Positions 1 through 64,000 of a stretch of 64,000 bases of DNA are shown here, one piece after another (positions within the stretch are counted from its first letter, which is position 1; every line of letters starts with the position of its first letter). The position numbers and the translations under genes were made by a program. Location of the stretch: the NCBI GenBank assembly GCA_947564645.1, contig CANOCU010000001.1:62001-126000 (forward strand), in the 5' to 3' direction. The notes under the pieces were generated by a model. The model was not told where the DNA came from and made no database searches. It saw only the letters and a list, made by a program, of their open reading frames with translations. This DNA is from an uncultured Lachnospiraceae bacterium (lineage in GTDB: Bacteria > Bacillota > Clostridia > Lachnospirales > Lachnospiraceae).

Positions 1-2
1 TG

Positions 3-365
3 TACTTTCCCATGCTCCTGTACTCCCTTTTTGTGATCTTCAAACTTAATCAAAACCGCTCCTGTATCGCTTCTTCCTTCTTTTTCGGAATCCTGACCGG
101 CACACTGCTCATTCCGGTATTTTTTTATGGTTATATTGTCGTTCTTGGCAAAGATGTATTGATTCTGGATCTGCTCACTTTTATGCTAAGCATTGTGATC
201 GCCTTTTTTCTTGCCTACAGGCTGACTCTGTCCTGCAGCCTGCAATCATATACTGTTTTATTGTGCAGTCTCGTATGTATTCTCGGAATATGCTTTGTCC
301 TGTTTACCTACCATCCGCCGGATCTGGAGATTTTTACACCGCCGCACCACCAAAATCTTCAATAA
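3..365 (+). CDS. Membrane protein, 5' end cut by the window edge (DUF6512-like)
   Basis: A small, very hydrophobic protein with about three to four membrane segments and a short polar tail ending in PPHHQNLQ. The frame stays open to the left edge (codons from position 3), and the first ATG at 12 falls inside hydrophobic sequence, so the true start is probably outside the window. The segment around residues 25-60 (a GxLxxPVFFYGY stretch followed by a second helix) resembles the DUF6512 family of small membrane proteins, whose function is unknown. The next gene starts 60 bp downstream on the same strand and may share its transcript. The family call is from memory and tentative. Confidence 0.6.
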   Translation, partial: YFPMLLYSLFVIFKLNQNRSCIASSFFFGILTGTLLIPVFFYGYIVVLGKDVLILDLLTFMLSIVIAFFLAYRLTLSCSLQSYTVLLCSLVCILGICFVLFTYHPPDLEIFTPPHHQNLQ

Positions 366-425
366 CCTTTTCCGTTTCCCGGCATAAAATAGAAACAAAC
401 CACATAGGATTATAGGTTACTCATT

Positions 426-1385
426 ATGTACGTTACTCTGTTTATCTTGTTTCTGATCGCTCTTGTCTGTATGCTCTTTTGCCATTTCCGCAGGAAAAAG
501 ATCATCTGCAAAATTAAGTGTATGGATAAATGCCAGAAATGTTCTCTCCTGGAAGAGCTGGCATCGCCCTTCGGATACGTCTATCACTGCTGCGGTTTCT
601 TCTCTTCCACTCTGGACGCGTGGCAGAAGACCGCCGGCTATACCTGGTTCTACGACTATATGGCGCCACGCTTCCAGATGGTCTTCGACGCTCTCCCGGT
701 CTACTTCGATTATCAGGAAAAAACATGGCTGATCGAATTCTGGAAAGGGCAGTACGGTATCAACACCGGGGCCGAGATCGGTATCTATCACGCCGACAGA
801 CTGTTGTCCGAGGCAGAATATCAGGTGGCTCGCTTTTCTGCTGCCGGCAAACACGAAATGCTCTCCTGCTCCCTGCACCTTTGCAAGGCGGACGGCGCCT
901 ATGTCCAGCTATCCGAGAAACACTGGTGGCTTACCGCCTTTCTGCCGGGCGTCTTTTCCCGTCCCGGCGACCTGCGCCTGAAAGCCGCCCTCTATTTCCC
1001 CAATGAGGAAATGCTTGAAGCCTTCCGTGACGGCCTTTGCAACGCGGGATACCATACAGAGCAGATCACCATACAGAACCTCTGTCTGTCCTTTACCTTC
1101 CACCGGCCGCTGCCCGTTCGGTACGGCCTCTTTACCCGTTTCCACCGCCGTCTTTCCCAATGCCTGAACCGCATGTACTGCGGACTCTTCGTATGGATCA
1201 CCAGACCCTTTGTCTGTACGGAAGACCGCATTTTGTTTCTCTACTTCTATCTTCCCGTCTGTTTCAGGCGACTGATGCGTATGCGCCGTTTCCACAGGCG
1301 CTGCCATAGAAAAAGCGGCTGCCGTCGTCCGAAATGCTGCCGCAGATGCCGCCCGCATCGCCTCCGGAGAGGTGACAATCCATGA
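426..1385 (+). CDS. DUF4474 domain protein with N-terminal membrane anchor
   Basis: The 319-aa protein starts with one membrane helix (about residues 2-18) followed by basic residues, so the rest is probably cytoplasmic. Residues 48-215 match the DUF4474 pattern: FGYVYH near 49, a DAWQKTAGY motif, then YFDYQEKTWLIEFWKGQYG and GAEIGIY. DUF4474 has no known activity. The last 40 residues are exceptionally rich in Arg, His and Cys (CRRPKCCRRC), unlike the rest of the protein. It overlaps the following phosphoesterase by 4 bp (ATGA), so the two are translationally coupled and probably work together. Confidence 0.75.
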   Translation: MYVTLFILFLIALVCMLFCHFRRKKIICKIKCMDKCQKCSLLEELASPFGYVYHCCGFFSSTLDAWQKTAGYTWFYDYMAPRFQMVFDALPVYFDYQEKTWLIEFWKGQYGINTGAEIGIYHADRLLSEAEYQVARFSAAGKHEMLSCSLHLCKADGAYVQLSEKHWWLTAFLPGVFSRPGDLRLKAALYFPNEEMLEAFRDGLCNAGYHTEQITIQNLCLSFTFHRPLPVRYGLFTRFHRRLSQCLNRMYCGLFVWITRPFVCTEDRILFLYFYLPVCFRRLMRMRRFHRRCHRKSGCRRPKCCRRCRPHRLRRGDNP

Positions 1386-2188
1386 GCATCACAAGCCGCT
1401 TAGACCATGCTTTTGCCCAGGCGCCCACACTGCCCCTCAACAAATGCTCCCGGTACGTTCTCATCAGCGACTGTCACAGAGGAGTCGGTACTTCTTCTGA
1501 CAACTTTCTGAAGAACCAGCATCTCTATTATGCCGCGCTCGAGCATTACTATCGGAATGGTTTCTCTTATATCGAACTGGGAGACGGAGAAGAATTATGG
1601 GAGAACCGGAAGCTGCGCAATATCACCGAGATCCACGACGATGTCTACTGCATGTTTGCCCGGTTTGAAGAAAAGGGACGGCTGTATCTTCTCTACGGCA
1701 ACCACAACATTGTCCGCAGGAAGAACCCGGCCTTCCTGGAAGCCGTCATACTGCGCTCCGATACTTTACCGGAAAAATCCCTCTACCTGACCCACGGCCA
1801 TCAGGCCAGTCTGCTCAATTCCACGCTCTGGCCGTTTGCCCGGTTCTTAGTACGCTACTTCTGGAGTCCGCTTGAAAATCTGGGCTTCTTGGATCCCACC
1901 AGCGCCGCCAAGAATTACGAAGTCAAGGAAAGATGCGAGGAAAACCTGCGCAGCTGGGCCGAGGAGCATCAACACATCCTGATCACAGGCCATACCCATA
2001 GACCCGTACTGCCGCAGGAACCTTCCTTTTATTATAATACGGGAAGCTGTGTGCATCCCCGCTGCATCACCTGTATCGAGATCGAGCGGGGAGCACTGAC
2101 CCTGGTAAAATGGATGATGCAGTCCAGGATCGACAGTATGCTGTATGTAGCCCGGGAAGTTATTTCCGGACCGGTACAGTTACTATAA
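1382..2188 (+). CDS. Calcineurin-like metallophosphoesterase
   Basis: A 268-aa dimetal phosphoesterase. The expected motif series is present in order: LISDCHRG (D-x-H, about residue 30), GDGEELW (about 64), YGNHN (about 111), LTHGH (about 142) and ITGHTHRP (about 205), so all metal ligands appear intact. The layout recalls UDP-2,3-diacylglucosamine hydrolase-like and Ser/Thr phosphatase-like members, but the substrate cannot be read from sequence. There is no signal peptide, so it acts in the cytoplasm. Its start overlaps the stop of the DUF4474 gene, implying a two-gene operon. Confidence 0.88.
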   Translation: MSITSRLDHAFAQAPTLPLNKCSRYVLISDCHRGVGTSSDNFLKNQHLYYAALEHYYRNGFSYIELGDGEELWENRKLRNITEIHDDVYCMFARFEEKGRLYLLYGNHNIVRRKNPAFLEAVILRSDTLPEKSLYLTHGHQASLLNSTLWPFARFLVRYFWSPLENLGFLDPTSAAKNYEVKERCEENLRSWAEEHQHILITGHTHRPVLPQEPSFYYNTGSCVHPRCITCIEIERGALTLVKWMMQSRIDSMLYVAREVISGPVQLL

Positions 2189-2209
2189 AAGGCTGTTCAT
2201 GATTAACGT

Positions 2210-2476
2210 TTATTTTGAAAGCCACTTGTCATAAGGGCAGCTGTTCTTCTTCATCACCGCACGCAGCTCCACATAGCAGCCACAGGCTCTGCACATGCCG
2301 TCCGCAAGCAGGTCGCAGTCCTGACACAGAGAAAGCCGCTCCTCATAAAGCGGCTCCTCAACCTTAAGTTCTTCATCCAGATTGCGGATGTACGTGTGCA
2401 GATTCTCAAAATAGGTCTTCTGATCCATATCCCTTGTAAGACACTTGCGACAGTGACGCCTTGTCCCTGTTTCCAT
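2210..2476 (-). CDS. Small cysteine-rich zinc-ribbon-like protein (DUF6171-like)
   Basis: An 88-aa protein with four cysteine clusters: CRKC (residue 9), CQDC (about 51), CRACGC (about 62) and a lone C before PYDKW near the end. The spacing suggests one or two structural zinc sites with a helical segment between. This resembles the DUF6171 family of short Clostridia proteins of unknown function. I chose the ATG at 2476 because it keeps the first CxxC pair; a later Met at residue 17 would lose it. It is convergent with the phosphoesterase and lies 53 bp downstream of the arabinofuranosidase, facing the same way as the latter. Confidence 0.7.
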   Translation of the reverse strand: METGTRRHCRKCLTRDMDQKTYFENLHTYIRNLDEELKVEEPLYEERLSLCQDCDLLADGMCRACGCYVELRAVMKKNSCPYDKWLSK

Positions 2477-2529
2477 CTCTGATCCACGCCTCTTTCTCTC
2501 TTACTATGGTTAACACATTCGAATCTGTG

Positions 2530-4047
2530 CTACTGAATACGGAAACTGATCACGCTGCAGGCGGGCGCCGTAAAGCAGATCTTTCCATCCCTGATCTCAA
2601 ATGCGTCAAATACTTCTTCCTTCACCTTCTCCGGCTCCTCGAAGGTATTGTAAGCATGCATCTCTTCCCGCAGGATCGCAGCCGTCACCTGCTTCGGAGT
2701 AAGCTGCGCAAATGCCATCTCCACCGGCGCATCCTCCGTCACGGACAGGTTGCTTAACGTCACATTCACATACCCTTCGGCATCCACTGATACAGACTCG
2801 CTCAGGAGAGGCACCTGATATTCCTCCTCCATACCGATGGTCTTATTGCCTTCGATATAGCTGTCCACCAGTTCCGCATCCTGATGATGCTTATACATAT
2901 GGAACACATGGTAGGTAGGCGTCAGCAGCATCTTCGGCCCTTCCGTCAGGATCACGGACTGCAGTACATTCACCATCTGCGCGATGCAGGTCATCTTCAC
3001 GCGGTCACAGTGCTTATTGAAGATGTTCAGCGATACCCCTGCCACCAATGCGTCCCGCATCGTATTCTGCTGATACAAAAAGCCCGGATTCGTCCCCGGC
3101 TCCACCTCGAACCAGCAGCCCCACTCATCGATGATCATGCCGATCCGCTTCTCCGGATCATACTGATCCATGATCGCACCGTGACGTTCGATCAGCTCCT
3201 CGATATAGGCCGCCTTGGCCATGGTCTTATACCAGGTCTTATCGTCAAACTCTGTGGCGCTGCCCTTGTCCTCCCATCCGCCCGGATGCACATAATAATG
3301 CAGGGAGAGACCGTCCATAAAGCCCTTCTTACTCATATTCCCGCCCGGCTGCGGTTTCGCGAAGCAAGTCTTAAGCACATTTTCCGTCCAGGAGTAGTCC
3401 GCCACATTCGAACCGCCGCACACCTTCCTGATCGGCGCATCCTTATGGTACTGTCTCACATAAGTCTGGTATCTTCTATACAGGTTCGCATAGTACTCCG
3501 GCGTCATGTTGCCGCCGCAACCCCAGTTCTCATTGCCCACTCCGAAATAATCGATCTTCCAGGGCTTCTCATGTCCGTTCTTCTTCCGCAGATCGGCCAT
3601 CGGAGATACCCCGTCGAAGGTTATATACTCCACCCATTCGCTCATCTCCTGCACCGTGCCGCTGCCCACATTACCGTTCACATAGGTCTTGCAGCCCAGC
3701 TGCTCACACAGCTCGAAAAACTCATGGGTTCCGAAACTGTTGTCTTCCACCACACCGCCCCAGTGGGTGTTGATCATCTTCTTGCGGTCCTCCTTCGGCC
3801 CGATACCATCCTTCCAGTGATACTCATCCGCAAAACAGCCGCCCGGCCAGCGCAGTACCGGGATCTTCATCTCCTTCAAGGCTTCCACCACATCCGTGCG
3901 CATTCCGTTCACATTGGGAATGTCGGAATCTTCTCCCACATACAGTCCCTCGTAGATACACCTTCCCAAATGCTCCGAGAAATGTCCATAGATCTCCGGG
4001 TTGATATGCCCCTTCCTGTTCCTCTCATTGATAAATAATTTTGCCAT
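2530..4047 (-). CDS. abfA: Alpha-L-arabinofuranosidase, GH51
   Basis: A 505-aa intracellular glycosidase that removes terminal alpha-L-arabinofuranosyl residues from arabinan and arabinoxylan oligosaccharides. GH51 landmarks are present: [14 protein letters not shown] near the N-terminus, [21 protein letters not shown] with the acid/base Glu (about residue 173), and IIDEWGCW with the nucleophile Glu (about 307), followed by a C-terminal beta-sandwich. No signal peptide is seen. The start at 4047 is preferred over a longer reading (4101) because AAAGGAAC lies about 9 nt upstream and family proteins begin at MxKLxIN. A good promoter sits upstream. No arabinose transport or metabolism genes adjoin it. 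Confidence 0.95.
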
Positions 4048-4132
4048 GTCTGTTACCCGTTCCTTTCTTAAGGGCTTTGATCCGTCTGACCCAAATTTCA
4101 AAAATATATTAAAATATTTTAGCTATATCTAA

Positions 4133-4161
4133 ATTATATGATATAGTACATAAGAAAGCAA
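4133..4161 (-). promoter_or_regulatory. Predicted promoter of abfA
   Basis: On the minus strand, TTGCTT (4156-4161) and TATAAT (4133-4138) are separated by 17 bp, in an AT-rich gap between two divergent genes. The -10 is perfect and the -35 matches 4 of 6. Transcription would begin about 80 nt upstream of the abfA start. Confidence 0.6.
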
Positions 4162-4228
4162 CTGCTATTTTCAATTTTATGAAAAAACAACATATACTAT
4201 AGTAATGTGATCACTCCAGGAGAAGACC

Positions 4229-4900
4229 ATGACTCTTTCCGATACCGATACAGACAAAAACATCGCCATACTCGGCCGCAGCCGGGATACCATAAACTAT
4301 GAAAATGCGCTCCGCAGACTGAAACTTTCCTGCTTCACCACCCTGGATCCGGAAACGGCTGCTGCCGCTTCCCATCTGCTGCTGCCCGGCGGCGGCGACA
4401 TCACCCCTGCTTTCTTCGGACAACAAAACCGCGGCTCCCGCAATATCGACACCGAACTGGATATTCTGCAGATGCAGGCGCTCGAGTCCTTTCTGCAGCA
4501 GGGCAAGCCCGTCCTCGGCATCTGTAAAGGGATGCAGGTGATCAACGTAGCTTTCGGCGGCACCATCACCCAGCATATCCTCACCGCCGCAAATCATCAG
4601 TGGAACGGCGCAGACCAAAGACACCAGGTCTACCACAGCGGCCTGACCCGCACCGATTTCTTCTATCAGCTATACGGACTAAGCGCTCCTGTCAACTCCG
4701 CCCATCATCAGGCCATAGACAGCCTGGGAAAGAATCTGCTCCCCGTCTGCCGCGCCGCTGACAATATCATCGAGGGGATCCAGCATATCGCCCTGCCCGT
4801 CATCGCCGTGCAGTGGCATCCGGAACGCCTTCCGGACGGCACCGGAGACAGACTGTTACAATATTTCGTCGAGACAGATTCCGTCACAATTCCGCACTGA
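4229..4900 (+). CDS. Gamma-glutamyl-gamma-aminobutyrate hydrolase family protein (class I glutamine amidotransferase-like, peptidase C26)
   Basis: A 223-aa stand-alone glutamine-amidotransferase-fold hydrolase. LLLPGGGDITPAFFG (about residues 50-64) is the oxyanion-strand signature of this family, GICKGMQVIN holds the nucleophile Cys (about 100), and QWHPERL supplies His and Glu (about 196-198), so the triad is complete. Relatives (PuuD, YvdE-like) cleave gamma-glutamyl amide bonds. There are no polyamine genes nearby, so the substrate is open. AGGAGA 7 nt upstream supports the start. It diverges from abfA across 180 bp of AT-rich DNA. Confidence 0.88.
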   Translation: MTLSDTDTDKNIAILGRSRDTINYENALRRLKLSCFTTLDPETAAAASHLLLPGGGDITPAFFGQQNRGSRNIDTELDILQMQALESFLQQGKPVLGICKGMQVINVAFGGTITQHILTAANHQWNGADQRHQVYHSGLTRTDFFYQLYGLSAPVNSAHHQAIDSLGKNLLPVCRAADNIIEGIQHIALPVIAVQWHPERLPDGTGDRLLQYFVETDSVTIPH

Positions 4901-4926
4901 TTCCGATAAGCACGCCATTCACCCCA

Positions 4927-6159
4927 TCAGGACTGCTTCCGGAAAGCCTGCTCCAACTGTCTGATCCCTTCTTCCAGCTTCTCCCGCTCTGTCTCGTTCC
5001 TGCTGCGGAACCGTTCCTTCATATTCGCGGAAATGATATCGAAGAGCGCCCGCAGGATCTGCCAGATCACCTGCTCCGTCTCCGGCTCGATCTCCTTTAA
5101 GGCCATCCGGATACCTCGCAGACTTTTCATCCAGTTGGCCGTAAAGTCGATCAGATTGTCGGCCTCCGACGCCAGGATCACCTGATAGAAGGTATCCACG
5201 AAAGTGTGCATCTTATCCTGAGACAGAGAGAGGATCCACTGATTCAGCGCCTCGTCCATGAACTTCCGTCCCGTGCGGATATCCTGCACGATCCAGAAAG
5301 CGTCTTCCCTGACCAGCCAGGTATAAGGGTTGTGCTGGGCCAGTCCGATGGTCTTGCTCTCCACCACCTCATATTCCCCCTCCGAATACAGAAGCATTCC
5401 CACCAGAGAAGAACGGGGAACCGTCTTGCGTATCCTGTCCGCGATCTGATCGTACGCCCCCTGCGCCTTCACCTCCGGCCGAAAACCCGGGCCGTCGTGA
5501 TCGTAGATCGTTACAATGCGCTGCCGTACCTCCTGCCTGCAGTTCATCGAAGCATAGACGGCCAGATTACCACCCTTGGAATGCCCGCCCACACAGAAAT
5601 CCCCGGCAAACGTCTCTGCCGCGCGGTTCAGATACTCCACGCTCATACGCTGTCCCGGCACCGGCTCGGAGAATGCCAGATTCAGATCCTCCTTCCAGCC
5701 CACGATCGTCTCGTCCGTCCCCCGGAAGGCCACATAGACCATGCCGTCCGGCAGCAGGATCGTCACCGCCGAAAACTGCATCTCCGTATCCAGATCAATT
5801 TGGTTTACATAATTCGTTATTCTCGTGTCATGAAACCGCCTGCTGCCATACATGCCCAGAAACAGCGCCGTATTATCCCGGCGGTACCGCTCATCCCCAT
5901 ACAGGGAATCATACTTCTCATGCCGGAATATCTCCTCCAGGCTGACTGCCGTGCACGCCGCTGTCACCACATCTGTGCTGCCGGCACACTGTCCTGGCCA
6001 GTCCGCCGACATCTCCACAGACTCCTGCTCCCCGGACAGTACCTCATCAAATTTCAGATAGGAGAACTGGCTGAGGATCAGACTGTCCACCTCACTGAAT
6101 GGTTTCTCCGCCAACGTATAGTCCCCATACTCCTTCAAATACTCCAAAACCGTTCCCAT
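4927..6159 (-). CDS. Mbeg1-like (DUF2974) alpha/beta-hydrolase family protein
   Basis: A 410-aa protein resembling the Mbeg1/DUF2974 group, which has a lipase-like fold. Characteristic pieces are FLGMYGSRRF, VAFRGTDETIVGWKEDLNL (about residues 155-175) and GHSKGGNLAVYAS with the nucleophile-elbow Ser (about 194). A histidine/aspartate partner is harder to place, though YDHDGPGF follows. The C-terminal 90 residues are helical and charged. No signal peptide is seen, so it is probably cytoplasmic or peripheral. The substrate is unknown. It lies 32 bp downstream of the nucleoid-protein gene on the same strand, so they may be co-transcribed. Confidence 0.82.
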   Translation of the reverse strand: MGTVLEYLKEYGDYTLAEKPFSEVDSLILSQFSYLKFDEVLSGEQESVEMSADWPGQCAGSTDVVTAACTAVSLEEIFRHEKYDSLYGDERYRRDNTALFLGMYGSRRFHDTRITNYVNQIDLDTEMQFSAVTILLPDGMVYVAFRGTDETIVGWKEDLNLAFSEPVPGQRMSVEYLNRAAETFAGDFCVGGHSKGGNLAVYASMNCRQEVRQRIVTIYDHDGPGFRPEVKAQGAYDQIADRIRKTVPRSSLVGMLLYSEGEYEVVESKTIGLAQHNPYTWLVREDAFWIVQDIRTGRKFMDEALNQWILSLSQDKMHTFVDTFYQVILASEADNLIDFTANWMKSLRGIRMALKEIEPETEQVIWQILRALFDIISANMKERFRSRNETEREKLEEGIRQLEQAFRKQS

Positions 6160-6191
6160 AAGCCTCTACCCCGCTTATTATTCTGCATTCC

Positions 6192-7217
6192 TTAAAATTT
6201 TGCTTCCAGATGCTCTATGTTCTTGATCAGCACCGAGATCGTCCCGTCCGGATTGGTGATAAACTCCACGCTGTGCGGGTTCTTATACTGCTCCATGGGA
6301 ATCTTGATCTCGATCCCGGTATCCGTATACAGATGCTGGCTCTGGTATTTGCGCACCGTATTCTCACTCTGAGGCTGTATTTCTTCCTTCACCATATCGT
6401 ACTTTTCCATCTTATCCTGAAAAGCCACTTTTAATTCCGGTTCTTCCTCAAATATTCTGTCCGCCAGCTCCTCCACCACGAAACCGCCCTTCTCCTCGAT
6501 CTCCTCCTGAATGATGCTCTTGGCGCGCATCTGCTTCTCGAAGCGCTCCGTCTCGTCGAAACCCTCCTTCTGCACGCTCTCCACCGCCCGGCTGACGATG
6601 GACAGCTTCGATTTATGGGACATATGGGCGCTGCATTTCAGAAACAGGAAGGAGAAATAATTCGTCTTCTCTCCGTTCACCTCATATTTCCTCTCGATCA
6701 CCTGCAAAGACAGATCGCTTAGGCGGATGATCGCCGCTTCCGTCAGCCGCTGGCTCTCCGAGGGCAGGATGGACTTGTGCCGTATGATCTCGTTGCGGTT
6801 GCCGTCCCCATCCTCCGCCGCCATCGTCCGGTGGGTGTAGAACGCCTTATAATTCATCTTCAGAAGCGCCAGGTATTCTTCCTCCCCCTCCCGGAAGCGG
6901 ACCACCATCAGATCCGCCGGCGGAATATCGATATTGCTGCCCATGATCTCATACAGAAGCCCCGCCATGTCCTTGCTGACCGCCACGAAATCTTCATCCG
7001 AATAGGCATTCAGCATCTGGTAGATCTCCGACTCTTCCTTGTAGAACCGGCACTCCTTGGCGTCGTCCCCGGAACTGATCCTGGCAATATGCTCTTTGAG
7101 AAACTCCGCGATCTCGGAGCCGTATTCCAACTGCGTATCCGACAGCACCGGCATACCGATGGTAGAATCCATGATATGTACAATCACGTTTTTGATCCTG
7201 ATGTCTTCTTTGTTCAT
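6192..7217 (-). CDS. NdpA-type 37-kDa nucleoid-associated protein
   Basis: A 341-aa protein matching the bacterial nucleoid-associated family (NA37/NdpA, YejK-like). Its N-terminus (IKNVIVHIMD) and the central stretch (YFSFLFLKCSAHMSHK, about residue 190) fit the family, and length is typical. YejK-type proteins bind the nucleoid; their role in Clostridia is unclear. AAAGGA about 12 nt upstream supports the start. It is followed closely by the Mbeg1-like gene and preceded by a small gene of unknown function, making a likely three-gene operon read from 7637 down to 4927. Confidence 0.85.
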   Translation of the reverse strand: MNKEDIRIKNVIVHIMDSTIGMPVLSDTQLEYGSEIAEFLKEHIARISSGDDAKECRFYKEESEIYQMLNAYSDEDFVAVSKDMAGLLYEIMGSNIDIPPADLMVVRFREGEEEYLALLKMNYKAFYTHRTMAAEDGDGNRNEIIRHKSILPSESQRLTEAAIIRLSDLSLQVIERKYEVNGEKTNYFSFLFLKCSAHMSHKSKLSIVSRAVESVQKEGFDETERFEKQMRAKSIIQEEIEEKGGFVVEELADRIFEEEPELKVAFQDKMEKYDMVKEEIQPQSENTVRKYQSQHLYTDTGIEIKIPMEQYKNPHSVEFITNPDGTISVLIKNIEHLEAKF

Positions 7218-7253
7218 TGGTATCTTATATTCCTTTCGAAAGCTCTTCTTATT

Positions 7254-7637
7254 CTAATATTTATCCGGATAATCCGTCCCCGTCTCGCTGCGCATAAGCG
7301 CTGCGTACCGTTCCGGTTCCCGTTCCATTTTCAACATGGTATCGAAAGCCATCAGCAGCATCCGGTCTCCGTTTTGTCCGCCCGCATAAGCCGTTCCGCT
7401 GTGACTGAAATCCAGGTTTGCCTTGAAATGATCGATCTGCCACACCATGATATCCACCACGCTGTAACCGGCCACCTTATAGTCGCACAGAAAGGTCTCA
7501 TGCTCCAGATAATACACGAACTCCCGCCAAACCCCTTCCGACTGCAAAAGCGCCTCCCAGAACCCGCGCAGAAAATCCGTATCCTCACCCGCGCAGGAAC
7601 ACAGCGCCTGCGCCCACTGATATGCCCGTTCTTCCAT
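7254..7637 (-). CDS. Conserved-type hypothetical protein, 127 aa
   Basis: I do not recognise a named domain. The protein is acidic, mostly helical and rich in Trp, Tyr and Phe, with a central motif YKVAGYSVVDIMVWQIDHFK (about residues 54-73) and a C-terminal MEREPERYAALMRSETGTDYP. It has no signal peptide or membrane helix. GGAGG 7 nt upstream of the ATG supports expression. It lies 36 bp upstream of the NdpA-type gene on the same strand, suggesting a shared transcript. I recall similar short proteins in other Lachnospiraceae but with no assigned role. Confidence 0.7.
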   Translation of the reverse strand: MEERAYQWAQALCSCAGEDTDFLRGFWEALLQSEGVWREFVYYLEHETFLCDYKVAGYSVVDIMVWQIDHFKANLDFSHSGTAYAGGQNGDRMLLMAFDTMLKMEREPERYAALMRSETGTDYPDKY

Positions 7638-7842
7638 ATAAAACCTCCTGCTTTTTAGTAAAACCTCATCCTATACAACCTGCCGCCCGGCGGAACGCAT
7701 GGTCATCCATGCCGCTTTTCTTATAAGTGTACCACATTTCGGTTCTTTTTACTTCCCCTGATCGATATAATAAAGTGAAAAGGCTTACGCCGGTGCCCAG
7801 GCCGCCGGACGAAAGCCACCCGATAAGGAATGCATACCGCCT

Positions 7843-9138
7843 ATGGCTCTTCTGGAACGACTCAACGACTTAATCTGGGGCCTTCCCCTCCTGACGCTTC
7901 TGATGGGAACCCATATCTATTTCACCCTGAAACTGCATTTTCCGCAGCGCAATCTTCTCTACGCGCTGAAGCTGTCGCTTGGCAAAGCGGACAACACCGG
8001 ACAGAACCTGTCGCCCTTCTCCGCCCTGGCCACCACCCTGGCCGCCACCCTGGGCACCGGCAATATCATCGGCGTCTCCACCGCCGTGGCGCTGGGCGGC
8101 CCGGGCGCCATCTTCTGGTGCTGGATCACCGGTATCCTGGGCATGGCCACCGCCTACGGCGAATGCTACTTAAGCGTTCTCTTCCGCAGCCGCAATGCCG
8201 CCGGCGACTATGTGGGCGGCCCCATGTATGTGCTGAAAAATGGTTTACATAACAAATATCTGGGCGGTGTCTATGCCGCCTGTACGTTAGTCGCCGCCTT
8301 CGGCGTCGGCTGCACCACCCAGGCCAACTCTGTCACCCAGGCGGCCCAGGCTACCTTCCGCCTGTCGCCTCATCTGGTGGGGATCGTCCTCGCCTTCCTC
8401 ACCGGCACCGTGATCCTGGGCGGCGTAAAAAGCATCGCCAACATCTGTGAGCGCATGGTGCCGGCCATCAGCTTTGTCTACCTCTTCGGCTGTCTGCTGC
8501 TGATGCTGCTCTATCACGATGTGCTGCTCTCCGCCTGCCTGCTGATCGTAAAGGACGCCTTCTCCTTCGGCGCCGCAGCCGGCGGCATGACAGGCGCCGC
8601 CCTCCAGCATGCCCTGCGCTACGGCATCGCCAGAGGGCTTTTTACCAACGAAGCCGGAATCGGCACCTCCGCCATCGCAGCCGCTGCCTCCCATGTATCC
8701 GAGCCCCGCATCCAGGCCTACGTCTCCATGACTGCCGTTTTCTGGGACACGGTCGTCATGTGTCTGATCACCGGCATCGTCATCGTGGCCAACATGCTCT
8801 ACGACCCGGCCTCCGTCGCCGGCGTGCCGGAAACCGGCCTGACAGCCGCCGCCTTCCGACATCTGCCCTATGTGGGAGACGCTTTCCTGACCATCTCCTT
8901 AGCCGCCTTCGCCGTTACCACACTGATCGGCTGGTCTTATTTTGGGGAAAAAGCAACGGAATACCTTATGGGAAAGAAAGGTATTCCGCTCTATAAACTG
9001 GGTTATATTCTGATGATCTACTTCGGCGCCATCATTCCCATGCGTCTCGTCTGGGAGAGCACCGACCTGATCAATGCCATGATGGTCCTGCCCAATGTAC
9101 TGGCCCTCTACTGCCTGCGAAAGCATATCCGGGACTAA
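7843..9138 (+). CDS. Amino acid carrier protein, sodium:alanine symporter (AGCS) family
   Basis: A 431-aa inner-membrane symporter that takes up alanine or glycine with sodium. About ten membrane segments are visible. Family signatures are present: ATTLAATLGTGNIIGVSTA (about residues 62-80), GGPGAIFWCWITGILGMATAYGE, and GLFTNEAGIGTSAIAAA (about 265-281). Length is close to the family norm of about 440-480. I chose the ATG at 7843 because family N-termini begin just before the L-D-x-I-W-G-x-P segment seen here. Exact substrate cannot be told from sequence. It stands alone between a minus-strand operon and the chemoreceptor. Confidence 0.93.
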   Translation: MALLERLNDLIWGLPLLTLLMGTHIYFTLKLHFPQRNLLYALKLSLGKADNTGQNLSPFSALATTLAATLGTGNIIGVSTAVALGGPGAIFWCWITGILGMATAYGECYLSVLFRSRNAAGDYVGGPMYVLKNGLHNKYLGGVYAACTLVAAFGVGCTTQANSVTQAAQATFRLSPHLVGIVLAFLTGTVILGGVKSIANICERMVPAISFVYLFGCLLLMLLYHDVLLSACLLIVKDAFSFGAAAGGMTGAALQHALRYGIARGLFTNEAGIGTSAIAAAASHVSEPRIQAYVSMTAVFWDTVVMCLITGIVIVANMLYDPASVAGVPETGLTAAAFRHLPYVGDAFLTISLAAFAVTTLIGWSYFGEKATEYLMGKKGIPLYKLGYILMIYFGAIIPMRLVWESTDLINAMMVLPNVLALYCLRKHIRD

Positions 9139-9217
9139 GACTGCACGCCGTCACTCTCCTCGTGCTCCAGCCCTTATGCAAAAACTGCATTCAACCGCAT
9201 ACTTCCTAAGTATACCA

Positions 9218-10495
9218 TTATACCCGGAAGGCAGCCGTGATCTCCTGCAGAGAGCGGCTGCTCCGCTCCATGACCGCCATCTTGCGCAGGATCTCCTCGG
9301 AGCTTACATTGGTATTCTGCATCGCGCCGGCCACATGACTGACTTCCTCCACGATCACGTTGTTTAAGGAAGAGACCGTCTGCAGGGAAGCCAGCATTTC
9401 CTGAATCGATGCCCCCATCTCTTCTGCGGTCGCCCCCAAATCTGTAGCTATACCATCGAAAAAGAATGCATCCTTCTGGTACTGCTCCGCCGTACTCACC
9501 ATCGTACTGTAGTCACTCATCACCTGATCGCTGACAAATTCCAACAGCTTACCGGAACTATCCTTCAGATCCATAACGGAATCCACCACTTCACCGATCA
9601 CCTTCTGGATCTTTTCTACTGTGACCTGAGAGCTCTCCGCCAGATTCCGGACCTCCTCGGACACCACCGTAAACCCTCTGCCGGCATCTCCCGCCCTGGC
9701 CGCCTCGATAGCCGCATTCAGGGCGATCAGATTGGTCTTGCCCGCGATCTCTCCGATCTCTCTGGACAGGTTCTTGATGACCTCGATCTTCTCCACTTCC
9801 TTAAGGGCACGCTCTAACTCTCCGGATGCATTATGATAGACCACAGTCGCCTGCTTCTGGGATTCTACCGTACTCTGATAAAGCTTGTCCGCCCGGATAT
9901 TGATATCCCGGGAAGCATCTGCCGACTCGGCCGCCTTGCATGAGACGTCATCCACCACCGTGCCGATCTCGCCACTGGCATCGCTGATACTCTGCGTCAC
10001 CTCCGCCGCCTCCTGCACCTTGCCTGTAAGGCCGTCCATCACCTGATCCATCTCGTCGATCTTATTGTTCAGATCCGCCATCTCGCTGTACGCCGCGGAT
10101 GCCGTGTCTGCGATATTGGCCGCTTCTCCGCTGGTTCCCCTGATGGTCTCCCGCATCCTTTGTCTGATGGTCCTGGCTGCCTGCGTTACTTCTTCCGACT
10201 CATCCCGAAAGCCGTCTGACACACCGCTTTTGCCTGCTGTCTGCCCCTGCTCGCTGAAATCTCCGGCCGCAAACTGCTTCAATTCCGCGATCGGATCCAA
10301 AACCCTGCCAAGGACCGAAGCCACCGCCAGATCGATCGCCGCCGTACCCACTACGCCGACCAGAAGCCCTGCCACGACCGCACTGCCCATGCCCGCCTTA
10401 CCGGCAACCGCCGCGCCTGCTGCCGAACCAACAAAAAGAACGATAAATGCTGCCGCCGAAACCGTGGCCAGCAGCCTGCCTTTGATTGTTTTCAT
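9218..10495 (-). CDS. Methyl-accepting chemotaxis protein with minimal extracytoplasmic region
   Basis: A 425-aa chemoreceptor-like signalling protein. Two membrane helices (about residues 8-60) are joined by only a few residues, so there is no room for a periplasmic ligand-binding domain. A HAMP-like linker ([14 protein letters not shown]) and a long coiled-coil signalling domain follow, with the conserved tip [37 protein letters not shown] 8 nt before the ATG at 10495 decides the start over an in-frame Met 7 codons earlier. No che or flagellar genes are nearby, so it may sense membrane or internal cues. A 35-bp palindrome lies about 100 bp upstream. Confidence 0.92.
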
Positions 10496-10594
10496 TATGT
10501 ACGCCTCCTGAATCATCCTGTTATAAGGTATTATACCCGAAATTGTTTCCTGCGTCCAGTCTGTGACTGACGTAATTTTGTAATTTCGTTATTC

Positions 10595-10638
10595 TATAGT
10601 TAACGACATTAGAAATTTCGTTTCCTGTTTGTTACTAT
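10595..10638. repeat. Dispersed 35-bp palindrome, copy 1 (right arm interrupted)
   Basis: The left arm TATAGTTAACG (10595-10605) and the spacer ACATTAGAAATTT are identical or nearly so to two other copies at 39043 and 60444. The right arm reads CGTTT, then about 9 extra bases, then TACTATG. It ends within the stop codon of the MATE gene and lies in the upstream region of the chemoreceptor gene. It could be an operator, a promoter module or a tiny mobile remnant. Confidence 0.7.
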
Positions 10639-11972
10639 GAGCGGTCAGACCGCGCATAATACCAATAGAAGCCCACGCAGATCACCGCCGACAGCAGCGA
10701 CCCAAGCGGCGCTGCCCACCCCATCGGGTACAGGGATTCCGGAAACATCCTGCTGGCCAGCCAGGCGCCCGGGATGCGCACCAGGATAATGGCCGTGATA
10801 TTGTGGATAAAAGAGACCATGGACTTCTGATCGCCGCAGAAATACCCGCTGAAACAGAAATGCACCGCCGCGAACACACAGTCAAAGGCATAGGAACGCA
10901 GATAATCGCATCCCGCCGTCAGCACGGCCGTATCCCGCGTAAAGATACCCACCAGCGTATGCGGCAGAAACTGGCTGTACAGCGCGCAGCAAAGTCCCCA
11001 TCCCACCGTGATCGCCAGGCTGTAGTACAGGCTCCTTCTGGCCCGGTCCGCCCGGTCCGCTCCCATGTTCTGGGCAGTGATGGTGGAGAGGGCCGACAGA
11101 AAGGCGGAAGGCACCAGAAACAGGAAGCCGATCAGCTTCTCCACGATCCCCACCGCTGCCGAGACGATCAGGCCTCTGCTGTTGGCGATCACCGTGATCA
11201 CGATAAACGCGATCTGGATCAGCCCGTCCTGCATGGCAACCGGCGTCCCTACTTTCAGGATCTTACCGGTCACCTCCCTGTCCATGCGAAAATCCTGCCT
11301 GCTCACGGCAAAACCCAGGTTGCGTCTGCGGATCACAAGCAAGGCCGCCGCCACGCTCACCGCCTGTCCGCAGACCGTGCCAAGCGCCGCTCCCGCCGCC
11401 CCCAGACCACAGACGCCGATCAGCACGAAGTCCAACGCGATGTTCGTCACGCAGGCCACAGCCACGAAATACATGGGGCTTCTGGAATCCCCCGCACCGC
11501 GGAAAATACCGCTGATCACATTGTAAGCCATGATAAAAGGAACCCCCGCAAAGCAGATCGTCAGATAAAGCCCCGTCTCCGCCACCGCCTCCTTAGGGGT
11601 TAACATAACTTTGACGATCGGATTCGTGCAAAGTAAGAGCGCAGCCGTCACCGCCGCCGCAAGCACAGAAAAAAACAGGGCCGAGGTTCCCACCGTCCTC
11701 GCCGCTGCCTTCCCGTCCCTGGCTCCCACACACTGCCCGATCCGCACCGTGGTTCCCATGACAAATCCCATAATGATGACCGTCAGCATATGCATCACCT
11801 GACTGCCGATGGATACCGCCGTGGTAGTCTCCGACCCGTTGTAGAGTCCTACCACGAACAGATCGGCCATCCCGTAAAAAGTCTGCATAAAACTGGACAG
11901 CAGGTAAGGCATGGCAAAAAACACCAGGTTCTTTGCCACGCTTCCCTGCGTCAAGTCGTTCTTTTCCTTCAT
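10635..11972 (-). CDS. MATE family multidrug/cation efflux transporter
   Basis: A 445-aa exporter of the multidrug and toxic compound extrusion family with about twelve membrane segments in two homologous halves. The N-terminus (LTQGSVAKNLVFFAMPYLLSS, then FYGMADLFVVGLYNG) is characteristic of the DinF/NorM-like Clostridia subgroup, and GIFRGAGDSRSP near residue 165 is a typical MATE loop. Such proteins exchange sodium or protons for cationic drugs; the natural substrate is unknown. The stop codon lies inside a dispersed 35-bp palindrome. It is 41 bp downstream of the mechanosensitive channel gene on the same strand. Confidence 0.93.
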   Translation of the reverse strand: MKEKNDLTQGSVAKNLVFFAMPYLLSSFMQTFYGMADLFVVGLYNGSETTTAVSIGSQVMHMLTVIIMGFVMGTTVRIGQCVGARDGKAAARTVGTSALFFSVLAAAVTAALLLCTNPIVKVMLTPKEAVAETGLYLTICFAGVPFIMAYNVISGIFRGAGDSRSPMYFVAVACVTNIALDFVLIGVCGLGAAGAALGTVCGQAVSVAAALLVIRRRNLGFAVSRQDFRMDREVTGKILKVGTPVAMQDGLIQIAFIVITVIANSRGLIVSAAVGIVEKLIGFLFLVPSAFLSALSTITAQNMGADRADRARRSLYYSLAITVGWGLCCALYSQFLPHTLVGIFTRDTAVLTAGCDYLRSYAFDCVFAAVHFCFSGYFCGDQKSMVSFIHNITAIILVRIPGAWLASRMFPESLYPMGWAAPLGSLLSAVICVGFYWYYARSDRS

Positions 11973-12013
11973 GTTCCGTCTCGCTCCGTTCCGCCTCTTA
12001 AGTCTCTCTGCTT

Positions 12014-12820
12014 CTATGCTCCGGCGCTCTCCTCCTTAGCCGGTTCGTAATTGGAGATCGTCACCGTCTGATAAGGTATCTCTATCCCGCACTTTCCAAA
12101 CTCCCTGACCAGTGCGATCCTGATATCGCTGCAGGCACGGAAACTGTCGTTTAAGTTCTGCGTCCAGATAATGGTCTTCAGGATCACGCCGTTTGCCGTA
12201 TACCCACTGGCGGTAACGGCATTGGCCTCCGTATTCAGCGTCAGCTCATGTTCCACACAGATCCGGCGCATGATCTCGATGGCCTTCTCCAGATCCGCCC
12301 CGTACCCGATCTCGATCTCCACATAGTTACCGATATTCTCCGTAAAATTCGTGTTGATGACCACCGCCGAGTCCATTACGGAATTGGGCACGATACAGGT
12401 CTCTCCGTTAAACTGATAGATCAGCGTATGCCGCAGCGTGACGTCCTTGACCAGCCCCTCCGCGATCACGGTCCCGCCCTGGATCACCCGGATCTTCTCA
12501 TCCACGTTATAGGGCTTCGACACGGACAGGGAAATGCCGCTGATCACGTTCCCTAAAGCCTGCTGCGCCGCAAAAGTGGCAATCGCCAGGATCAGGGAAC
12601 CGCTCTGCAGCAGCACCTTACTGATATCCTTCGTCATCTCGAACTGCTGTGCCAGACTGTAGAAGGCGATCACATCGATGATCACATTGATCGCGCTTTT
12701 CGTAAACCGCAGATGGACCGCCTTCGTCTTCTGCGCTATGTACCTGAAGACCAGGCTGACCAGATAGTTCGAGATCAGAATGATGCCGATAAAAATACCT
12801 ACCTTAGATAATAAACTCAT
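12014..12820 (-). CDS. Small-conductance mechanosensitive channel (MscS family)
   Basis: A 268-aa MscS-type channel that opens under membrane tension to release osmolytes. There are about three membrane helices in the first 95 residues. The pore-lining helix reads SGSLILAIATFAAQQALGNVISG with the Gly/Ala pattern of TM3, followed by the beta domain (SKPYNVDEKIRV, then LRHTLIYQFNGETCIVPNSVM) and an alpha/beta C-terminal domain. GGGGGAA just upstream supports the ATG at 12820. The upstream 60 bp contain three copies of CTAAGAT (plus-strand reading) and a possible promoter (TTTTGT, 17 bp, TAAAAT on the minus strand). Confidence 0.92.
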   Translation of the reverse strand: MSLLSKVGIFIGIILISNYLVSLVFRYIAQKTKAVHLRFTKSAINVIIDVIAFYSLAQQFEMTKDISKVLLQSGSLILAIATFAAQQALGNVISGISLSVSKPYNVDEKIRVIQGGTVIAEGLVKDVTLRHTLIYQFNGETCIVPNSVMDSAVVINTNFTENIGNYVEIEIGYGADLEKAIEIMRRICVEHELTLNTEANAVTASGYTANGVILKTIIWTQNLNDSFRACSDIRIALVREFGKCGIEIPYQTVTISNYEPAKEESAGA

Positions 12821-12953
12821 TCCGCATTCCCCCGATGCTAAGATTTCGCTAAGATTTTACACATCTCTAAGATAGCACAAAATCAGGGAAATGTACAGAA
12901 ACAGTTCGACTTATCAGCCGATCCGGCAGATCTTTACGCCGTGTGCCGGGCCA

Positions 12954-14993
12954 TCATACCTTCCCGATCAGGTACTCCTGCCGGCCTTCCCGCAGAAAGA
13001 CTGGTATGGTATGGATATCCGCCGCCACGTCATACCACTTTCCGCCCTCATACCTCTCGCCTGTTCCCGCATGTACGAAATCCGTTCCCGCCGGCAGGTA
13101 GACGCTGCGGCTTACCGCCTTTTCATGGCAGATGGGCGCCACCAGGATATCCGGACCGAACATGTACGCATCCTTAATATCCCAGCAAACCGGATCCTCC
13201 GGAAATTCATAGAACATGGCCCGCATCACCGGCGCCCCGCTTTCATGGGCCGCGCGCATGACGCTTCTCGTATAATCCCGCATCATCTCCCGGATCCGGA
13301 TGAACTTCACCATGATCTCATAGTTCTCTTCCCCGTAGCTCCAGACCTCATTCTCCGCTCCCGTCCACTCACGCACTTCGCCTGCCTTGTTGATGATCTC
13401 CTCGCCGGGCTGACGGCAGCCGTGTATGCGCATGACCGGACAGAAAGCGCCGAACTGGAACCAGCGGATCAGCAGCTCCTTAAATCCCTCGTCATGAATG
13501 TTGCCGCCGTGGAAGCCGCCGATATCCGTTGTCCACCAGGGAATCCCGCACAGTCCCATATGAATGCCGGCACAGATCTGTTTACGGAAATCCTCATAGG
13601 TTGACATAATATCTCCGGACCAGACCAGGGCGCCATACTTCTGACTGCCTACCCAGGCGCAGCGGATCAGATTCACGATATCCTCCTGCCCGTCCGCCTT
13701 CTGTCCCTCATAGAAAAGACGCGCATACTCCCTCGGATAAATATTGCCGGTCTGCGCCACGGAACCGGCATGATACCGGTAATCCGCAAAATCATAGGTG
13801 GTAAATTCCGGCTCCGCCTCATCCAGCCAGAAAGTGCGGATCCCCAGGTCGGCATAGTTCTTCCGGCATTTCTCCCACACATAGTCCCTTGTGCGCGGAT
13901 TGGTGGGATCCATGAAGACATTGTTGCCGTGGAAGATCATCTGCACGTCCACACCGGAATTGCTCTTTACTAACAGTCCCTGCTGCTTCATCTCCTCATA
14001 ATTCTCACTGCGCCAGTCTACCTGCGGCCAGATGGATACCATCACTTTGATGCCCATATCCTGGATCTCCCTGATCATAGCCGCCGGATCCGGGAAATAC
14101 TCCTCGTCGAAGCGCCAGTCACCGCACCGCGGCCAGTGATAATAATCGATCACCAGCACATCCACGAGAATGCCCCGCTTCTTATACTCTCTGGCGATCT
14201 GCAGCACCTGCTCCTGATTGTAGTAGCGAAGCTTACACTGCCAGAACCCCAGTCCGTACTCCGGCATCATCGGTGCTCTGCCCGTTGCCGCCGTATACGC
14301 CTCCTCGATCTGTGCCGGCGTATCTCCCGCGGTGATCCAGTAATCCAGCTGTCTCGTGTCCTCCGCGATCCATTCCGTGGTGTTGCTGCCGAAATGTACC
14401 TCGCCGATGGCCGCATTATGCCATAAGAAACCATACCCCAGACTGGACAGATAGAAGGGCACACTGGCCTGGGAATTTCTGTGGGCCAGTTCCAGATTAC
14501 AGCCCTTTAAGTCAAATGTCTCCTGCTGGTACTGCCCCATGCCGTAAATCTTCTCTTCCGGATCGGATACGAAACTGGCCTTCAGATGATAGCTGCCGCC
14601 GGACAGGGGCCTGAAATGCCTCGCCTTCTTCTGCAGTGCGCCGCCGTTGGGAATCTCCTGCAGCAGCACCTCTCCCTTCTGGTTGTAGAAAGTCATCTGC
14701 AGCGCTTTCCCCCAGGGATTCACGATAAGCTCCGCCCGGATCTTCCCGTTGGTGATGGAAGCTTTCTGTGCCTCTATCACGATGCTGCCTGCGCTCTGCG
14801 CGTCTCCGTTCCCGGGATCCGTCGTCCGGCCATCCTCCGGCATCTCAAGCAGTGCAACACTGCCTTCTTCGATCTCCCCCAGGAAAGCCGCCCGCACCCG
14901 TAAGCTGTTCGCACCCCATGGCGTCACCATCACGGTCTCCCCGTTTTCCCTGAAAAGCAGACTGCCTTCCTTCTCCTCAAAATACTGTAACAT
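12954..14993 (-). CDS. Glycoside hydrolase family 31, probable alpha-xylosidase
   Basis: A 679-aa retaining alpha-glycosidase, probably releasing alpha-xylose from xyloglucan-type oligosaccharides. The N-terminal beta domain (to about residue 230) is followed by the TIM barrel: GLGFWQCKLRYYNQEQV, LVIDYYHWPRCGDWRF, FWLDEAEPE with the nucleophile Asp (about 387), and WSGDIMSTYEDF with the acid/base Asp (about 460). The motif set favours alpha-xylosidase over alpha-glucosidase, but that is inference. AGGAGG 9 nt before the ATG at 14993 decides the start; a longer frame to 15086 runs into a palindromic element. There is no signal peptide or adjacent transporter. Confidence 0.92.
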   Translation of the reverse strand: MLQYFEEKEGSLLFRENGETVMVTPWGANSLRVRAAFLGEIEEGSVALLEMPEDGRTTDPGNGDAQSAGSIVIEAQKASITNGKIRAELIVNPWGKALQMTFYNQKGEVLLQEIPNGGALQKKARHFRPLSGGSYHLKASFVSDPEEKIYGMGQYQQETFDLKGCNLELAHRNSQASVPFYLSSLGYGFLWHNAAIGEVHFGSNTTEWIAEDTRQLDYWITAGDTPAQIEEAYTAATGRAPMMPEYGLGFWQCKLRYYNQEQVLQIAREYKKRGILVDVLVIDYYHWPRCGDWRFDEEYFPDPAAMIREIQDMGIKVMVSIWPQVDWRSENYEEMKQQGLLVKSNSGVDVQMIFHGNNVFMDPTNPRTRDYVWEKCRKNYADLGIRTFWLDEAEPEFTTYDFADYRYHAGSVAQTGNIYPREYARLFYEGQKADGQEDIVNLIRCAWVGSQKYGALVWSGDIMSTYEDFRKQICAGIHMGLCGIPWWTTDIGGFHGGNIHDEGFKELLIRWFQFGAFCPVMRIHGCRQPGEEIINKAGEVREWTGAENEVWSYGEENYEIMVKFIRIREMMRDYTRSVMRAAHESGAPVMRAMFYEFPEDPVCWDIKDAYMFGPDILVAPICHEKAVSRSVYLPAGTDFVHAGTGERYEGGKWYDVAADIHTIPVFLREGRQEYLIGKV

Positions 14994-15050
14994 AGTAATC
15001 TTCCTCCTGATTTTCCTCCGGATCATTTCCGGATAAAAGATGCTGCCTTC

Positions 15051-15191
15051 GTAACAGTTCAGCCCAGGACTTTGCACTTGCTGCAAAGTCCGTGAAAATA
15101 AGTAAATTGGGCCAGGGGAATCTGCCCCTCGCCGAAGGCGACTTGGAATGGGCAGATTCCGTAACAGGAAAGCCGAAGGCTGAACTGTTAC
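15051..15191. repeat. Nested palindromic element of 141 bp
   Basis: The element is bounded by a perfect 14-bp inverted repeat (GTAACAGTTCAGCC at 15051-15064, its complement at 15178-15191). Inside are a 10-bp hairpin (15067-15091, arms GGACTTTGCA and TGCAAAGTCC), an 11-bp stem (15117-15127 with 15150-15160) enclosing a 5-bp hairpin (15129-15141), and a terminal hairpin (15161-15191) whose 3' strand is the same strand used by the outer stem. It lies between the GH31 gene and the AAA-ATPase gene. It may be a MITE-like repeat or a structured leader; no function can be assigned. Confidence 0.8.
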
Positions 15192-15221
15192 CTGCCATCA
15201 GTATAACAAATGACAGCCTGC

Positions 15222-15250
15222 TTGTCATCATAAGTCCTGCATGTTAAAAT
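15222..15250 (+). promoter_or_regulatory. Predicted promoter of the AAA-ATPase/nuclease gene
   Basis: TTGTCA (15222-15227) and TAAAAT (15245-15250) are separated by 17 bp, 39 bp before the start codon at 15289. An AAGGAGG ribosome binding site follows at about 11 nt from the ATG. Confidence 0.6.
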
Positions 15251-15288
15251 GAGATCATACGTCAAACAACAAGGAGGCAGGCTGACCT

Positions 15289-16869
15289 ATGGGCATCTAT
15301 CTAAATCCCGGCAATGAAGCATTCCAGATATCCGTTCATGATGACATCTACGTGGATAAGAGCGGACTGATCGCCTTTGCCAACAGCAGACTCGGTAAAC
15401 GCAAGCGTTTTCTGTGCGTCAGCCGTCCCCGGCGTTTTGGCAAATCCATGGCGGCCGAGATGCTCTGCGCCTACTATGACTGCAGCTGCAGTTCCCGTTC
15501 CTTATTTGAGGATCTGGAGATCGCAGCCGACGATTCTTTCGGGCAACACCTGAACCGTTATCACGTTATCTTCTTAAATATACAGCAGCTTCTGAGAAGC
15601 GCCGGCGAGATCGGTCTGCTGACAGCTCACATAGAGCAGGCTGTCATCAGCGAACTGCGTGAGGAATACCATTCCCTGATCTCTCCAGATGATACCTCTC
15701 TCTCCAGTGTCCTGTCCCGGCTTTATCAAAAGGACACACAGCCGGACCGCGGCTTTATCTTTATCCTTGACGAATGGGACTGTATCTTCAGAGAAGCCCC
15801 CGCTGATACCGATGCACATAAAGCCTATCTGGATTTTTTGAGAGACCTGTTCAAAGACAGGACTTACGTAAAGTTAGCCTATATGACGGGAATCCTGCCT
15901 GTGAAAAAATACGGCACCCATTCCGCACTGAACATTTTCGACGAATTTTCCATGACATCCCCTGGCAGACTCGCGAAATATGTTGGTTTTACCAGACAGG
16001 AAGTGCAGACACTCTGCAAGCGATATGACATGAAATTTTCGGAGGCCAGACGTTGGTATGACGGCTATCGTTTTCTACGCGCCAACCATATCTACAACCC
16101 CAAATCCATTGTTGACGCCATGCTGGAAGAGGAATTCAGAAGCTTCTGGACCAGTACCGAGACCTATGAAGCGCTGCAGGTATATATTGACCTTGATATC
16201 GACGGACTCAAACAGTCTGTTATTTCCCTGCTTGCCGGCGATACCTGCCAGATCGATACAGGCTCCTTCCAGAACGATATGACCTCATGCAAAAGCAGGG
16301 ATGATATCCTGACGCTCCTCGTTCATCTGGGCTACCTCGCCTATGACGAGCGCACCTCCTCCGTGTTTGTTCCCAATGAAGAGGTGCGCAATGAATTTAT
16401 CCGCGCCTTGAAAAACGGCAATCGCCCCGAACTGATCAAGGCCATTCAGGTTTCTGACAGGCTTCTTTGTGCCACACTGCGGATGGATGGAGATACCGTT
16501 GCCAGCATGATCGAAGAAGCGCACAGCGCCGCCATTTCATCTGATTTTTATAACAATGAGCAGGCACTGCGCAGTGTCATTCTTCTGTCTTATATCACCC
16601 GCATCGATGATTATACCACCATTCAGGAGTTGCCCTCCGGAAACGGTTACGCGGATATCCTCTTTCTGCCCAGACGCCGCTCTGACAAACCTGCCATGCT
16701 GATCGAGCTGAAGTGGAACCACTCGGCCGAAGGTGCGATCGCACAGATCAAAAACAGGAAGTATATCCAGGCACTGGAAGGATTTGGCGGCGATATCCTC
16801 TTAGTGGGAATCAACTATAACAAGAAAACGCGCAAACATGAATGCCTAATAGAAAAACACCATCTGTAA
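15289..16869 (+). CDS. AAA-ATPase-like protein with C-terminal PD-(D/E)XK nuclease domain
   Basis: A 526-aa protein of the AAA-ATPase_like/PDDEXK_9 pairing. The N-terminus has VDKSGLIAFAN and a Walker A variant RPRRFGKSM (about residues 43-51); Walker B is probably FIFILDEWDC (about 158-167). The C-terminal domain carries GYADILFLP and LIELKWN (about 462 and 477), which gives the D and E-x-K metal-site pattern of PD-(D/E)XK nucleases. Families of this type are abundant in gut Firmicutes and Bacteroidetes and have no settled function. It is a single gene with its own promoter beside a palindromic element, which would fit a mobile or selfish origin. Confidence 0.88.
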   Translation: MGIYLNPGNEAFQISVHDDIYVDKSGLIAFANSRLGKRKRFLCVSRPRRFGKSMAAEMLCAYYDCSCSSRSLFEDLEIAADDSFGQHLNRYHVIFLNIQQLLRSAGEIGLLTAHIEQAVISELREEYHSLISPDDTSLSSVLSRLYQKDTQPDRGFIFILDEWDCIFREAPADTDAHKAYLDFLRDLFKDRTYVKLAYMTGILPVKKYGTHSALNIFDEFSMTSPGRLAKYVGFTRQEVQTLCKRYDMKFSEARRWYDGYRFLRANHIYNPKSIVDAMLEEEFRSFWTSTETYEALQVYIDLDIDGLKQSVISLLAGDTCQIDTGSFQNDMTSCKSRDDILTLLVHLGYLAYDERTSSVFVPNEEVRNEFIRALKNGNRPELIKAIQVSDRLLCATLRMDGDTVASMIEEAHSAAISSDFYNNEQALRSVILLSYITRIDDYTTIQELPSGNGYADILFLPRRRSDKPAMLIELKWNHSAEGAIAQIKNRKYIQALEGFGGDILLVGINYNKKTRKHECLIEKHHL

Positions 16870-16911
16870 CGTCCTGGAATCCGATGGCAATGATACGACC
16901 TCTGCCGGCTC

Positions 16912-17976
16912 CTACCGTCTTTCTCCCGGCCTGCTGATCTGACCGATCATCCCTTCCTGCAGGCTCTCCGGTTCCGGCTGCGCTCCGGATGCCTTATCTG
17001 TCAGCGCCGTAAAAAACGCTTCCGCCCAGGCAAAAGGATCGTACATGCCCTCCATCTCCCACTGCGTTTGCGGAAGGATCGCCATATTGGAGTCGTTGAC
17101 GGAAGACCGCTGCGGGTCATAGTCCTCGTCTTCCCGGAAGCTGGCCGTCACATAGCGGATGCCGCCGTGAATGTCATAGCTTCCCGCAAAGCCCAGAAAT
17201 TCCGCCTGCATATTTTTTGTCAGCTTCATTCCCATACACAGGGGAATATGCAGTTCCTGTTCCGTCTCCGGCGCTGTCAGCTTCCAGAGAAAAGAATACA
17301 GATATACTTCTTCTCCCCCATTCATCCGATAATGCTCGAAGGACAGCCGGGAAACGGTTCCCGGATAGTTCCTGTCCGCATGATCCCTGATCTTCTCCAT
17401 GCACGATTCCCAGTCCTGTACGGTCAGGACGGTGTCCTCTTTCTTATCCTGTACCAGGCAGGCGATCGTCTCGGCGCCGTCTCCGGACAGCACGAGGTTA
17501 GCGGATGCCGCCCCGGATGAGATCGTCCCCACCGTCCAGCCGCCGGGAGTATCAAAAGAACAGCTTCCCATCTGCATACCGCCGTATTTCGCCTCTTTTC
17601 TGACGATATGACCGCTGCGGCCTGTCTGCAGTTCCGTTCCCGGATAGATAAGATCCGGGTGCCCACTCACCTCCTGATTGGCCCGGATCAGTTCCCCATA
17701 CCACCGGCCGTCTCCCCACAGCTTCTCGGAGATATTCCAGAGGCTGTCGCCGGGAAGGACCCTGTAGGTATCTCCTGCTTCCTGCAGTTCCAGGACGTCA
17801 TCGCCTGACCCGTCCCATGTGCCATAAAGCAGCGGGTACTCTTCCCCGTCAGACTCCCTTGCCCGCACAGGCTCCACCGGCAGCATGACTCCTGCAAGCA
17901 GGCAAAGCATTGTCATACGGGCCGCACACTGCCTTAACCGTCTGCCGCCCGCTCCTTCTAATATTCCCAGTCCCAT
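16912..17976 (-). CDS. Secreted LysM-domain peptidoglycan-binding protein
   Basis: A 354-aa exported protein. A signal-peptide-like segment (about residues 18-38) is followed by a LysM domain at about 69-117 (YRVLPGDSLWNISEKLWG, then LIRANQ and LIYPGTELQ) that should bind the glycan strands of peptidoglycan. The remaining 230 residues look like a beta-rich globular domain I do not recognise. GAAGGAG lies 7 nt before the ATG. The start overlaps the end of the upstream membrane-protein gene by 19 bp, so the two are coupled and probably act together at the cell wall under the operator array at 19005-19044. Confidence 0.85.
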   Translation of the reverse strand: MGLGILEGAGGRRLRQCAARMTMLCLLAGVMLPVEPVRARESDGEEYPLLYGTWDGSGDDVLELQEAGDTYRVLPGDSLWNISEKLWGDGRWYGELIRANQEVSGHPDLIYPGTELQTGRSGHIVRKEAKYGGMQMGSCSFDTPGGWTVGTISSGAASANLVLSGDGAETIACLVQDKKEDTVLTVQDWESCMEKIRDHADRNYPGTVSRLSFEHYRMNGGEEVYLYSFLWKLTAPETEQELHIPLCMGMKLTKNMQAEFLGFAGSYDIHGGIRYVTASFREDEDYDPQRSSVNDSNMAILPQTQWEMEGMYDPFAWAEAFFTALTDKASGAQPEPESLQEGMIGQISRPGERR

Positions 17977-18896
17977 ACGCTTGCTCCTTCCCCCAGCCAG
18001 ATATTTCTCTGCTTATCCTCACATTCCCGCACCTCGCCCGCCGGCCGGGATTCCTCGTATCTGTCCCAGAATCCGCTTTCTTTCCGGTAAGGTGCAAGAT
18101 CCTCCGGCTCGATGACCGTACACAGGATCCTGCTGGTCGGCTCATAGGTGATGGCCGCATACAGCACCGGATCCAGGCTGAGACCGACCGCAAACTTCCC
18201 GTCCTCTGTCACGTAGAAGAAAGGACGGCTCTCATAGTCCACCAGTTCCTCATCTTCCTGCAGGAACCACGAAAGCACCAGATCAATCGATTCCTCATCC
18301 CATCCCTCCTCTTTGGTACTCTCTGTACTGCACTTGTCCCACAGCTTCACAAAGTCCCTGTTGATCTCCAGAATATCCGACAACCCGTATACTTCTCCCG
18401 TCAGCAGATCCGCCGTCAGTCCCCGCTCCGTAATATTGGTATTCCAGATAGGGTTCCCGGCCGAATAGATCTCATAGAAATCCACACTCACCAGGTACTG
18501 GCTGTGATACGTCACATCAGCGGTCACATCACTGCAAAAGATCGAAAAATGCTCCTCCTGAAATGCTTTCACGTCCTCATTCGGATACAGATGCCAGTAA
18601 TTTACCCGGTCCATGGCAGTCTCATACAGCTGCCTGTTGATCTCCTCCTGTACGGTCTCCTCGATCCCGTCAAGGACAGGATACTCCACCGTCAGTACCT
18701 CCCCATAATCATACTCATCCGAATATTCTATGTAATGCTGCTCCTTCTGCACCGTGTAATCCTCATAGCCTTTGGGCGTGAGCTTCCGGAAGAGCATCCA
18801 CCCTGCGCAGACAGCGGCTGCCACCATAAATACCGCTAACCCTGCCGCCAGTCCCTTCCGCTTTCTGCCCGCTTCCATACCTTCTTTGTTCTCCAT
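17958..18896 (-). CDS. Membrane-anchored extracytoplasmic protein (DUF3298/RsiV-like fold suspected)
   Basis: A 312-aa protein with a basic cytoplasmic start, one membrane helix (about residues 15-36) and an acidic, Tyr/Trp-rich outer domain. The pattern VEYPVLDG followed by IQEEINRQL-like helix text and, later, DLLTGEVYGLSDI resembles DUF4163/DUF3298 domains of RsiV-like and anti-sigma proteins, but no sigma factor gene is nearby. GGGGG just upstream of the ATG serves as ribosome binding site. It is the first gene of a two-gene operon with the LysM protein and follows an 11-bp-period operator array about 110-150 bp upstream. Confidence 0.7.
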   Translation of the reverse strand: MENKEGMEAGRKRKGLAAGLAVFMVAAAVCAGWMLFRKLTPKGYEDYTVQKEQHYIEYSDEYDYGEVLTVEYPVLDGIEETVQEEINRQLYETAMDRVNYWHLYPNEDVKAFQEEHFSIFCSDVTADVTYHSQYLVSVDFYEIYSAGNPIWNTNITERGLTADLLTGEVYGLSDILEINRDFVKLWDKCSTESTKEEGWDEESIDLVLSWFLQEDEELVDYESRPFFYVTEDGKFAVGLSLDPVLYAAITYEPTSRILCTVIEPEDLAPYRKESGFWDRYEESRPAGEVRECEDKQRNIWLGEGASVWDWEY

Positions 18897-18990
18897 GTGA
18901 ATACCCCCTCTTTCGTGTCCTGCCGTCCATGCTGCGCCGGTTTCTTACCCTCTATTCCCGACACGGATCACAGCTTGCTTCTTTTTCTTG

Positions 18991-19044
18991 ATTTTACAGG
19001 ATAAACACATCCAACTTGTATCATTTTTGCATCAAAGTTGCATC
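18991..19044 (-). promoter_or_regulatory. Operator array B: four TTGCATC-type half-sites every 11 bp, with -10 element
   Basis: In plus-strand reading the half-sites are ACACATC (19005-19011), TTGTATC (19016-19022), TTGCATC (19027-19033) and TTGCATC (19038-19044), each exactly 11 bp apart. A minus-strand -10 TAAAAT lies at 18991-18996, leaving 8 bp before the nearest half-site. The segment 19020-19048 is identical over 29 bp to 46066-46094, where a second array with the same -10 spacing exists. This is the layout of direct-repeat sites for PhoB/OmpR-type activators over a weak -35. It would control the operon starting at 18896. Confidence 0.72.
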
Positions 19045-19107
19045 ATCTTTTCCGGAGTCCCGCGAAAGCATCGTCCCGGCAGTCCGTCTCCCTGCCCTTT
19101 TCCCATG

Positions 19108-19138
19108 AAAAAAACTCACCCGGCTTTCGCCAGGCGAG
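19108..19138 (-). terminator. Rho-independent terminator after the ZIP transporter gene
   Basis: On the minus strand, CTCGCCTGGC, a GAAA loop and GCCGGGTGAG form a 10-bp stem (two G-T pairs) followed directly by seven T residues. It ends the transcript of the gene at 19155-19931. Confidence 0.85.
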
Positions 19139-19154
19139 TCTGTGTCCTGCTCTT

Positions 19155-19931
19155 TTATCCCAAAGCCACATCCAGTATCATCATCAGCACGAATCCCGCC
19201 GCCGCTCCGATCGTGCCGATATTGCTGTGCTCTCCCGCCTGGGATTCCGGGATCAGCTCTTCTATGACCACATAGATCATGGCGCCTGCGGCAAAGGCCA
19301 GCATATAGGAAAGCGCCGGTACGATCCGTTCTGCCAGCAGAATGGTGACTGCCGCGGCAGCAGGCTCCACGATGCCCGACAGCGATCCGTAGACAAAGGC
19401 CCGCAGCCTGCTCATCCCTTCGCTTCTAAGCGGCATGGAGATGATGGCGCCCTCCGGAAAATTCTGGATGGCAATCCCCACCGCCAGTGTAAACGCACCC
19501 GCCATGGTGATACCGGTATTTCCAAGCAGCGCGCCCGCAAAAGTGACGCCCACAGACATACCCTCCGGTATATTGTGCAATGTTACCGCCAGGACAAGCA
19601 TAGTTGTTTTTTTTAAATCGGCTTCCAGTCCTTCCGGCTGCGGGCTCTCCAGATGCAGGTGCGGCACCAGACTGTCCAGTCCGAGCAGGAATGCAATACC
19701 GCCCAGGAATCCCACCGATGCCGGGATCCAGGCGATCTTCCCCTGCTCCGTGGCCATATCGATAGCCGGAAGTAACAGCGACCATACGGAAGCCGCGATC
19801 ATCACCCCGGCAGCAAATCCCAGGAGCATTTTCTCCAATTTCCGGTTCAATGCGCCGCGCATCCAAAATACCATCGCAGAACCAAGCGTCGTTCCCGCAA
19901 AGGGAATCAATAGTCCAAGTGCCAGCTGCAT
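19155..19931 (-). CDS. ZIP family divalent metal transporter
   Basis: A 258-aa membrane transporter for zinc or related divalent metals, importing them into the cytoplasm. Eight membrane segments are discernible. Helix IV carries HNIPEGMSVGVTFAG (about residues 118-132) and helix V NFPEGAIISMPLRSEG (about 161-176), the paired metal-binding motifs of ZupT/GufA-type ZIP proteins. A charged loop with HLHLESPQPEG precedes helix IV. The gene has its own strong terminator. No metal-responsive regulator or operator was identified beside it. Confidence 0.92.
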   Translation of the reverse strand: MQLALGLLIPFAGTTLGSAMVFWMRGALNRKLEKMLLGFAAGVMIAASVWSLLLPAIDMATEQGKIAWIPASVGFLGGIAFLLGLDSLVPHLHLESPQPEGLEADLKKTTMLVLAVTLHNIPEGMSVGVTFAGALLGNTGITMAGAFTLAVGIAIQNFPEGAIISMPLRSEGMSRLRAFVYGSLSGIVEPAAAAVTILLAERIVPALSYMLAFAAGAMIYVVIEELIPESQAGEHSNIGTIGAAAGFVLMMILDVALG

Positions 19932-20046
19932 ACAATTACCCTGCCTTTCCTTCCCATCTTATCTCATAGGATTCGTACACTGTATTATTTTATGCACTTT
20001 TGGGAAAAATGACATCTATCGTATTGTGTGCCCGAATCCGATCTTC

Positions 20047-20643
20047 TTAATCCAGCTCCACCAGCACCGCCCTGCAGGGCGCTCCGTCCAAACCGCCCAG
20101 GTTGATCGGCGCGGCATTCAGGAAATACACGCCTTCCTCCACCTCTCCCAGGCGGATGCCTTCCAGAAGCGTAACCTCCGCCCCCAGCAGCTGCAGGTGC
20201 ACATCCCTCGAATCCTCCTCGGGTCCTACCGTCTGCGATTCATTGCCAAAAAGCAGGATCCCCGCCTCCGCAAATACCCTGGCAGCCTCCAGGGAAACGA
20301 CGGCCTGTCCCTTGATCAGGATCCGTTTCCTGCTCCGGCGGTCCGTCTCCCTGGCTTTCTGCAGGATGGCGATGGCGTCACCTGCCGTGACGACGCCGGT
20401 GTGTTCCGCCACATAGGCGATCCCGATATAACGGCCAAGGTCCGTCTCGTCTATGGCCTTCCCCTGCTCATAGAAGTGAAACGGCGCATCCACATGAGTG
20501 CCGTTGTGGGCACACATGAAAAAAGCCGACAGATTGCACTTTCCGCCATCCGCGATCCGCATGACCTCCTGCATCTTCGGCGCAGGATCCCCCGGAAACA
20601 CCCGGCTTCCGAATACTTCCTGCGATATATCATAGATTCTCAT
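20047..20643 (-). CDS. Cyclase family protein (kynurenine formamidase-like hydrolase)
   Basis: A 198-aa metal-dependent hydrolase of the cyclase/KynB family. The hallmark HNGTHVDAPFHF (about residues 46-57) supplies the His and Asp metal ligands, and the protein has family-typical length. Relatives hydrolyse N-formylkynurenine, isatin or other cyclic amides; nothing around the gene indicates tryptophan breakdown, so the substrate is unknown. GGAGG 7 nt upstream supports the ATG at 20643. It stands alone, 115 bp upstream of the ZIP gene on the same strand. Confidence 0.88.
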   Translation of the reverse strand: MRIYDISQEVFGSRVFPGDPAPKMQEVMRIADGGKCNLSAFFMCAHNGTHVDAPFHFYEQGKAIDETDLGRYIGIAYVAEHTGVVTAGDAIAILQKARETDRRSRKRILIKGQAVVSLEAARVFAEAGILLFGNESQTVGPEEDSRDVHLQLLGAEVTLLEGIRLGEVEEGVYFLNAAPINLGGLDGAPCRAVLVELD

Positions 20644-20754
20644 AATTATCCTCCCTCTGCTTCCTTGCTCTGCTACTATCTAATATAACATACATTGAAA
20701 AGAATAGCTATTGTTACGTAACGCCCCATCATGCTATAGTAATGCTAGTGTTAC

Positions 20755-20799
20755 TTTTCACGAATCAGGAATGAGCACTTACCACGCATTCCGTGAAAA
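20755..20799 (+). promoter_or_regulatory. Inverted repeat in the leader of lhr
   Basis: TTTTCACG (20755-20762) and CGTGAAAA (20792-20799) form a perfect 8-bp inverted repeat 29 bp apart, 27 bp before the lhr start. A 10-bp palindrome GTTACGTAAC lies further up at 20713-20722. Either could be an operator or a leader hairpin; no regulator is assigned. Confidence 0.4.
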
Positions 20800-20825
20800 C
20801 ATGATAAGTCAGGAGTGTCAAAACC

Positions 20826-23800
20826 ATGCCAAACAACCAGCTTCCCAACTGCCTGCGTCTTTTTGCCCCAAATACCGCTCTCTGGTTCCAGGAGACCCTG
20901 GGCGCTCCCACCCCCGTACAGGAAGCCGCCTGGCCTGCCATCGCTGCAGGCTCTCATGTGCTTGTCTCGGCGCCCACCGGAACCGGCAAAACCCTGTCGG
21001 CCTTTCTCGTCTTCCTGGACCGGCTGAAAGAAATGGCAGGCGAGGGCGCCCTTAGACAGGAATTGTACCTGATCTACGTCTCCCCTCTTAAATCACTGGC
21101 GGCGGATATCCGCGAGAACCTGCACCGGCCCCTTACCGGCATCGATGCCGAGTCTTGTGTTCAGGTGGCGATCCGTACCGGGGATACCACGCCGGCAGAG
21201 CGCCGGCAGATGATCCGGAAACCGCCTCACATCCTGATCACCACGCCGGAATCTCTCTACCTGCTGCTCACCGCCAAGACCGGTCAGAACATGCTGTGCA
21301 CGGCCAAGGCCGTTATCATCGACGAACTGCACGCCTTAATCGACACCAAGCGCGGTGCCCACCTGATGTTTTCCCTGGCCAGACTGGATATCCTGTGCGG
21401 CGCGCCGCTGCAGCGCATCGGCCTGTCCGCCACCATCGCCCCTCTTTCCCTGGCCGCAGAATATCTGGCGCCGGAACCGGTGTTCGTAGCCGCCCCCGCT
21501 ATGGAGAAAAAGATCCGGCTGCAGATCCTCGGATCCTACGTGGACACCAGCAGGCGGCGCAGAGATCCTGTCTGGCAGGAGCTGTCGGAACTCGTCTATC
21601 AGTATTGCCAGGGTACAGACAGTGTGATCGCCTTCGTGGAAGGCCGCCGTTATGCGGAGAAATTGGCATATTATGTAAACCAAATAGGCGGCGAGGACTT
21701 TGCCAGAGTGCATCACGGCAGCCTCTCCAAAGAACAGCGTGCCCAGACGGAACAGGCTCTGCGGGAAGGCCGGCTGCGGCTTCTGTGCGCCACCTCATCC
21801 ATGGAGCTTGGCATCGACGTGGGTGAGATCGGGCAGGTGCTGCAGGTCGGCTGCCCCCGCACCGTCTCCGGCACCATGCAGCGGCTTGGCCGGGCCGGGC
21901 ACAATCCGGGCCTGACCAGCGTCATGTACCTTTTTCCCCGGACGGCGGCGGAAAGCGTACTCTGCGGCATGACGGCGCAGATGGCCAGAGAAGGCCTTGT
22001 GGAAAAGACGAATCCACCGCAGGGCTGTCTGGATATCCTGGCCCAGCATCTGGTGTCCATGGCCGCCTTCAAGGGCTACGAAGTGGACGACGTGATGCAG
22101 CTGCTGCCCCGGGCATGGCCCTTCCGGAACGTGACAAGAGAGGATGTGGAAGCCGTGCTGCGGATGCTCTCCGGCGACTACGAACACAAACGGGACATTC
22201 CGGTCCGGCCAAGGATCCTCTATGACCGGCTGCACGGCCGCGTGGAAGGCGACGGCTACAGCCGCATCCTGGCCGTCTCCGCAGGCGGCACCATCCCGGA
22301 CAAAGGGCTGTATACGGTGCGCACGGAAGCGGGCGTGAAGGTGGGGGAAGCGGATGAAGAATTCATCTACGAGACGCAGACCGGCGACCGGTTTATTCTG
22401 GGCGCTTTTGCCTGGAAAGTGCTCCATATCGGCCGGGACACGGTGACGGTGACCCAGACGCACACAGAAGGCGCCAGACTCCCCTTCTGGAAAGGCGAGA
22501 TCAAGGGAAGGAGCAAGGAGACCGGCGAGCACTTCGGCCGGATACTGCGCAGCCTGGAACAGGCCGCCACAGAAGGCCGTCTGAACGATGCCCTGGCCGC
22601 TCTGGGCCTTGATGAATCGGCCGCCGTCCTGGCCGGAGAATATCTGAAAAGGCAGATCGCCGCCACCGACACGCTGCCCTCGGACAAGACCATCCTGGCG
22701 GAACATTTTAGGGACCAGTCCGGCAACAGCCAGCTGATGATCCATTCCGTCTTCGGCCGCCGGATCAACGCGCCCCTCTCGCTCCTGGCTGCCCAGGCTG
22801 CTGGAGAAGAGCGTGGCACGGAAGTGGGAAGCGTGGACGAGGAGGACGGCTTCCTGCTCTATTCCTACGATGACCAGACCATGCCGGAAGGACTTCTCAC
22901 CCGGATCGATCCGGCTTCCTCAAGACGCATTCTAGACGCCCTGCTCCCGTCCGTGCCCGTCTTCAATATGGCCTTCCGCTACAACTGCGGCCGGGCGCTG
23001 ATGATGGGCGCTAAGGGCTCCGGGCGGCATCCTTTGTGGATGCAGCGCCTGCGCAGTGCGGAAATGCTGGAGCAGGTGGTCCGGGATAAAGACCATCCCC
23101 TGATTCGCGAGACAACGAGAGAATGCATGGAGCAGTTCTGGGATCTGCAGGGGCTTATAGAAGTGTTGGAGCAGATCCGCTGCGGCGAGATCATCGTGCG
23201 GGAAGTCTATACGGATGCCGCCTCCCCCATGTCCCTGCCTCTGCAGTGGAGTCAGGAAGCGGCGGTAATGTACGATTACGCCCCCACCCCCAGAAGCATC
23301 CATGCCGCGGTGGAAGAAGCGCTCCGGCAGGAAAAAGAACTGCTTGTACCCGGCAGCAAAGAACTGGCCGGGCTCCAGGAGAGAACCAGGCTCCCGGAAG
23401 ATGCAAGGCAGCTCCACTCGCTCTTAATGACGGAAGGCGACCTGGCCGCCGGAGATCTGGAAATCCCCGTGGAATGGCTGGAAACGCTGTACGAAGAAGG
23501 ACGGGCTCTCTATCTGGAACAGGGCCTGTGGATCGCCGCCGAGCAGCAGGAAGATTATCACAGCGCGTTAGAAGAGCAGAACGAAGAAGCCTGCCTTTCC
23601 ATCCTGCGCCGGATGCTGCGTTACCGCGGCGGTGCAAGCATAAGGCAGGCTGCAGTGCGCTACGGCTTTCCCATGCAGACCGCCGAAGCGCTGCTGCAGG
23701 AGTTATGCCGCCGCGGCGAGGCAGTCTGTCATGTGGATACCGACGTCGTCTATTATCACGCGCAGCTCTACAAGCGCGCCCGCACAAAGACCTTGAAAAA

Positions 23801-25046
23801 CCGCCGGGAGGAGATCTCCACCTGTCCGCCCGCCTCTTACGCTTCCCTGCTGCTGTCCCGCATAAGCCGCACGGCGCCGGCGCAGGAGGCGCTTTCCCAT
23901 GCCCTCTTATCCCTGTCCGGCACCTCCTTTCCCGCTGCGGCCTGGGAAGAGCAGCTTCTGCCCCTGCGGGTCAAAGGCTACCGTGAGAACCTGTTGGACA
24001 GCTTACTGGCCAGGGGGGAATTTTTCTGGCATATGGAAGAAGGCCGGATCCGGTTCGACCGCACAGATGATATCGACTGGGAAAGTACGCCTGCCGCCTG
24101 CATAAGACTATCCAGGGAGGCGCAGGCCGGGGACAACCTGCCTTCCGCCGAAACTTTATCAGCAGAAGCACAGGCCAAAGACGACATACCCGCCGCCGAA
24201 GCTTTGTCCGAAAAAGAGTGCCTGCTCTTAGAGGCTCTCTCCCGCAGAGGCGCCAGCTTCATGCAGGCGCTGGGTAACGTACTGCCCGGCGAAGCGCCCT
24301 ACGACACGCTCCTGTCCCTGATGGAGAAGGGGCTTGTATGCGCGGACAGTTTCCTGCCCGTGCGACAGTGGCAAAACCGGGAGAAGATCAAAAAGTCCGC
24401 TGCCAGACAATGGATCGGCGCACGGGTAAAGGCTCTGAACGCCGGGCGGTGGGATCTGGTCCGGCCCCTGCGGTCTCTGACCATCGAGGAACAGATGGAC
24501 CGGTGTTTTGACCGCTATCTGATCCTGTGCCGGGAAACCGCCGCTTCCTGCGGCCTGTCCTGGCAGGAAGCGTTATCGCTTCTGCGCGTTCAGGAATATA
24601 CGGGCCAGGTACGCAGAGGCTATTTCGTGGAAGGCTTCTCCGGCGCGCAGTTTATCCGCAAAGAAGATTTCGCCGGCATCACGGCCAGGCTACTCCACCC
24701 TGTGACGGAACTGGTCTGGATCAATGCCGCGGATCCCATGCAGCCCTGGGGTAAGCTGCTGCCCCACCAGCAGGAACGCTCCTTCGCCAACCTGTCCGGC
24801 ACCGCGGTGGCGCTGCGCGGCGGTCTGCCCGTAATGCTCTTCGAGAAACAGGGTAAGGGACTGCGTCTCTTTGATCCCTCATGCCTGGAAGAGGCATTGT
24901 CGCTCTTTACAGAAGAATACCGCCAGGGCCGGATCTTCCCTGACAGGAAACGGATCGTTGTCAGGGAATACCCGGCCGAGGCGGCAGATCTACTTGCCCG
25001 GAACGGATTTATAAAAGAAATGCTGGACTATACGCTGTACCGGTAA
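20826..25046 (+). CDS. lhr: Lhr-family large ATP-dependent helicase
   Basis: A 1406-aa superfamily 2 helicase of the 'large helicase-related' type, acting on nucleic acids in the cytoplasm and linked to DNA repair. Walker A is SAPTGTGKT (about residues 48-56), motif II is DELH (about 165-168), and the second RecA domain has SSMELGIDVG and QRLGRAGHN (about 324 and 356). The winged-helix and DEAD-associated domains follow, and the last 600 residues resemble the C-terminal extension of full-length Lhr. Length is in the range of full-length Lhr (about 1400-1550 aa). A low-complexity linker (QAGDNLPSAE and QAKDDIPAAE repeats) lies near residue 1100. AGGAG about 11 nt upstream supports the start. 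Confidence 0.93.
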   Translation: MPNNQLPNCLRLFAPNTALWFQETLGAPTPVQEAAWPAIAAGSHVLVSAPTGTGKTLSAFLVFLDRLKEMAGEGALRQELYLIYVSPLKSLAADIRENLHRPLTGIDAESCVQVAIRTGDTTPAERRQMIRKPPHILITTPESLYLLLTAKTGQNMLCTAKAVIIDELHALIDTKRGAHLMFSLARLDILCGAPLQRIGLSATIAPLSLAAEYLAPEPVFVAAPAMEKKIRLQILGSYVDTSRRRRDPVWQELSELVYQYCQGTDSVIAFVEGRRYAEKLAYYVNQIGGEDFARVHHGSLSKEQRAQTEQALREGRLRLLCATSSMELGIDVGEIGQVLQVGCPRTVSGTMQRLGRAGHNPGLTSVMYLFPRTAAESVLCGMTAQMAREGLVEKTNPPQGCLDILAQHLVSMAAFKGYEVDDVMQLLPRAWPFRNVTREDVEAVLRMLSGDYEHKRDIPVRPRILYDRLHGRVEGDGYSRILAVSAGGTIPDKGLYTVRTEAGVKVGEADEEFIYETQTGDRFILGAFAWKVLHIGRDTVTVTQTHTEGARLPFWKGEIKGRSKETGEHFGRILRSLEQAATEGRLNDALAALGLDESAAVLAGEYLKRQIAATDTLPSDKTILAEHFRDQSGNSQLMIHSVFGRRINAPLSLLAAQAAGEERGTEVGSVDEEDGFLLYSYDDQTMPEGLLTRIDPASSRRILDALLPSVPVFNMAFRYNCGRALMMGAKGSGRHPLWMQRLRSAEMLEQVVRDKDHPLIRETTRECMEQFWDLQGLIEVLEQIRCGEIIVREVYTDAASPMSLPLQWSQEAAVMYDYAPTPRSIHAAVEEALRQEKELLVPGSKELAGLQERTRLPEDARQLHSLLMTEGDLAAGDLEIPVEWLETLYEEGRALYLEQGLWIAAEQQEDYHSALEEQNEEACLSILRRMLRYRGGASIRQAAVRYGFPMQTAEALLQELCRRGEAVCHVDTDVVYYHAQLYKRARTKTLKNRREEISTCPPASYASLLLSRISRTAPAQEALSHALLSLSGTSFPAAAWEEQLLPLRVKGYRENLLDSLLARGEFFWHMEEGRIRFDRTDDIDWESTPAACIRLSREAQAGDNLPSAETLSAEAQAKDDIPAAEALSEKECLLLEALSRRGASFMQALGNVLPGEAPYDTLLSLMEKGLVCADSFLPVRQWQNREKIKKSAARQWIGARVKALNAGRWDLVRPLRSLTIEEQMDRCFDRYLILCRETAASCGLSWQEALSLLRVQEYTGQVRRGYFVEGFSGAQFIRKEDFAGITARLLHPVTELVWINAADPMQPWGKLLPHQQERSFANLSGTAVALRGGLPVMLFEKQGKGLRLFDPSCLEEALSLFTEEYRQGRIFPDRKRIVVREYPAEAADLLARNGFIKEMLDYTLYR

Positions 25047-25102
25047 AACCAATCCGTATTTTACCAACACTCTGTACTGAAAACCAGTATACCCGCGGCG
25101 GA

Positions 25103-25909
25103 TCAGTCTTCCAGGGCACGTCTGGCCTCGGCCACAACCTCCCTGTCCGTCCGGAAAATACTGTACTCACTCATGGCCGGTATCCCCATGGGCACCCCTG
25201 CCCGGCGGTAGACCATCCCGCTGTCTAAGATCTTCTTGGCAGACAGGTGGAAGGCGGTGATATCCGTCTGTGCCCGGAATGTCCGGATCACCTCCGGCGT
25301 CACGCCCGCGCCCGCCATGATCTGCGGTCTTTCTACCGGCTTATGGGAATGCGCCGCCTCTTTCTCCTGCCGTGCTCCCTCTCTGCAGACATCCTGCCTT
25401 CGCAGGCCGCACAGCTTCTGAAGTAACGGCATCCCGCTCACACAATCGCTCTCCTGCCCGGATGTGAGGATCGTATCGATCCCCAGTTCCCACGCCTGCT
25501 CGTAAGTCCGTATCGGATCCGCGCACACATCGAAGGCGCGGTGCAGCGTGACCTTCATCCCGCCGGCAGCCTCCATCAGCTCCCGCATCCGTTCCATGTG
25601 AAGACTCCCGTCCGCCCTAAGACAGCCGATCACGACCCCTTCCGCCCCGGCCTCCCGGAACAGCTCCACCTCTCTTCTGATGATTCTAAACTCATGATCC
25701 GTATAGAGAAAATCGCCGAAGCGGGGCCGCAGCAGCACTCTCACCGGTAAATGACAGCACGTCTTCACCTGCTCAAACAAGGCCAGGCCAGGCGACGTAC
25801 CGCCGATGATCAGCGCGGCGCACAGCTCCAGGCGGTCTGCACCGCCCTCTGCCGCAGCCAGAGCGGATTCCACACTGTCCACACAACATTCCAGTGTATA
25901 CTGTGACAT
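25103..25909 (-). CDS. cutC: CutC family protein (copper homeostasis)
   Basis: A 268-aa TIM-barrel protein of the CutC family, historically linked to copper tolerance; its biochemical activity is not settled. The N-terminus LECCVDSVESALAAAEGGADRLELC is diagnostic, as are IIGGTSPGLAL, VLLRPRFGDFLY and HRAFDVCADP. Length is slightly above the usual 240-250 because of an insert near residues 180-200 rich in charged residues. GAGAGG 8 nt upstream supports the start. It is convergent with lhr and 71 bp downstream of the alcohol dehydrogenase gene on the same strand. Confidence 0.92.
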   Translation of the reverse strand: MSQYTLECCVDSVESALAAAEGGADRLELCAALIIGGTSPGLALFEQVKTCCHLPVRVLLRPRFGDFLYTDHEFRIIRREVELFREAGAEGVVIGCLRADGSLHMERMRELMEAAGGMKVTLHRAFDVCADPIRTYEQAWELGIDTILTSGQESDCVSGMPLLQKLCGLRRQDVCREGARQEKEAAHSHKPVERPQIMAGAGVTPEVIRTFRAQTDITAFHLSAKKILDSGMVYRRAGVPMGIPAMSEYSIFRTDREVVAEARRALED

Positions 25910-25980
25910 GATGCTACCTCTCTTTTACCTTCTCGTGGATATTGCCGGCCATGCCTGCAATATCCATGCTTCCAAACTTA

Positions 25981-27006
25981 TCACTGCTCCGGAACTACAA
26001 TATACTTTCCTTCCGCCCGCATGGACGGATCGGACAGCACCTGCGCAAGCTCTTCAAGCCCGATCGTCCTGCAGACCATGCTCTCCACATCCAGCCGTCC
26101 CGAATCGATCAGCTGCAGCGCTCTGTGCTGGGTATGCGGATTGATGTAAGACGCCCGAAGCGTCAGCTCCTTCTGGAAGATCTGAAAAGGCTTTACCGCG
26201 ATCTGCGCATCCGGCTTCGTCAAGCCGAACATCATCACCGTCCCCTTCTTACCCGCCAGATCGATGGCCTGCTCCATGGTGGCAGGAAGCCCCGCACACT
26301 CGATCACGGTACGGATCCAGGTCATGCCCGCCTGCGCAAGATGCGCCTTCACATCCTCGTGCAGCGGATCGATGCACACGTCGGCGCCCAGCTTCCTGCC
26401 CATATCGCGTTTCTTCTCCACCGGCTCTAACAGCGCCACCCTGGCCGCGCCCGCCAGCTTCGCCAGCTGCAGCATCAACAGCCCGATCATGCCGCCGCCA
26501 ATGACCACCACCTGATGTCCCGGTTCGATGTCACACATGTCGATGCCGTGCAGACAACAGGCCACCGGCTCCGCCATTGCTCCCTGTGCGAACGAGGTAT
26601 GATCGCCCAGACGATACACCTGACTCTCATCCACCACACAGTACTCCGCAAAGCCGCCGTTCTTCGTCGTCCCGTAGCCTGTCATATGCTCACAGAAGTG
26701 TACCTGTCCGTTCCGGCAATAGTCGCAGGCACCGCAATAACCGTTGGGGTCGATACACACCCTGTCCCCGACCCGGAACCGCTCCACCCTGCCGCCTGTC
26801 GCGGCGACGATCCCCGAGAACTCATGCCCCAGGATCGTGGGCGGATGTACCTCCGCCGCACCCTTGTCTCCCTCGTAGATATGCACATCCGTGCCGCAGA
26901 TCCCGCAGGCCTTCACCTGGATCAGCACCTCCCCCGGATCCGGAACAGGCGTATCCCTCTCTTCCACCCGCAGGTCATGTGTTCCGTAAAAAACCGCACT
27001 CTTCAT
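25981..27006 (-). CDS. Zinc-dependent alcohol dehydrogenase (medium-chain, sorbitol/threonine dehydrogenase-like)
   Basis: A 341-aa NAD(P)-dependent polyol or alcohol dehydrogenase. The catalytic zinc motif GHEFSG (His about 64) and KACGICGTD (Cys about 38) are present, as is the structural zinc cluster CGACDYCRNGQVHFC (about 94-108). The Rossmann motif VIGGGMIGLL is at about 172. Members act on sorbitol, L-threonine or related sugars alcohols; the substrate cannot be fixed here. A structured intergenic region separates it from the MFS gene upstream, so it probably has its own promoter. Confidence 0.92.
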   Translation of the reverse strand: MKSAVFYGTHDLRVEERDTPVPDPGEVLIQVKACGICGTDVHIYEGDKGAAEVHPPTILGHEFSGIVAATGGRVERFRVGDRVCIDPNGYCGACDYCRNGQVHFCEHMTGYGTTKNGGFAEYCVVDESQVYRLGDHTSFAQGAMAEPVACCLHGIDMCDIEPGHQVVVIGGGMIGLLMLQLAKLAGAARVALLEPVEKKRDMGRKLGADVCIDPLHEDVKAHLAQAGMTWIRTVIECAGLPATMEQAIDLAGKKGTVMMFGLTKPDAQIAVKPFQIFQKELTLRASYINPHTQHRALQLIDSGRLDVESMVCRTIGLEELAQVLSDPSMRAEGKYIVVPEQ

Positions 27007-27055
27007 TGTCTCATCCCTCCTTCTGCCATCAGAAGCGTTTCTAATGTCATTTTCT

Positions 27056-27206
27056 ATACTTGCACCTCCATGTCATCTTTGACACAAATTCCCATGAAAA
27101 GTACGGTGCAAGTATCATGCACACAATGCACACATGCAGCAAAGCTGCATGGGCTGCATGGCGCGTGTACGCTCAGCGCAGCAAGTGCGCAGAGCTGTTG
27201 CCATAG
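27056..27206. repeat. Hairpin-rich intergenic region
   Basis: A perfect 11-bp inverted repeat (ATACTTGCACC at 27056-27066, complement at 27105-27115) is followed by CATGCAGC-AAA-GCTGCATG, a further GCGC-rich set of small palindromes, and ATGGC/GCCAT arms, all inside about 150 bp between two minus-strand genes. No open frame or T-run terminator is apparent. It may be a repetitive palindromic element or act as a transcription boundary. Confidence 0.5.
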
Positions 27207-27215
27207 GTGTTCTTT

Positions 27216-28529
27216 TCATACTTTATCATAACGATATTTCTTAAGTACCTGTCCGAATACCAGACAGATCAGTGTGCCGGCAACGCCCAGAAAAAACATC
27301 ACCATCGCCGCACCCGAACCCTTGCCGGCGCCAAACATTCGCTTAAGCAGCCCGCCGGGATGCGCCTGCGCCATAAGCGGCTCGCAGACCTTGTCCACAA
27401 GCAGCCCGCCTAAGAAGAACCCTACCGGGATCGTGAAAAACTGCAGGGTGTTTCTGCAGGAATAGACTCTGCCCTGCATCTCCACCGGAATACTCGCCCG
27501 CAGGATCACGTCCAGATTGGCATTCATAATGGGCACCGGCAGCCATCCTATCAGCTGTCCCAGACACCACAGCGCCGGAATCCGTGTAAAGGCCAGCAGG
27601 AAATTTTCCATACTCAGCGACACTAACATGGTCAGATAGATCACCCGCACCCTGTCCTTCGGTCTTTTCATGAAAGTCACCATCAGACTGCCGACTAACA
27701 TCGCCACCCCGGCCGTGGACGTGACAAGCCCAAGCGCCATCTCACCGCCCTGGGGTGAAGGCAGAATCAGCGCCGGCAGCACCGCGTCGAAGGCAGACGC
27801 CACCAGATTCACCCCCGCCAGAAACAGGATCAGGGTAAACACCAGCCCGTTTTCCTTCAGGAAGATAAGACCGCCTCTTGCAGACTGCAGCAACGGTTCC
27901 TGCTTCTCCTTCCCGCTGTCCCGGATCTTCGGGATCCTGATCCCAAACAACAGCGTCACAAAGGCCGCCGCAAACGTTCCCAGATCCACCGCTATGACCA
28001 CTTCCATGCCAAACAGGGAAAAAAGCGTCGTCGCCAGTACCGGATTTAAGATCGTGATCAGGGAATTGGAGAAGGACCGCATACCGCTGGTCTTCTGGTA
28101 ATGCTTCTCCGGCACGATCAGCGTCATCGCCACATCTCCCGCCGGCTGCTGCAATGTGTTCATCAGCCCGCTTAACACATTTAACAGATACAGATGCCCT
28201 GGCATCAGCAGGTCTGCCTTCAACAGCGCAAATACCGCCACCGTGCTGCAGGCCGCCAGCGCGTCGCAGACAAGCATCACCTTCTTCTTATCCCATCTGT
28301 CGCTGAGCGCCCCGGCAAAAATGCTCATCATCACATAGGGCGCATAGGTGCAGATCGAGAGTAACGCCGTCTGCAGCGCCGACCCCGTCTTCTCATACAG
28401 CCACAGCGTCAGGGCAAAGGCCGTCATACTGCTCCCCAGCTGCGACAGCGACTGTGTGCTCCATAAAGCCAGAAATGTCCTTAATTCTTTACAGGTTGTC
28501 TTAAAATGTATCTTAATCGATTCTTTCAT
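27216..28529 (-). CDS. MFS transporter (MefA/LmrP-like efflux type)
   Basis: A 437-aa major facilitator with about twelve membrane segments in two halves. LWSTQSLSQLGSSMTAFALTLWLYEKTGSA at the N-terminus and SDRWDKKKVM in the loop between helices 2 and 3 (about residues 78-87) fit the MFS_3/macrolide-efflux-like group. It probably exports a drug or metabolite; the substrate is not readable. Start choice is ambiguous: AGGAG lies 10 nt before the ATG at 28529 and 4 nt before an in-frame GTG at 28535. It stands apart from its neighbours. Confidence 0.88.
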   Translation of the reverse strand: MKESIKIHFKTTCKELRTFLALWSTQSLSQLGSSMTAFALTLWLYEKTGSALQTALLSICTYAPYVMMSIFAGALSDRWDKKKVMLVCDALAACSTVAVFALLKADLLMPGHLYLLNVLSGLMNTLQQPAGDVAMTLIVPEKHYQKTSGMRSFSNSLITILNPVLATTLFSLFGMEVVIAVDLGTFAAAFVTLLFGIRIPKIRDSGKEKQEPLLQSARGGLIFLKENGLVFTLILFLAGVNLVASAFDAVLPALILPSPQGGEMALGLVTSTAGVAMLVGSLMVTFMKRPKDRVRVIYLTMLVSLSMENFLLAFTRIPALWCLGQLIGWLPVPIMNANLDVILRASIPVEMQGRVYSCRNTLQFFTIPVGFFLGGLLVDKVCEPLMAQAHPGGLLKRMFGAGKGSGAAMVMFFLGVAGTLICLVFGQVLKKYRYDKV

Positions 28530-28535
28530 TTTCAC

Positions 28536-28962
28536 TTTGCTCCTTTATATTAGTTAACATAACATCTACAAATATTTTCGAGCAAAGTCTGAGGACCACG
28601 GATGCAGTCAGAAGCGCACATCCGAATCCATATTGCCTCCATACAGTGTCCTCATACTCTGCATGGAGTCTTCACGATCTCTAAAAGCATAGTCCCGTCC
28701 TCCTTTTCGTAATACTGTTATTGTACGGAAATCCATTTTATCTGTCAATGACATTTAATAGATCCACCGGCTATAAACCCGGAAAGCCGAAAGGTCCTTT
28801 CCCATTATTAAAAATGTCTTTAAAAAATACATCAGCATGTATAGAAAATACTTACAAGACTATGCTAATGTTGTATGATAGGATTATACTTTATTTTAAG
28901 TTGAATTCTGAAAAGCCCTGACGGGCTCTTTACACATCGCATGAGATGGGAAAGGAAAGACT
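28536..28962. other. AT-richer intergenic stretch without a convincing gene
   Basis: This 427-bp gap has no reading frame with a plausible start and composition. Visible elements are a possible plus-strand promoter (TTACAA, 16 bp, TATGAT, shortly before position 28880) and a small hairpin AGCCC-TGAC-GGGCT with a short T-tract about 35-50 bp before the next gene, which could act as an attenuator. Confidence 0.5.
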
Positions 28963-29196
28963 ATGAATCAGAATAAAAAAGAAAAAATTTCGGAGCATTT
29001 GCGGACAATTGCGGAAAAAGAACAGATCACAGAACGCGAAGTCCGGAATGAGATTGCCCACGCGGTTTCCCTTGCCCTGAAAAGCAGCGATCCTAAAATT
29101 CAGAATTTTTGGAAAAAAGTTCCCTGTGAGGGCGCCAGTCCCACCATTGAGGAAATTATAGATTTCATCGTGACCGGAATCGCCATGCATAAATAG
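28963..29196 (+). CDS. Small protein resembling the Spo0A C-terminal DNA-binding domain
   Basis: A 77-aa helical protein. EREVRNEIAHAVSLALKSSDP followed by FWKKVPCEGASPTIEEIIDFIV (about residues 24-70) resembles the helix arrangement of the Spo0A sigma-factor-contacting effector domain, as found in short stand-alone Clostridia proteins. It lacks a receiver domain, so any regulation would not be by phosphorylation. GGAAAGGA 7 nt upstream of the ATG is a good ribosome binding site. Composition is AT-richer than neighbouring operons. DNA binding is inferred only. Confidence 0.65.
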   Translation: MNQNKKEKISEHLRTIAEKEQITEREVRNEIAHAVSLALKSSDPKIQNFWKKVPCEGASPTIEEIIDFIVTGIAMHK

Positions 29197-29327
29197 AAAT
29201 ACTCGTCCACTTCTGCAGACAGTTAAAAATCAAAAAACAGGCATCTCCAAAGAGTAGATGGTTCCATTTTTGAACTACATGCGTAGAATATCGACAAAAG
29301 CTTTTCCTGTTCCGGCTTATTGTCATA

Positions 29328-29349
29328 CGGCCTGTCACATGACAGGCCG
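29328..29349. terminator. Palindrome between two convergent small genes
   Basis: CGGCCTGTC, a 4-nt ACAT loop and GACAGGCCG form a 9-bp perfect stem just past the ends of two convergent genes. No T-run follows directly, so termination is possible but not certain. Confidence 0.45.
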
Positions 29350-29371
29350 CACCGGATGATCCTCTGCTATT

Positions 29372-29707
29372 CTATTTTTTTATCATCCGCAACATATAAG
29401 CAAACACCCTGTCCATAAATATATCCTTCTGTTCTTTATTACAGTTGGCTATGTAGTTATCCACATCAAAATCGTTTCTGAGGCAGGCGCCGGTAATCAA
29501 ATAAGTAGGATCAATGCCATACTCATGATACAAGATCAACAGCTTGTCTGCTGACAGTCCTGTAGCGCCGGACTCATATTTTCGGTAATGCTCTTCCGAT
29601 ACCCCAAGCGATACAGCAATTTCTGCCTGAGTCCGACCAAGATTACTCCTTGCCTCCCTTAACCGTTTTCCCACCTGCATGTTTGCTTCTTTCCTGTAAT
29701 CATCCAT
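29372..29707 (-). CDS. XRE-family helix-turn-helix transcriptional regulator
   Basis: A 111-aa DNA-binding protein. The Cro/C1-type HTH spans about residues 11-65: VGKRLREARSNLGRTQAEIAVSLGVSEEHYRKYESGATGLSADKLL. A short helical tail follows. The ATG at 29707 has a near-perfect AAGGAGGTG 6 nt upstream, which rules out the in-frame Met 16 codons earlier. It lies alone beside tRNA-Val, convergent with the small Spo0A-C-like gene. Its target is unknown; autoregulation would be usual for the family. Confidence 0.85.
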   Translation of the reverse strand: MDDYRKEANMQVGKRLREARSNLGRTQAEIAVSLGVSEEHYRKYESGATGLSADKLLILYHEYGIDPTYLITGACLRNDFDVDNYIANCNKEQKDIFMDRVFAYMLRMIKK

Positions 29708-29853
29708 GATTTTCACCTCCTTATAGAAAATCATAGCAATACACAGGCAAAACATACAGCATATATATTAACCAAACACCAGGTATTTTATAACCGCTCC
29801 CTGGTTATTTAAAATTAAATTCTATATACCAATCATCTTTATCAAAAAAACTA

Positions 29854-29881
29854 TTGTATTTCCTGCTCACCATGCTATAAT
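29854..29881 (+). promoter_or_regulatory. Predicted promoter of tRNA-Val
   Basis: TTGTAT (29854-29859) and a perfect TATAAT (29876-29881) with a 16-bp spacer lie directly upstream, placing the start of transcription within a few bases of the mature tRNA 5' end. Confidence 0.65.
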
Positions 29882-29890
29882 AATAGTCAT

Positions 29891-29964
29891 GGAAGCATAG
29901 CTCAGCCGGGATGAGCGTTCGCCTCACACGCGAGAGGTCATGGGTTCGAGCCCCATTGCTTCCA
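29891..29964 (+). tRNA. tRNA-Val (anticodon CAC)
   Basis: A full cloverleaf of 74 nt can be drawn. The acceptor GGAAGCA pairs with TGCTTCC, the D stem is GCTC/GAGC, the anticodon stem TTCGC/GCGAG encloses loop CTCACAC with anticodon CAC (29925-29927), and the T stem ATGGG/CCCAT encloses TTCGAGC. The discriminator is A and CCA is not encoded. A run of T follows. It reads GTG codons. Confidence 0.93.
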
Positions 29965-30056
29965 TTTTTTATGTTCTTTCCTGCTCTATGATCGTTTTCC
30001 AGACCACCTGGTGTCCTTTTTACGACACTTTACCGTTTCTACCGGAATGATCCGCA

Positions 30057-30977
30057 TCACTGTCCGCTGCCTGCCCCGGGATTCACATGCACCATGATAT
30101 GTTTTACTTTCGGAAAATCCTTCTCTATCGCATCATGTACATGCTCCGCGATGCCATGCGCTTCCCGCAGCGTTTTATTGCCGTCCACCCTGATTTCAAT
30201 ATCAACATATATTTTATTTCCAAAGACGCGCGTATGCAGAAGATCCACTCCCAGAATGCCCTCCTGCCTGGCCGCGCATTCTTCAAACGCTCTCTCCGTC
30301 TCCTCATCGCAGGCCTTATCCACCATCTTGTTCACCGCATCCATAAAGATCTCATAGGCCGCCTTTTCTATGAAGAAGCAGATTACCACGCTTGCTATGG
30401 GATCCAGGATCGGGAATCCCATCCTGGATCCGGCAATACCGGCCAAAGCGCCGATCGAAGACATTGCGTCAGAGCGGTGATGCCATGCGTCCGCCATGAG
30501 CGCGCCGGAATCGATCCTTCTGGCATTTACTTTCGTATACTGGAACATTCCTTCCTTGACAAGGATGGACACGACCGCCGCGACAAGCGCCAGCCTGCCG
30601 GGCACGGCCAGATCCGTGTAATTTCCTCCCACGATCTTCCCCGCCGCACTGTATCCGATCCCCAATCCCGTTACCGCAAGAATGGTGGCAAGGACGATCG
30701 CCGCAACGCATTCCATCCTTTCATGTCCATAGGGATGATCCTTATCCGATTCCCTGCTGGATATCTTGACCCCGATGATCACCACCACGGTACTGAAAAC
30801 ATCTGATGCCGAATGGATCGCATCCGAGATCATGGCCCCTGAATGCGCAATGACTCCCGCCAACAATTTAAATACCGTGAGCAGGAAGTTTGCCACGATG
30901 CTGACCATGGAAACTTTTATGGCCACCTTCTCATAATCCTGTACGCTCTTTGCTTTGTCCTGATTTCCTGTTACCAT
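30057..30977 (-). CDS. Cation diffusion facilitator (CDF) metal efflux transporter
   Basis: A 306-aa inner-membrane exporter of Zn, Fe, Mn or similar ions in exchange for protons. The N-terminal domain has six membrane segments with HSGAMISDAIHSASDV (about residues 46-61) and DAWHHRSDAMSS (about 163-174), the two helices forming the transport metal site; the C-terminal cytoplasmic domain has the usual alpha/beta fold with HVHDAIEKDFP. It begins 15 bp after the lacM stop with AAAGGAA in between, so it is the last gene of the glycosidase operon. Metal specificity cannot be told. Confidence 0.92.
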   Translation of the reverse strand: MVTGNQDKAKSVQDYEKVAIKVSMVSIVANFLLTVFKLLAGVIAHSGAMISDAIHSASDVFSTVVVIIGVKISSRESDKDHPYGHERMECVAAIVLATILAVTGLGIGYSAAGKIVGGNYTDLAVPGRLALVAAVVSILVKEGMFQYTKVNARRIDSGALMADAWHHRSDAMSSIGALAGIAGSRMGFPILDPIASVVICFFIEKAAYEIFMDAVNKMVDKACDEETERAFEECAARQEGILGVDLLHTRVFGNKIYVDIEIRVDGNKTLREAHGIAEHVHDAIEKDFPKVKHIMVHVNPGAGSGQ

Positions 30978-30992
30978 CCTGTTTTCATTCCT

Positions 30993-31964
30993 TTACTGTT
31001 CTCTTTTCACAGCGCCGATCCAGAATCCATATGCAATATCTTTTTCACCGCTGATATGATAAGCCGGTTCCACATCCGTTCCCCAGCTGTCAATACCGCC
31101 GACGCCTCTCACCGCGCCAAGGATCGTCAGGACCGTTCTCCGCGCAGGCGGAAGTTCCTCATGATGGGTCGCATTCTCAAGCTCCTCCGCCGTATAAGGA
31201 AGACACGCAAAAGCAAAATCCTTCCCTTCTTCCGCATGAAAACAAAGACATGTCTCTTTCTTTTCCCGGCAGGCATTATCCAGGACAACGCTGCGATATA
31301 CCTTTACCCACTTTGTCCGCATATGCATCCCGCAGTCCTGCGGCACCATATAGGGCGTTACGGGCAGTCCCTCAACTTCATAGACTCCCGGAACACCGCC
31401 TGCCATTCTGTCCGGATAGGTTTCTCCCGACAGACCCTCATAGCAGTATCTGTCCGCGCAGGTCGGCATAATAAACCGCATACCAAATACCGGAAGCTGC
31501 GGCAGCCCTTCCCTGCCTTTATAATGAACTTTCACATGAATGCTACCGCCGGCAAAAACTTCATAAGACACCGTGACCTGAGTAACAGGTACCGTAAGCG
31601 TTTCATAAGTATAAGTGACCGATGCCCTGCTTGCTTCTACCGGTCCCTCATACCTGTTGTTTTCCGGAGGCATTGGCACTGTAACAGGTTTACCGTCTAT
31701 TTCAACTGCAATTCCTCTATTCCTGATAAAGCAGTCTGCCCCAAGCCACATGCCGCTCTTTAATGCAAACCCGCTGCCCCTGTCATTATCCGTAAGCGCA
31801 CGCCAGAAAGTAGGCACAGGAGCCCTGTAGATCCACTCTTTCCCATCCAGTACAAGAGACTCCATCCCGATCCTGTTTTCGGAAAACAGACAGGAAAAAC
31901 CTCCGCTGCGCATTCCGATGGTCACATCACCCACGATGACTTGTAACTTATTCATACAATCCAT
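30993..31964 (-). CDS. lacM: Beta-galactosidase small subunit (LacM)
   Basis: A 323-aa protein equal to the C-terminal beta-sandwich (Bgal small chain) of GH2 beta-galactosidase, carried as a separate gene. EWIYRAPVPTFWRALTDNDRGSGF (about residues 45-68) is the signature that completes the active-site rim in LacZ. It should pair with LacL to form the active heterodimer, as known from Leuconostoc and Lactobacillus. GAGGTGAGG precedes the ATG at 31964 by 7 nt, and the gene overlaps lacL by 17 bp; an ATG three codons later is also possible. The CDF gene follows after 15 bp. Confidence 0.9.
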   Translation of the reverse strand: MDCMNKLQVIVGDVTIGMRSGGFSCLFSENRIGMESLVLDGKEWIYRAPVPTFWRALTDNDRGSGFALKSGMWLGADCFIRNRGIAVEIDGKPVTVPMPPENNRYEGPVEASRASVTYTYETLTVPVTQVTVSYEVFAGGSIHVKVHYKGREGLPQLPVFGMRFIMPTCADRYCYEGLSGETYPDRMAGGVPGVYEVEGLPVTPYMVPQDCGMHMRTKWVKVYRSVVLDNACREKKETCLCFHAEEGKDFAFACLPYTAEELENATHHEELPPARRTVLTILGAVRGVGGIDSWGTDVEPAYHISGEKDIAYGFWIGAVKREQ

Positions 31965-33900
31965 AATAATACCTCACCTCCTGCATCGCCGGTTTCTCGG
32001 TTCTGTCGGCAAATACGATACCATTGCCGGAAAACTCATAATCACTGGCCCTGTCGTCAAAATCTCCGCCATAGCGCAGCACTTTTCTTCCCGTTACATG
32101 ATCCGTCACATACAGCGCCTGATCAATATAATCCCAGATATAGCCGCCCTGATACATCTCAAAACGATCCAACAGATCGATATAGGACTTCATACCGCCC
32201 AGCGAATTGCCCATATCGTGCATATATTCGCAAAGAATAAAGGGCTTTTTCGGCTCCTTCTCAAGATATTCTATGATATCTTCCGGTTTCGCGTACATAC
32301 GGCTCTCAACATCGGACACCACATCTTCATAAGTCCTGTCATAGATCACCCCTTCATAGTGCACAAGCCGCGAGTCGTCCTTTTCCTTAAAGAGACGCTG
32401 CATCGCCGCAATGTCTTCTCCTACATAGGATTCATTGCCCAATGACCAGAACAGAACCGAAGGATGATTCTTAAAGGTCTCAAAATTAGTCCTTGCCCTG
32501 TCCACCACCGCTTCCTTCCACTGCGGCAGACTCCCCGGCACATTCCACGAGGGTTCCGTAACTACCTTCTGCCAGGAGCCATGGCTCTCCAGATTTGTTT
32601 CCGACATCACATAGATACCGTTTCTGTCACACAGATCATACCATGCCATCTGATCCGGATAATGACAGGTACGCACGGAGTTGATGTTGTTTCGCTTAAA
32701 GCAGTCGATATCCCATTCCATATCTTCAGTCGTAATACATCTGCCGCTTAGCGCACTCCACTCGTGACGGTTGACACCGTTGATGATCAGTCTTCTTCCG
32801 TTAAAATAAATTACCTTATCGCGAAGCTCGATACGGCGAAAACCAACCGCACAGGGTACGACTTCCACGGTTTTGCCCTGTTCTTCCTGCAAGGTGACCA
32901 CGATTCTGTACAGGTACGGATTCTTATTTTCCCAGAGTATTATATTCCCGATCCCGTCGAAAGATAACTCCACCTCCGGCGCCGCTGCCACAGTCTGTTC
33001 ACCGATTACCTGTCCATCCCGATCCTGCAGCATGACCAAAACGACGGCGCCCGTGTCTGTTCCGCTGAAAGCTCCTGTACTTGTCGAAGCTTTGACATTT
33101 TCACCATCCGTCCATGCCGCATCATCCCCGGCCGATATCTGCAGGCGCACTGCCACACTGCCACGCGTCAGATCCTCCGTGAGGACAGTCTTTACCCACA
33201 TATCCTCAACATGCAGTTTTGGCTTGGCATACAGTACCACATTCCTGAAAATCCCGAAAAAGCGGAAGAAATCCTGGTCTTCCAGATACGCGGCAGTACT
33301 GTTCTTGTATACTTCCACTGCCAGAACGTTTCCCTTATCCCGGATATAGGGAGTCAGATCAAACTCCGAAGGAGTAAAGCTGTCCTCCGCATATCCTACA
33401 AACTGTCCGTTCAGCCATACATACGCCGCCTGTTCCACACCCTCGAAACAGATACAGACCCGTTTCCCACGCAGTCCTTCCTCCAGGTCAAAAGTCCTGC
33501 GGTATGATCCCACCGGATTATAGGCAGCTTCGCTGAAAGAGCCTTCTTCCTTCCTGTCCTCGCCAAGCGCATAAGCCGGCCGGCGGTACACCTGCCCTTC
33601 CCACGGATACATGGTATTGATGTAATGGATCTTATCATACCCGGCCATCTCTATATGGCAGGGAACCGCAATCTCTCCGAAATCGCTCGTATCATATTCC
33701 TCTTTATAGAAATCTGCCGGACGACTCTGTGGATTCAAGGAATAGCAAAACTCCCATATACCATTCAATGACTGGTATAACGAACTTGCCTGCCTCTCCA
33801 TCTCCACCGCGTTCCCATACACCTTATGATCACTATGTGCCGGAAGCTGTCCCACCCGAAAAACCTGCGGATCATCCAACCACTTAATCTCTGGCTGCAT
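31948..33900 (-). CDS. lacL: Beta-galactosidase large subunit (LacL), GH2
   Basis: A 650-aa protein with the first four domains of GH2 beta-galactosidase: sugar-binding jelly roll, two immunoglobulin-like domains and the TIM barrel, ending where LacM takes over. The start EIKWLDDPQVFRVGQLPAHSDH matches LacL proteins. The acid/base Glu is in SLGNES (about residue 488) and the nucleophile Glu in LCEYMHDMGN (about 556). The ATG at 33900 follows AAGGAGG by 8 nt, better than an upstream in-frame start. It hydrolyses terminal beta-galactosides in the cytoplasm. It lies 55 bp downstream of the GH20 gene in the same operon. Confidence 0.93.
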   Translation of the reverse strand: MQPEIKWLDDPQVFRVGQLPAHSDHKVYGNAVEMERQASSLYQSLNGIWEFCYSLNPQSRPADFYKEEYDTSDFGEIAVPCHIEMAGYDKIHYINTMYPWEGQVYRRPAYALGEDRKEEGSFSEAAYNPVGSYRRTFDLEEGLRGKRVCICFEGVEQAAYVWLNGQFVGYAEDSFTPSEFDLTPYIRDKGNVLAVEVYKNSTAAYLEDQDFFRFFGIFRNVVLYAKPKLHVEDMWVKTVLTEDLTRGSVAVRLQISAGDDAAWTDGENVKASTSTGAFSGTDTGAVVLVMLQDRDGQVIGEQTVAAAPEVELSFDGIGNIILWENKNPYLYRIVVTLQEEQGKTVEVVPCAVGFRRIELRDKVIYFNGRRLIINGVNRHEWSALSGRCITTEDMEWDIDCFKRNNINSVRTCHYPDQMAWYDLCDRNGIYVMSETNLESHGSWQKVVTEPSWNVPGSLPQWKEAVVDRARTNFETFKNHPSVLFWSLGNESYVGEDIAAMQRLFKEKDDSRLVHYEGVIYDRTYEDVVSDVESRMYAKPEDIIEYLEKEPKKPFILCEYMHDMGNSLGGMKSYIDLLDRFEMYQGGYIWDYIDQALYVTDHVTGRKVLRYGGDFDDRASDYEFSGNGIVFADRTEKPAMQEVRYYYGLYE

Positions 33901-33955
33901 CTCATAAACCTCCTTCTGTCCTAACAATTGTTCCTCTTATCCTTGTATCATTTTA

Positions 33956-35806
33956 TCACTCCCGCAGCAGATCCGCATAGCGGAACACGACTTCCTGTAT
34001 CCGGTACAGCTCCGACTCTCTGCTCACGCTGCGCCAGACCTCTTTATAAAACAGAAACCATTCTTCCAGTTCCGCCGCCAGAGTACGACCGTCCACCTCG
34101 ACCGGCAGATCCGCCCGGTACTCCCTGACAGCGATCCAGACGCCGATCTTCTGTAAAAGCTGTATACCGCGGATCGCCACAAGACACGCATGCAGCATAT
34201 CATTCGTCCGCGCAGGCAGCCCCGGCATCAGCCGGCGAATCCTGTCTGCAATATCCTCCAGGTTCTGAAGAATCTTCCCCGCATCAGCCATGCCGCTCAT
34301 CACCTTTGCCACCGCTTCTGCTTCTGCCTCGGCAGGCAGCATGTTTCCTGTCTTCTCTATATAGCCTACCGCCATCTGCCAGTCAAACACCTGATTATGC
34401 GCAATCTCCGCCATGACGGAAACAAGCTTGCCGGATTTATCGCCAAACTCCACCTGGGATATCCTGCTGTTCATCTCTTCAAACGACGGAATCTTTCCGT
34501 TCCAGGAAAAAGCCGCCCCGTAGATCCTGCCCGGAATCCCGAAATCCGGATGATTGATATGTCCGTAATCTCCCCAGTCCGTGGTCAGAACACCTTCCGT
34601 GTGATATTTACGGGCATAAGTGCACATACGTCCGATATTCTCATAGGCCACATCCAACCGGTTTACAAACTGATTCCATCCGCTTACACCCGGACAATTA
34701 TACAACACCGCTCCCGCCCCTGCAAGCTTTCTGGTAGATTCTTCACTCTGGTCCGCCGCATAGCCCCAGTTTAAGCAGATCGTCTGCGGCGGAAGTTCTT
34801 CGATCACTTCCGGAAATTCGCAGATAATATCTCCCCAGAACATGGGGATCTTCCCCTTCTCCACCAGGAACTCACACAGCTTCCGCACATGGTCGATATA
34901 CAGACGCTTCACACCGACCCGCTCCGCTTCCGCAAGGCTTCTTCCTTTGCCCAGATCGAAGGTCTCGTCCGCCCCGATATTAAAGTGCTTCGATGTAAAA
35001 AGGGGCATGAACTCCTCGATCAGGCCTTTGATCAGTATAAGGCTCTCCTCCTGCGTCACATCGATCGTATGGTGCATCATCCGGTCCACTAATCCAAAAG
35101 GCTCCTTCTCCGCATCCGGCAGTTCGCACAGATGCGCATAAGATCTGGTGCGCAGCAGCTTATACAGATGCCCGAAGCAGGAGATATTCGGGATCAGTTC
35201 GATTTGCAGTCTCCGGCAGTAAGCGTCAAGCTCCAGAATGTCCTGGGCCGTCAGCGGCGTATCGTCCCGCCACATCTCGCTTAGCCCCTCGAACAGATAG
35301 GAATGCTCGATATACAGCTGCATCTGATTGATCTTATAGAACGCCAGATTGTCCGCTAACCCTTTTAAATAAGAAAGCGTCGGGATCCGCCCTCTGGTCA
35401 CGTCATGATAGAATCCCCTGTTCTTCATATCCGGGAAATCATGGATCCGCAGGCAGGGCACGCAGGCGCCGGTCTGCCGGACGATCTGCCGGAGCGTCTG
35501 CACGCCGTACAGCAGGCCTCTTTCCCCGCCTCCCTCGATCCTGATGCCGTCCGCACTGACTGACAGACGGTACGCCTCCTCGCCTGACACAGCGCCCATC
35601 GCCAGCGTCACCGCCGCCTTCCCGGATCTTCCTCTGGTGATCGCCGGACCGTATCCCATGCATCCACGCAGCTCTTCCTGCAGCAGCTTCGCATATCCGT
35701 AAGCCTCCGTTCCGCAGGAGTCGTCGATCACAATCTTATGGTCAAACCGGATCGTATACTCCCCCTCCAGGATATCCATCTGCTGTGGTTCCGGTATGAT
35801 GTACAT
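33956..35806 (-). CDS. GH20 beta-N-acetylhexosaminidase
   Basis: A 616-aa intracellular exo-glycosidase that releases terminal beta-linked GlcNAc or GalNAc. The N-terminal alpha/beta domain (about 1-125) is followed by the GH20 barrel: KNRGFYHDVTRGRIPTL, ISCFGHLYKLLR, and FNIGADETFDLGKG with the catalytic Asp-Glu pair (about residues 280-281). The reaction is substrate-assisted in this family. The C-terminal 170 residues are helical. GAGGAGAGA precedes the ATG. It sits between lacZ and lacL, so the operon would strip alternating galactose and N-acetylhexosamine from host-type or milk-type glycans; that is inference from the enzyme set. Confidence 0.9.
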   Translation of the reverse strand: MYIIPEPQQMDILEGEYTIRFDHKIVIDDSCGTEAYGYAKLLQEELRGCMGYGPAITRGRSGKAAVTLAMGAVSGEEAYRLSVSADGIRIEGGGERGLLYGVQTLRQIVRQTGACVPCLRIHDFPDMKNRGFYHDVTRGRIPTLSYLKGLADNLAFYKINQMQLYIEHSYLFEGLSEMWRDDTPLTAQDILELDAYCRRLQIELIPNISCFGHLYKLLRTRSYAHLCELPDAEKEPFGLVDRMMHHTIDVTQEESLILIKGLIEEFMPLFTSKHFNIGADETFDLGKGRSLAEAERVGVKRLYIDHVRKLCEFLVEKGKIPMFWGDIICEFPEVIEELPPQTICLNWGYAADQSEESTRKLAGAGAVLYNCPGVSGWNQFVNRLDVAYENIGRMCTYARKYHTEGVLTTDWGDYGHINHPDFGIPGRIYGAAFSWNGKIPSFEEMNSRISQVEFGDKSGKLVSVMAEIAHNQVFDWQMAVGYIEKTGNMLPAEAEAEAVAKVMSGMADAGKILQNLEDIADRIRRLMPGLPARTNDMLHACLVAIRGIQLLQKIGVWIAVREYRADLPVEVDGRTLAAELEEWFLFYKEVWRSVSRESELYRIQEVVFRYADLLRE

Positions 35807-35854
35807 ATAGTCTCTCCTCCTCTTCCTATTCTTTCAATGCCCGGGTGTCCCGCC

Positions 35855-38800
35855 TCAGATAGTCCCCGGTGCCATCCGCACCGCAAACCGGAACTCTTCC
35901 CCGATCCGGTACTTCTCAAGCAGCACCGGTCCGCAGCTGTTGGATCCGATCCCGCTCTGCCTGTAATCCACACACAGCACCGTATAGGGTGACTCTTCCA
36001 ACTCATAGTTATGCGCCTTCCGCGTCAGCTCCTCCTGCGTATACACCGAAGCATTGAAGGCAAAAGTCTCTCTGCCCGCCACGGTAAGCGCCGCCAGTTC
36101 TCCGTACACGGTCACATAATCGCAGTCATGATGGCTCCCGTTCTCCTGCGGCCGCACATAGTCCTCATGCATCGCCCTGACCGCGCCCTCAAACACGCCA
36201 TGCCAGCCGGCCCGCCTCTTATCCACATAGCTCTCTGCCGGCCCGATACCGCAGTACTTCACCCGCTCCATGTTCCCCGGCAGAAACAGCCGCAGCCCGA
36301 ATCTGGGCAGGAACGGGAACTCCGGATCCTTCTTCACCGTAAATTCCGCATCCACGGCCCCGTCAGCACGGACCGTCCAGCACGCCCTGATATCCAGTAT
36401 CCTCTGGATATAGACGGCCGATATGGACAGCACGGTCTCGATCTCCACCGCGCCTTCCTGCACCCTTACCTGCGTATCATAGGCTCTTGTCACGGTGCGG
36501 TCGTACTGCGCTTCCGTCCACTTATGCCTGATGTTGCGGTCATTATCCGTAGGCGCCCGCCAGATATTGAACTCCATGGGCCGCTCCAGCAGGGATCTGT
36601 TCTCATAGACCATCCCGGCAAACAGACCTGTCAGCTTATCGTATTCATATCTGAACTGTGGTGTGGACACCGTCACCGTGCAGTCATCCTCCCGGATCCG
36701 TATGTCTCCCGCCGCGGCATCCCTGCCAAACAGCGCCGCCACCTTCTGGTTCTCCTTCTCCTCCGTCTCCACCGGCACTTCCTCGAAGCCAAGCAGGAAT
36801 CCCGCCGGAAGAAGCGTCATCGCCTCTTTCAGTTCATAGGAGACTTTCAGGTAACACTTCCCCTTCTCCGGCGCCGTGAAGGCGATGGGCACTGCCTTTT
36901 CCTCATGGGGCGCGATGTTCAGCAGCTCTTCGTCTACGGTGCCGCCCTGTTCTGTCACGATACCGTCACAAAGCACTTCATAACGCACCCTGCAGTAGTC
37001 CCGCAGATTCAGGAAATCCATATAGTTGTGCAGCACCAGCTCCTTTGCCTGCTGCCGGAATGCCGCCACTCTGGCCGGCCGGTATACGTTCTTGAATTCC
37101 AGCAGTCCCGTGTGCGGCCTGCGGTCGGGATAGACCAACCCGTCCATACAGAAATTGCCGTCCTGTGGGTATTCCTCGTGATCTCCCCCGTAGGCATAGA
37201 TCTTCCTGCCGCGGATCGTTTTCCCCAGATCGATGGCATGATCGCACCATTCCCAGACAAAACCGCCGCAGGCTCCCTCGTACTGCTGTATGACCTCGAA
37301 GTAGTCCTCCAGATCTCCGGGACCGTTGCCCATGGCGTGGCAGAACTCACACATCACATAAGGCTTCGACCCATCCTTCTCAAAATAGTCGTGTATCTCC
37401 TGCAGGGGCGGATACATACGACTGTGCAGGTCGATCCGGCTGTAATCATAGTCTCTTCTGTCCGATACGTACCGGCAGCTTTCAAAGTGCGTCAGCCTTG
37501 TGTCATCATACTGCTTCGTCCACCGAAGCGCCTCCTCGAAGGTGCATCCGTAGGCGCATTCATTCCCCATGGACCAGATCACCACGCTGGGCCGGTTCTT
37601 GTCCCGCTCCACGCAGCGTCTCGTCCTGTCCAGCGTAGCCTCCGTGAAGGCCGGATTGTCCGCGATCGCCTCATTCCAGCGCTTGCTCCTGACAGTCCAG
37701 TCCGCGTCGTCCAGGTAGATCTCCGCCGTACCGTGGCTCTCATTGTCCGCCTCGTCGATCACGTAGAAGCCCAAGTGATCATACAGCTGATAACACCAGG
37801 GCGCATTCGGATAATGGCTAGTACGGATCGCATTGATATTGTGTTCCTTCATCAGCCGCAGGTCCGTCAGCATCTGCTCCCTGCCGATCGTAAAACCGGT
37901 AACCGGATCGCTGTCGTGGCGGTTCGTGCCGTGGAATTTGATCTTCACGCCGTTGAGATACAGCACCCCGTCCTGCGCATGGATCTCCCGGATCCCCACA
38001 TGATCCGTGATCACTTCCCCTGCAGTCTCCAGTACCAGCGTATACAGATAAGGAGCTTCTGCATTCCAGAGTACGGCATCCTTCACCTGCAGCGTCACAT
38101 AACCTGCCCATTTGTGTTCCCCGGTCTGCTCCGCCTGCGCCACACCTTCCGCCGCCAGCCGTCCTTCCCGGTCGTACAGTCTCACCTTCGTCTCCACGGG
38201 CTGATGCAGATAGGAAAAGCCGATCCTGACCGTCCCCTCCCTGCCATCCGCGTCCGGCCATGCTTTCACGAAATAATCAAAGATCCCCTCCTTCGGCCTT
38301 CTGAGAAGGTAGACATCCCGGAAGATACCGCTCATCCGGAATTTGTCCTGATCCTCCAGATAACTGCCGTCGCACCATTTTAACACCAGCACGGACAGCG
38401 TATTCTCCCCTTCCCGCAGCAGTTCGGTGACCTCGAACTCACTGGTGGAATGAGATACCTGGCTGTATCCCACGAAACTGCCGTTCAGCCACACATAGAA
38501 ACAGGAATCCACCCCTTCAAAGTTCAGGAATGCCCTCGGCGCCTTCTCGTCTTTATCATAAGTAAAGGTGCGCACATATTCCCCGCAGGGATTGGCATGG
38601 GGCACATAAGGCGGATCCATCGGGAAAGGATACCTTGTGTTGGTATACTGGTGCCTGTCATAGCCGTAATTCTGCCACACACCCGGCACCTTCACCCTGT
38701 CAAAGCCTTCCGTGTCGAATCCTTCCCGCCAGAATTCTTCCTTCGCCTCATAGATACTGTCATAATAGCGGAATTTCCACTGACCGGAAAGCTGCACAAA

Positions 38801-38929
38801 CCGGTCCGACCACTCCCGCTCCTCCCAGAGCGCGTCCATTCTCACGGATGCCGGAATATAATACGCCCTGTCGGGCAGGGTGTTCTTGTGCAGCACGCTC
38901 AGATCCTCATAATATTTTGGTACGATCAT
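35855..38929 (-). CDS. lacZ: Beta-galactosidase, single-chain LacZ type, GH2
   Basis: A 1024-aa GH2 enzyme with all five LacZ domains in one chain, matching the E. coli enzyme in length. KFHGTNRHDSDP and IRTSHYPN precede the acid/base Glu in SMGNECAYG (about residue 454) and the nucleophile Glu in MCEFCHAMGNGPGD (about 526); the C-terminal domain carries FNIWRAPTDNDRN. GGAGG 5 nt before the ATG gives the start. It is the first gene of a five-gene operon (lacZ, GH20, lacL, lacM, CDF) and diverges from an AraC regulator that probably controls it. Confidence 0.95.
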   Translation of the reverse strand: MIVPKYYEDLSVLHKNTLPDRAYYIPASVRMDALWEEREWSDRFVQLSGQWKFRYYDSIYEAKEEFWREGFDTEGFDRVKVPGVWQNYGYDRHQYTNTRYPFPMDPPYVPHANPCGEYVRTFTYDKDEKAPRAFLNFEGVDSCFYVWLNGSFVGYSQVSHSTSEFEVTELLREGENTLSVLVLKWCDGSYLEDQDKFRMSGIFRDVYLLRRPKEGIFDYFVKAWPDADGREGTVRIGFSYLHQPVETKVRLYDREGRLAAEGVAQAEQTGEHKWAGYVTLQVKDAVLWNAEAPYLYTLVLETAGEVITDHVGIREIHAQDGVLYLNGVKIKFHGTNRHDSDPVTGFTIGREQMLTDLRLMKEHNINAIRTSHYPNAPWCYQLYDHLGFYVIDEADNESHGTAEIYLDDADWTVRSKRWNEAIADNPAFTEATLDRTRRCVERDKNRPSVVIWSMGNECAYGCTFEEALRWTKQYDDTRLTHFESCRYVSDRRDYDYSRIDLHSRMYPPLQEIHDYFEKDGSKPYVMCEFCHAMGNGPGDLEDYFEVIQQYEGACGGFVWEWCDHAIDLGKTIRGRKIYAYGGDHEEYPQDGNFCMDGLVYPDRRPHTGLLEFKNVYRPARVAAFRQQAKELVLHNYMDFLNLRDYCRVRYEVLCDGIVTEQGGTVDEELLNIAPHEEKAVPIAFTAPEKGKCYLKVSYELKEAMTLLPAGFLLGFEEVPVETEEKENQKVAALFGRDAAAGDIRIREDDCTVTVSTPQFRYEYDKLTGLFAGMVYENRSLLERPMEFNIWRAPTDNDRNIRHKWTEAQYDRTVTRAYDTQVRVQEGAVEIETVLSISAVYIQRILDIRACWTVRADGAVDAEFTVKKDPEFPFLPRFGLRLFLPGNMERVKYCGIGPAESYVDKRRAGWHGVFEGAVRAMHEDYVRPQENGSHHDCDYVTVYGELAALTVAGRETFAFNASVYTQEELTRKAHNYELEESPYTVLCVDYRQSGIGSNSCGPVLLEKYRIGEEFRFAVRMAPGTI

Positions 38930-39042
38930 AGTTTCCTCCGTTTCCGAATGTCATTCCGGTTAGACGTCACCGCCCGACAAGCCCTGTCTGATCTTGTCCC
39001 GCTCTTCCGGGCCTTTCGCAGACGACATTCATGCCTGTCATT

Positions 39043-39077
39043 TATAGTAAACGAAATTTCTAATGCCGTTAACTATA
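39043..39077. repeat. Dispersed 35-bp palindrome, copy 2
   Basis: TATAGTAAACG (39043-39053), a 13-bp spacer and CGTTAACTATA (39067-39077) form an inverted repeat with one mismatch in the arms. Arms and spacer match the copies at 10595 and 60444 almost base for base. The CTATAATATAG end provides a possible -10 element. Confidence 0.75.
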
Positions 39078-39114
39078 ATATAGCAGGGCAGCCGCTCAAA
39101 ATCCATGCCTTCTA

Positions 39115-39144
39115 TTGGACAAAACATGCACAAAATGATACAAT
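39115..39144 (+). promoter_or_regulatory. Predicted promoter of the first AraC regulator
   Basis: TTGGAC (39115-39120) and TACAAT (39139-39144) with an 18-bp spacer lie about 90 bp before the start codon at 39234. Confidence 0.5.
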
Positions 39145-39233
39145 CGTAACAGCGCACACACCTTCACTTTTACCGCTGTCCGACCATCTCTGATCGTTTT
39201 ACGATGAGCCGGAGCCCCGAAAGGAGACTGCCC

Positions 39234-40073
39234 ATGTATTCCAACACCGGTTATCTGCACGATGCAGACGTAGAGATAGAAGATACCGCCCATCCCTTAA
39301 GCATTGCCAGCTGCGGCGTCTACCGCCTTATGAAACAGCCCGTGATGCCTACGCTGCGCCCCGAAGGACGCAGGGATTACCAGCTTCTGTACATCTCGGC
39401 AGGCAGGGCGTTCTTTCATCTGGAGGGCCGGCGGCAGGAGATCCCGGCAGGATATATGGTGCTCTACCGTCCCGGTGAGAGCCAGCAGTACTACTACTAT
39501 GCCAAGGACACGCCGGAAGTGTACTGGGTCCATTTCTCCGGCTCTGAGGCGTCGTACATTCTGGACAAAATTGGATTCGCAGACACCCACACGCTCTTCT
39601 GCGGCATGTCCTTCCATTACCCGGAACTGTTTCGCCAGATCATCCTGGAACTGCAGCTGAAACGCCCCTGCTTCGAGGAACTGCTCTGTTTCTATCTGCA
39701 GCAGGTCTTTACGACGATCCATCGCAGCCAGCTGGAGATCTCCGCCGACAAGTACAGGAATATGGAGGATATGGAAGCTGCCGTTCATTTTTTCAACGAG
39801 TCCTTTACAACGGATATCTCCATCGAACAATATGCCGGCAAGCAGCACATGAGCGTGAGCTGGTTCATCCGCAGTTTCAAACACTACATGGGCATGACGC
39901 CCATGCAGTATATCACCTCCATCCGTATCAACAAAGCCAGAGAGCTCTTAAAGAACACGGACTATTCCATAAAGGAGGTCAGCGCCCTCTCCGGTTACGA
40001 GAACCCGCTCTATTTCAGCAGGATCTTCCACAGGCAGACCGGCTACTCCCCTTCCCGGTACCGGCAGGAATAA
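39234..40073 (+). CDS. AraC family transcriptional regulator (probable lac operon activator)
   Basis: A 279-aa regulator. The N-terminal cupin-like sensing domain (LLYISAGRAFFHLEGR, YRPGESQQYYY, YWVHFSGSEA) is followed by a C-terminal double HTH (about residues 180-279) with MSVSWFIRSFKHYMGMTPMQYI and VSALSGYENPLYFSRIF. The ATG at 39234 has AAAGGAGA 7 nt upstream and is preferred to one 10 codons earlier. It diverges from the lacZ operon, so control of that operon by a galactoside or released sugar is the simplest reading. A second AraC gene follows 72 bp later. Confidence 0.9.
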   Translation: MYSNTGYLHDADVEIEDTAHPLSIASCGVYRLMKQPVMPTLRPEGRRDYQLLYISAGRAFFHLEGRRQEIPAGYMVLYRPGESQQYYYYAKDTPEVYWVHFSGSEASYILDKIGFADTHTLFCGMSFHYPELFRQIILELQLKRPCFEELLCFYLQQVFTTIHRSQLEISADKYRNMEDMEAAVHFFNESFTTDISIEQYAGKQHMSVSWFIRSFKHYMGMTPMQYITSIRINKARELLKNTDYSIKEVSALSGYENPLYFSRIFHRQTGYSPSRYRQE

Positions 40074-40145
40074 AATAGCCGGATCCACGGTGATACGATA
40101 ATGCGCTGACAAATTCACAAGACAGAAAGCACAGGTAATCCCATC

Positions 40146-41066
40146 ATGAGCAAAGAGACCCGTAAAGTAAGCTACCGCAATATGCAGCTGCCCCTTGGCA
40201 GTCCGGTACTGGCTGTATTGGAGAAGACCGGTACGCCCGGAGACCATACCGAGCCGGACTGTCTTCATTTCCATAATTATCTGGAGATCGGTTACTGCTA
40301 TTACGATAACGGATATATGCAGCTTGACAACAGAAAAGTTCTTTACGGCAGCAACATATTCACCGTAATTCCCTCCGGCTTTCCGCATCTGACCATAAGC
40401 AATGATACCATCGGCTATCTGTGGGAATATCTGTTTATCGATGTAAGCGGGTTCCTGACCGATGTATACAAGGGCAACCCTCATCTGGCGGAACAGCTGA
40501 TCCTTCGGATCAACCGGCAGGCCCATCTGGTCAAAGCCAACGATCAGCAGGAGATCGCTGCCCTGATTCGCAAGATCCTCGGCGTGATGCGGGAACAGAA
40601 AGATCTGTATCTTGAGGAAGCGAAGGGACTTGTGCTGGCGCTGCTGATCCGCCTGGCTCGCTGGAACAAGACGTTGTCGCAAAGTGAGGGCTATATCTAT
40701 CATGCAAGCAGCACGATCATCTCTGCCGCTCTGGAGTATATCAACAAAGAGCCGGAGCATCCCTTCCGGATCGAAGAACTGGCCAGGATGTGTCATATCA
40801 GCGAGACGCACTTCCGGCGCGTCTTTTCCGAATATATGAAAATGTCCCCGGTGCAGTATATCAACCGGATCCGGATCAGACGGGCCTGTGACGAGCTGAA
40901 ACGGACCAATGACTCCATCAACGCCATAGCCGCCCGCACCGGCTTCTCCTCCCTTTCCACCTTCAACCGGAATTTCCGGCAGATCACCGGTATTACGCCC
41001 CAGCAGCTCAGGAAGCATCCGGAGCTTTACACACGGGATCTGCCAAATACCCCCCCCCACATTTGA
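40146..41066 (+). CDS. AraC family transcriptional regulator (probable regulator of the ABC importer)
   Basis: A 306-aa regulator with a cupin-type ligand domain (HFHNYLEIGYCYYDNGYMQL, about residues 40-60) and a C-terminal double HTH (about 205-300): ARMCHISETHFRRVFSEYMKMSPVQYI and AARTGFSSLSTFNRNF. It lies directly upstream of the substrate-binding protein gene, separated by 180 bp, and is likely to activate it. The gene after it has no consensus -35, which fits activator dependence. It is a different subtype from the preceding AraC gene, so the locus may respond to two signals. Confidence 0.9.
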   Translation: MSKETRKVSYRNMQLPLGSPVLAVLEKTGTPGDHTEPDCLHFHNYLEIGYCYYDNGYMQLDNRKVLYGSNIFTVIPSGFPHLTISNDTIGYLWEYLFIDVSGFLTDVYKGNPHLAEQLILRINRQAHLVKANDQQEIAALIRKILGVMREQKDLYLEEAKGLVLALLIRLARWNKTLSQSEGYIYHASSTIISAALEYINKEPEHPFRIEELARMCHISETHFRRVFSEYMKMSPVQYINRIRIRRACDELKRTNDSINAIAARTGFSSLSTFNRNFRQITGITPQQLRKHPELYTRDLPNTPPHI

Positions 41067-41246
41067 ATGGTTGATTTTGCATAGTTTGTGTTCGTTTATG
41101 GCAACACGGACATTCTTCATTATGCTACAATGTACAAGAATTGTTTATGATTTGTCTATAAACTGTGCACATTGCCTTTTTTATCTGCAAGCAGGCATCG
41201 TCTATAGGCAAAATAAGCAAAATCTAACTCATAGGGAGGATATAAA

Positions 41247-42644
41247 ATGAAGAAAAAAGTAATTTCCGTATTGCTGGCTCTGACCATGGTTGCATCTCTG
41301 ACAGCCTGTGGCGGTTCTGACGGCGGCAGTACATCAGCCGGCACGGACGCAACGCCCGCTGAAGACAGCGCACCCGCCGAGGATGCAGCGCCTGCAGAGG
41401 ACGCTGCCGGCGAAGAGGCAGCAGTGACAGAAGGGGCTTCCGCTGACGACAATACGCTGACGGTATGGACATGGGATCCGAACTTCAACGTATATGCAAT
41501 CAACAAGGCAGCCGAGATTTATGCACAGGATCACGAGGGCTTCAAGGTAGAAGTAAGCGAAGTACAGTCCGATGACATTGAGACACGTATCACTACGGCA
41601 GTTTCCGCAGGCGACTTAAGCACACTGCCCGATATCTTCTTAATGCAGGATAATTCCTTCCAGAAATACGTGATCAACTATCCTGACGTATTTACGGATC
41701 TGACAAGTTCAGGCATCAACTTCGGTGATTTCTCTGCCGCTAAGGTAGCTTACTCTACGATCGACGGCAAGAACTACGGCATTCCGTTCGATAACGGTAC
41801 CGTTATCAACTGTGTACGTACCGATATCTTAGAGCAGGCCGGCTTTACCGTAGATGATTTCACGGACATCACATGGTCAGACTACATGGAGAAAGCGAAA
41901 GTCGTTCTGGAGAAGACAGGCGTGCCGATGCTGACCGCTCAGGCAGGTTCTCCTGACCAGGTTATGATGATGCTCCAGTCCTGCGGTTCTTCTCTCTTTA
42001 AAGAGGACGGCTCCGTTAATATCGACGGCAACGCAGAGCTGAAAGAGATCATGAACGTTTATATTCAGATGGTAAAAGACGGTACTCTGGTAGAAGTAAC
42101 AGACTGGGATCAGTATATCGCTTCCCTGAACAACGGTACCGCTGCAAGCGCGATGAACGGCTGCTGGATCATGGCAAGCATCACACCGGTGGAAGACCAG
42201 TCCGGTAAGTGGGCTCTGACCAATATGCCGAAGCTTGACACCATCGCCAACGCAACCAATTACTCCAACAACGGTGGTTCCTCCTGGGCAATCTCCGCTA
42301 ACTGCCAGAAGGTTGATCTGGCCGTGGATTTCATGAATTCTACTTTCGCGGGAAGCACGGCTCTGTATGACGACGTTATCTCCAAGGGCGCTCTGGCAAC
42401 ATGGGCACCGGCAGGCGAATCCGAGGCATATGCACAGCCCGTTGAGTTCTTCGGCGGCGATGCGATCTATGCGAAGATCGTTGACTTTGCTACCAAGACT
42501 CCTTCCAATATCACAGGCGCGTTCTACTATGACGCACGTGATGCCGTTGGTGTTGCTCTCTCCAATATCTGCCAGCAGGGCGCTGACATTGATTCCGAGA
42601 TCAAGACGGCACAGGAAACTGTAGAGTTTAATATGGGCGGCTGA
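41247..42644 (+). CDS. Sugar ABC transporter substrate-binding lipoprotein
   Basis: A 465-aa extracellular binding protein. The signal peptide ends in a lipobox LTAC (Cys 21), so it is lipid-anchored on the cell surface. Residues 25-70 are a low-complexity Ala/Glu/Pro/Asp tether (APAEDAAPAED repeats), followed by a cluster B-type binding domain beginning NTLTVWTWDPNFNVYAI. It delivers an oligosaccharide to the two permeases downstream. GGGAGG 9 nt before the ATG. A stem-loop terminator directly after the gene should make it more abundant than the permeases. The sugar is unknown but the locus points to galactosides. Confidence 0.93.
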   Translation: MKKKVISVLLALTMVASLTACGGSDGGSTSAGTDATPAEDSAPAEDAAPAEDAAGEEAAVTEGASADDNTLTVWTWDPNFNVYAINKAAEIYAQDHEGFKVEVSEVQSDDIETRITTAVSAGDLSTLPDIFLMQDNSFQKYVINYPDVFTDLTSSGINFGDFSAAKVAYSTIDGKNYGIPFDNGTVINCVRTDILEQAGFTVDDFTDITWSDYMEKAKVVLEKTGVPMLTAQAGSPDQVMMMLQSCGSSLFKEDGSVNIDGNAELKEIMNVYIQMVKDGTLVEVTDWDQYIASLNNGTAASAMNGCWIMASITPVEDQSGKWALTNMPKLDTIANATNYSNNGGSSWAISANCQKVDLAVDFMNSTFAGSTALYDDVISKGALATWAPAGESEAYAQPVEFFGGDAIYAKIVDFATKTPSNITGAFYYDARDAVGVALSNICQQGADIDSEIKTAQETVEFNMGG

Positions 42645-42672
42645 TCCTTATCTGACGATCCATGCTGAATAG

Positions 42673-42714
42673 AAGGTCTGTTGCTGCTGTCAAAGCAGCA
42701 GACAGACCTTTTTT
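42673..42714 (+). terminator. Intrinsic terminator/processing hairpin between binding protein and permeases
   Basis: AAGGTCTGT and TGCTGCT pair with AGCAGCA and ACAGACCTT around a GTCAA loop (one bulged G), and a T-run follows. The permease genes lie 50 bp downstream without an obvious new promoter, so partial readthrough is likely. Confidence 0.85.
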
Positions 42715-42764
42715 AAACAAAAAAAACCATCAACTACAACCATCAAGAGGGAGGGAACGATTCT

Positions 42765-43652
42765 ATGAGTGGTCAAAAGAAAAACGGTCTTACTCTGCAG
42801 CAAAAGCACGGCCTTACAGGCTGGGCCTTCCTGGCTCCTGCTGTGCTGCTGATCTGCTGGACCAGCTTTTATCCCATGATCCGGGCATTTATCCTGTCGC
42901 TTCAGACCGGTATGGGCGTCAACTTAAAGTTTACAGGATTCAGCAACTACACACGTATCCTGAAGGATCCGACTTTTAAGCAGACACTGTTTAATACATT
43001 TTTCTACCTCATCATTCAGGTACCGATCATGCTGGTTCTGGCCTTGATCCTGGCATCTTTGCTGAACAACAAACAGCTTCGGTTCAAGGGCCTGTTCCGC
43101 ACCTGCATATTCCTGCCGTGCGCAACGTCATTGGTATCTTACGCCATGATCTTCCGCTCCCTGTTTGCCAACGACGGTTTCATCAATACCGTACTCCGTA
43201 ATTTCGGCATGAATCCCGTTATGTGGTTTGCCAACGCCTGGACGGCAAGGGCAGTTATCATCATAGCCCTGGTCTGGAGATGGACCGGATACAATATGGT
43301 CTTCTATCTGTCCGGCCTGCAGAATATCGAATATTCCGTATACGAAGCTGCCAGGATCGACGGCGCAAGCCCATTACAGACTTTCTTCAAGATCACGGTC
43401 CCGCTGTTGAAGCCGACCATCCTGCTGACAACGATCACCTCCACAAACGGTACGCTGCAGCTGTTCGATGAGTCATTAAACCTGACCAACGGCGGCCCCG
43501 GCAAATCAACGATGACCATGTCGCATTATATTTACAATACATCCTTCGTACAGAGTCCGAACTTCGGCTATGCGGCGGCGATGTCCATTCTGATCCTGAT
43601 CATGGTTGCCATCCTGGCGATCCTGCAGATGAAAGTAGGTGATGAGAGATGA
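42765..43652 (+). CDS. Sugar ABC transporter permease (MalF/UgpA type)
   Basis: A 295-aa inner-membrane permease with six membrane segments. The ATPase-contact loop EAARIDGASPLQTFFKITVPLLKP (about residues 200-223) is the EAA motif. It forms a heterodimer with the next gene product. GAGGGAGG precedes the ATG. It overlaps the next gene by 4 bp. No ATP-binding subunit is encoded nearby, so a shared MsmK-type ATPase from elsewhere is expected. Confidence 0.93.
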   Translation: MSGQKKNGLTLQQKHGLTGWAFLAPAVLLICWTSFYPMIRAFILSLQTGMGVNLKFTGFSNYTRILKDPTFKQTLFNTFFYLIIQVPIMLVLALILASLLNNKQLRFKGLFRTCIFLPCATSLVSYAMIFRSLFANDGFINTVLRNFGMNPVMWFANAWTARAVIIIALVWRWTGYNMVFYLSGLQNIEYSVYEAARIDGASPLQTFFKITVPLLKPTILLTTITSTNGTLQLFDESLNLTNGGPGKSTMTMSHYIYNTSFVQSPNFGYAAAMSILILIMVAILAILQMKVGDER

Positions 43653-44458
43653 TGAGCAAAGGTAAAAAATTCGCAATGTATGCATTCCTGACGATCTTCT
43701 CCCTTATTTCTGTCTTCCCGCTGTATTACATGTTCTGTGCAGCCACGAATAAGAGCGTAGACGTCATTGCCGGAAGGCTTTATCCCGGCACCTATCTGTT
43801 CGAGAATTACAAGGCGCTGATCGCCAACCAGAATCTTGGGCTGGCGCTCTGGAACTCCTTCCGCAACGCCGCCGTGCTGACTCTCCTTTGTCTTTTGGTC
43901 TGTTCCATCGCCGGATACGGCTTCGAGATCTATCACGACAGAGGTAAGGACGCGGTGTTCACGGTGCTTCTGACAGCCATGATGATTCCCTTTGCGGCTG
44001 TTATGATCCCCATGTTCCGTATGTTCTCGACACTTGGCATGGTCAACACGATGGCGGCCTTCATGCTTCCGTCCATCTCCACGCCATTCATGATCATGAT
44101 GTTCCGGCAGGCTTCCCGTTCCTTCCCTCACGATATCATCGAGGCGGCACGGATCGACGGACTGAGTGAACTTGCGATCTTCTTCCGCATGTTCTTCCCT
44201 ACCATGCGTTCCACCTACGCGGCGGCGATGACGATCGTTTTCATGAACGCATGGAACAACTACCTGTGGCCGAAGGTTATCTTACTCACGAATGATTCCA
44301 TCACCATGCCGATGTTGGTTGCCAACCTTTTAGGCGGCTATACGGTTGACTACGGTATGCTGATGCTGGGCGTATTTATCTGTACCATTCCTACCGCGAT
44401 CGTATTCTTCTGTTTGCAGAAGAGCTTCGCCGAAGGTATCACAGGCGCTGTCAAGTAA
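43649..44458 (+). CDS. Sugar ABC transporter permease (MalG/UgpE type)
   Basis: A 269-aa six-helix permease, partner of the preceding one. The EAA loop reads IIEAARIDGLSELAIFFRMFFP (about residues 169-190). Its first ATG overlaps the previous stop (ATGA), so translation is coupled; a second ATG follows immediately and could be used instead. The operon ends at a hairpin 35 bp downstream. Confidence 0.93.
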   Translation: MMSKGKKFAMYAFLTIFSLISVFPLYYMFCAATNKSVDVIAGRLYPGTYLFENYKALIANQNLGLALWNSFRNAAVLTLLCLLVCSIAGYGFEIYHDRGKDAVFTVLLTAMMIPFAAVMIPMFRMFSTLGMVNTMAAFMLPSISTPFMIMMFRQASRSFPHDIIEAARIDGLSELAIFFRMFFPTMRSTYAAAMTIVFMNAWNNYLWPKVILLTNDSITMPMLVANLLGGYTVDYGMLMLGVFICTIPTAIVFFCLQKSFAEGITGAVK

Positions 44459-44492
44459 AATACACTAAGCAATTTCCAAGGGGTTACATTAA

Positions 44493-44522
44493 GAAAGAAG
44501 CAGGTTACGACCTGCTTCTTTC
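44493..44522. terminator. Bidirectional terminator between importer operon and amidase gene
   Basis: GAAAGAAGCAGGT, loop TACG and ACCTGCTTCTTTC form a perfect 13-bp stem between convergent genes, with A-rich and T-rich edges in the stem itself. Confidence 0.8.
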
Positions 44523-44539
44523 TTATCTGCTTTTCCGTC

Positions 44540-45982
44540 TCAAAACTGCACCGGCTTAAGCTGCACCGTAAGCGGCTCCATCCGGTATTCCGGGAAGGCG
44601 TCCAGCAGATCCGGCAGAGCATCCGCCGTATGCGCGACCCTGTCATGAGCCAGCAGCACGACCCGCTCTCTTCCCCGTGCCGTATCCACCGCATTGCTCA
44701 CCAGCTTGTCCGGACTGCACTCCTTACCGACGGCATCCTCCAGACTGGCATTCCAGTCATAGTAGATAAACCCTTCCGCCTCCATCGCCTCTATGATCTC
44801 TTCTCTCACTTTCTTGTTAAACGCATTCACACTACCCCCGGGAAAGCGAAAGAGCTTCGTCTCCACGCCCGTCACCTCATACACGGTATCATAGGCTTTC
44901 CGGAAATCTTCCAGATAGCTGTCCACACTGGCGTACAGCGTCTTATAATCGTGCACATCACAGTGAATGCCGATGGCATGTCCTTCCCGCACGATCCTTC
45001 TGGCGGTCTCCGGATATTTCCGCACATATTCCCCGATCACAAAGAAGGTGGCTTTTACATTTCTCTCTTTCAGGATATCCAGGATCCTGTCCGTATTCTC
45101 TTCGGAGGGACCGTCGTCAAAGGTCAGATACATCGTCCGGGGATTCAGATATTTATCGATACCGCCGGCAATTCCTTCCGCCAGCTGATCTCTGTACTCT
45201 GCCGTGATCAATTTACTGCGCTCATCCCGGTTTGAAAGAAACCCCGTCTCGATCAGACAGGACGGCATGTTACTCTTACTCGTCACGCACAGCTCCGACT
45301 CCGACACCAGTTCCCTGCTCACCGCACCGGTGGCCCGCACCGTCTCCTGCTGGATCAGCTGCGCCAGCCGCCCACTGTCCCGTCCGGTGTCGGTCCCGTC
45401 ATACCAGGTCTCGATCCCCGCCACGCTGTCGTCCTCACAGAAATTCTGATGGATGCTCACATAGAGCAGCGCATTCCGGGCATTGGCCTTCTCCACCCGC
45501 TCCGTCTTATCAATGAAATCGTCGCCTTCCCGGGCAAGTTCCGCCTGATAGCCCATATCTTTAAGCTTCACCACCACACGGGCCGCGATCATCCGGTTGA
45601 TATCCTTCTCCACCACATCATCTGACACACAGCCGCCGTCCATTCCGCCGTGTCCGGGATCAATGATGATCACCGAAGCCGGTTCACTCTCCTCCGACAC
45701 GTCCTCGTTTTCCTGCTGCCCGTCACTGCCATACTTCGCAAGTGTGCCGTCCTCTTCCACACCGGTCTTTGCCACGGCCTGCGTCTTTATCGTCACATCG
45801 GATGCCTGCATCAGCGCCGTCGCCGCCTCCACGGACTGCGTAGCCCTCCGCGTCTTAAAGGCCACAGCGGCACAGACTATGATGATACAGAGAACCGATA
45901 CCCCTACCAGTATCCTCTGTACATAACCTTTCAGCTCTTCTCTTCTTCGCCGCGATCTGCGGTATCGTCTTCTTCCGTACAT
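44540..45982 (-). CDS. Membrane-anchored N-acetylmuramoyl-L-alanine amidase fused to polysaccharide deacetylase
   Basis: A 480-aa envelope enzyme. A very basic N-terminus and one membrane helix (about residues 23-43) anchor it outside the cell. An Amidase_3 domain follows (about 103-275): IIDPGHGGMDGG, KDINRMIAARV, SIHQNF and PSCLIETGFLSN give the zinc ligands and catalytic Glu. A NodB-type deacetylase follows (about 280-470): TFDDGPSEENTD, HCDVH for the second metal motif, and RFPGGSVN. One protein could thus cut the stem peptide and deacetylate the glycan. Its promoter carries a six-site operator array. It lies downstream of the two-component genes on the same strand. Confidence 0.9.
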   Translation of the reverse strand: MYGRRRYRRSRRRREELKGYVQRILVGVSVLCIIIVCAAVAFKTRRATQSVEAATALMQASDVTIKTQAVAKTGVEEDGTLAKYGSDGQQENEDVSEESEPASVIIIDPGHGGMDGGCVSDDVVEKDINRMIAARVVVKLKDMGYQAELAREGDDFIDKTERVEKANARNALLYVSIHQNFCEDDSVAGIETWYDGTDTGRDSGRLAQLIQQETVRATGAVSRELVSESELCVTSKSNMPSCLIETGFLSNRDERSKLITAEYRDQLAEGIAGGIDKYLNPRTMYLTFDDGPSEENTDRILDILKERNVKATFFVIGEYVRKYPETARRIVREGHAIGIHCDVHDYKTLYASVDSYLEDFRKAYDTVYEVTGVETKLFRFPGGSVNAFNKKVREEIIEAMEAEGFIYYDWNASLEDAVGKECSPDKLVSNAVDTARGRERVVLLAHDRVAHTADALPDLLDAFPEYRMEPLTVQLKPVQF

Positions 45983-46014
45983 AAAATGATGCTCCTCTCC
46001 TGTGATCTGTTCTT

Positions 46015-46090
46015 ATCATACAGAAGCGGTGCATCATAATTTCATCATTTTTGTAACTAAGTTACATCATTTTTGCATCAAAGTTGCATC
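46015..46090 (-). promoter_or_regulatory. Operator array A: six TTGCATC-type half-sites every 11 bp, with -10 element
   Basis: In plus-strand reading the half-sites are GTGCATC (46029), TTTCATC (46040), TTGTAAC (46051), TTACATC (46062), TTGCATC (46073) and TTGCATC (46084), each 7 bp long and exactly 11 bp from the next. A minus-strand -10 TATGAT lies at 46015-46020, 8 bp from the nearest half-site. The array fills the gap between the stop of the 281-aa gene and the amidase-deacetylase gene. The period matches direct-repeat sites of PhoB/OmpR-type regulators. Confidence 0.75.
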
Positions 46091-46934
46091 ATCTGGAAAT
46101 CTTCAGGAACAATTCATTGATCCCTTCGTAAAAACCGATCGTCACGACCGTCCTCTCTTCTCCGTTACCGGAAAAGACATATTTCTTATAGTAGGGCGTC
46201 GTCTCCAGAAGAGGATTGTCCGTCTCATAGACTTCGGGTGACGACAGGCCCATATAACTGCCCCACGCCTCTATCAGGGCGTCCGGATCGATCTCCTCCC
46301 ATTTCAGCTGCGCCCGCACATAGAACTCATAGATCTTACCGTCATCCGCATCGATATATGCGTCGATCAGCCGGTTCTCCTTATTGGCATTCTGCAGGCT
46401 GCCCGTCAGGCTCAGCTTCCAGACCGCCACATTGTTCCTCGGCTCCGGCACATCGATAGCAGAGTAAAGGGTCGCCTCATAAGCCTGCGCCCGGATCTCC
46501 CGGATCGCCTCCGGCAGAATACCCGCCTCCTTCAGCACAGAAAGCTCGTCATTCGCCGTCTCATAGATCTCCTCATCCGTGATCTCCTTGCCCGACGGGC
46601 CATTGTGATTGACCACGAAGGCATAAGTGCCCGTAAGTTCCTGGTAGACCGTCTCCGCAGCCCTGGTCTTCGCACTCTGTTCCGTCTCCGGCAGTGTCTG
46701 GGCGTTCAGGCACTGGGACAGAATATAGAGCTTCTCATTGCTGCTCAGCTGATACCGGTATCCTTCCCCGCCGGTCTCTTCCTCCCGGGTATGGATCTGG
46801 TTCAGGATTCCCTTGTCAGTGTAGGCGGCAAGCGCCTCCGGCCCCCAGACGGACAATATGACCACCAGCACGGTCAGCGCCAAAAGCGCCGGACTAAGAA
46901 ACCGCCGCCGGTTTTCAGGAATGGTCTTCTTCAT
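46089..46934 (-). CDS. Membrane-anchored extracytoplasmic protein of the two-component operon
   Basis: A 281-aa protein I do not recognise. It has a basic start, one membrane helix (about residues 14-36, possibly a signal peptide with AAY after it) and an acidic outer domain ending in FYEGINELFLKISR. The text NNVAVWKLSLTGSL and RLIDAYIDADDGKIYEFYV recalls PepSY-like or DUF-type beta domains. Its ATG overlaps the end of the histidine kinase gene by 20 bp, so it is translationally coupled and probably modulates or is a partner of the kinase at the outer face of the membrane. Confidence 0.72.
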   Translation of the reverse strand: MKKTIPENRRRFLSPALLALTVLVVILSVWGPEALAAYTDKGILNQIHTREEETGGEGYRYQLSSNEKLYILSQCLNAQTLPETEQSAKTRAAETVYQELTGTYAFVVNHNGPSGKEITDEEIYETANDELSVLKEAGILPEAIREIRAQAYEATLYSAIDVPEPRNNVAVWKLSLTGSLQNANKENRLIDAYIDADDGKIYEFYVRAQLKWEEIDPDALIEAWGSYMGLSSPEVYETDNPLLETTPYYKKYVFSGNGEERTVVTIGFYEGINELFLKISR

Positions 46935-48471
46935 GCAGCGCCTCCTTTCCCTCTTCCCATAGAAGGAAGCTCACCGTGGTTCCCTGTCCCGGCACGCTCT
47001 CGATCTTCAGACTGCTTTCGTGCAGCGACAGGATCTCCGCACAGAGAGCCAGTCCCAGACCCGCGCCGTTTCTGCTGCGCGCCCTGGATTTATCTACCAT
47101 ATAGAAGGCCTGGGTAACCTTAGCTATTTCCTCCTCCGGGATCCCGATCCCATAATCCCGCACACTGAACCGGTACGCCTTCATCCCCCGCTCTTCCTTC
47201 TCCGTCCTTTCCGCTTTCGTCCTCTCTACCCTTTCCGCCTTGCTTTTCTCCGGCTTATCCTTCGCTGCCCTTCTTTTCTCCATTCCTGTCTGTTCTGCCG
47301 GAGTCATTTCCACGACCTGTCCGCCAATCTCGATCCTGCTGCCCGGCTCCGATGCCTTACAGGCATTGTCGATCAGGTTCACCAGCACCGTCTGAATCAG
47401 ACTGGCGTCCGCGGTCACCACTCCCTGCTCATAGGCAAAGCAGAAGTCCATATTCTCCCTGGGAAGAAACAGATTCTGCAGATACTCAAACAGCGTCTTT
47501 ACGGCGACTTTCTGCAGCCTTGCCCCCTCCTTCTTTGTCACCATGATATCCAGGAGGCGCAGCGACATGGTCTCCAGGCGTTTACCCTCCGTATAGATAT
47601 AATTGGCAGAGCGGAAACTCTTCTCCTCATCCAGCTTCCGGGAACGCAGCATGTCCGCATACCCGATGATGGAGGTCAGCGGCGTCTTGAGCTCATGGGC
47701 AAAAGCGCCCACGAACTCTTCCCGCGACTGTACCTCCTCCTCCAGCTGGCCGATGGTCTTCTCCAGCTCCTCCGACATATGATTGAAGTCCTGTGTCAGC
47801 TGTCCCAGCTCATCGCTGCTGACCTGCCTGGCCCGGTATCCATAATCTCCGGCTGCCATCTCCTTCGTCGCCTTCATCAGCAGGCGGATCGGCTTCGTCA
47901 GCCTCGATGCGATAAAATGCATGATCACGATCCCCAGCGCCAGCATCAGCACCATCAGTCTGCGGTACACCGTAAATCCCGTGTCCCGCTCCGCAAACAC
48001 CTGTGACACATCCCTGAGCGTTTCCAGATATAAATCTCTGCCCAGCGCATTGACGCTGCTGCCCGTCTGGATATAGTAATGATCCCCCTGCCGGATCACA
48101 CGATAAGCATACCGGCTTTCCGCCGTCTGCTCCAACAGTGCGTCATCCGCCTCAAAACCGTCACTGGCATAGAGTACCCTCTGCTCCTCATCGGACAGCC
48201 GCAGCAGACGACCGCTTCCCTGCCCGCTCGCCTCCAGATTCGAAGCAATCTGTTCCACGGACCCGTCCTGCAGCAGATCATACTTCAACGGCACGTTTAA
48301 AGCCGCCGTCTGAAAGGCAAACCGCAGGATGCTGTTCTCGTCAAGCGCCTGTCCCACTTCCCGTTCCAGCGAAGTCCGAAACACATAATTGACGAAATAG
48401 AATCCGCTTAAGCCCAGTGTGATCGCTATGATGATCGTCGTCCAAAGCAATAACTTCCGGGAAAATTTCAT
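46915..48471 (-). CDS. Sensor histidine kinase
   Basis: A 518-aa two-component sensor. It has a membrane helix at about residues 8-30, an extracytoplasmic domain of roughly 135 residues, a second helix near 165-185, HAMP, and HisKA with FAHELKTPLTSIIGY (His about 259). The ATPase domain has DNACKAS (N box), DYGIGIP (G1) and GAGLGLAL (G2). Between N and G1 boxes there is a charged insert of about 30 residues built from KAERVER/TKAERTE repeats. The ATG at 48471 begins the membrane helix; an in-frame GTG at 48495 is possible. It pairs with the adjacent response regulator. Confidence 0.92.
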   Translation of the reverse strand: MKFSRKLLLWTTIIIAITLGLSGFYFVNYVFRTSLEREVGQALDENSILRFAFQTAALNVPLKYDLLQDGSVEQIASNLEASGQGSGRLLRLSDEEQRVLYASDGFEADDALLEQTAESRYAYRVIRQGDHYYIQTGSSVNALGRDLYLETLRDVSQVFAERDTGFTVYRRLMVLMLALGIVIMHFIASRLTKPIRLLMKATKEMAAGDYGYRARQVSSDELGQLTQDFNHMSEELEKTIGQLEEEVQSREEFVGAFAHELKTPLTSIIGYADMLRSRKLDEEKSFRSANYIYTEGKRLETMSLRLLDIMVTKKEGARLQKVAVKTLFEYLQNLFLPRENMDFCFAYEQGVVTADASLIQTVLVNLIDNACKASEPGSRIEIGGQVVEMTPAEQTGMEKRRAAKDKPEKSKAERVERTKAERTEKEERGMKAYRFSVRDYGIGIPEEEIAKVTQAFYMVDKSRARSRNGAGLGLALCAEILSLHESSLKIESVPGQGTTVSFLLWEEGKEALHEEDHS

Positions 48472-48553
48472 TTTCCGTATCCATATCCTTCCCACAGTGT
48501 GCAGTTTAGCATCATGACACTTCCCTGCATCAGCATTCCCAAGAGGATACCGG

Positions 48554-49207
48554 CTACAGCTCCAACCGGTATCCTACCTTATACACCGCCACCAGATTCT
48601 TCTCCCAGCCCAGCTTTCTCCGCAGCCGCTGCACATGAAGATCCAATGTCCTGCTGTTGGCAAAATACTCGTCGTCCCAGACCCGCTCATACAGATTCTC
48701 CCGGAATAACGCCACATTCCGGTTCTCCACAAAGAGCAGCATCAGATCGAATTCCTTACTGGTCAGCGGAACCGGGCTGCCGCAGCGCTTCACCCTTCTC
48801 GCTTCCACATCGATCTCCACATCGCCAAGCGTGATCACCTTGTCGGTCTTGTTGTACCTGCGCAGGACCGCTTCCACTCTGGCTAACAGTTCCGTCACGT
48901 CAAAAGGCTTGATCAGGTAATCGTCCGCCCCCAGCTTAAGTCCCTTTACCCGGTCCTTCACCTCATGCTTCGCCGAGATGAAGATCACCGGCACTTTATA
49001 GGGCCTGATATATTCCATCACATCATAGCCGTCCGCCCCCGGCAGCATGATATCCAGAAGCACCAGGTCAAAGGTGTTCTTCTCCACTGCCTCTATGGCC
49101 GCCAGCCCGTCCTGCACCGCCACGCAGGAATACCCGGCCGCCGACAAGTTCATGTCGATCAGGTCGCAGATCGGCTTCTCGTCATCCACTATCAATATCT
49201 TGATCAT
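48554..49207 (-). CDS. OmpR/PhoB family response regulator
   Basis: A 217-aa regulator. The receiver domain has DDE at residues 8-10, the phospho-acceptor Asp 52 in LLDIMLPG, the switch Ser in FISAK and Lys in IKPF. The C-terminal winged helix has TSKEFDLMLLF and SRTLDLHVQRLRRKLG. The ATG at 49207 is preferred because family proteins begin at M-x-K-I-L-I-V-D. It sits between the VCBS-like protein and the kinase in one operon. The 11-bp-period arrays at 46029 and 19005 are the type of site such proteins bind, so it is the leading candidate to control them. Confidence 0.93.
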   Translation of the reverse strand: MIKILIVDDEKPICDLIDMNLSAAGYSCVAVQDGLAAIEAVEKNTFDLVLLDIMLPGADGYDVMEYIRPYKVPVIFISAKHEVKDRVKGLKLGADDYLIKPFDVTELLARVEAVLRRYNKTDKVITLGDVEIDVEARRVKRCGSPVPLTSKEFDLMLLFVENRNVALFRENLYERVWDDEYFANSRTLDLHVQRLRRKLGWEKNLVAVYKVGYRLEL

Positions 49208-49212
49208 AATTC

Positions 49213-50349
49213 TTACGGACTCCATCCCCAATAGGCTCTCGCCCTGTCTACAAGCTCCGCCACCGTATCTTCCTCACTGCAGCGGATCTTCCTCTTCACT
49301 TCCGTATCCGTCTCAAAACCACTGGTCCTCTGGTAATAGATCTGATAATCACTCTCGATCACCACCTCGTCCAGACTTCCCTCATAACTGTACCGGGCAA
49401 ACACCAGCAGATCCTTCATGCCGTCCCCGTCGATATCCCGGCAGGTGATCCCCTTGAGCGCATACAGATTATCGTAATCTCCCATCGGCTGGAAGCTCCA
49501 GACAATATTGCCCTGCTCGTCCACCAGATAGATCATGAAGATCGAGAACTCCGCCACCGTGTAGCTGCCCGGCATCACTTCCAGATATCCCAGCTTCTCG
49601 AACTGCCTGAAATAATCCTGTTCCTTCGTGATGACAAAACCGTTCCTAAGCAGCTCCGCCTTCGTGGACGCCGTATAAAGGAACTCCGCGGAACGTCCGT
49701 CCCTGACATAGGCGACGATGCTCTCCGCACTCTTGTTCATCCCGAAGCGGTTGATCTTGTCCGAGAGCCTGTAATCCCGGTAGAACCCCTCTTTTCCCTG
49801 AAAAAGCACGTCCCCGACCTTATACTCCCTGCCGGCACACACACCCGTCTTATTCCGGCAGGAGACGATCAGCACGATATCCATTCGTCCGTCCCGGTTC
49901 AGATCCTGAAAGGAAACGGCACCGATCTCCACGATCGGCTGTTCCAGCGCTCCCACATTCCAGTTGTTGGCCGCCAGCTGATCCGTCCGGTACACGACGT
50001 TTCCGTCTTCCTTCGTAAAAAAAAGCGCCAGCCTCTGATACCGCTCCTCCATGGCAGGCACCAGAAGGATCTCTCCGTAACAGTCCGTCTCCAACGGGAA
50101 GATCTGATCCTCGATCACGGTAAACCCGCTGCCTCCGATCTCCTCCCGCCGTGCGATCCCCTGTAACCTTCCCTGGTACTCCTCATAGGCCTCCCGCACC
50201 TGACGGTCCGCCTCCTTTGCCGCCTCCGATGCCTCCGCCGTACTCTCCTTCGCCGCCGCAGGCATCCCCAGACAGGCACACAGCACTGCCACGGTCACTG
50301 ACACTCCTATGGATCTAAATACTGTACCTTTCTTATACAATGCCTGCAC
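49213..50349 (-). CDS. Secreted VCBS/FG-GAP-like protein at the head of the two-component operon
   Basis: A 378-aa exported protein. The signal peptide (about residues 12-33) ends in AAA/KES. The mature part carries two EF-hand-like calcium loops of the VCBS type: DLNRDGRMD (about residue 150) and DIDGDGMKD (about 310), within beta-rich repeats, plus a helical N-terminal segment (EADRQVREAYEEYQGRLQ). The start is a GTG at 50349 with GAGG 8 nt upstream; the stop abuts the response regulator start. It probably lies outside the membrane and could be a ligand or accessory of the kinase. A single CTGCATC lies upstream at 50383. Confidence 0.78.
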   Translation of the reverse strand: MQALYKKGTVFRSIGVSVTVAVLCACLGMPAAAKESTAEASEAAKEADRQVREAYEEYQGRLQGIARREEIGGSGFTVIEDQIFPLETDCYGEILLVPAMEERYQRLALFFTKEDGNVVYRTDQLAANNWNVGALEQPIVEIGAVSFQDLNRDGRMDIVLIVSCRNKTGVCAGREYKVGDVLFQGKEGFYRDYRLSDKINRFGMNKSAESIVAYVRDGRSAEFLYTASTKAELLRNGFVITKEQDYFRQFEKLGYLEVMPGSYTVAEFSIFMIYLVDEQGNIVWSFQPMGDYDNLYALKGITCRDIDGDGMKDLLVFARYSYEGSLDEVVIESDYQIYYQRTSGFETDTEVKRKIRCSEEDTVAELVDRARAYWGWSP

Positions 50350-50413
50350 CCACTTTTCCTCTGTGTCTCACCTTATCTCATCCTGCATCAGATGTTATCT
50401 TCTCTTACGCCTT

Positions 50414-51865
50414 CTACACATTGATCTTTGCCGTCACGCCAAGCAGCCCCTCGTTCTCCTTAAGGATCGGTTCCACGACTTCCTCCAGGAACTTCTCCAC
50501 CTGCAGCGGCGCACGCCCCACGTATTTCTTCGGATCCATCGTCTCTAAGAGCGCCTCCGCGGACAGATGAAAGACCGGATCGGCCGCGATCAGCTCCAAC
50601 AGATCATTCTCCTTCCCGTCCCGCTTCACATGGGCGCCGGCCTCCATGGACAGCTCTCTGATCCGCTCGTGCAGCTCCTGCCTGTTGCCGCCTGTCTTCA
50701 CCGCATCCATCATAATATTCTCCGTGGCCATGAAAGGCAGCTCGCTCATCAGCCGCTTCGTGATCACCTTGTCGTACACCACCAGTCCGTCCACCACATT
50801 CAGACACAGATCCAGGATCCCGTCCACCGCCAGAAAGGCCTCCGGGATCGACAGCCTCTTATTGGCGGAATCATCCAGCGTCCGCTCGAACCACTGGGTC
50901 GCCGAGGTGATGGCCGGATTCAGCGCATCCACCATCACGTAGCGGGACAGCGACGCGATCCGCTCACTCCGCATCGGATTGCGCTTATACGCCATGGCCG
51001 AGGATCCGATCTGGTTCTTCTCGAACGGCTCCTCCACTTCTTTTAAATGCTGCAGCAGCCTGATATCGTTGGACATCTTGTGAGCCGACGCCGCGATCCC
51101 GGCCAGTACATTGCACACCCTCGTGTCCACCTTGCGGGAATAAGTCTGTCCCGAGACCGGATAACATTTCTCGAATCCCATCTTCGCCGCGATCATGGGA
51201 TCGATCTTATCGATGGTCTCCTGATCCCCGTTAAACAGTTCCAGAAAAGAGGCCTGCGTACCGGTAGTCCCCTTAGATCCCAGCAGCTTCATCGTCGAGA
51301 GCACATAGTCGAGATCCTCCAGATCCAGACAGAATTCCTGCGCCCAGAGAGTCGCCCGCTTGCCCACCGTCGTAGGCTGGGCCGGCTGAAAATGCGTAAA
51401 GGCCAGGGTCGGCAGCTCCTTATACTCCCTTGCAAACTTCGCCAGCTTGTCGATCACATTCACTAGCTTCTTCTTCACCAGGCGAAGGGCCTGCGTCATC
51501 ACGATGATATCCGTATTGTCCCCCACATAACAGGAGGTCGCCCCCAGATGGATGATACCCGCCGCCTTCGGACACTGTTTGCCGTAAGCATAGACATGGC
51601 TCATCACATCATGCCGCACTTCCTTCTCCCGGGCTTTTGCCACATCGTAATTGATATCCTCCGCATGGGCTTTTAGTTCGTCGATCTGCTCCCTGGTGAT
51701 GACCGGCTGCCCGTTCTGGCTCAGTCCCAGCTCCATCTCCGTCTCCGCCAACGCGATCCACAGCTTCCTCCACGTCCGGAATTTCATATCCGGCGAGAAG
51801 ATATACTGCATCTCCTTACTAGCATACCGCTCCGACAACGGGCTCACATATCTGTCTGTACTCAT
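50414..51865 (-). CDS. purB: Adenylosuccinate lyase
   Basis: A 483-aa enzyme that cleaves SAICAR to AICAR and adenylosuccinate to AMP, both releasing fumarate, in purine synthesis. The fumarase/aspartase signature reads GSSAMAYKRNPMRSE (about residues 285-299), and HLGATSCYVGDNTD and TGTQASFLELF mark the other catalytic regions. Length fits the longer PurB group found in Clostridia and animals. GGAGG 9 nt upstream supports the ATG. It is unlinked to other pur genes here and follows the unknown four-gene cluster by 52 bp on the same strand, perhaps sharing its transcript. Confidence 0.95.
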   Translation of the reverse strand: MSTDRYVSPLSERYASKEMQYIFSPDMKFRTWRKLWIALAETEMELGLSQNGQPVITREQIDELKAHAEDINYDVAKAREKEVRHDVMSHVYAYGKQCPKAAGIIHLGATSCYVGDNTDIIVMTQALRLVKKKLVNVIDKLAKFAREYKELPTLAFTHFQPAQPTTVGKRATLWAQEFCLDLEDLDYVLSTMKLLGSKGTTGTQASFLELFNGDQETIDKIDPMIAAKMGFEKCYPVSGQTYSRKVDTRVCNVLAGIAASAHKMSNDIRLLQHLKEVEEPFEKNQIGSSAMAYKRNPMRSERIASLSRYVMVDALNPAITSATQWFERTLDDSANKRLSIPEAFLAVDGILDLCLNVVDGLVVYDKVITKRLMSELPFMATENIMMDAVKTGGNRQELHERIRELSMEAGAHVKRDGKENDLLELIAADPVFHLSAEALLETMDPKKYVGRAPLQVEKFLEEVVEPILKENEGLLGVTAKINV

Positions 51866-51917
51866 CTTGTCTTATCCTCCATCTTTTTATGACCAATCCT
51901 GTTTTCCGGTATAACAC

Positions 51918-53117
51918 TCATGGCTGCGTACTTCGCTTCTCAATGTTCTTCTCGTACTCTTCCACAGCCTTCATGATCTCCCCCGCATACTGCGGATATT
52001 CTTCCACCAGTTCCTTGATCTCCTTCTGGGAACCGCCGGCCACAACCTCTCTGTTATAATCCATCCTGCGGCGCAGAGATTGTCTTCTGATGATCAGATT
52101 GTGCCTGATCTCCACCATTTCCTTACGATCCAGGATCGCTTCCGTCTGATGCAGCCATATAGCCGGGTCTTTGATCTGGTAACATTTCAACATCTGCAGC
52201 AGTTCACGCTCATTGTAATCCAGATCTCTCTCTGCTTTCCTGAGACTCTCGCGCTCTGCCTTCTCCGTCTGGTAATTTCTGAACAGATCCGTCAGTTCCT
52301 TTGCGCTGCCCACTCCGTATTTCATCTGCAGATAGTCCAGCAGATTCGTATTGTTGACATATCTGATCTTGACTTTATTCTGCAAAAGGATAATCTTATT
52401 GATCCCGTTCTCCACCCGGATCAGCTCGCGTCTTGCATCCAGATGCTTAATATAAATTATTGTGATCGCACCGGCTGCCACTGCCGCAGTCAGCAGATAT
52501 CCCACCCGGGTATCCATATCCAGGAAAAACTGCAATAACAAAAGAAGCAGCACGCATAATCCCAATGCCACGACACAGATCACAGCCATGCCCCGCGTAT
52601 CTGCGATCGTACCCATCACCTCGCTCTTACGATACAGATAGGCATGTTTCTCACCGTCCAAGCGTCCCAGATCCTGTTTGATCAGAATCTGATACTCTTC
52701 CGCCTCTCGTAATTTCTCATATGCCTCGTCCACCTCATCGGCAATCCGCTCCATAAGATGATATTTTTCATCGCTGATCCGGCGCGGCCGTTCCATGAAG
52801 TCCGCCTTGCTGTCCTGCAGCGCGGCGACTCTGCCGGCACATTCCTTCAACTGGTCGCTCTCTTCTTTTGGCAGCGCCTCAATCTCCTCCATATCTTTCA
52901 GATAAGACGTCACCATGTCATATTCATAAGTCAGATTTTCCAGTTCTTTTGTGGCGTCCGCCATCTTTTCCAGACAGCTTTTCACATAATCGTCCCGCTG
53001 CTCCTTGTTGTCATAGTCGACCGGGTGTTCGGCGCCAAGCTCCTCCCAGCTCTCCTCCTGGAACGCATCTGTGTCTTCCTTATGAAATTTGTTCTTTAGC
53101 TTTTTAAACCATCCCAT
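51918..53117 (-). CDS. Coiled-coil protein with two central membrane helices (cluster gene 4)
   Basis: A 399-aa protein I do not recognise. About residues 45-160 and 225-395 are strongly charged and helical with heptad-like text (predicted coiled coils), and between them lie two membrane segments (about 174-196 and 204-222) joined by a short loop. Both coils would therefore face the cytoplasm. The shape recalls membrane scaffolds. It is the last gene of a four-gene minus-strand cluster, 58 bp after the TPR gene. GGCGGAA precedes the ATG. Confidence 0.75.
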   Translation of the reverse strand: MGWFKKLKNKFHKEDTDAFQEESWEELGAEHPVDYDNKEQRDDYVKSCLEKMADATKELENLTYEYDMVTSYLKDMEEIEALPKEESDQLKECAGRVAALQDSKADFMERPRRISDEKYHLMERIADEVDEAYEKLREAEEYQILIKQDLGRLDGEKHAYLYRKSEVMGTIADTRGMAVICVVALGLCVLLLLLLQFFLDMDTRVGYLLTAAVAAGAITIIYIKHLDARRELIRVENGINKIILLQNKVKIRYVNNTNLLDYLQMKYGVGSAKELTDLFRNYQTEKAERESLRKAERDLDYNERELLQMLKCYQIKDPAIWLHQTEAILDRKEMVEIRHNLIIRRQSLRRRMDYNREVVAGGSQKEIKELVEEYPQYAGEIMKAVEEYEKNIEKRSTQP

Positions 53118-53175
53118 TATTATTCCGCCTGTCCAAATCTTTTCTTTAAACTATTCTCACCAAGCCGCCTTTTCA

Positions 53176-54021
53176 TTATGATACATATTCTCTGTACCGC
53201 TCCTTAAGTCCATCAGTCAGTTTCTCGATCTCCTGATAATACAGCGTATCATTTCCGGCAGTACTGTTACCCTCCTCCTTGAAAACCTGGAGCGTAAAAA
53301 GCATACGGTTCTCATCCGTAGCCTCAAACTGCCCGGATGCCTGTTCGATCCTCCGCTCTACCTGCAGGGATGCATTGTGATATTCCGGATGATCTCCAAT
53401 AAAGGCAATATAATCCTTATCCTGACTGGACAGCCGCAGGGAGGTCAGATACAATGTCAGGCTCTCCTTTGCCCCGTCTGCCTCATAGGCCTGCTTAAAC
53501 CAGTCTGCAGCCTGCTTAAACATAAACAGCCTGGCATAGACCGCCCCGATATTGTGCAGAACCTGTGCCATAAGCGTCCTGTCCGCCTCTTTGATCTGTG
53601 TAAGCAGCGCATAATACTGTTTCAGTGCACCATAGTATCTGCCGCTTTGCAGCATATAATCCGCTTTGGATTTCCAACGTTCCCAGGGGCTTAACCCTTC
53701 GTTTCCCCTGATGATCTCCTCTGTCCTTGCTATGACATCCGTTGGATACAGATTCACATATTCCAAAATGATCCCTGCAAAAGCCGCAATGGATCCGTTT
53801 TGATTCAGCAGGGAATACAATGCATGTGCCAGCTGATTCAGCCCGCACTCCTCATCCAGCCACTGGATCAGCTCCCGCTGCATGATCTCCTCATCCAACA
53901 TCTCCGCTTTCTCCACAAGCAGATAACACAGTTCCTCAACAGAGTATAAATTGATATAAAATTTCTCCACAAAATAAGGTTTTCCGGCATATCTGCCGGT
54001 ACCCAGTATGATCTGTCCCAT
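53176..54021 (-). CDS. TPR-like cytoplasmic protein (cluster gene 3)
   Basis: A 281-aa helical protein. The N-terminal part has GKPYFVEKFYINLYSVEELCYLL, which looks like a family-specific module, and residues 130-190 contain tetratricopeptide-like repeats (YYGALKQYYALL, VLHNIGAVYARLFMFKQAADWFKQAYE). No membrane segment is seen. I chose the ATG at 54021 because AAAGGA lies 9 nt before it; one 10 codons earlier (54051) is possible. TPR proteins bind partner proteins, and its place 46 bp after the Hsp70-like gene suggests an adaptor for it. Function unknown. Confidence 0.75.
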   Translation of the reverse strand: MGQIILGTGRYAGKPYFVEKFYINLYSVEELCYLLVEKAEMLDEEIMQRELIQWLDEECGLNQLAHALYSLLNQNGSIAAFAGIILEYVNLYPTDVIARTEEIIRGNEGLSPWERWKSKADYMLQSGRYYGALKQYYALLTQIKEADRTLMAQVLHNIGAVYARLFMFKQAADWFKQAYEADGAKESLTLYLTSLRLSSQDKDYIAFIGDHPEYHNASLQVERRIEQASGQFEATDENRMLFTLQVFKEEGNSTAGNDTLYYQEIEKLTDGLKERYREYVS

Positions 54022-54067
54022 TCTCTTTTGTCCTTTATAGAGCGATGCCATGCTCTCTCATGAATCC

Positions 54068-55381
54068 TTATGGCACCTGGAAGGTTTCCTCCCATACGCT
54101 GCCGCCTGTGGCAAACAACTCACCAAATCCAAGATCGGTCACTTTCACAACCACCATATTCGATGCGCTCATCTTTATTTCCATATGATATCTTGTAAAA
54201 GGCCCTCTGCCTTCGCCTGCATCTGACAACAGGATCCTTCTTGTCTCCACATTCTTGCCGTTAAGCGGCGTGATCACCAGGGAGATCTCCCTCTCCTGCG
54301 CAAGCAGAAAATCACATTCCTTGTACAATTCGTACCAGTTCTCACCGGCATCCAGGAGTGCATAGTAAGACTCCTTTCCCTGCCGCATCACATGGATGCC
54401 GATATTGGCCTTCAACATGTCCCTGCCAAGAAAAATATGACTCTTACCCACTTCACTCGGTTCCAACTTCTCCAACAATCCATAACAGGCGCCCCTGCTA
54501 AACAGGTTATTTCCTTGAAAAACTCTCCCGTTATGGCAGAGAAACTGCAGGGATCTTTCCTGCCATCCGCTCTTAAATCCGTCTCCCAGAAGATAAACGG
54601 ATGAGACAAATCTTGACTCGCACATCTTCTGCAGGATTCCCAGGAATCTCTCGTCCGCCAGGCGGCAGGCATCCTGTCTGATCTTCTCGTCCTCCGCCTG
54701 ATCGGGGATCACAAGCGTCTCATACATCTGCTCTTCGATCAGAACCACCACCGGTGTGGTGCGCTTATTACACTCCATTCGATAAATCTTCAACCGCATA
54801 CCGTCATGTTCACAGGCTATCACCTGGTGATACCACAACTCTGCCGGCTGATGCAGGATAAAAGAATAGAAGCTCTCCGTATGCCCCTGGAAATAGATAT
54901 GCGGCGTTCTGAGGCCAAGATTGGCGGACACCAGGGACAAAACCTCCACCATCCTGTCGTCCAGCTCATCTGCCGTAAACATGATCGCATCGATCTTCTC
55001 GACAGGCGCTATGAAGTTCATCAACGCCATACTGCGCTTAATGAACAGGGTAAGCAGCGCCACCGGATCAAAAACCTCCCCATCCAGTTCGATCTCTTCA
55101 CCCGCTCTTGCCAGCGCAGGAATATGATCCACCGGAAACATATCCTCCTGCCCGGCATTCCTGACGGCATCCTTGCCGTAGAACCATTGGTTCGCACCTT
55201 TGCGCTTACATAACATCGTCGGTATATTGTATTGCTTCGTCCCCACCACCGTCGCCACCGTATCCACATCTTCCTGTCCGTAAATACAGTAGCTGATCTG
55301 AGAATACCGCTCCCCGATATCATAGCCGACCAACACGCTTCCTTTATGCAGTTTGTTCCCTTCCCTGTGCTCCAAGAACAT
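54068..55381 (-). CDS. Hsp70/actin-fold ATPase-like protein (DUF5716-like; cluster gene 2)
   Basis: A 437-aa protein. VGYDIGERYSQISY (about residues 18-31) has the position and shape of the phosphate-1 loop of Hsp70/actin proteins. VYLLGDGF (about 252-259) followed by LFSRGACYGLLE (about 280-291) matches the adenosine motif and the GAA helix that ends the ATPase domain. The last 100 residues (ISLVITPLNGKNVETRRILL) are beta-rich like an Hsp70 substrate domain. Key Thr/Lys residues of DnaK are not conserved, so ATP hydrolysis is uncertain. Lachnospiraceae relatives are filed as DUF5716. It is not a standard DnaK. Confidence 0.78.
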   Translation of the reverse strand: MFLEHREGNKLHKGSVLVGYDIGERYSQISYCIYGQEDVDTVATVVGTKQYNIPTMLCKRKGANQWFYGKDAVRNAGQEDMFPVDHIPALARAGEEIELDGEVFDPVALLTLFIKRSMALMNFIAPVEKIDAIMFTADELDDRMVEVLSLVSANLGLRTPHIYFQGHTESFYSFILHQPAELWYHQVIACEHDGMRLKIYRMECNKRTTPVVVLIEEQMYETLVIPDQAEDEKIRQDACRLADERFLGILQKMCESRFVSSVYLLGDGFKSGWQERSLQFLCHNGRVFQGNNLFSRGACYGLLEKLEPSEVGKSHIFLGRDMLKANIGIHVMRQGKESYYALLDAGENWYELYKECDFLLAQEREISLVITPLNGKNVETRRILLSDAGEGRGPFTRYHMEIKMSASNMVVVKVTDLGFGELFATGGSVWEETFQVP

Positions 55382-55479
55382 CCTTGCCCGTCTCCCTCTC
55401 TTCCGTATCTGATGCGCCCTCTGAAGGCTCTCTACGCCGCATTATACTCATCATACACAGCCTGCCTGGGCCTTCCATA

Positions 55480-58400
55480 TTATCGGAGCCTGAACAGACT
55501 GTCCACCACAAATTCCTGCCTGTAATATTGCAGCAGCAGGCTATTCACCGTATCATAATCATGCAGTGTCTTCCCGATCATAATGTCATTTAGCAGGGTA
55601 AAGCGGCTTTCGAAATCATCCTGCTCCTGATCATCTGCGGTTATGCTGTTGCTGCGGGTAGGCCGGGAACCGTTCTCTGACTCCTCCGTGATATAATACT
55701 GCAGCCTTTCCCCGAAAAACAGGATAAACTCCTTAACACAGATACCTGCAAACATATCCCGCATCTCTTCCCTGCAATACTCCTTCTCTGCACTCCCTTC
55801 ATCCTGGATCATATAGTGAATGACTGCCCGGCAGCCGGGCTTTACTCTGTATTCTATCAATGTCTTATCCTGATATTCATCCATTTGGGGAATATAGCCC
55901 TGATAGTCCTTATAAAGCGGCAGCACAATCCGCTCTGACAGCAGATCCCTCAGGAAAGCACAGCATGTCTGTCTGATCCTGTCATCCTGCTCATGTCTGT
56001 TCTCTGCGTAATACTGCAGAAAAGCCATCTTGCACACCCGGTGCATAAAAGCGTCCTTCTGATACAGCTGCATAACGCCCCGGAAAATGTAGGGATCCAC
56101 GATCTGTTCCTTGACGACATAATCATAACAGCACTGGGACAAAAACGCCATTCTCAGATTCTCGTTGCCCATTTCTTTGCTGTATGTCCTGAAGATCGCG
56201 ATCTTGTCTCCCACATGAGCGCCCGTATAAAGCATCTGCTCAAGCATACGCTCACACAATTCATAAGTATTCACACCGAAAGACTCCGCCGTCTGCCATA
56301 CATCCCGCATATCCTTGATACTTCCGGAGTAATAGCGGATCAGATAATCGAGTACATTCTCATCGTACTTTCCCTTTCTGACCACATAGCATAATACGCC
56401 TGTCATTACGGGATCTTCCTGCATCTGCTCCGCATCCAGCAATCTGCTGCACAGCTGCAGCAATACCTTGGCATCCATACCGTACGGCCCGAAATACTGT
56501 ACCCACTGCCATGCTTCCTCATACATTCCACGGACTACCATACAGCGGACCACTTCCTTACGGTCCTTCTTCAGAATATGCCACGGTTTTAAAGTAAGCA
56601 GGAAAGCATCCAGTTCCCGCATACGGTCTTTCGCATAATAGAACCGTACCAACATCATACGGATTTCCTGCTTCATGGATTCCGCTATCCTGTCAGACTG
56701 AGAAAGCAGCATAAAAAGATCTACATTATCCTCCTGCACCGCGAGCATCTTCTGATACTCGAAGCAGGTATATACCGCATACCAGAGATTATCCCGTACA
56801 AAAGGTGCGATCATAAGCGCCAGTCTGGCCGGACCACACAGCATTTCGTCCTGATACGCCACGCTTACCGTGTATCGGTTGCCCGTTCTGTCTCCTAACA
56901 GGATCCTGCACTCGGAATCATAGACCGGCAGCTGTGCCCTGCCGGAAATCACCGGATAGACACTCTCTTTGACCCCGTAAGGATACACGGCGATCACCTC
57001 CGTGATCCTGTCCGACTCCACCCTGACCTCTTTCATAAAGAGAAGGGTTACCAGCTGCGCTGCGCTCTCCTCGTCGATCATCGGCAGACTAATCACATTA
57101 CGATATAAATAGGCCAGATCCCTGTTGATCCTCCCGTACCGGATCTGCTCGGCAACAAATCTCTCGATCGCCGCCATGTAGTTTACATAAATCTCCGTAA
57201 TCTCCGCTCTGTGCTGATGCACATAAGCATACAGATACGCCGTGATCTCATAATCCAGATTACTCTGATATGCAAAATACATCAGTACAATCTTAGGCAG
57301 CGGCTCGCTGTAATCCAGAGGAGACGACATCATATAATATTCGTACAGACGTGTGATTCGAAGATTCTGCTCCACGCCGGCCTTATACCATTCAAAATAC
57401 TCATGTCCCTTGCAATTTCCCTTGATCAGCAGAGTGCAGATCGCGTGCAGGATGTCATTGCCCGGCCGCCTCGCATAACAGCCCTTTAAAATGCGCAGGA
57501 TACTTTGCGAATACGTCTTTTCTTTCTGTGCCAGATAGACGAACTGCAGGACGATCTCTTCCTTCATAAGATCGTTTCTGACGGCAAAGGAAAGAATCTG
57601 CTGTTCAAACAGATCCAGTTTCATGAGCATCGCCGGGTTCATGCACAGCAGATGCCAGGCCTCTATGTAAATAACCGGAGACGTACAATGATATCTCGAC
57701 TGCTCTTCCAGCAGTTCCCATTTCCTGACAGGACTCTTAAGATAATCATCCGACAGATACATGAGCAGCCAGGCGATCCTCCAGTTTCCCCTGTTACGGA
57801 CATAGATATCGGCGACCGCCTCCGCAACCTCATCCACATAACTGTCTTCCCTGCTGTACAGAGTTGTCAGATACAGATAATAACACCACAGCTCCGGACA
57901 GGCTTCTCTCTGCTCATACACACGTTCCTCGTATTTCTCGATCATCCACTTGGCTTCGTTATACCGCTCTTCCGTGAGCATGATCTGTGCCTGGAACAGC
58001 TTCAGCGCCACATCCTTATCATCAAGCTCGAGCAGCCTGTTCAACAGCCTGTTAGTCTCTGTCATCCATGTCCTGGTACTGATCCTCTTAAGACGGAAGG
58101 TCTGATAATACTCCATCAATTCCACCGTCAGCGCCTTTTTCTCCCTGTGTCGTTCGAAAGTCCTCCTGCCTGTCACCTGCCGTATCACTGTGACAGGGAT
58201 CGTGATCACCCGATTGTCAAGGATCAGCTTGATGGATCCGTAATTATTTCCGCCATGCAATTTTTCATGGTTTACATAATAGTACAATCTATAAATATTC
58301 CCCAGAAAAGAGGAATCCGTCACGTCATCTTCCTCCACGGACAGAAATTCTCCTTCCGTCTCGACCCGGAAGTGCGCATATCCCCAGCCATTCCGATTCA

Positions 58401-59064
58401 CCACCAGCGTATAACGCATCTCCTCTGGCGGATTCTCCAGTCTGATCTCCGTTTCCTCCGGAATATATTCCACCGGCCTTTTCTTATTGATCTCCAACAG
58501 AAATTCTTCTACGTTATGTTCGTTCCCCCGAACCGCACTAAGCCCCAGATATGAGGCATAATACTGACGGTCGTTGGATTTGAATACCCCGGCAAATTCC
58601 TCCGAATAGAACAGACGGACCGCCTCTTCCCAGTTGCTTTTGGCCAGATTGGTAAAATGAAACAAATTCTTGATATTACCCAGACTGGAGACGATCGTCT
58701 CTGCCATGATCACGACCGTAAAGAGAATATAATATTCCCCCTGATTGGAAATGATATGAAACGCACCCTTGATCTCTTCCCCCGGCTCCGCCCCATGAGC
58801 ATCAAAACGATAAAAAATCTCATCCTGCGCGCCGCTGAATTTGCGGCTTACACATTCCATTCTCAGATCAGAAGATATCACATGCCCTTCCGTCACCTTC
58901 CCTGCCGGACCATAAACCGTAAAGCTGCCTTCCGCCACCGTATCCGCGTGTACTTCCAGCGAAAGCCTCTGACAGGAAAAATCTAATGAGCCGTTCTCAT
59001 GATTAAATTTGCCGTTTAAGATTTCTTCTATGACCTGCCGCACGTTTCTTATCTGCCTTTCCAT
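55480..59064 (-). CDS. Giant DUF5717-like protein: beta-sandwich head and long helical solenoid (cluster gene 1)
   Basis: A 1194-aa protein without signal peptide or clear membrane helix. Residues 1-315 look like two or three beta-sandwich modules (LEVHADTVAEGSFTVYG, YTLVVNRNGWGYAHFRVE, IKLILDNRVITIPVTVI). The rest is helical and repetitive (RLLELDDKDVALKLFQAQIMLTEERYNEAKWMI and similar), fitting a TPR-like solenoid, then a mixed C-terminal region near 950-1194. It resembles DUF5717 proteins of Lachnospiraceae, whose role is unknown. The ATG at 59064 is favoured because a consensus promoter overlaps the region just upstream. It heads the four-gene cluster. Confidence 0.8.
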   Translation of the reverse strand: MERQIRNVRQVIEEILNGKFNHENGSLDFSCQRLSLEVHADTVAEGSFTVYGPAGKVTEGHVISSDLRMECVSRKFSGAQDEIFYRFDAHGAEPGEEIKGAFHIISNQGEYYILFTVVIMAETIVSSLGNIKNLFHFTNLAKSNWEEAVRLFYSEEFAGVFKSNDRQYYASYLGLSAVRGNEHNVEEFLLEINKKRPVEYIPEETEIRLENPPEEMRYTLVVNRNGWGYAHFRVETEGEFLSVEEDDVTDSSFLGNIYRLYYYVNHEKLHGGNNYGSIKLILDNRVITIPVTVIRQVTGRRTFERHREKKALTVELMEYYQTFRLKRISTRTWMTETNRLLNRLLELDDKDVALKLFQAQIMLTEERYNEAKWMIEKYEERVYEQREACPELWCYYLYLTTLYSREDSYVDEVAEAVADIYVRNRGNWRIAWLLMYLSDDYLKSPVRKWELLEEQSRYHCTSPVIYIEAWHLLCMNPAMLMKLDLFEQQILSFAVRNDLMKEEIVLQFVYLAQKEKTYSQSILRILKGCYARRPGNDILHAICTLLIKGNCKGHEYFEWYKAGVEQNLRITRLYEYYMMSSPLDYSEPLPKIVLMYFAYQSNLDYEITAYLYAYVHQHRAEITEIYVNYMAAIERFVAEQIRYGRINRDLAYLYRNVISLPMIDEESAAQLVTLLFMKEVRVESDRITEVIAVYPYGVKESVYPVISGRAQLPVYDSECRILLGDRTGNRYTVSVAYQDEMLCGPARLALMIAPFVRDNLWYAVYTCFEYQKMLAVQEDNVDLFMLLSQSDRIAESMKQEIRMMLVRFYYAKDRMRELDAFLLTLKPWHILKKDRKEVVRCMVVRGMYEEAWQWVQYFGPYGMDAKVLLQLCSRLLDAEQMQEDPVMTGVLCYVVRKGKYDENVLDYLIRYYSGSIKDMRDVWQTAESFGVNTYELCERMLEQMLYTGAHVGDKIAIFRTYSKEMGNENLRMAFLSQCCYDYVVKEQIVDPYIFRGVMQLYQKDAFMHRVCKMAFLQYYAENRHEQDDRIRQTCCAFLRDLLSERIVLPLYKDYQGYIPQMDEYQDKTLIEYRVKPGCRAVIHYMIQDEGSAEKEYCREEMRDMFAGICVKEFILFFGERLQYYITEESENGSRPTRSNSITADDQEQDDFESRFTLLNDIMIGKTLHDYDTVNSLLLQYYRQEFVVDSLFRLR

Positions 59065-59076
59065 ATAATTACTTAA

Positions 59077-59106
59077 ATTATACCATTGATAATACCGCCT
59101 GTGCAA
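59077..59106 (-). promoter_or_regulatory. Predicted promoter of the four-gene cluster, very close to the start codon
   Basis: On the minus strand TTGCAC (59101-59106) and TATAAT (59077-59082) are 18 bp apart. The -10 ends only 12 bp before the ATG at 59064, so the transcript would have a leader of about 5-7 nt and no room for a ribosome binding site. Confidence 0.6.
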
Positions 59107-59175
59107 CACGAAATCCGGGAACTATTCTCTCCACGCCACATATCATAGTTAAGAAGAAACGATTAGAGGTATTTT

Positions 59176-60441
59176 ATGGAAAAGCCCGTTTTAAGAAGCG
59201 CACAGATTGATAACATTGATCAAGGGCAGCTGCAGATCAATGTCACTGCCAACGTAGGCATGATCCCGATCCAGAATGCAAGCATTACGATTTCCTATAC
59301 CGGAGAACCGGACAGCACACTGGAGACCCTGACCACCGATTCCTCAGGACAGACGGAATCGGTAACGCTCAATGCACCTCCTCTCGAATACAGCCTCACG
59401 CCAAATTCCCCCATGCCTTATTCGGAATATACCCTGACAGTCACCGCGCCGGGATATGAACCTGTTACCGTCTCCGGTGTCGAAGTTCTGCCGGAGGTTA
59501 CCGCTATGCAGAATATTGAGATGGTGCCCACCGAGACATCACAGGAAGAGTCCGAGACGATCGTGATACCGGATCATACGCTTTATGGAGACTATCCGCC
59601 CAAGATTCCGGAAGATGAGATCAAACCTATGGATGAATCCGGCGAGATCGTCCTTAGCCGTGTCGTGATCCCGGAGTATATTATCGTACATGACGGCGTG
59701 CCTTCTGATTCTACTGCAGGCAATTACTATGTTCGCTATCGGGATTATATCAAGAATGTAGTTTCCTCGGAGATCTATGCTACCTGGCCGGAAAATGCCA
59801 TCTATGCCAATACACTGGCGATCATGTCATTTACGTTGAACCGGGTATATACGGAATGGTATCGGAGTAAAGGATACAATTTTACCATCACCTCCTCCAC
59901 CGCCTACGATCAAAAATGGATCTATGGAAGAAATGTCTATGCAAATGTTGACAGACTGGTAGACTCCATCTTCGCCAACTATCTCTCCCGTCCCGGTGTG
60001 AGACAGCCGATCTTCACCTCCTACTGTGACGGTAAGAATGTAACCTGCAACGGCTTAAGCCAATGGGGCTCCAAATACCTGGGAGACGAAGGCTACACCC
60101 CTATTGAGATCATACGTTATTACTATGGCAGCGACATGTATATCAACACTGCCGTAGCCGTATCCGGCGTACCTTCCTCCTGGCCCGGCTATAACTTAAG
60201 TGTCGGAGCTTCCGGCGGCAAAGTACTGCAGATCCAACAACAGCTCAACCGGATCGCCCAGAACTATCCCGCCATCCCGAAGATCACGGCAGACGGTATC
60301 TACGGTCCCCGCACCGCTGACGCCGTACGCGTATTCCAACGCGTGTTCAATCTGCCCCAGTCGGGTATCGTAGACTATCCTACCTGGTATAAGATCTCCG
60401 AGGTCTACGTGGGCGTGAGCCGGATCGCGGAGCCGGGATAA
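59176..60441 (+). CDS. SpoIID/LytB-like protein with C-terminal peptidoglycan-binding domain
   Basis: A 421-aa protein in three parts. Residues 10-120 are an immunoglobulin-like or carboxypeptidase-regulatory-like beta domain (IQNASITISYTGEPD). Residues 165-320 match the SpoIID/amidase-enhancer region: YIKNVVSSEIYATWPENAIYAN, TSSTAYDQKW, YCDGKNVTCNGLSQWGSKYL and EIIRYYYG. Residues 335-410 are a PG_binding_1 domain (VLQIQQQLNRI, ITADGIYGPRTADAVRVFQ). No signal peptide is visible, which is odd for a wall-acting protein. GAGG 7 nt before the ATG. It diverges from the DUF5717-like gene across 111 bp. Confidence 0.85.
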   Translation: MEKPVLRSAQIDNIDQGQLQINVTANVGMIPIQNASITISYTGEPDSTLETLTTDSSGQTESVTLNAPPLEYSLTPNSPMPYSEYTLTVTAPGYEPVTVSGVEVLPEVTAMQNIEMVPTETSQEESETIVIPDHTLYGDYPPKIPEDEIKPMDESGEIVLSRVVIPEYIIVHDGVPSDSTAGNYYVRYRDYIKNVVSSEIYATWPENAIYANTLAIMSFTLNRVYTEWYRSKGYNFTITSSTAYDQKWIYGRNVYANVDRLVDSIFANYLSRPGVRQPIFTSYCDGKNVTCNGLSQWGSKYLGDEGYTPIEIIRYYYGSDMYINTAVAVSGVPSSWPGYNLSVGASGGKVLQIQQQLNRIAQNYPAIPKITADGIYGPRTADAVRVFQRVFNLPQSGIVDYPTWYKISEVYVGVSRIAEPG

Positions 60442-60443
60442 GA

Positions 60444-60478
60444 TATAGTAAACAAAATTTCTAATGTCGTTAACTATA
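60444..60478. repeat. Dispersed 35-bp palindrome, copy 3
   Basis: TATAGTAAACA (60444-60454), a 13-bp spacer and CGTTAACTATA (60468-60478); the arms pair with two mismatches. It begins 3 bp after the stop of the SpoIID-like gene and ends 4 bp before the -35 of the riboswitch promoter. Confidence 0.75.
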
Positions 60479-60482
60479 ATAC

Positions 60483-60511
60483 TTGACACAGAACTCACAC
60501 CGTACTATTCT
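60483..60511 (+). promoter_or_regulatory. Predicted promoter of the FMN riboswitch/ribU locus
   Basis: TTGACA (60483-60488, perfect -35) and TATTCT (60506-60511) are 17 bp apart; transcription would begin near 60518, about 20 nt before the aptamer. Confidence 0.7.
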
Positions 60512-60538
60512 GTTCTTGACAACCAAATAGCGTTAATG

Positions 60539-60720
60539 TCTTCAGGGCAGGGTGAAATTCCCGATCGGCGGTCACAGTCCGCGGGCGCTTCGGCGCGGGG
60601 TCCGGTGAAATTGTTCTGCTCTGTTGACAGTTTAACACTCCTGAAAATCCGACACCCGGAAGCATTGCCTGCTTTTGGGTGTTAATTTTTTCAGGAGTGT
60701 GAATCACTCCGGAACGGAGG
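60539..60720 (+). promoter_or_regulatory. FMN riboswitch (RFN element) with expression platform
   Basis: The 5' half is canonical: AGGGCAGGGTGAAATTCCC, ATCGGCGGT and AGTCCGCG, with a GGCGC-TTCG-GCGC hairpin, then CCGGTGAAATT. P1 is TTCAGG (60541-60546) with CCTGAA (60640-60645). The 3' aptamer strand is divergent: after TTGACAGT the usual AGTC-TGGATG block is missing. The platform is rich: ACACTCCTGAAAA (60635-60647) can instead pair with its complement at 60688-60700; ACACCC/GGGTGT plus an inner stem (about 60652-60690) with a T-run forms a terminator; CTCCG/CGGAG (60707-60719) can hide the ribosome binding site. Confidence 0.85.
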
Positions 60721-60724
60721 AGAA

Positions 60725-60935
60725 ATGAACAATAAAACCAAGAAACTCGCAACAACAGGAATGCTCTGTACCCTCGCTTTCATCGTGGCAGCCGTCTTTA
60801 GGATCCCGGCCTCTGTCGGCCTTTTTACCTTTTAATCTGATTAAAGGCAGCCTGAATGCCGCCGGAACAATACTGTCCTTAGGTGCTATAATACTGTGCA
60901 TTTTATTTATACTCTACCTTAATAGAAGAGTTTGA
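60725..60935 (+). pseudogene. ribU: ribU-like riboflavin ECF transporter S-component, internally deleted
   Basis: A good ribosome binding site (GGAGG at 60716-60720) precedes an ATG that opens MNNKTKKLATTGMLCTLAF, the usual start of RibU-type S-components. After 36 codons the frame ends at a stop (60833-60835). In the +1 frame, from about 60822, the text FLPFNLIKGSLNAAG resumes what looks like the C-terminal end of the same family and runs to a stop at 60935. About 120 central codons are missing compared with a full protein of roughly 190 residues. The FMN riboswitch upstream fits riboflavin uptake. The gene cannot make a functional transporter. Confidence 0.75.
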
Positions 60936-60965
60936 TCATAGAAAATGTAATTACCCAAAGGACAA

Positions 60966-60993
60966 GAAAAGTGCGCCTGGCGGCGCACTTTTC
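60966..60993. terminator. Bidirectional terminator between ribU remnant and htpG
   Basis: GAAAAGTGCGCC, loop TGGC and GGCGCACTTTTC form a 12-bp perfect stem with A and T tracts on the two sides, suitable for stopping transcripts from both convergent genes. Confidence 0.88.
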
Positions 60994-61009
60994 TTACCAT
61001 TCTATTATT

Positions 61010-63256
61010 CTATTTCGTTAACAGCATCATGATCTCATTGCTTCTGGCAACGAACTTCGTCATCGCCTCCGGCTCAAGCGGCGCCTGCTGCAGCAGCGCC
61101 AGATCGTAGAGCTGTTCGCAGATCATCTTCACGTTCTCGCCGTCCTGATGCTCTAATACATACTGTACAAGCGGATGGTTGGCGTTCAGGATCAGTGTCT
61201 CACCCTCCTTGCCAAAGCCCATGCCCATATCCATCCCCTGCATGGAGTACATCTTCATCATATCCTGCATCCTGCGGGACTCCTCCGACAGTGTGATCAT
61301 GGAAGAAATCTTCTTGTTCTTCAGCTTCTCGATCTTCACCTTGATGGCATCCTTCTTGAGCACCTTCTTCATCAGCCCTGCAACTTCTTCTGCCTGCTTC
61401 TCCATCTGCTTCTCAGCCTTCTTGGAGGTCTTGGCTTTGAACACGTCCGTCAGGTCCGCATCGATCCTCTGGAACTTGATGCCTTCATTCTTCATCTCCA
61501 GCTGGGAGACGAAAGGCTGGTCGATATTGTGCGTCAGGATCACGGCATCCATCTTGGCAGCCTTGAACATATTGATATACTGACTCTGCTGTTTCTCATC
61601 CGTCACGTAGTAGATGACTTTCTCTTTCTTCTCCTCTTCGGCTTCCTCTAAGTCCTCCTCGTCCTCATCCTCGACGACTTCGGCCTCCACTTTCTCGCCG
61701 TTCTCGTCCACCGCACCGGACTCTGCTGTCTCTGTCTGTCCGTCCGTCGTCTCGCTGTCGGCTTCCGCCTTCCCGCCGTTCTCATCGATCCCGGCTTCCA
61801 CCTTCTCACCGCTCTCAACGATCCCGGCTTCCGCTTTCTCACCGCTCTCATCCACGATCTCGGCTTCCACTTTCTCACCGTTCTCGTCTACGGCGCTCTC
61901 GCCGTCCTTCACCTCGTCCGGATCAACCTTGTTGACTTCCAGGCACTCTGGCAGTGTCAGATAGACACCCTCCAGGTTCTTAAAGAGGATATAATCCGTC
62001 ATCTTCTCGCAGAACTTATCGTCCTTTAAGCAGCCGAACTTGATGAACGGGCTGATGTCATCCCAGTATTTCTCGTACTCTTCCTTCTCTGTCTTGCACA
62101 TGCCGGACAGCTTGTCTGCCACCTTCTTGGTGATGTACTCGCTGATCTTCTTCACGAAACCGTCGTTCTGCAGCGCGCTTCTGGACACGTTCAGCGGCAG
62201 ATCCGGGCAGTCGATCACACCTTTTAACAAAAGAAGGAACTCGGGAATGACTTCCTTGATATTGTCCGCGATAAATACCTGGTTATTATACAGCTTGATG
62301 GTTCCCTCGATGGATTCATACTCCATGTTGATCTTCGGGAAATACAGGATACCCTTCATATTAAAAGGATAATCCATATTCAGGTGGATCCAGAACAGCG
62401 GCTCCTTGTAATCCTGGAATACCTTGCGGTAAAACTCCAGATACTCCTCCTTCGTGCACTCATTAGGGTGCTTCGTCCAGAGAGGATGGGTCTCATTCAA
62501 AAGCTCGGGACGCTTCTTTATCTTGAACTTCTGCTCGTCCTCCTCCTTCTCCTTCTTGATCTCCTCCACGACCTCATCCGTGTCCAGCTTCTCGTCTGCC
62601 GTAACCGTCTGTGTCTCCGTGGTGTTGGCCTTGGAGAGATAGATCTCCGTTGGCATGAAGGAACAGTATTTCTTGATGACCTCTCTCGCCTTATACTCAT
62701 TGCAGAACTCCAGGCAGTCCTCATTGATCAGCAGCGTGATCTCGGTACCGACCTCGGTTCTCGTGCCTTCCTCCATATCGAATTCCGTGCCGCCGTCGCA
62801 CTCCCAATGTACCGGGCTGGCGCCTTCCTGCCAGGACAGAGAGTCGATATGCACCTCATCCGCCACCATAAACGCCGAATAGAATCCCAGACCGAAATGT
62901 CCGATGATCTGATCCTCATTGGCCTTATCCTTATACTTCTCGATGAAATCCGTCGCGCCGGAAAAAGCGATCTGGTTGATATACTCCTCCACCTCGTCCG
63001 CCGTCATACCGATACCGTTATCAATAAACTTAAGCGTCTTCTCCTCCGGATTCACGATCACCTGGATCTGCGGCTTATAACCGTCCGGCAGGGCATATTC
63101 CCCCATCATATCCAGTTTCTTCAACTTCGTGATCGCATCACAGCCGTTGGAGATCAGTTCCCGGAAGAAGATATCATGGTCGGAATACAACCATTTCTTG
63201 ATGATCGGGAAAATATTGTCGCTGTTAATTGATAAATTACCATGCTTTGCTGCCAT
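61010..63256 (-). CDS. htpG: Molecular chaperone HtpG (bacterial HSP90) with a long acidic insert
   Basis: A 748-aa ATP-dependent chaperone, about 120 residues longer than the usual 620-630. The N-terminal GHKL ATPase has FFRELISNGCDAITKL, FIDNGIGMTADEV and GHFGLGFYSAF; the middle domain has WIHLNMDYPFN and LPLNVSRSALQND. Two extra segments stand out: a charged stretch near 225-265 and an acidic repeat insert near 445-545 built on DENGEKVEAE-like units. The start at 63256 is chosen because the promoter lies downstream of a longer in-frame Met at 63346; AAAGGA precedes the ATG. A CIRCE element indicates HrcA control. Confidence 0.93.
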   Translation of the reverse strand: MAAKHGNLSINSDNIFPIIKKWLYSDHDIFFRELISNGCDAITKLKKLDMMGEYALPDGYKPQIQVIVNPEEKTLKFIDNGIGMTADEVEEYINQIAFSGATDFIEKYKDKANEDQIIGHFGLGFYSAFMVADEVHIDSLSWQEGASPVHWECDGGTEFDMEEGTRTEVGTEITLLINEDCLEFCNEYKAREVIKKYCSFMPTEIYLSKANTTETQTVTADEKLDTDEVVEEIKKEKEEDEQKFKIKKRPELLNETHPLWTKHPNECTKEEYLEFYRKVFQDYKEPLFWIHLNMDYPFNMKGILYFPKINMEYESIEGTIKLYNNQVFIADNIKEVIPEFLLLLKGVIDCPDLPLNVSRSALQNDGFVKKISEYITKKVADKLSGMCKTEKEEYEKYWDDISPFIKFGCLKDDKFCEKMTDYILFKNLEGVYLTLPECLEVNKVDPDEVKDGESAVDENGEKVEAEIVDESGEKAEAGIVESGEKVEAGIDENGGKAEADSETTDGQTETAESGAVDENGEKVEAEVVEDEDEEDLEEAEEEKKEKVIYYVTDEKQQSQYINMFKAAKMDAVILTHNIDQPFVSQLEMKNEGIKFQRIDADLTDVFKAKTSKKAEKQMEKQAEEVAGLMKKVLKKDAIKVKIEKLKNKKISSMITLSEESRRMQDMMKMYSMQGMDMGMGFGKEGETLILNANHPLVQYVLEHQDGENVKMICEQLYDLALLQQAPLEPEAMTKFVARSNEIMMLLTK

Positions 63257-63324
63257 TTTCTCACGTTCCTTTCTGATCCTGTTAAATTTCAATTTCACAT
63301 AGATTCTTTCCTTGTCTGCTAGAT

Positions 63325-63353
63325 AGTTTAATACGCTCTTACGCATAAGTCAA
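63325..63353 (-). promoter_or_regulatory. Predicted promoter of htpG
   Basis: On the minus strand TTGACT (63348-63353) and TAAACT (63325-63330) are 17 bp apart. Transcription would start near 63318, giving a leader of about 60 nt. Confidence 0.75.
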
Positions 63354-63361
63354 GAAAAATA

Positions 63362-63388
63362 TTAGCACTCACCGTTAATGAGTGCTAA
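63362..63388. promoter_or_regulatory. CIRCE operator (HrcA binding site)
   Basis: TTAGCACTC, a 9-bp spacer and GAGTGCTAA form the perfect 9-9-9 CIRCE inverted repeat bound by the heat-shock repressor HrcA. It lies 8 bp upstream of the htpG -35 and about 130 bp before the divergent toxin-antitoxin genes. Confidence 0.95.
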
Positions 63389-63518
63389 TATTTTTCTAAA
63401 ATATCTGTAAACTTCCCGTAAACAGCGCATATAACCGTATGATCTGTTTGTTTTGCACCTTGCACACCAATAAAATATGCTGTATGATTGATGAAAAACA
63501 GCAAAAGGGGGGGCAACG

Positions 63519-63839
63519 TTGTTGATTGACATTGAAACGCTGAGGGAATATTACAAACAAGGAAGCGTGATCATAACAATCCATGCTCAAGAACGTTTAA
63601 GGCAAAGAGGGATAAGGGCAAGAGATGTTAAGAATTGCATTATGTCTGGAGAGATCATAGAGCAGTATCCGGATGACTTCCCCTTCCAAAGCTGTTTAAT
63701 CTTTGGATATGCTGTAGACGGCAAAATTATACATGTTGTGGCCAGCGATGAAGGAACAGGGAGTCGAATCATAACGGCATATTTCCCAGATAATAAAAAG
63801 TTTAAGGACAATCTAAAAACCAGAAGGGAGCGAGAATAA
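63519..63839 (+). CDS. DUF4258 domain protein, probable toxin of a toxin-antitoxin pair
   Basis: A 106-aa protein. IITIHAQERLRQRGI and VKNCIMSGEIIEQYPDD (about residues 18-52), then CLIFGYAVDGKIIHVV, fit the DUF4258 family, which is usually placed among RelE/MqsR-like small RNases. The start is TTG at 63519 after a strong AAAGGGGGGG site; no ATG fits. The catalytic role is inferred from family context. It overlaps the next gene by 1 bp (TAATG), which encodes a YgiT-type zinc-finger protein, the normal antitoxin partner. Composition is AT-richer than the rest of the window. Confidence 0.8.
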   Translation: MLIDIETLREYYKQGSVIITIHAQERLRQRGIRARDVKNCIMSGEIIEQYPDDFPFQSCLIFGYAVDGKIIHVVASDEGTGSRIITAYFPDNKKFKDNLKTRRERE

Positions 63840-64000
63840 TGCGTTGTATGAGTTGTAAACACGGAGAAATGAAAGAAGCGTTAACAACCTATTTTACACG
63901 TTTGAACAATTGTTATGTGATCATTGAGAATGTGCCATGTTTAAAGTGTAATCAATGCGGAGAAGAGTTTATCAACACTTCTGTAGCGGAAAAGATTGAT
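63839..64000 (+). CDS. YgiT/MqsA-type zinc-finger antitoxin, 3' end outside the window
   Basis: The first 54 codons are present. Two Cys pairs are seen, CMSC (residues 3-6) and CLKCNQCGEEF (near residue 35), the zinc ribbon of YgiT/MqsA N-terminal domains. Full-length members carry a C-terminal HTH that represses their own operon; whether it is present here cannot be seen. The ATG overlaps the stop of the DUF4258 gene, so translation is coupled, as is usual for toxin-antitoxin pairs. Confidence 0.8.
   Translation, partial: MRCMSCKHGEMKEALTTYFTRLNNCYVIIENVPCLKCNQCGEEFINTSVAEKID

Follow-up and report, generated by a model that had tools for sequence, protein, structure and literature searches.

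Among described gene clusters, the nearest to the one analyzed here is the HSP70/GrpE theme of the GAP1-N2 GTPase-centered systems (Kaur et al. 2020, PMC7159879). The part of that paper dealing with the theme gives as its common features an HSP70, a GrpE, a second HSP70 without a peptide-binding domain, a beta-repeat protein fused to DnaJ/TPR, and membrane parts (PMC7159879). In the relevant passages of other sources, DnaK1-DnaJ3-GrpE is an Hsp70/GrpE system dedicated to type IV pilus motility in cyanobacteria (PMC9239167), and the Hsp70 homologues StkA and SglK affect the social motility of Myxococcus (PMC4319316, PMC8265645). CnuD/CnuCD of CoCoNuT systems are described, in the section that introduces them, as Hsp70-like proteins with degenerate nucleotide motifs, little expected ATPase activity, and helical repeats (PMC11090510). 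Here, we describe a four-gene cluster of Lachnospiraceae that holds a pseudo-Hsp70 of the DUF5716 family; our literature search found no work on DUF5716, DUF5717, or the whole cluster.

The four-gene cluster and its neighbors

An ORF check of the window (the whole stretch of 64,000 nucleotides that was analyzed, from an uncultured Lachnospiraceae bacterium) confirmed four minus-strand ORFs at 51918-59064. These encode a membrane coiled-coil protein, here called CC (51918..53117, 399 aa), a TPR protein (53176..54051, 291 aa), a DUF5716 pseudo-Hsp70 (54068..55381, 437 aa), and a DUF5717 protein (55480..59064, 1194 aa from an ATG, or 1209 aa from a GTG with the end at 59109). A first-pass annotation had described the genes as tightly spaced, with gaps of about 58, 46, and 98 bp; the tight spacing holds, but the middle gap is 16 bp when the first ATG is used, not 46 bp. 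The same annotation had sized the largest protein at 1194 aa, and an ATG form of that length exists, but the likely start is GTG 59043, which gives 1187 aa, because several near relatives are 1187 aa long and the alignments begin there. Upstream of the cluster is a promoter-like TGCACA-17-TATAAT site whose second hexamer is preceded by TG (59077..59105, minus strand). It is weak evidence; 12 promoter-like sites were found versus 12.8 expected by chance.

Divergent from the cluster, a plus-strand gene encodes a SpoIID-like/peptidoglycan-binding protein (59176..60441; PG_binding_1, E 1e-14; SpoIID, E 1e-5). This gene, also pointed out earlier, does adjoin the cluster in the window and is supported by Pfam, but the neighbor varies elsewhere: a divergent SpoIID-like gene lies within two genes in 30 of the 80 named loci (the best 80 of 523 candidates) and in 10 of 46 further family loci, and it stands outside the conserved unit. 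On the other side, 52 bp downstream of the cluster, is purB (50414..51865, minus strand; Pfam Lyase_1 and ADSL_C), which is possibly cotranscribed with the cluster and is a common neighbor of it in Lachnospiraceae loci. Genes that we take, from their sequences, to be purF-like or purC-like are also frequent neighbors there. The sole match of an Rfam search was a tRNA-Val.

Folds and motifs of the four proteins

The likeness of two of the proteins to DUF5717 and DUF5716, named families without function, had been proposed from the letters alone and was confirmed by Pfam. The large protein matched DUF5717_N at E 8e-299 and DUF5717 at E 6e-98 (993.7 and 328.1 bits; cut-off, 25), and its smaller neighbor matched DUF5716_C at E 8e-95 (317.6 bits; cut-off, 34.7). 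The AlphaFold model of the window DUF5716 (pLDDT 88.2, pTM 0.85) bore out the suggested Hsp70-like fold: VIA-align found an actin-like nucleotide-binding domain, present as a remnant at about residues 15-320, and a beta substrate-binding domain at about residues 325-435. Profile comparison matched it with Hsp70-B (E 1.9e-13) and with the DUF5716 of expanded clusters from other families (E 1.6e-40; see below), and the expanded DUF5716 of one such locus, L083, matched PF00012 at E 5e-11. On sequence comparison, DUF5716 is a descendant within the Hsp70 superfamily.

A motif table showed that the phosphate-1, phosphate-2, and adenosine motifs and subdomain IIB are lost in the window DUF5716, and the columns of subdomain IIB are 99-100% gap in 120 reduced (Lachnospiraceae-type) DUF5716 proteins. 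In 29 expanded DUF5716 proteins the ATP motifs are degenerate and an IIB-sized segment is still there, while HspA (n = 30), HspB (n = 26), and HspV (n = 25) keep the ATP motifs at 96-100% in most columns. PF00012 did not match the window DUF5716 at E up to 1, and there was no Hsp70 among its matches in a PDB profile search. Because the Hsp70-like protein has lost both its ATP motifs and subdomain IIB, the window set has no evident motor, and the term "the ATPase," used for this protein in the first-pass annotation, has to be given up; with the ATP motifs lost, we rejected an active ATPase as a very improbable reading of the window DUF5716.

For the DUF5717 protein, the AlphaFold model (mean pLDDT 87, pTM 0.59) showed the predicted layout of a beta head and a solenoid, as two beta-sandwiches followed by an alpha-solenoid with beta inserts. 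The head (58180..58995, minus strand; about residues 24-295 of the 1194-aa form) has an ASH/MSP/PapD-like beta-sandwich fold by VIA-align and matched the HEAD family in a profile comparison at E 4.3e-33. The solenoid (55873..58167, minus strand; about residues 300-1064, including a beta insert near residues 677-741) was assigned from the secondary structure of the model, with minimal fold comparison, and from Pfam on the L083 SOL protein. A PDB profile search found no match for DUF5717 at E up to 1 and, for the head alone, weak matches of which the best had E 0.019. In most expanded clusters, head and solenoid are separate genes, HEAD and SOL.

The TPR protein matched TPR_12 at E 7e-7, slightly under the curated cut-off. 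Its gene is fused to that of DUF5716 in five other genomes, which supports the earlier suggestion that it is a partner of the Hsp70-like protein; gene fusions link the head with the solenoid and the pseudo-Hsp70 with the TPR protein. CC, of which the surveyed loci held 47 members, has a single hairpin-like hydrophobic stretch at residues 167-226 (52440-52619, minus strand) by hydropathy.

Conservation of the cluster and its expanded form

The exact order DUF5717-DUF5716-TPR-CC was found in 72 of 80 named Lachnospiraceae loci, which include Kineothrix alysoides, Parablautia muri, and Parablautia intestinalis. Being the best 80 of 523 candidates, these loci are by selection near relatives of the window. 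At least three of the other eight (L199, L201, and L206) stop at a contig end. In 46 further family loci, 39 had the four genes in order, five were without CC, one had DUF5717-TPR-CC, and one had only DUF5717-DUF5716. Since the order is kept in 72/80 and 39/46 loci, chance is ruled out for the grouping, and the co-conservation proposed earlier as a check on the set was borne out. DUF5716 was present in 148 of 150 Lachnospiraceae genomes, and the cluster occurs as one copy, in the same place, in nearly every family genome, which is the pattern of a core gene. Across the order (196 genomes), DUF5716 was found in 92 genomes, DUF5717 in 93, and both in 90, a number that includes the own family in full (35 of 35). 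A class sample of 243 genomes yielded 10 with DUF5717 C, each of them a member of the own family; for the 233 non-matching genomes, kinship was seen for the 20 that were listed.

Elsewhere in the order, outside Lachnospiraceae, these genes sit within a larger cluster of up to nine genes: head, solenoid, Hsp70-A, a GrpE-domain protein, the DUF5716 pseudo-Hsp70, Hsp70-B, Hsp70-VWA, TPR, and a membrane coiled coil. A Pfam scan of L083 gave TMCC, head, solenoid, Hsp70-A, a coiled-coil protein ending in GrpE, DUF5716, Hsp70-B, Hsp70-VWA, and TPR, with TMCC being a membrane coiled-coil protein of another family than CC. Of 34 expanded-type loci, 24 have the core order SOL-HspA-GRPE-D5716-HspB-HspV and the remainder are partial or cut; in seven of the 34 the cluster ends with the CC family of the window. 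Matches to the GrpE domain ranged from E 2.6e-11 (L083) to 1.4e-14 across the expanded loci scanned, and this domain matched the solved Geobacillus GrpE 4ani at E 1.2e-4 in a PDB profile search; the VWA domain on Hsp70-VWA was found at E 9e-9 (L083). Across families, the three Hsp70s are 53-79% identical to their L083 counterparts over the main matches, and the solenoid, head, GrpE protein, and DUF5716 are mostly 20-45% identical to theirs. PADLOC matches of the extra TM protein of L083 (ZorA, JetC, and LmuB; E 3e-5 to 8e-4) fell in a coiled-coil region and were treated as composition. A search for Hsp70-A in a phylum sample at E up to 1e-150 found 0 of 299, a result of little weight because it had no positive control.

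An rpoB tree was built from 29 genomes (the window genome has two rpoB-like genes, one of which was used). In it, the reduced form made up one clade (support, 100/100) with the expanded genome G015 as its sister (99/98), and two outgroups branched among the expanded genomes. Because the reduced form is nested inside the expanded form, we regard the reduced cluster as derived from the expanded one. Cluster-free genomes were scattered over the tree, which suggests that they arose by losses. An aminotransferase-type gene (Aminotran_1_2) was found at the locus in 25 cases (14 expanded, 11 in the own family), and this neighbor, common to both forms, points to reduced and expanded clusters occupying the same chromosomal site. 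The order of the survivors equals the expanded order minus two internal deletions, one of Hsp70-A and GrpE and the other of Hsp70-B and Hsp70-VWA, and none of these four genes was found at any of the 46 family loci (46/46).

The window genome (G000) has a single clear Hsp70, a contig-end partial that we name DnaK, and genome-wide loss of the cluster Hsp70s is shown only for this genome, of which the assembly is 91% complete. Some family genomes carry a second and a third Hsp70, 558-651 aa long, so that Hsp70-A or Hsp70-B may there have moved instead of being lost; among the Hsp70 frames listed in family genomes, none is near the 690 aa of Hsp70-VWA. Reduction from a larger Hsp70/GrpE cluster is invisible from the window sequence alone.

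We consider it highly probable that an expanded Hsp70 machine was reduced at this locus to its pseudo-Hsp70 and scaffolds. The four genes would then be the surviving core of an earlier machine built around dedicated Hsp70s. As seen elsewhere in the order, that machine has three Hsp70s with intact ATP motifs (one of them VWA-fused), a GrpE-domain coiled-coil protein, DUF5716, head, solenoid, TPR, and often a membrane coiled coil. At the locus, two internal deletions took out Hsp70-A together with GrpE, and Hsp70-B together with Hsp70-VWA; the head fused with the solenoid, and the pseudo-Hsp70 lost subdomain IIB. These changes are placed on the branch to Lachnospiraceae by the direction read from the rpoB tree. 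The opposite course, in which the small cluster is older and others gained Hsp70s and GrpE, is possible in principle and would need repeated gains. It conflicts with the nesting on rpoB and with the IIB-sized segment that is present in expanded DUF5716 and gone in the reduced form, and we think it very improbable.

The membrane gene, rival readings, and known systems

Flagellin was found in 75 of 150 family genomes, and DUF5716 in 148 of 150 regardless of flagellin; because the core is kept with or without flagellin, its function is not motility alone. CC behaves differently. Among 94 resolved loci, 36 had both CC and flagellin, none had CC alone, 10 had flagellin alone, and 48 had neither; with 32 genomes added (n = 126), the counts were 63, 0, 11, and 52. 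The genes that follow TPR in the 58 CC-negative loci are unrelated to CC, except in the flagellin-negative G848, where TPR is followed by a coiled-coil protein of 316 aa that has a hydrophobic hairpin and is not recognized by the CC profile; when G848 is counted as CC-positive, the 126 genomes divide into 63 with both, 1 with CC only, 11 with flagellin only, and 51 with neither. Independent pairs were concordant in 10 cases and discordant in 1 on two DUF5716 trees (two-sided sign test, about 0.012), and dependent evolution was preferred on DUF5716 gene trees (LR 61.8 with G848 CC-negative and LR 46.8 with G848 CC-positive, with rates at bounds). Outside the family, G039 (L140; genome 93% complete) has CC, and flagellin was not found there.

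In these counts, CC was scored only beside the cluster, not elsewhere in the genomes, and flagellin was scored from matches to PF00669 (marginal in G063, E 7.5e-4), which is not the same as motility seen in cells. The comparison covered 109 of the 148 DUF5716-positive family genomes (80 in score order, 18 chosen for long frames, low scores, or single contigs, and 11 others) together with further order-sample genomes. It left out four contig-end loci, all flagellin-negative (G742, G747, G800, and G804), and also G038 (L102, DUF5716 missed by the gene caller), G205 (contig end), G172, and 39 genomes. For the expanded form, flagellin was present in 56 of the 60 genomes from other families that bear the cluster versus 50 of 101 cluster-free genomes, a distribution so strongly clade-structured that we do not lean on it. 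We incline slightly toward a link between CC and motility, as a correlation. The earlier suggestion to look at co-occurrence was thus answered for motility, where CC tracks flagellin, but sporulation gave no fit. The proposed membrane tie through the coiled-coil protein agrees with the hydrophobic hairpin of CC, but many family genomes keep the other three genes without it.

We propose that the remaining set would form a noncatalytic scaffold in which the pseudo-Hsp70 may hold a partner or client without ATP, docking on the TPR protein, as the fusions hint, and perhaps on the DUF5717 solenoid. In flagellated species, CC would fasten this scaffold to the membrane, where it might assist in the assembly, positioning, or upkeep of an envelope structure that is needed alongside flagella. 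That the four-gene set is a noncatalytic Hsp70 scaffold, membrane-linked in flagellated species, strikes us as an evenly balanced proposition, with its client and contacts being those that we infer. A narrower version, in which pseudo-Hsp70, PapD/ASH-headed solenoid, TPR, and hairpin protein make an ATP-free permanent scaffold organizing the building or placing of flagella or the envelope base in gut Lachnospiraceae, is tentative and rather doubtful; in it, the pseudo-Hsp70 would formerly have served the three active Hsp70s and then outlived them throughout the family.

The three-gene core kept in flagellin-negative genomes and the 11 flagellated genomes that manage without CC would also suit a general envelope or cell-shape scaffold, with CC and flagella lost together upon a change of lifestyle or shape (for example, from rod to coccus). 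Such losses are not simple genome shrinkage, as G845 (7.4 Mb) is without CC and flagellin and G859 (1.8 Mb) has both, and we hold this reading to be possible but doubtful. The annotators' original picture, in which the solenoid and TPR proteins are adaptors for an active, membrane-tied ATPase of the Hsp70 type, agrees with the Hsp70 fold and with the partners as described, but the lost ATP motifs and subdomain IIB, the missing PF00012 match at E up to 1, and the PDB profile search devoid of Hsp70s leave it very little room. A conflict (defense-like) system would be akin to the GTPase-centered clusters, in whose published outline HSP70, GrpE, beta-repeat proteins fused to DnaJ/TPR, and membrane parts figure (PMC7159879). 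It is disfavored by the core-gene pattern, with a single copy at a fixed place in nearly all family genomes; the four window proteins gave no match at E up to 0.01 in PADLOC, a library of described systems only, and the nine L083 proteins include no GTPase or GAP1 domain. We rejected a defense role as very unlikely, if a shade less so than an active ATPase. The SpoIID-like neighbor in the window invites the idea of a sporulation module, but that neighbor is not conserved, a Spo0A-like match better than 1e-30 is missing from 31 of the 95 genomes of the order that bear the cluster (from 21 of 35 Lachnospiraceae among them), and a strong match was seen in 86 of the 101 without the cluster; on this distribution we rejected sporulation, the least credible of the readings.

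Lachnospiraceae are a dominant gut family, and the set occurs in nearly every family genome examined. If the proposed noncatalytic scaffold is real, DUF5716 and DUF5717 gain a testable function and flagellated Firmicutes a candidate new component; the reduction, if true, would be a rare case of evolution readable step by step, with a multi-Hsp70 machine losing its ATPases while the pseudoenzyme persists across a family.

Ssz1, whose structures figured in the fold comparison of the window DUF5716, is an atypical Hsp70 of the yeast ribosome-associated complex (RAC). RAC has a J-protein partner, and no DnaJ match was found in the nine L083 or four window proteins. CnuD/CnuCD are, in the section cited, joined by fusion or linkage to nucleases and GTPases of the McrBC type (PMC11090510), domains that are absent from the four window proteins and the nine L083 proteins. 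DnaK1-DnaJ3-GrpE differs in serving type IV pili, not flagella, and in having an active DnaK and a J-protein, with neither DUF5716 nor DUF5717 in the passages that set out its composition (PMC9239167). StkA and SglK are alike in being extra Hsp70-like proteins with motility phenotypes and differ in organism and pathway, a likeness drawn from parts of their descriptions and not from sequence. The GAP1-N2 theme is built, in the portion of the paper that defines it, around a GTPase and GAP1, neither of which was found in the nine L083 or four window proteins (five proteins of L085 were also scanned). The expanded clusters share its pairing of HSP70 with GrpE, and the window set does not. What sets our cluster apart from that theme is the VWA-fused Hsp70 beside a DUF5716 pseudo-Hsp70, in one order only across our samples, and, in the window, a set without an active Hsp70, for which the best reading is an Hsp70 system reduced to its pseudo-Hsp70.

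Flagellin and the expanded cluster

Outside Lachnospiraceae, we found flagellin, scored as a PF00669 match in the genome, in 56 of the 60 genomes bearing the expanded form of the cluster, compared with 50 of the 101 cluster-free genomes. Within one family, f11, cluster-bearing and cluster-free genera by appearance divide almost exactly, and this split between genera may represent one single event.

Genes flanking the cluster

Upstream of DUF5717, htpG, encoding Hsp90, was present at 39 of the 80 named loci (the best 80 of 523 candidates) and at 10 of 46 further family loci. The two genes shared a strand wherever htpG lay upstream (49/49) and were immediate neighbors, with no intervening gene, at three loci (L091, L122, and L125). 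In the window, htpG occupies positions 61010-63346, and its product carries an acidic repetitive insert. Downstream of the cluster, family loci often contained purine-synthesis genes, including purB (50414-51865 in the window); further frequent neighbors, named by sequence, are presumably purF-like and purC-like.

Other genes of the window and its genome

Glycoside hydrolases (GH31, GH2, GH20, and GH2), an Lhr-type helicase, an AAA-ATPase/PDDEXK protein, and a two-component pair were among the genes of window regions 12954-16869, 20826-25046, 31948-38929, and 46915-49231. The window's own genome contains two long rpoB-like genes, on contigs C102 and C92, reflecting either a second copy or assembly contamination.

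Membrane coiled-coil proteins

At locus L099, a 950-amino-acid open frame (4261-7113) carries the reading frame of CC, the membrane coiled-coil protein of the cluster, which runs on into an apparent glutamyl-tRNA synthetase. In nine expanded-type loci, the head gene was preceded upstream by a second membrane coiled-coil family, TMCC, as exemplified by L083 (15328-16650). ZorA profiles matched TMCC weakly, within its coiled-coil region.
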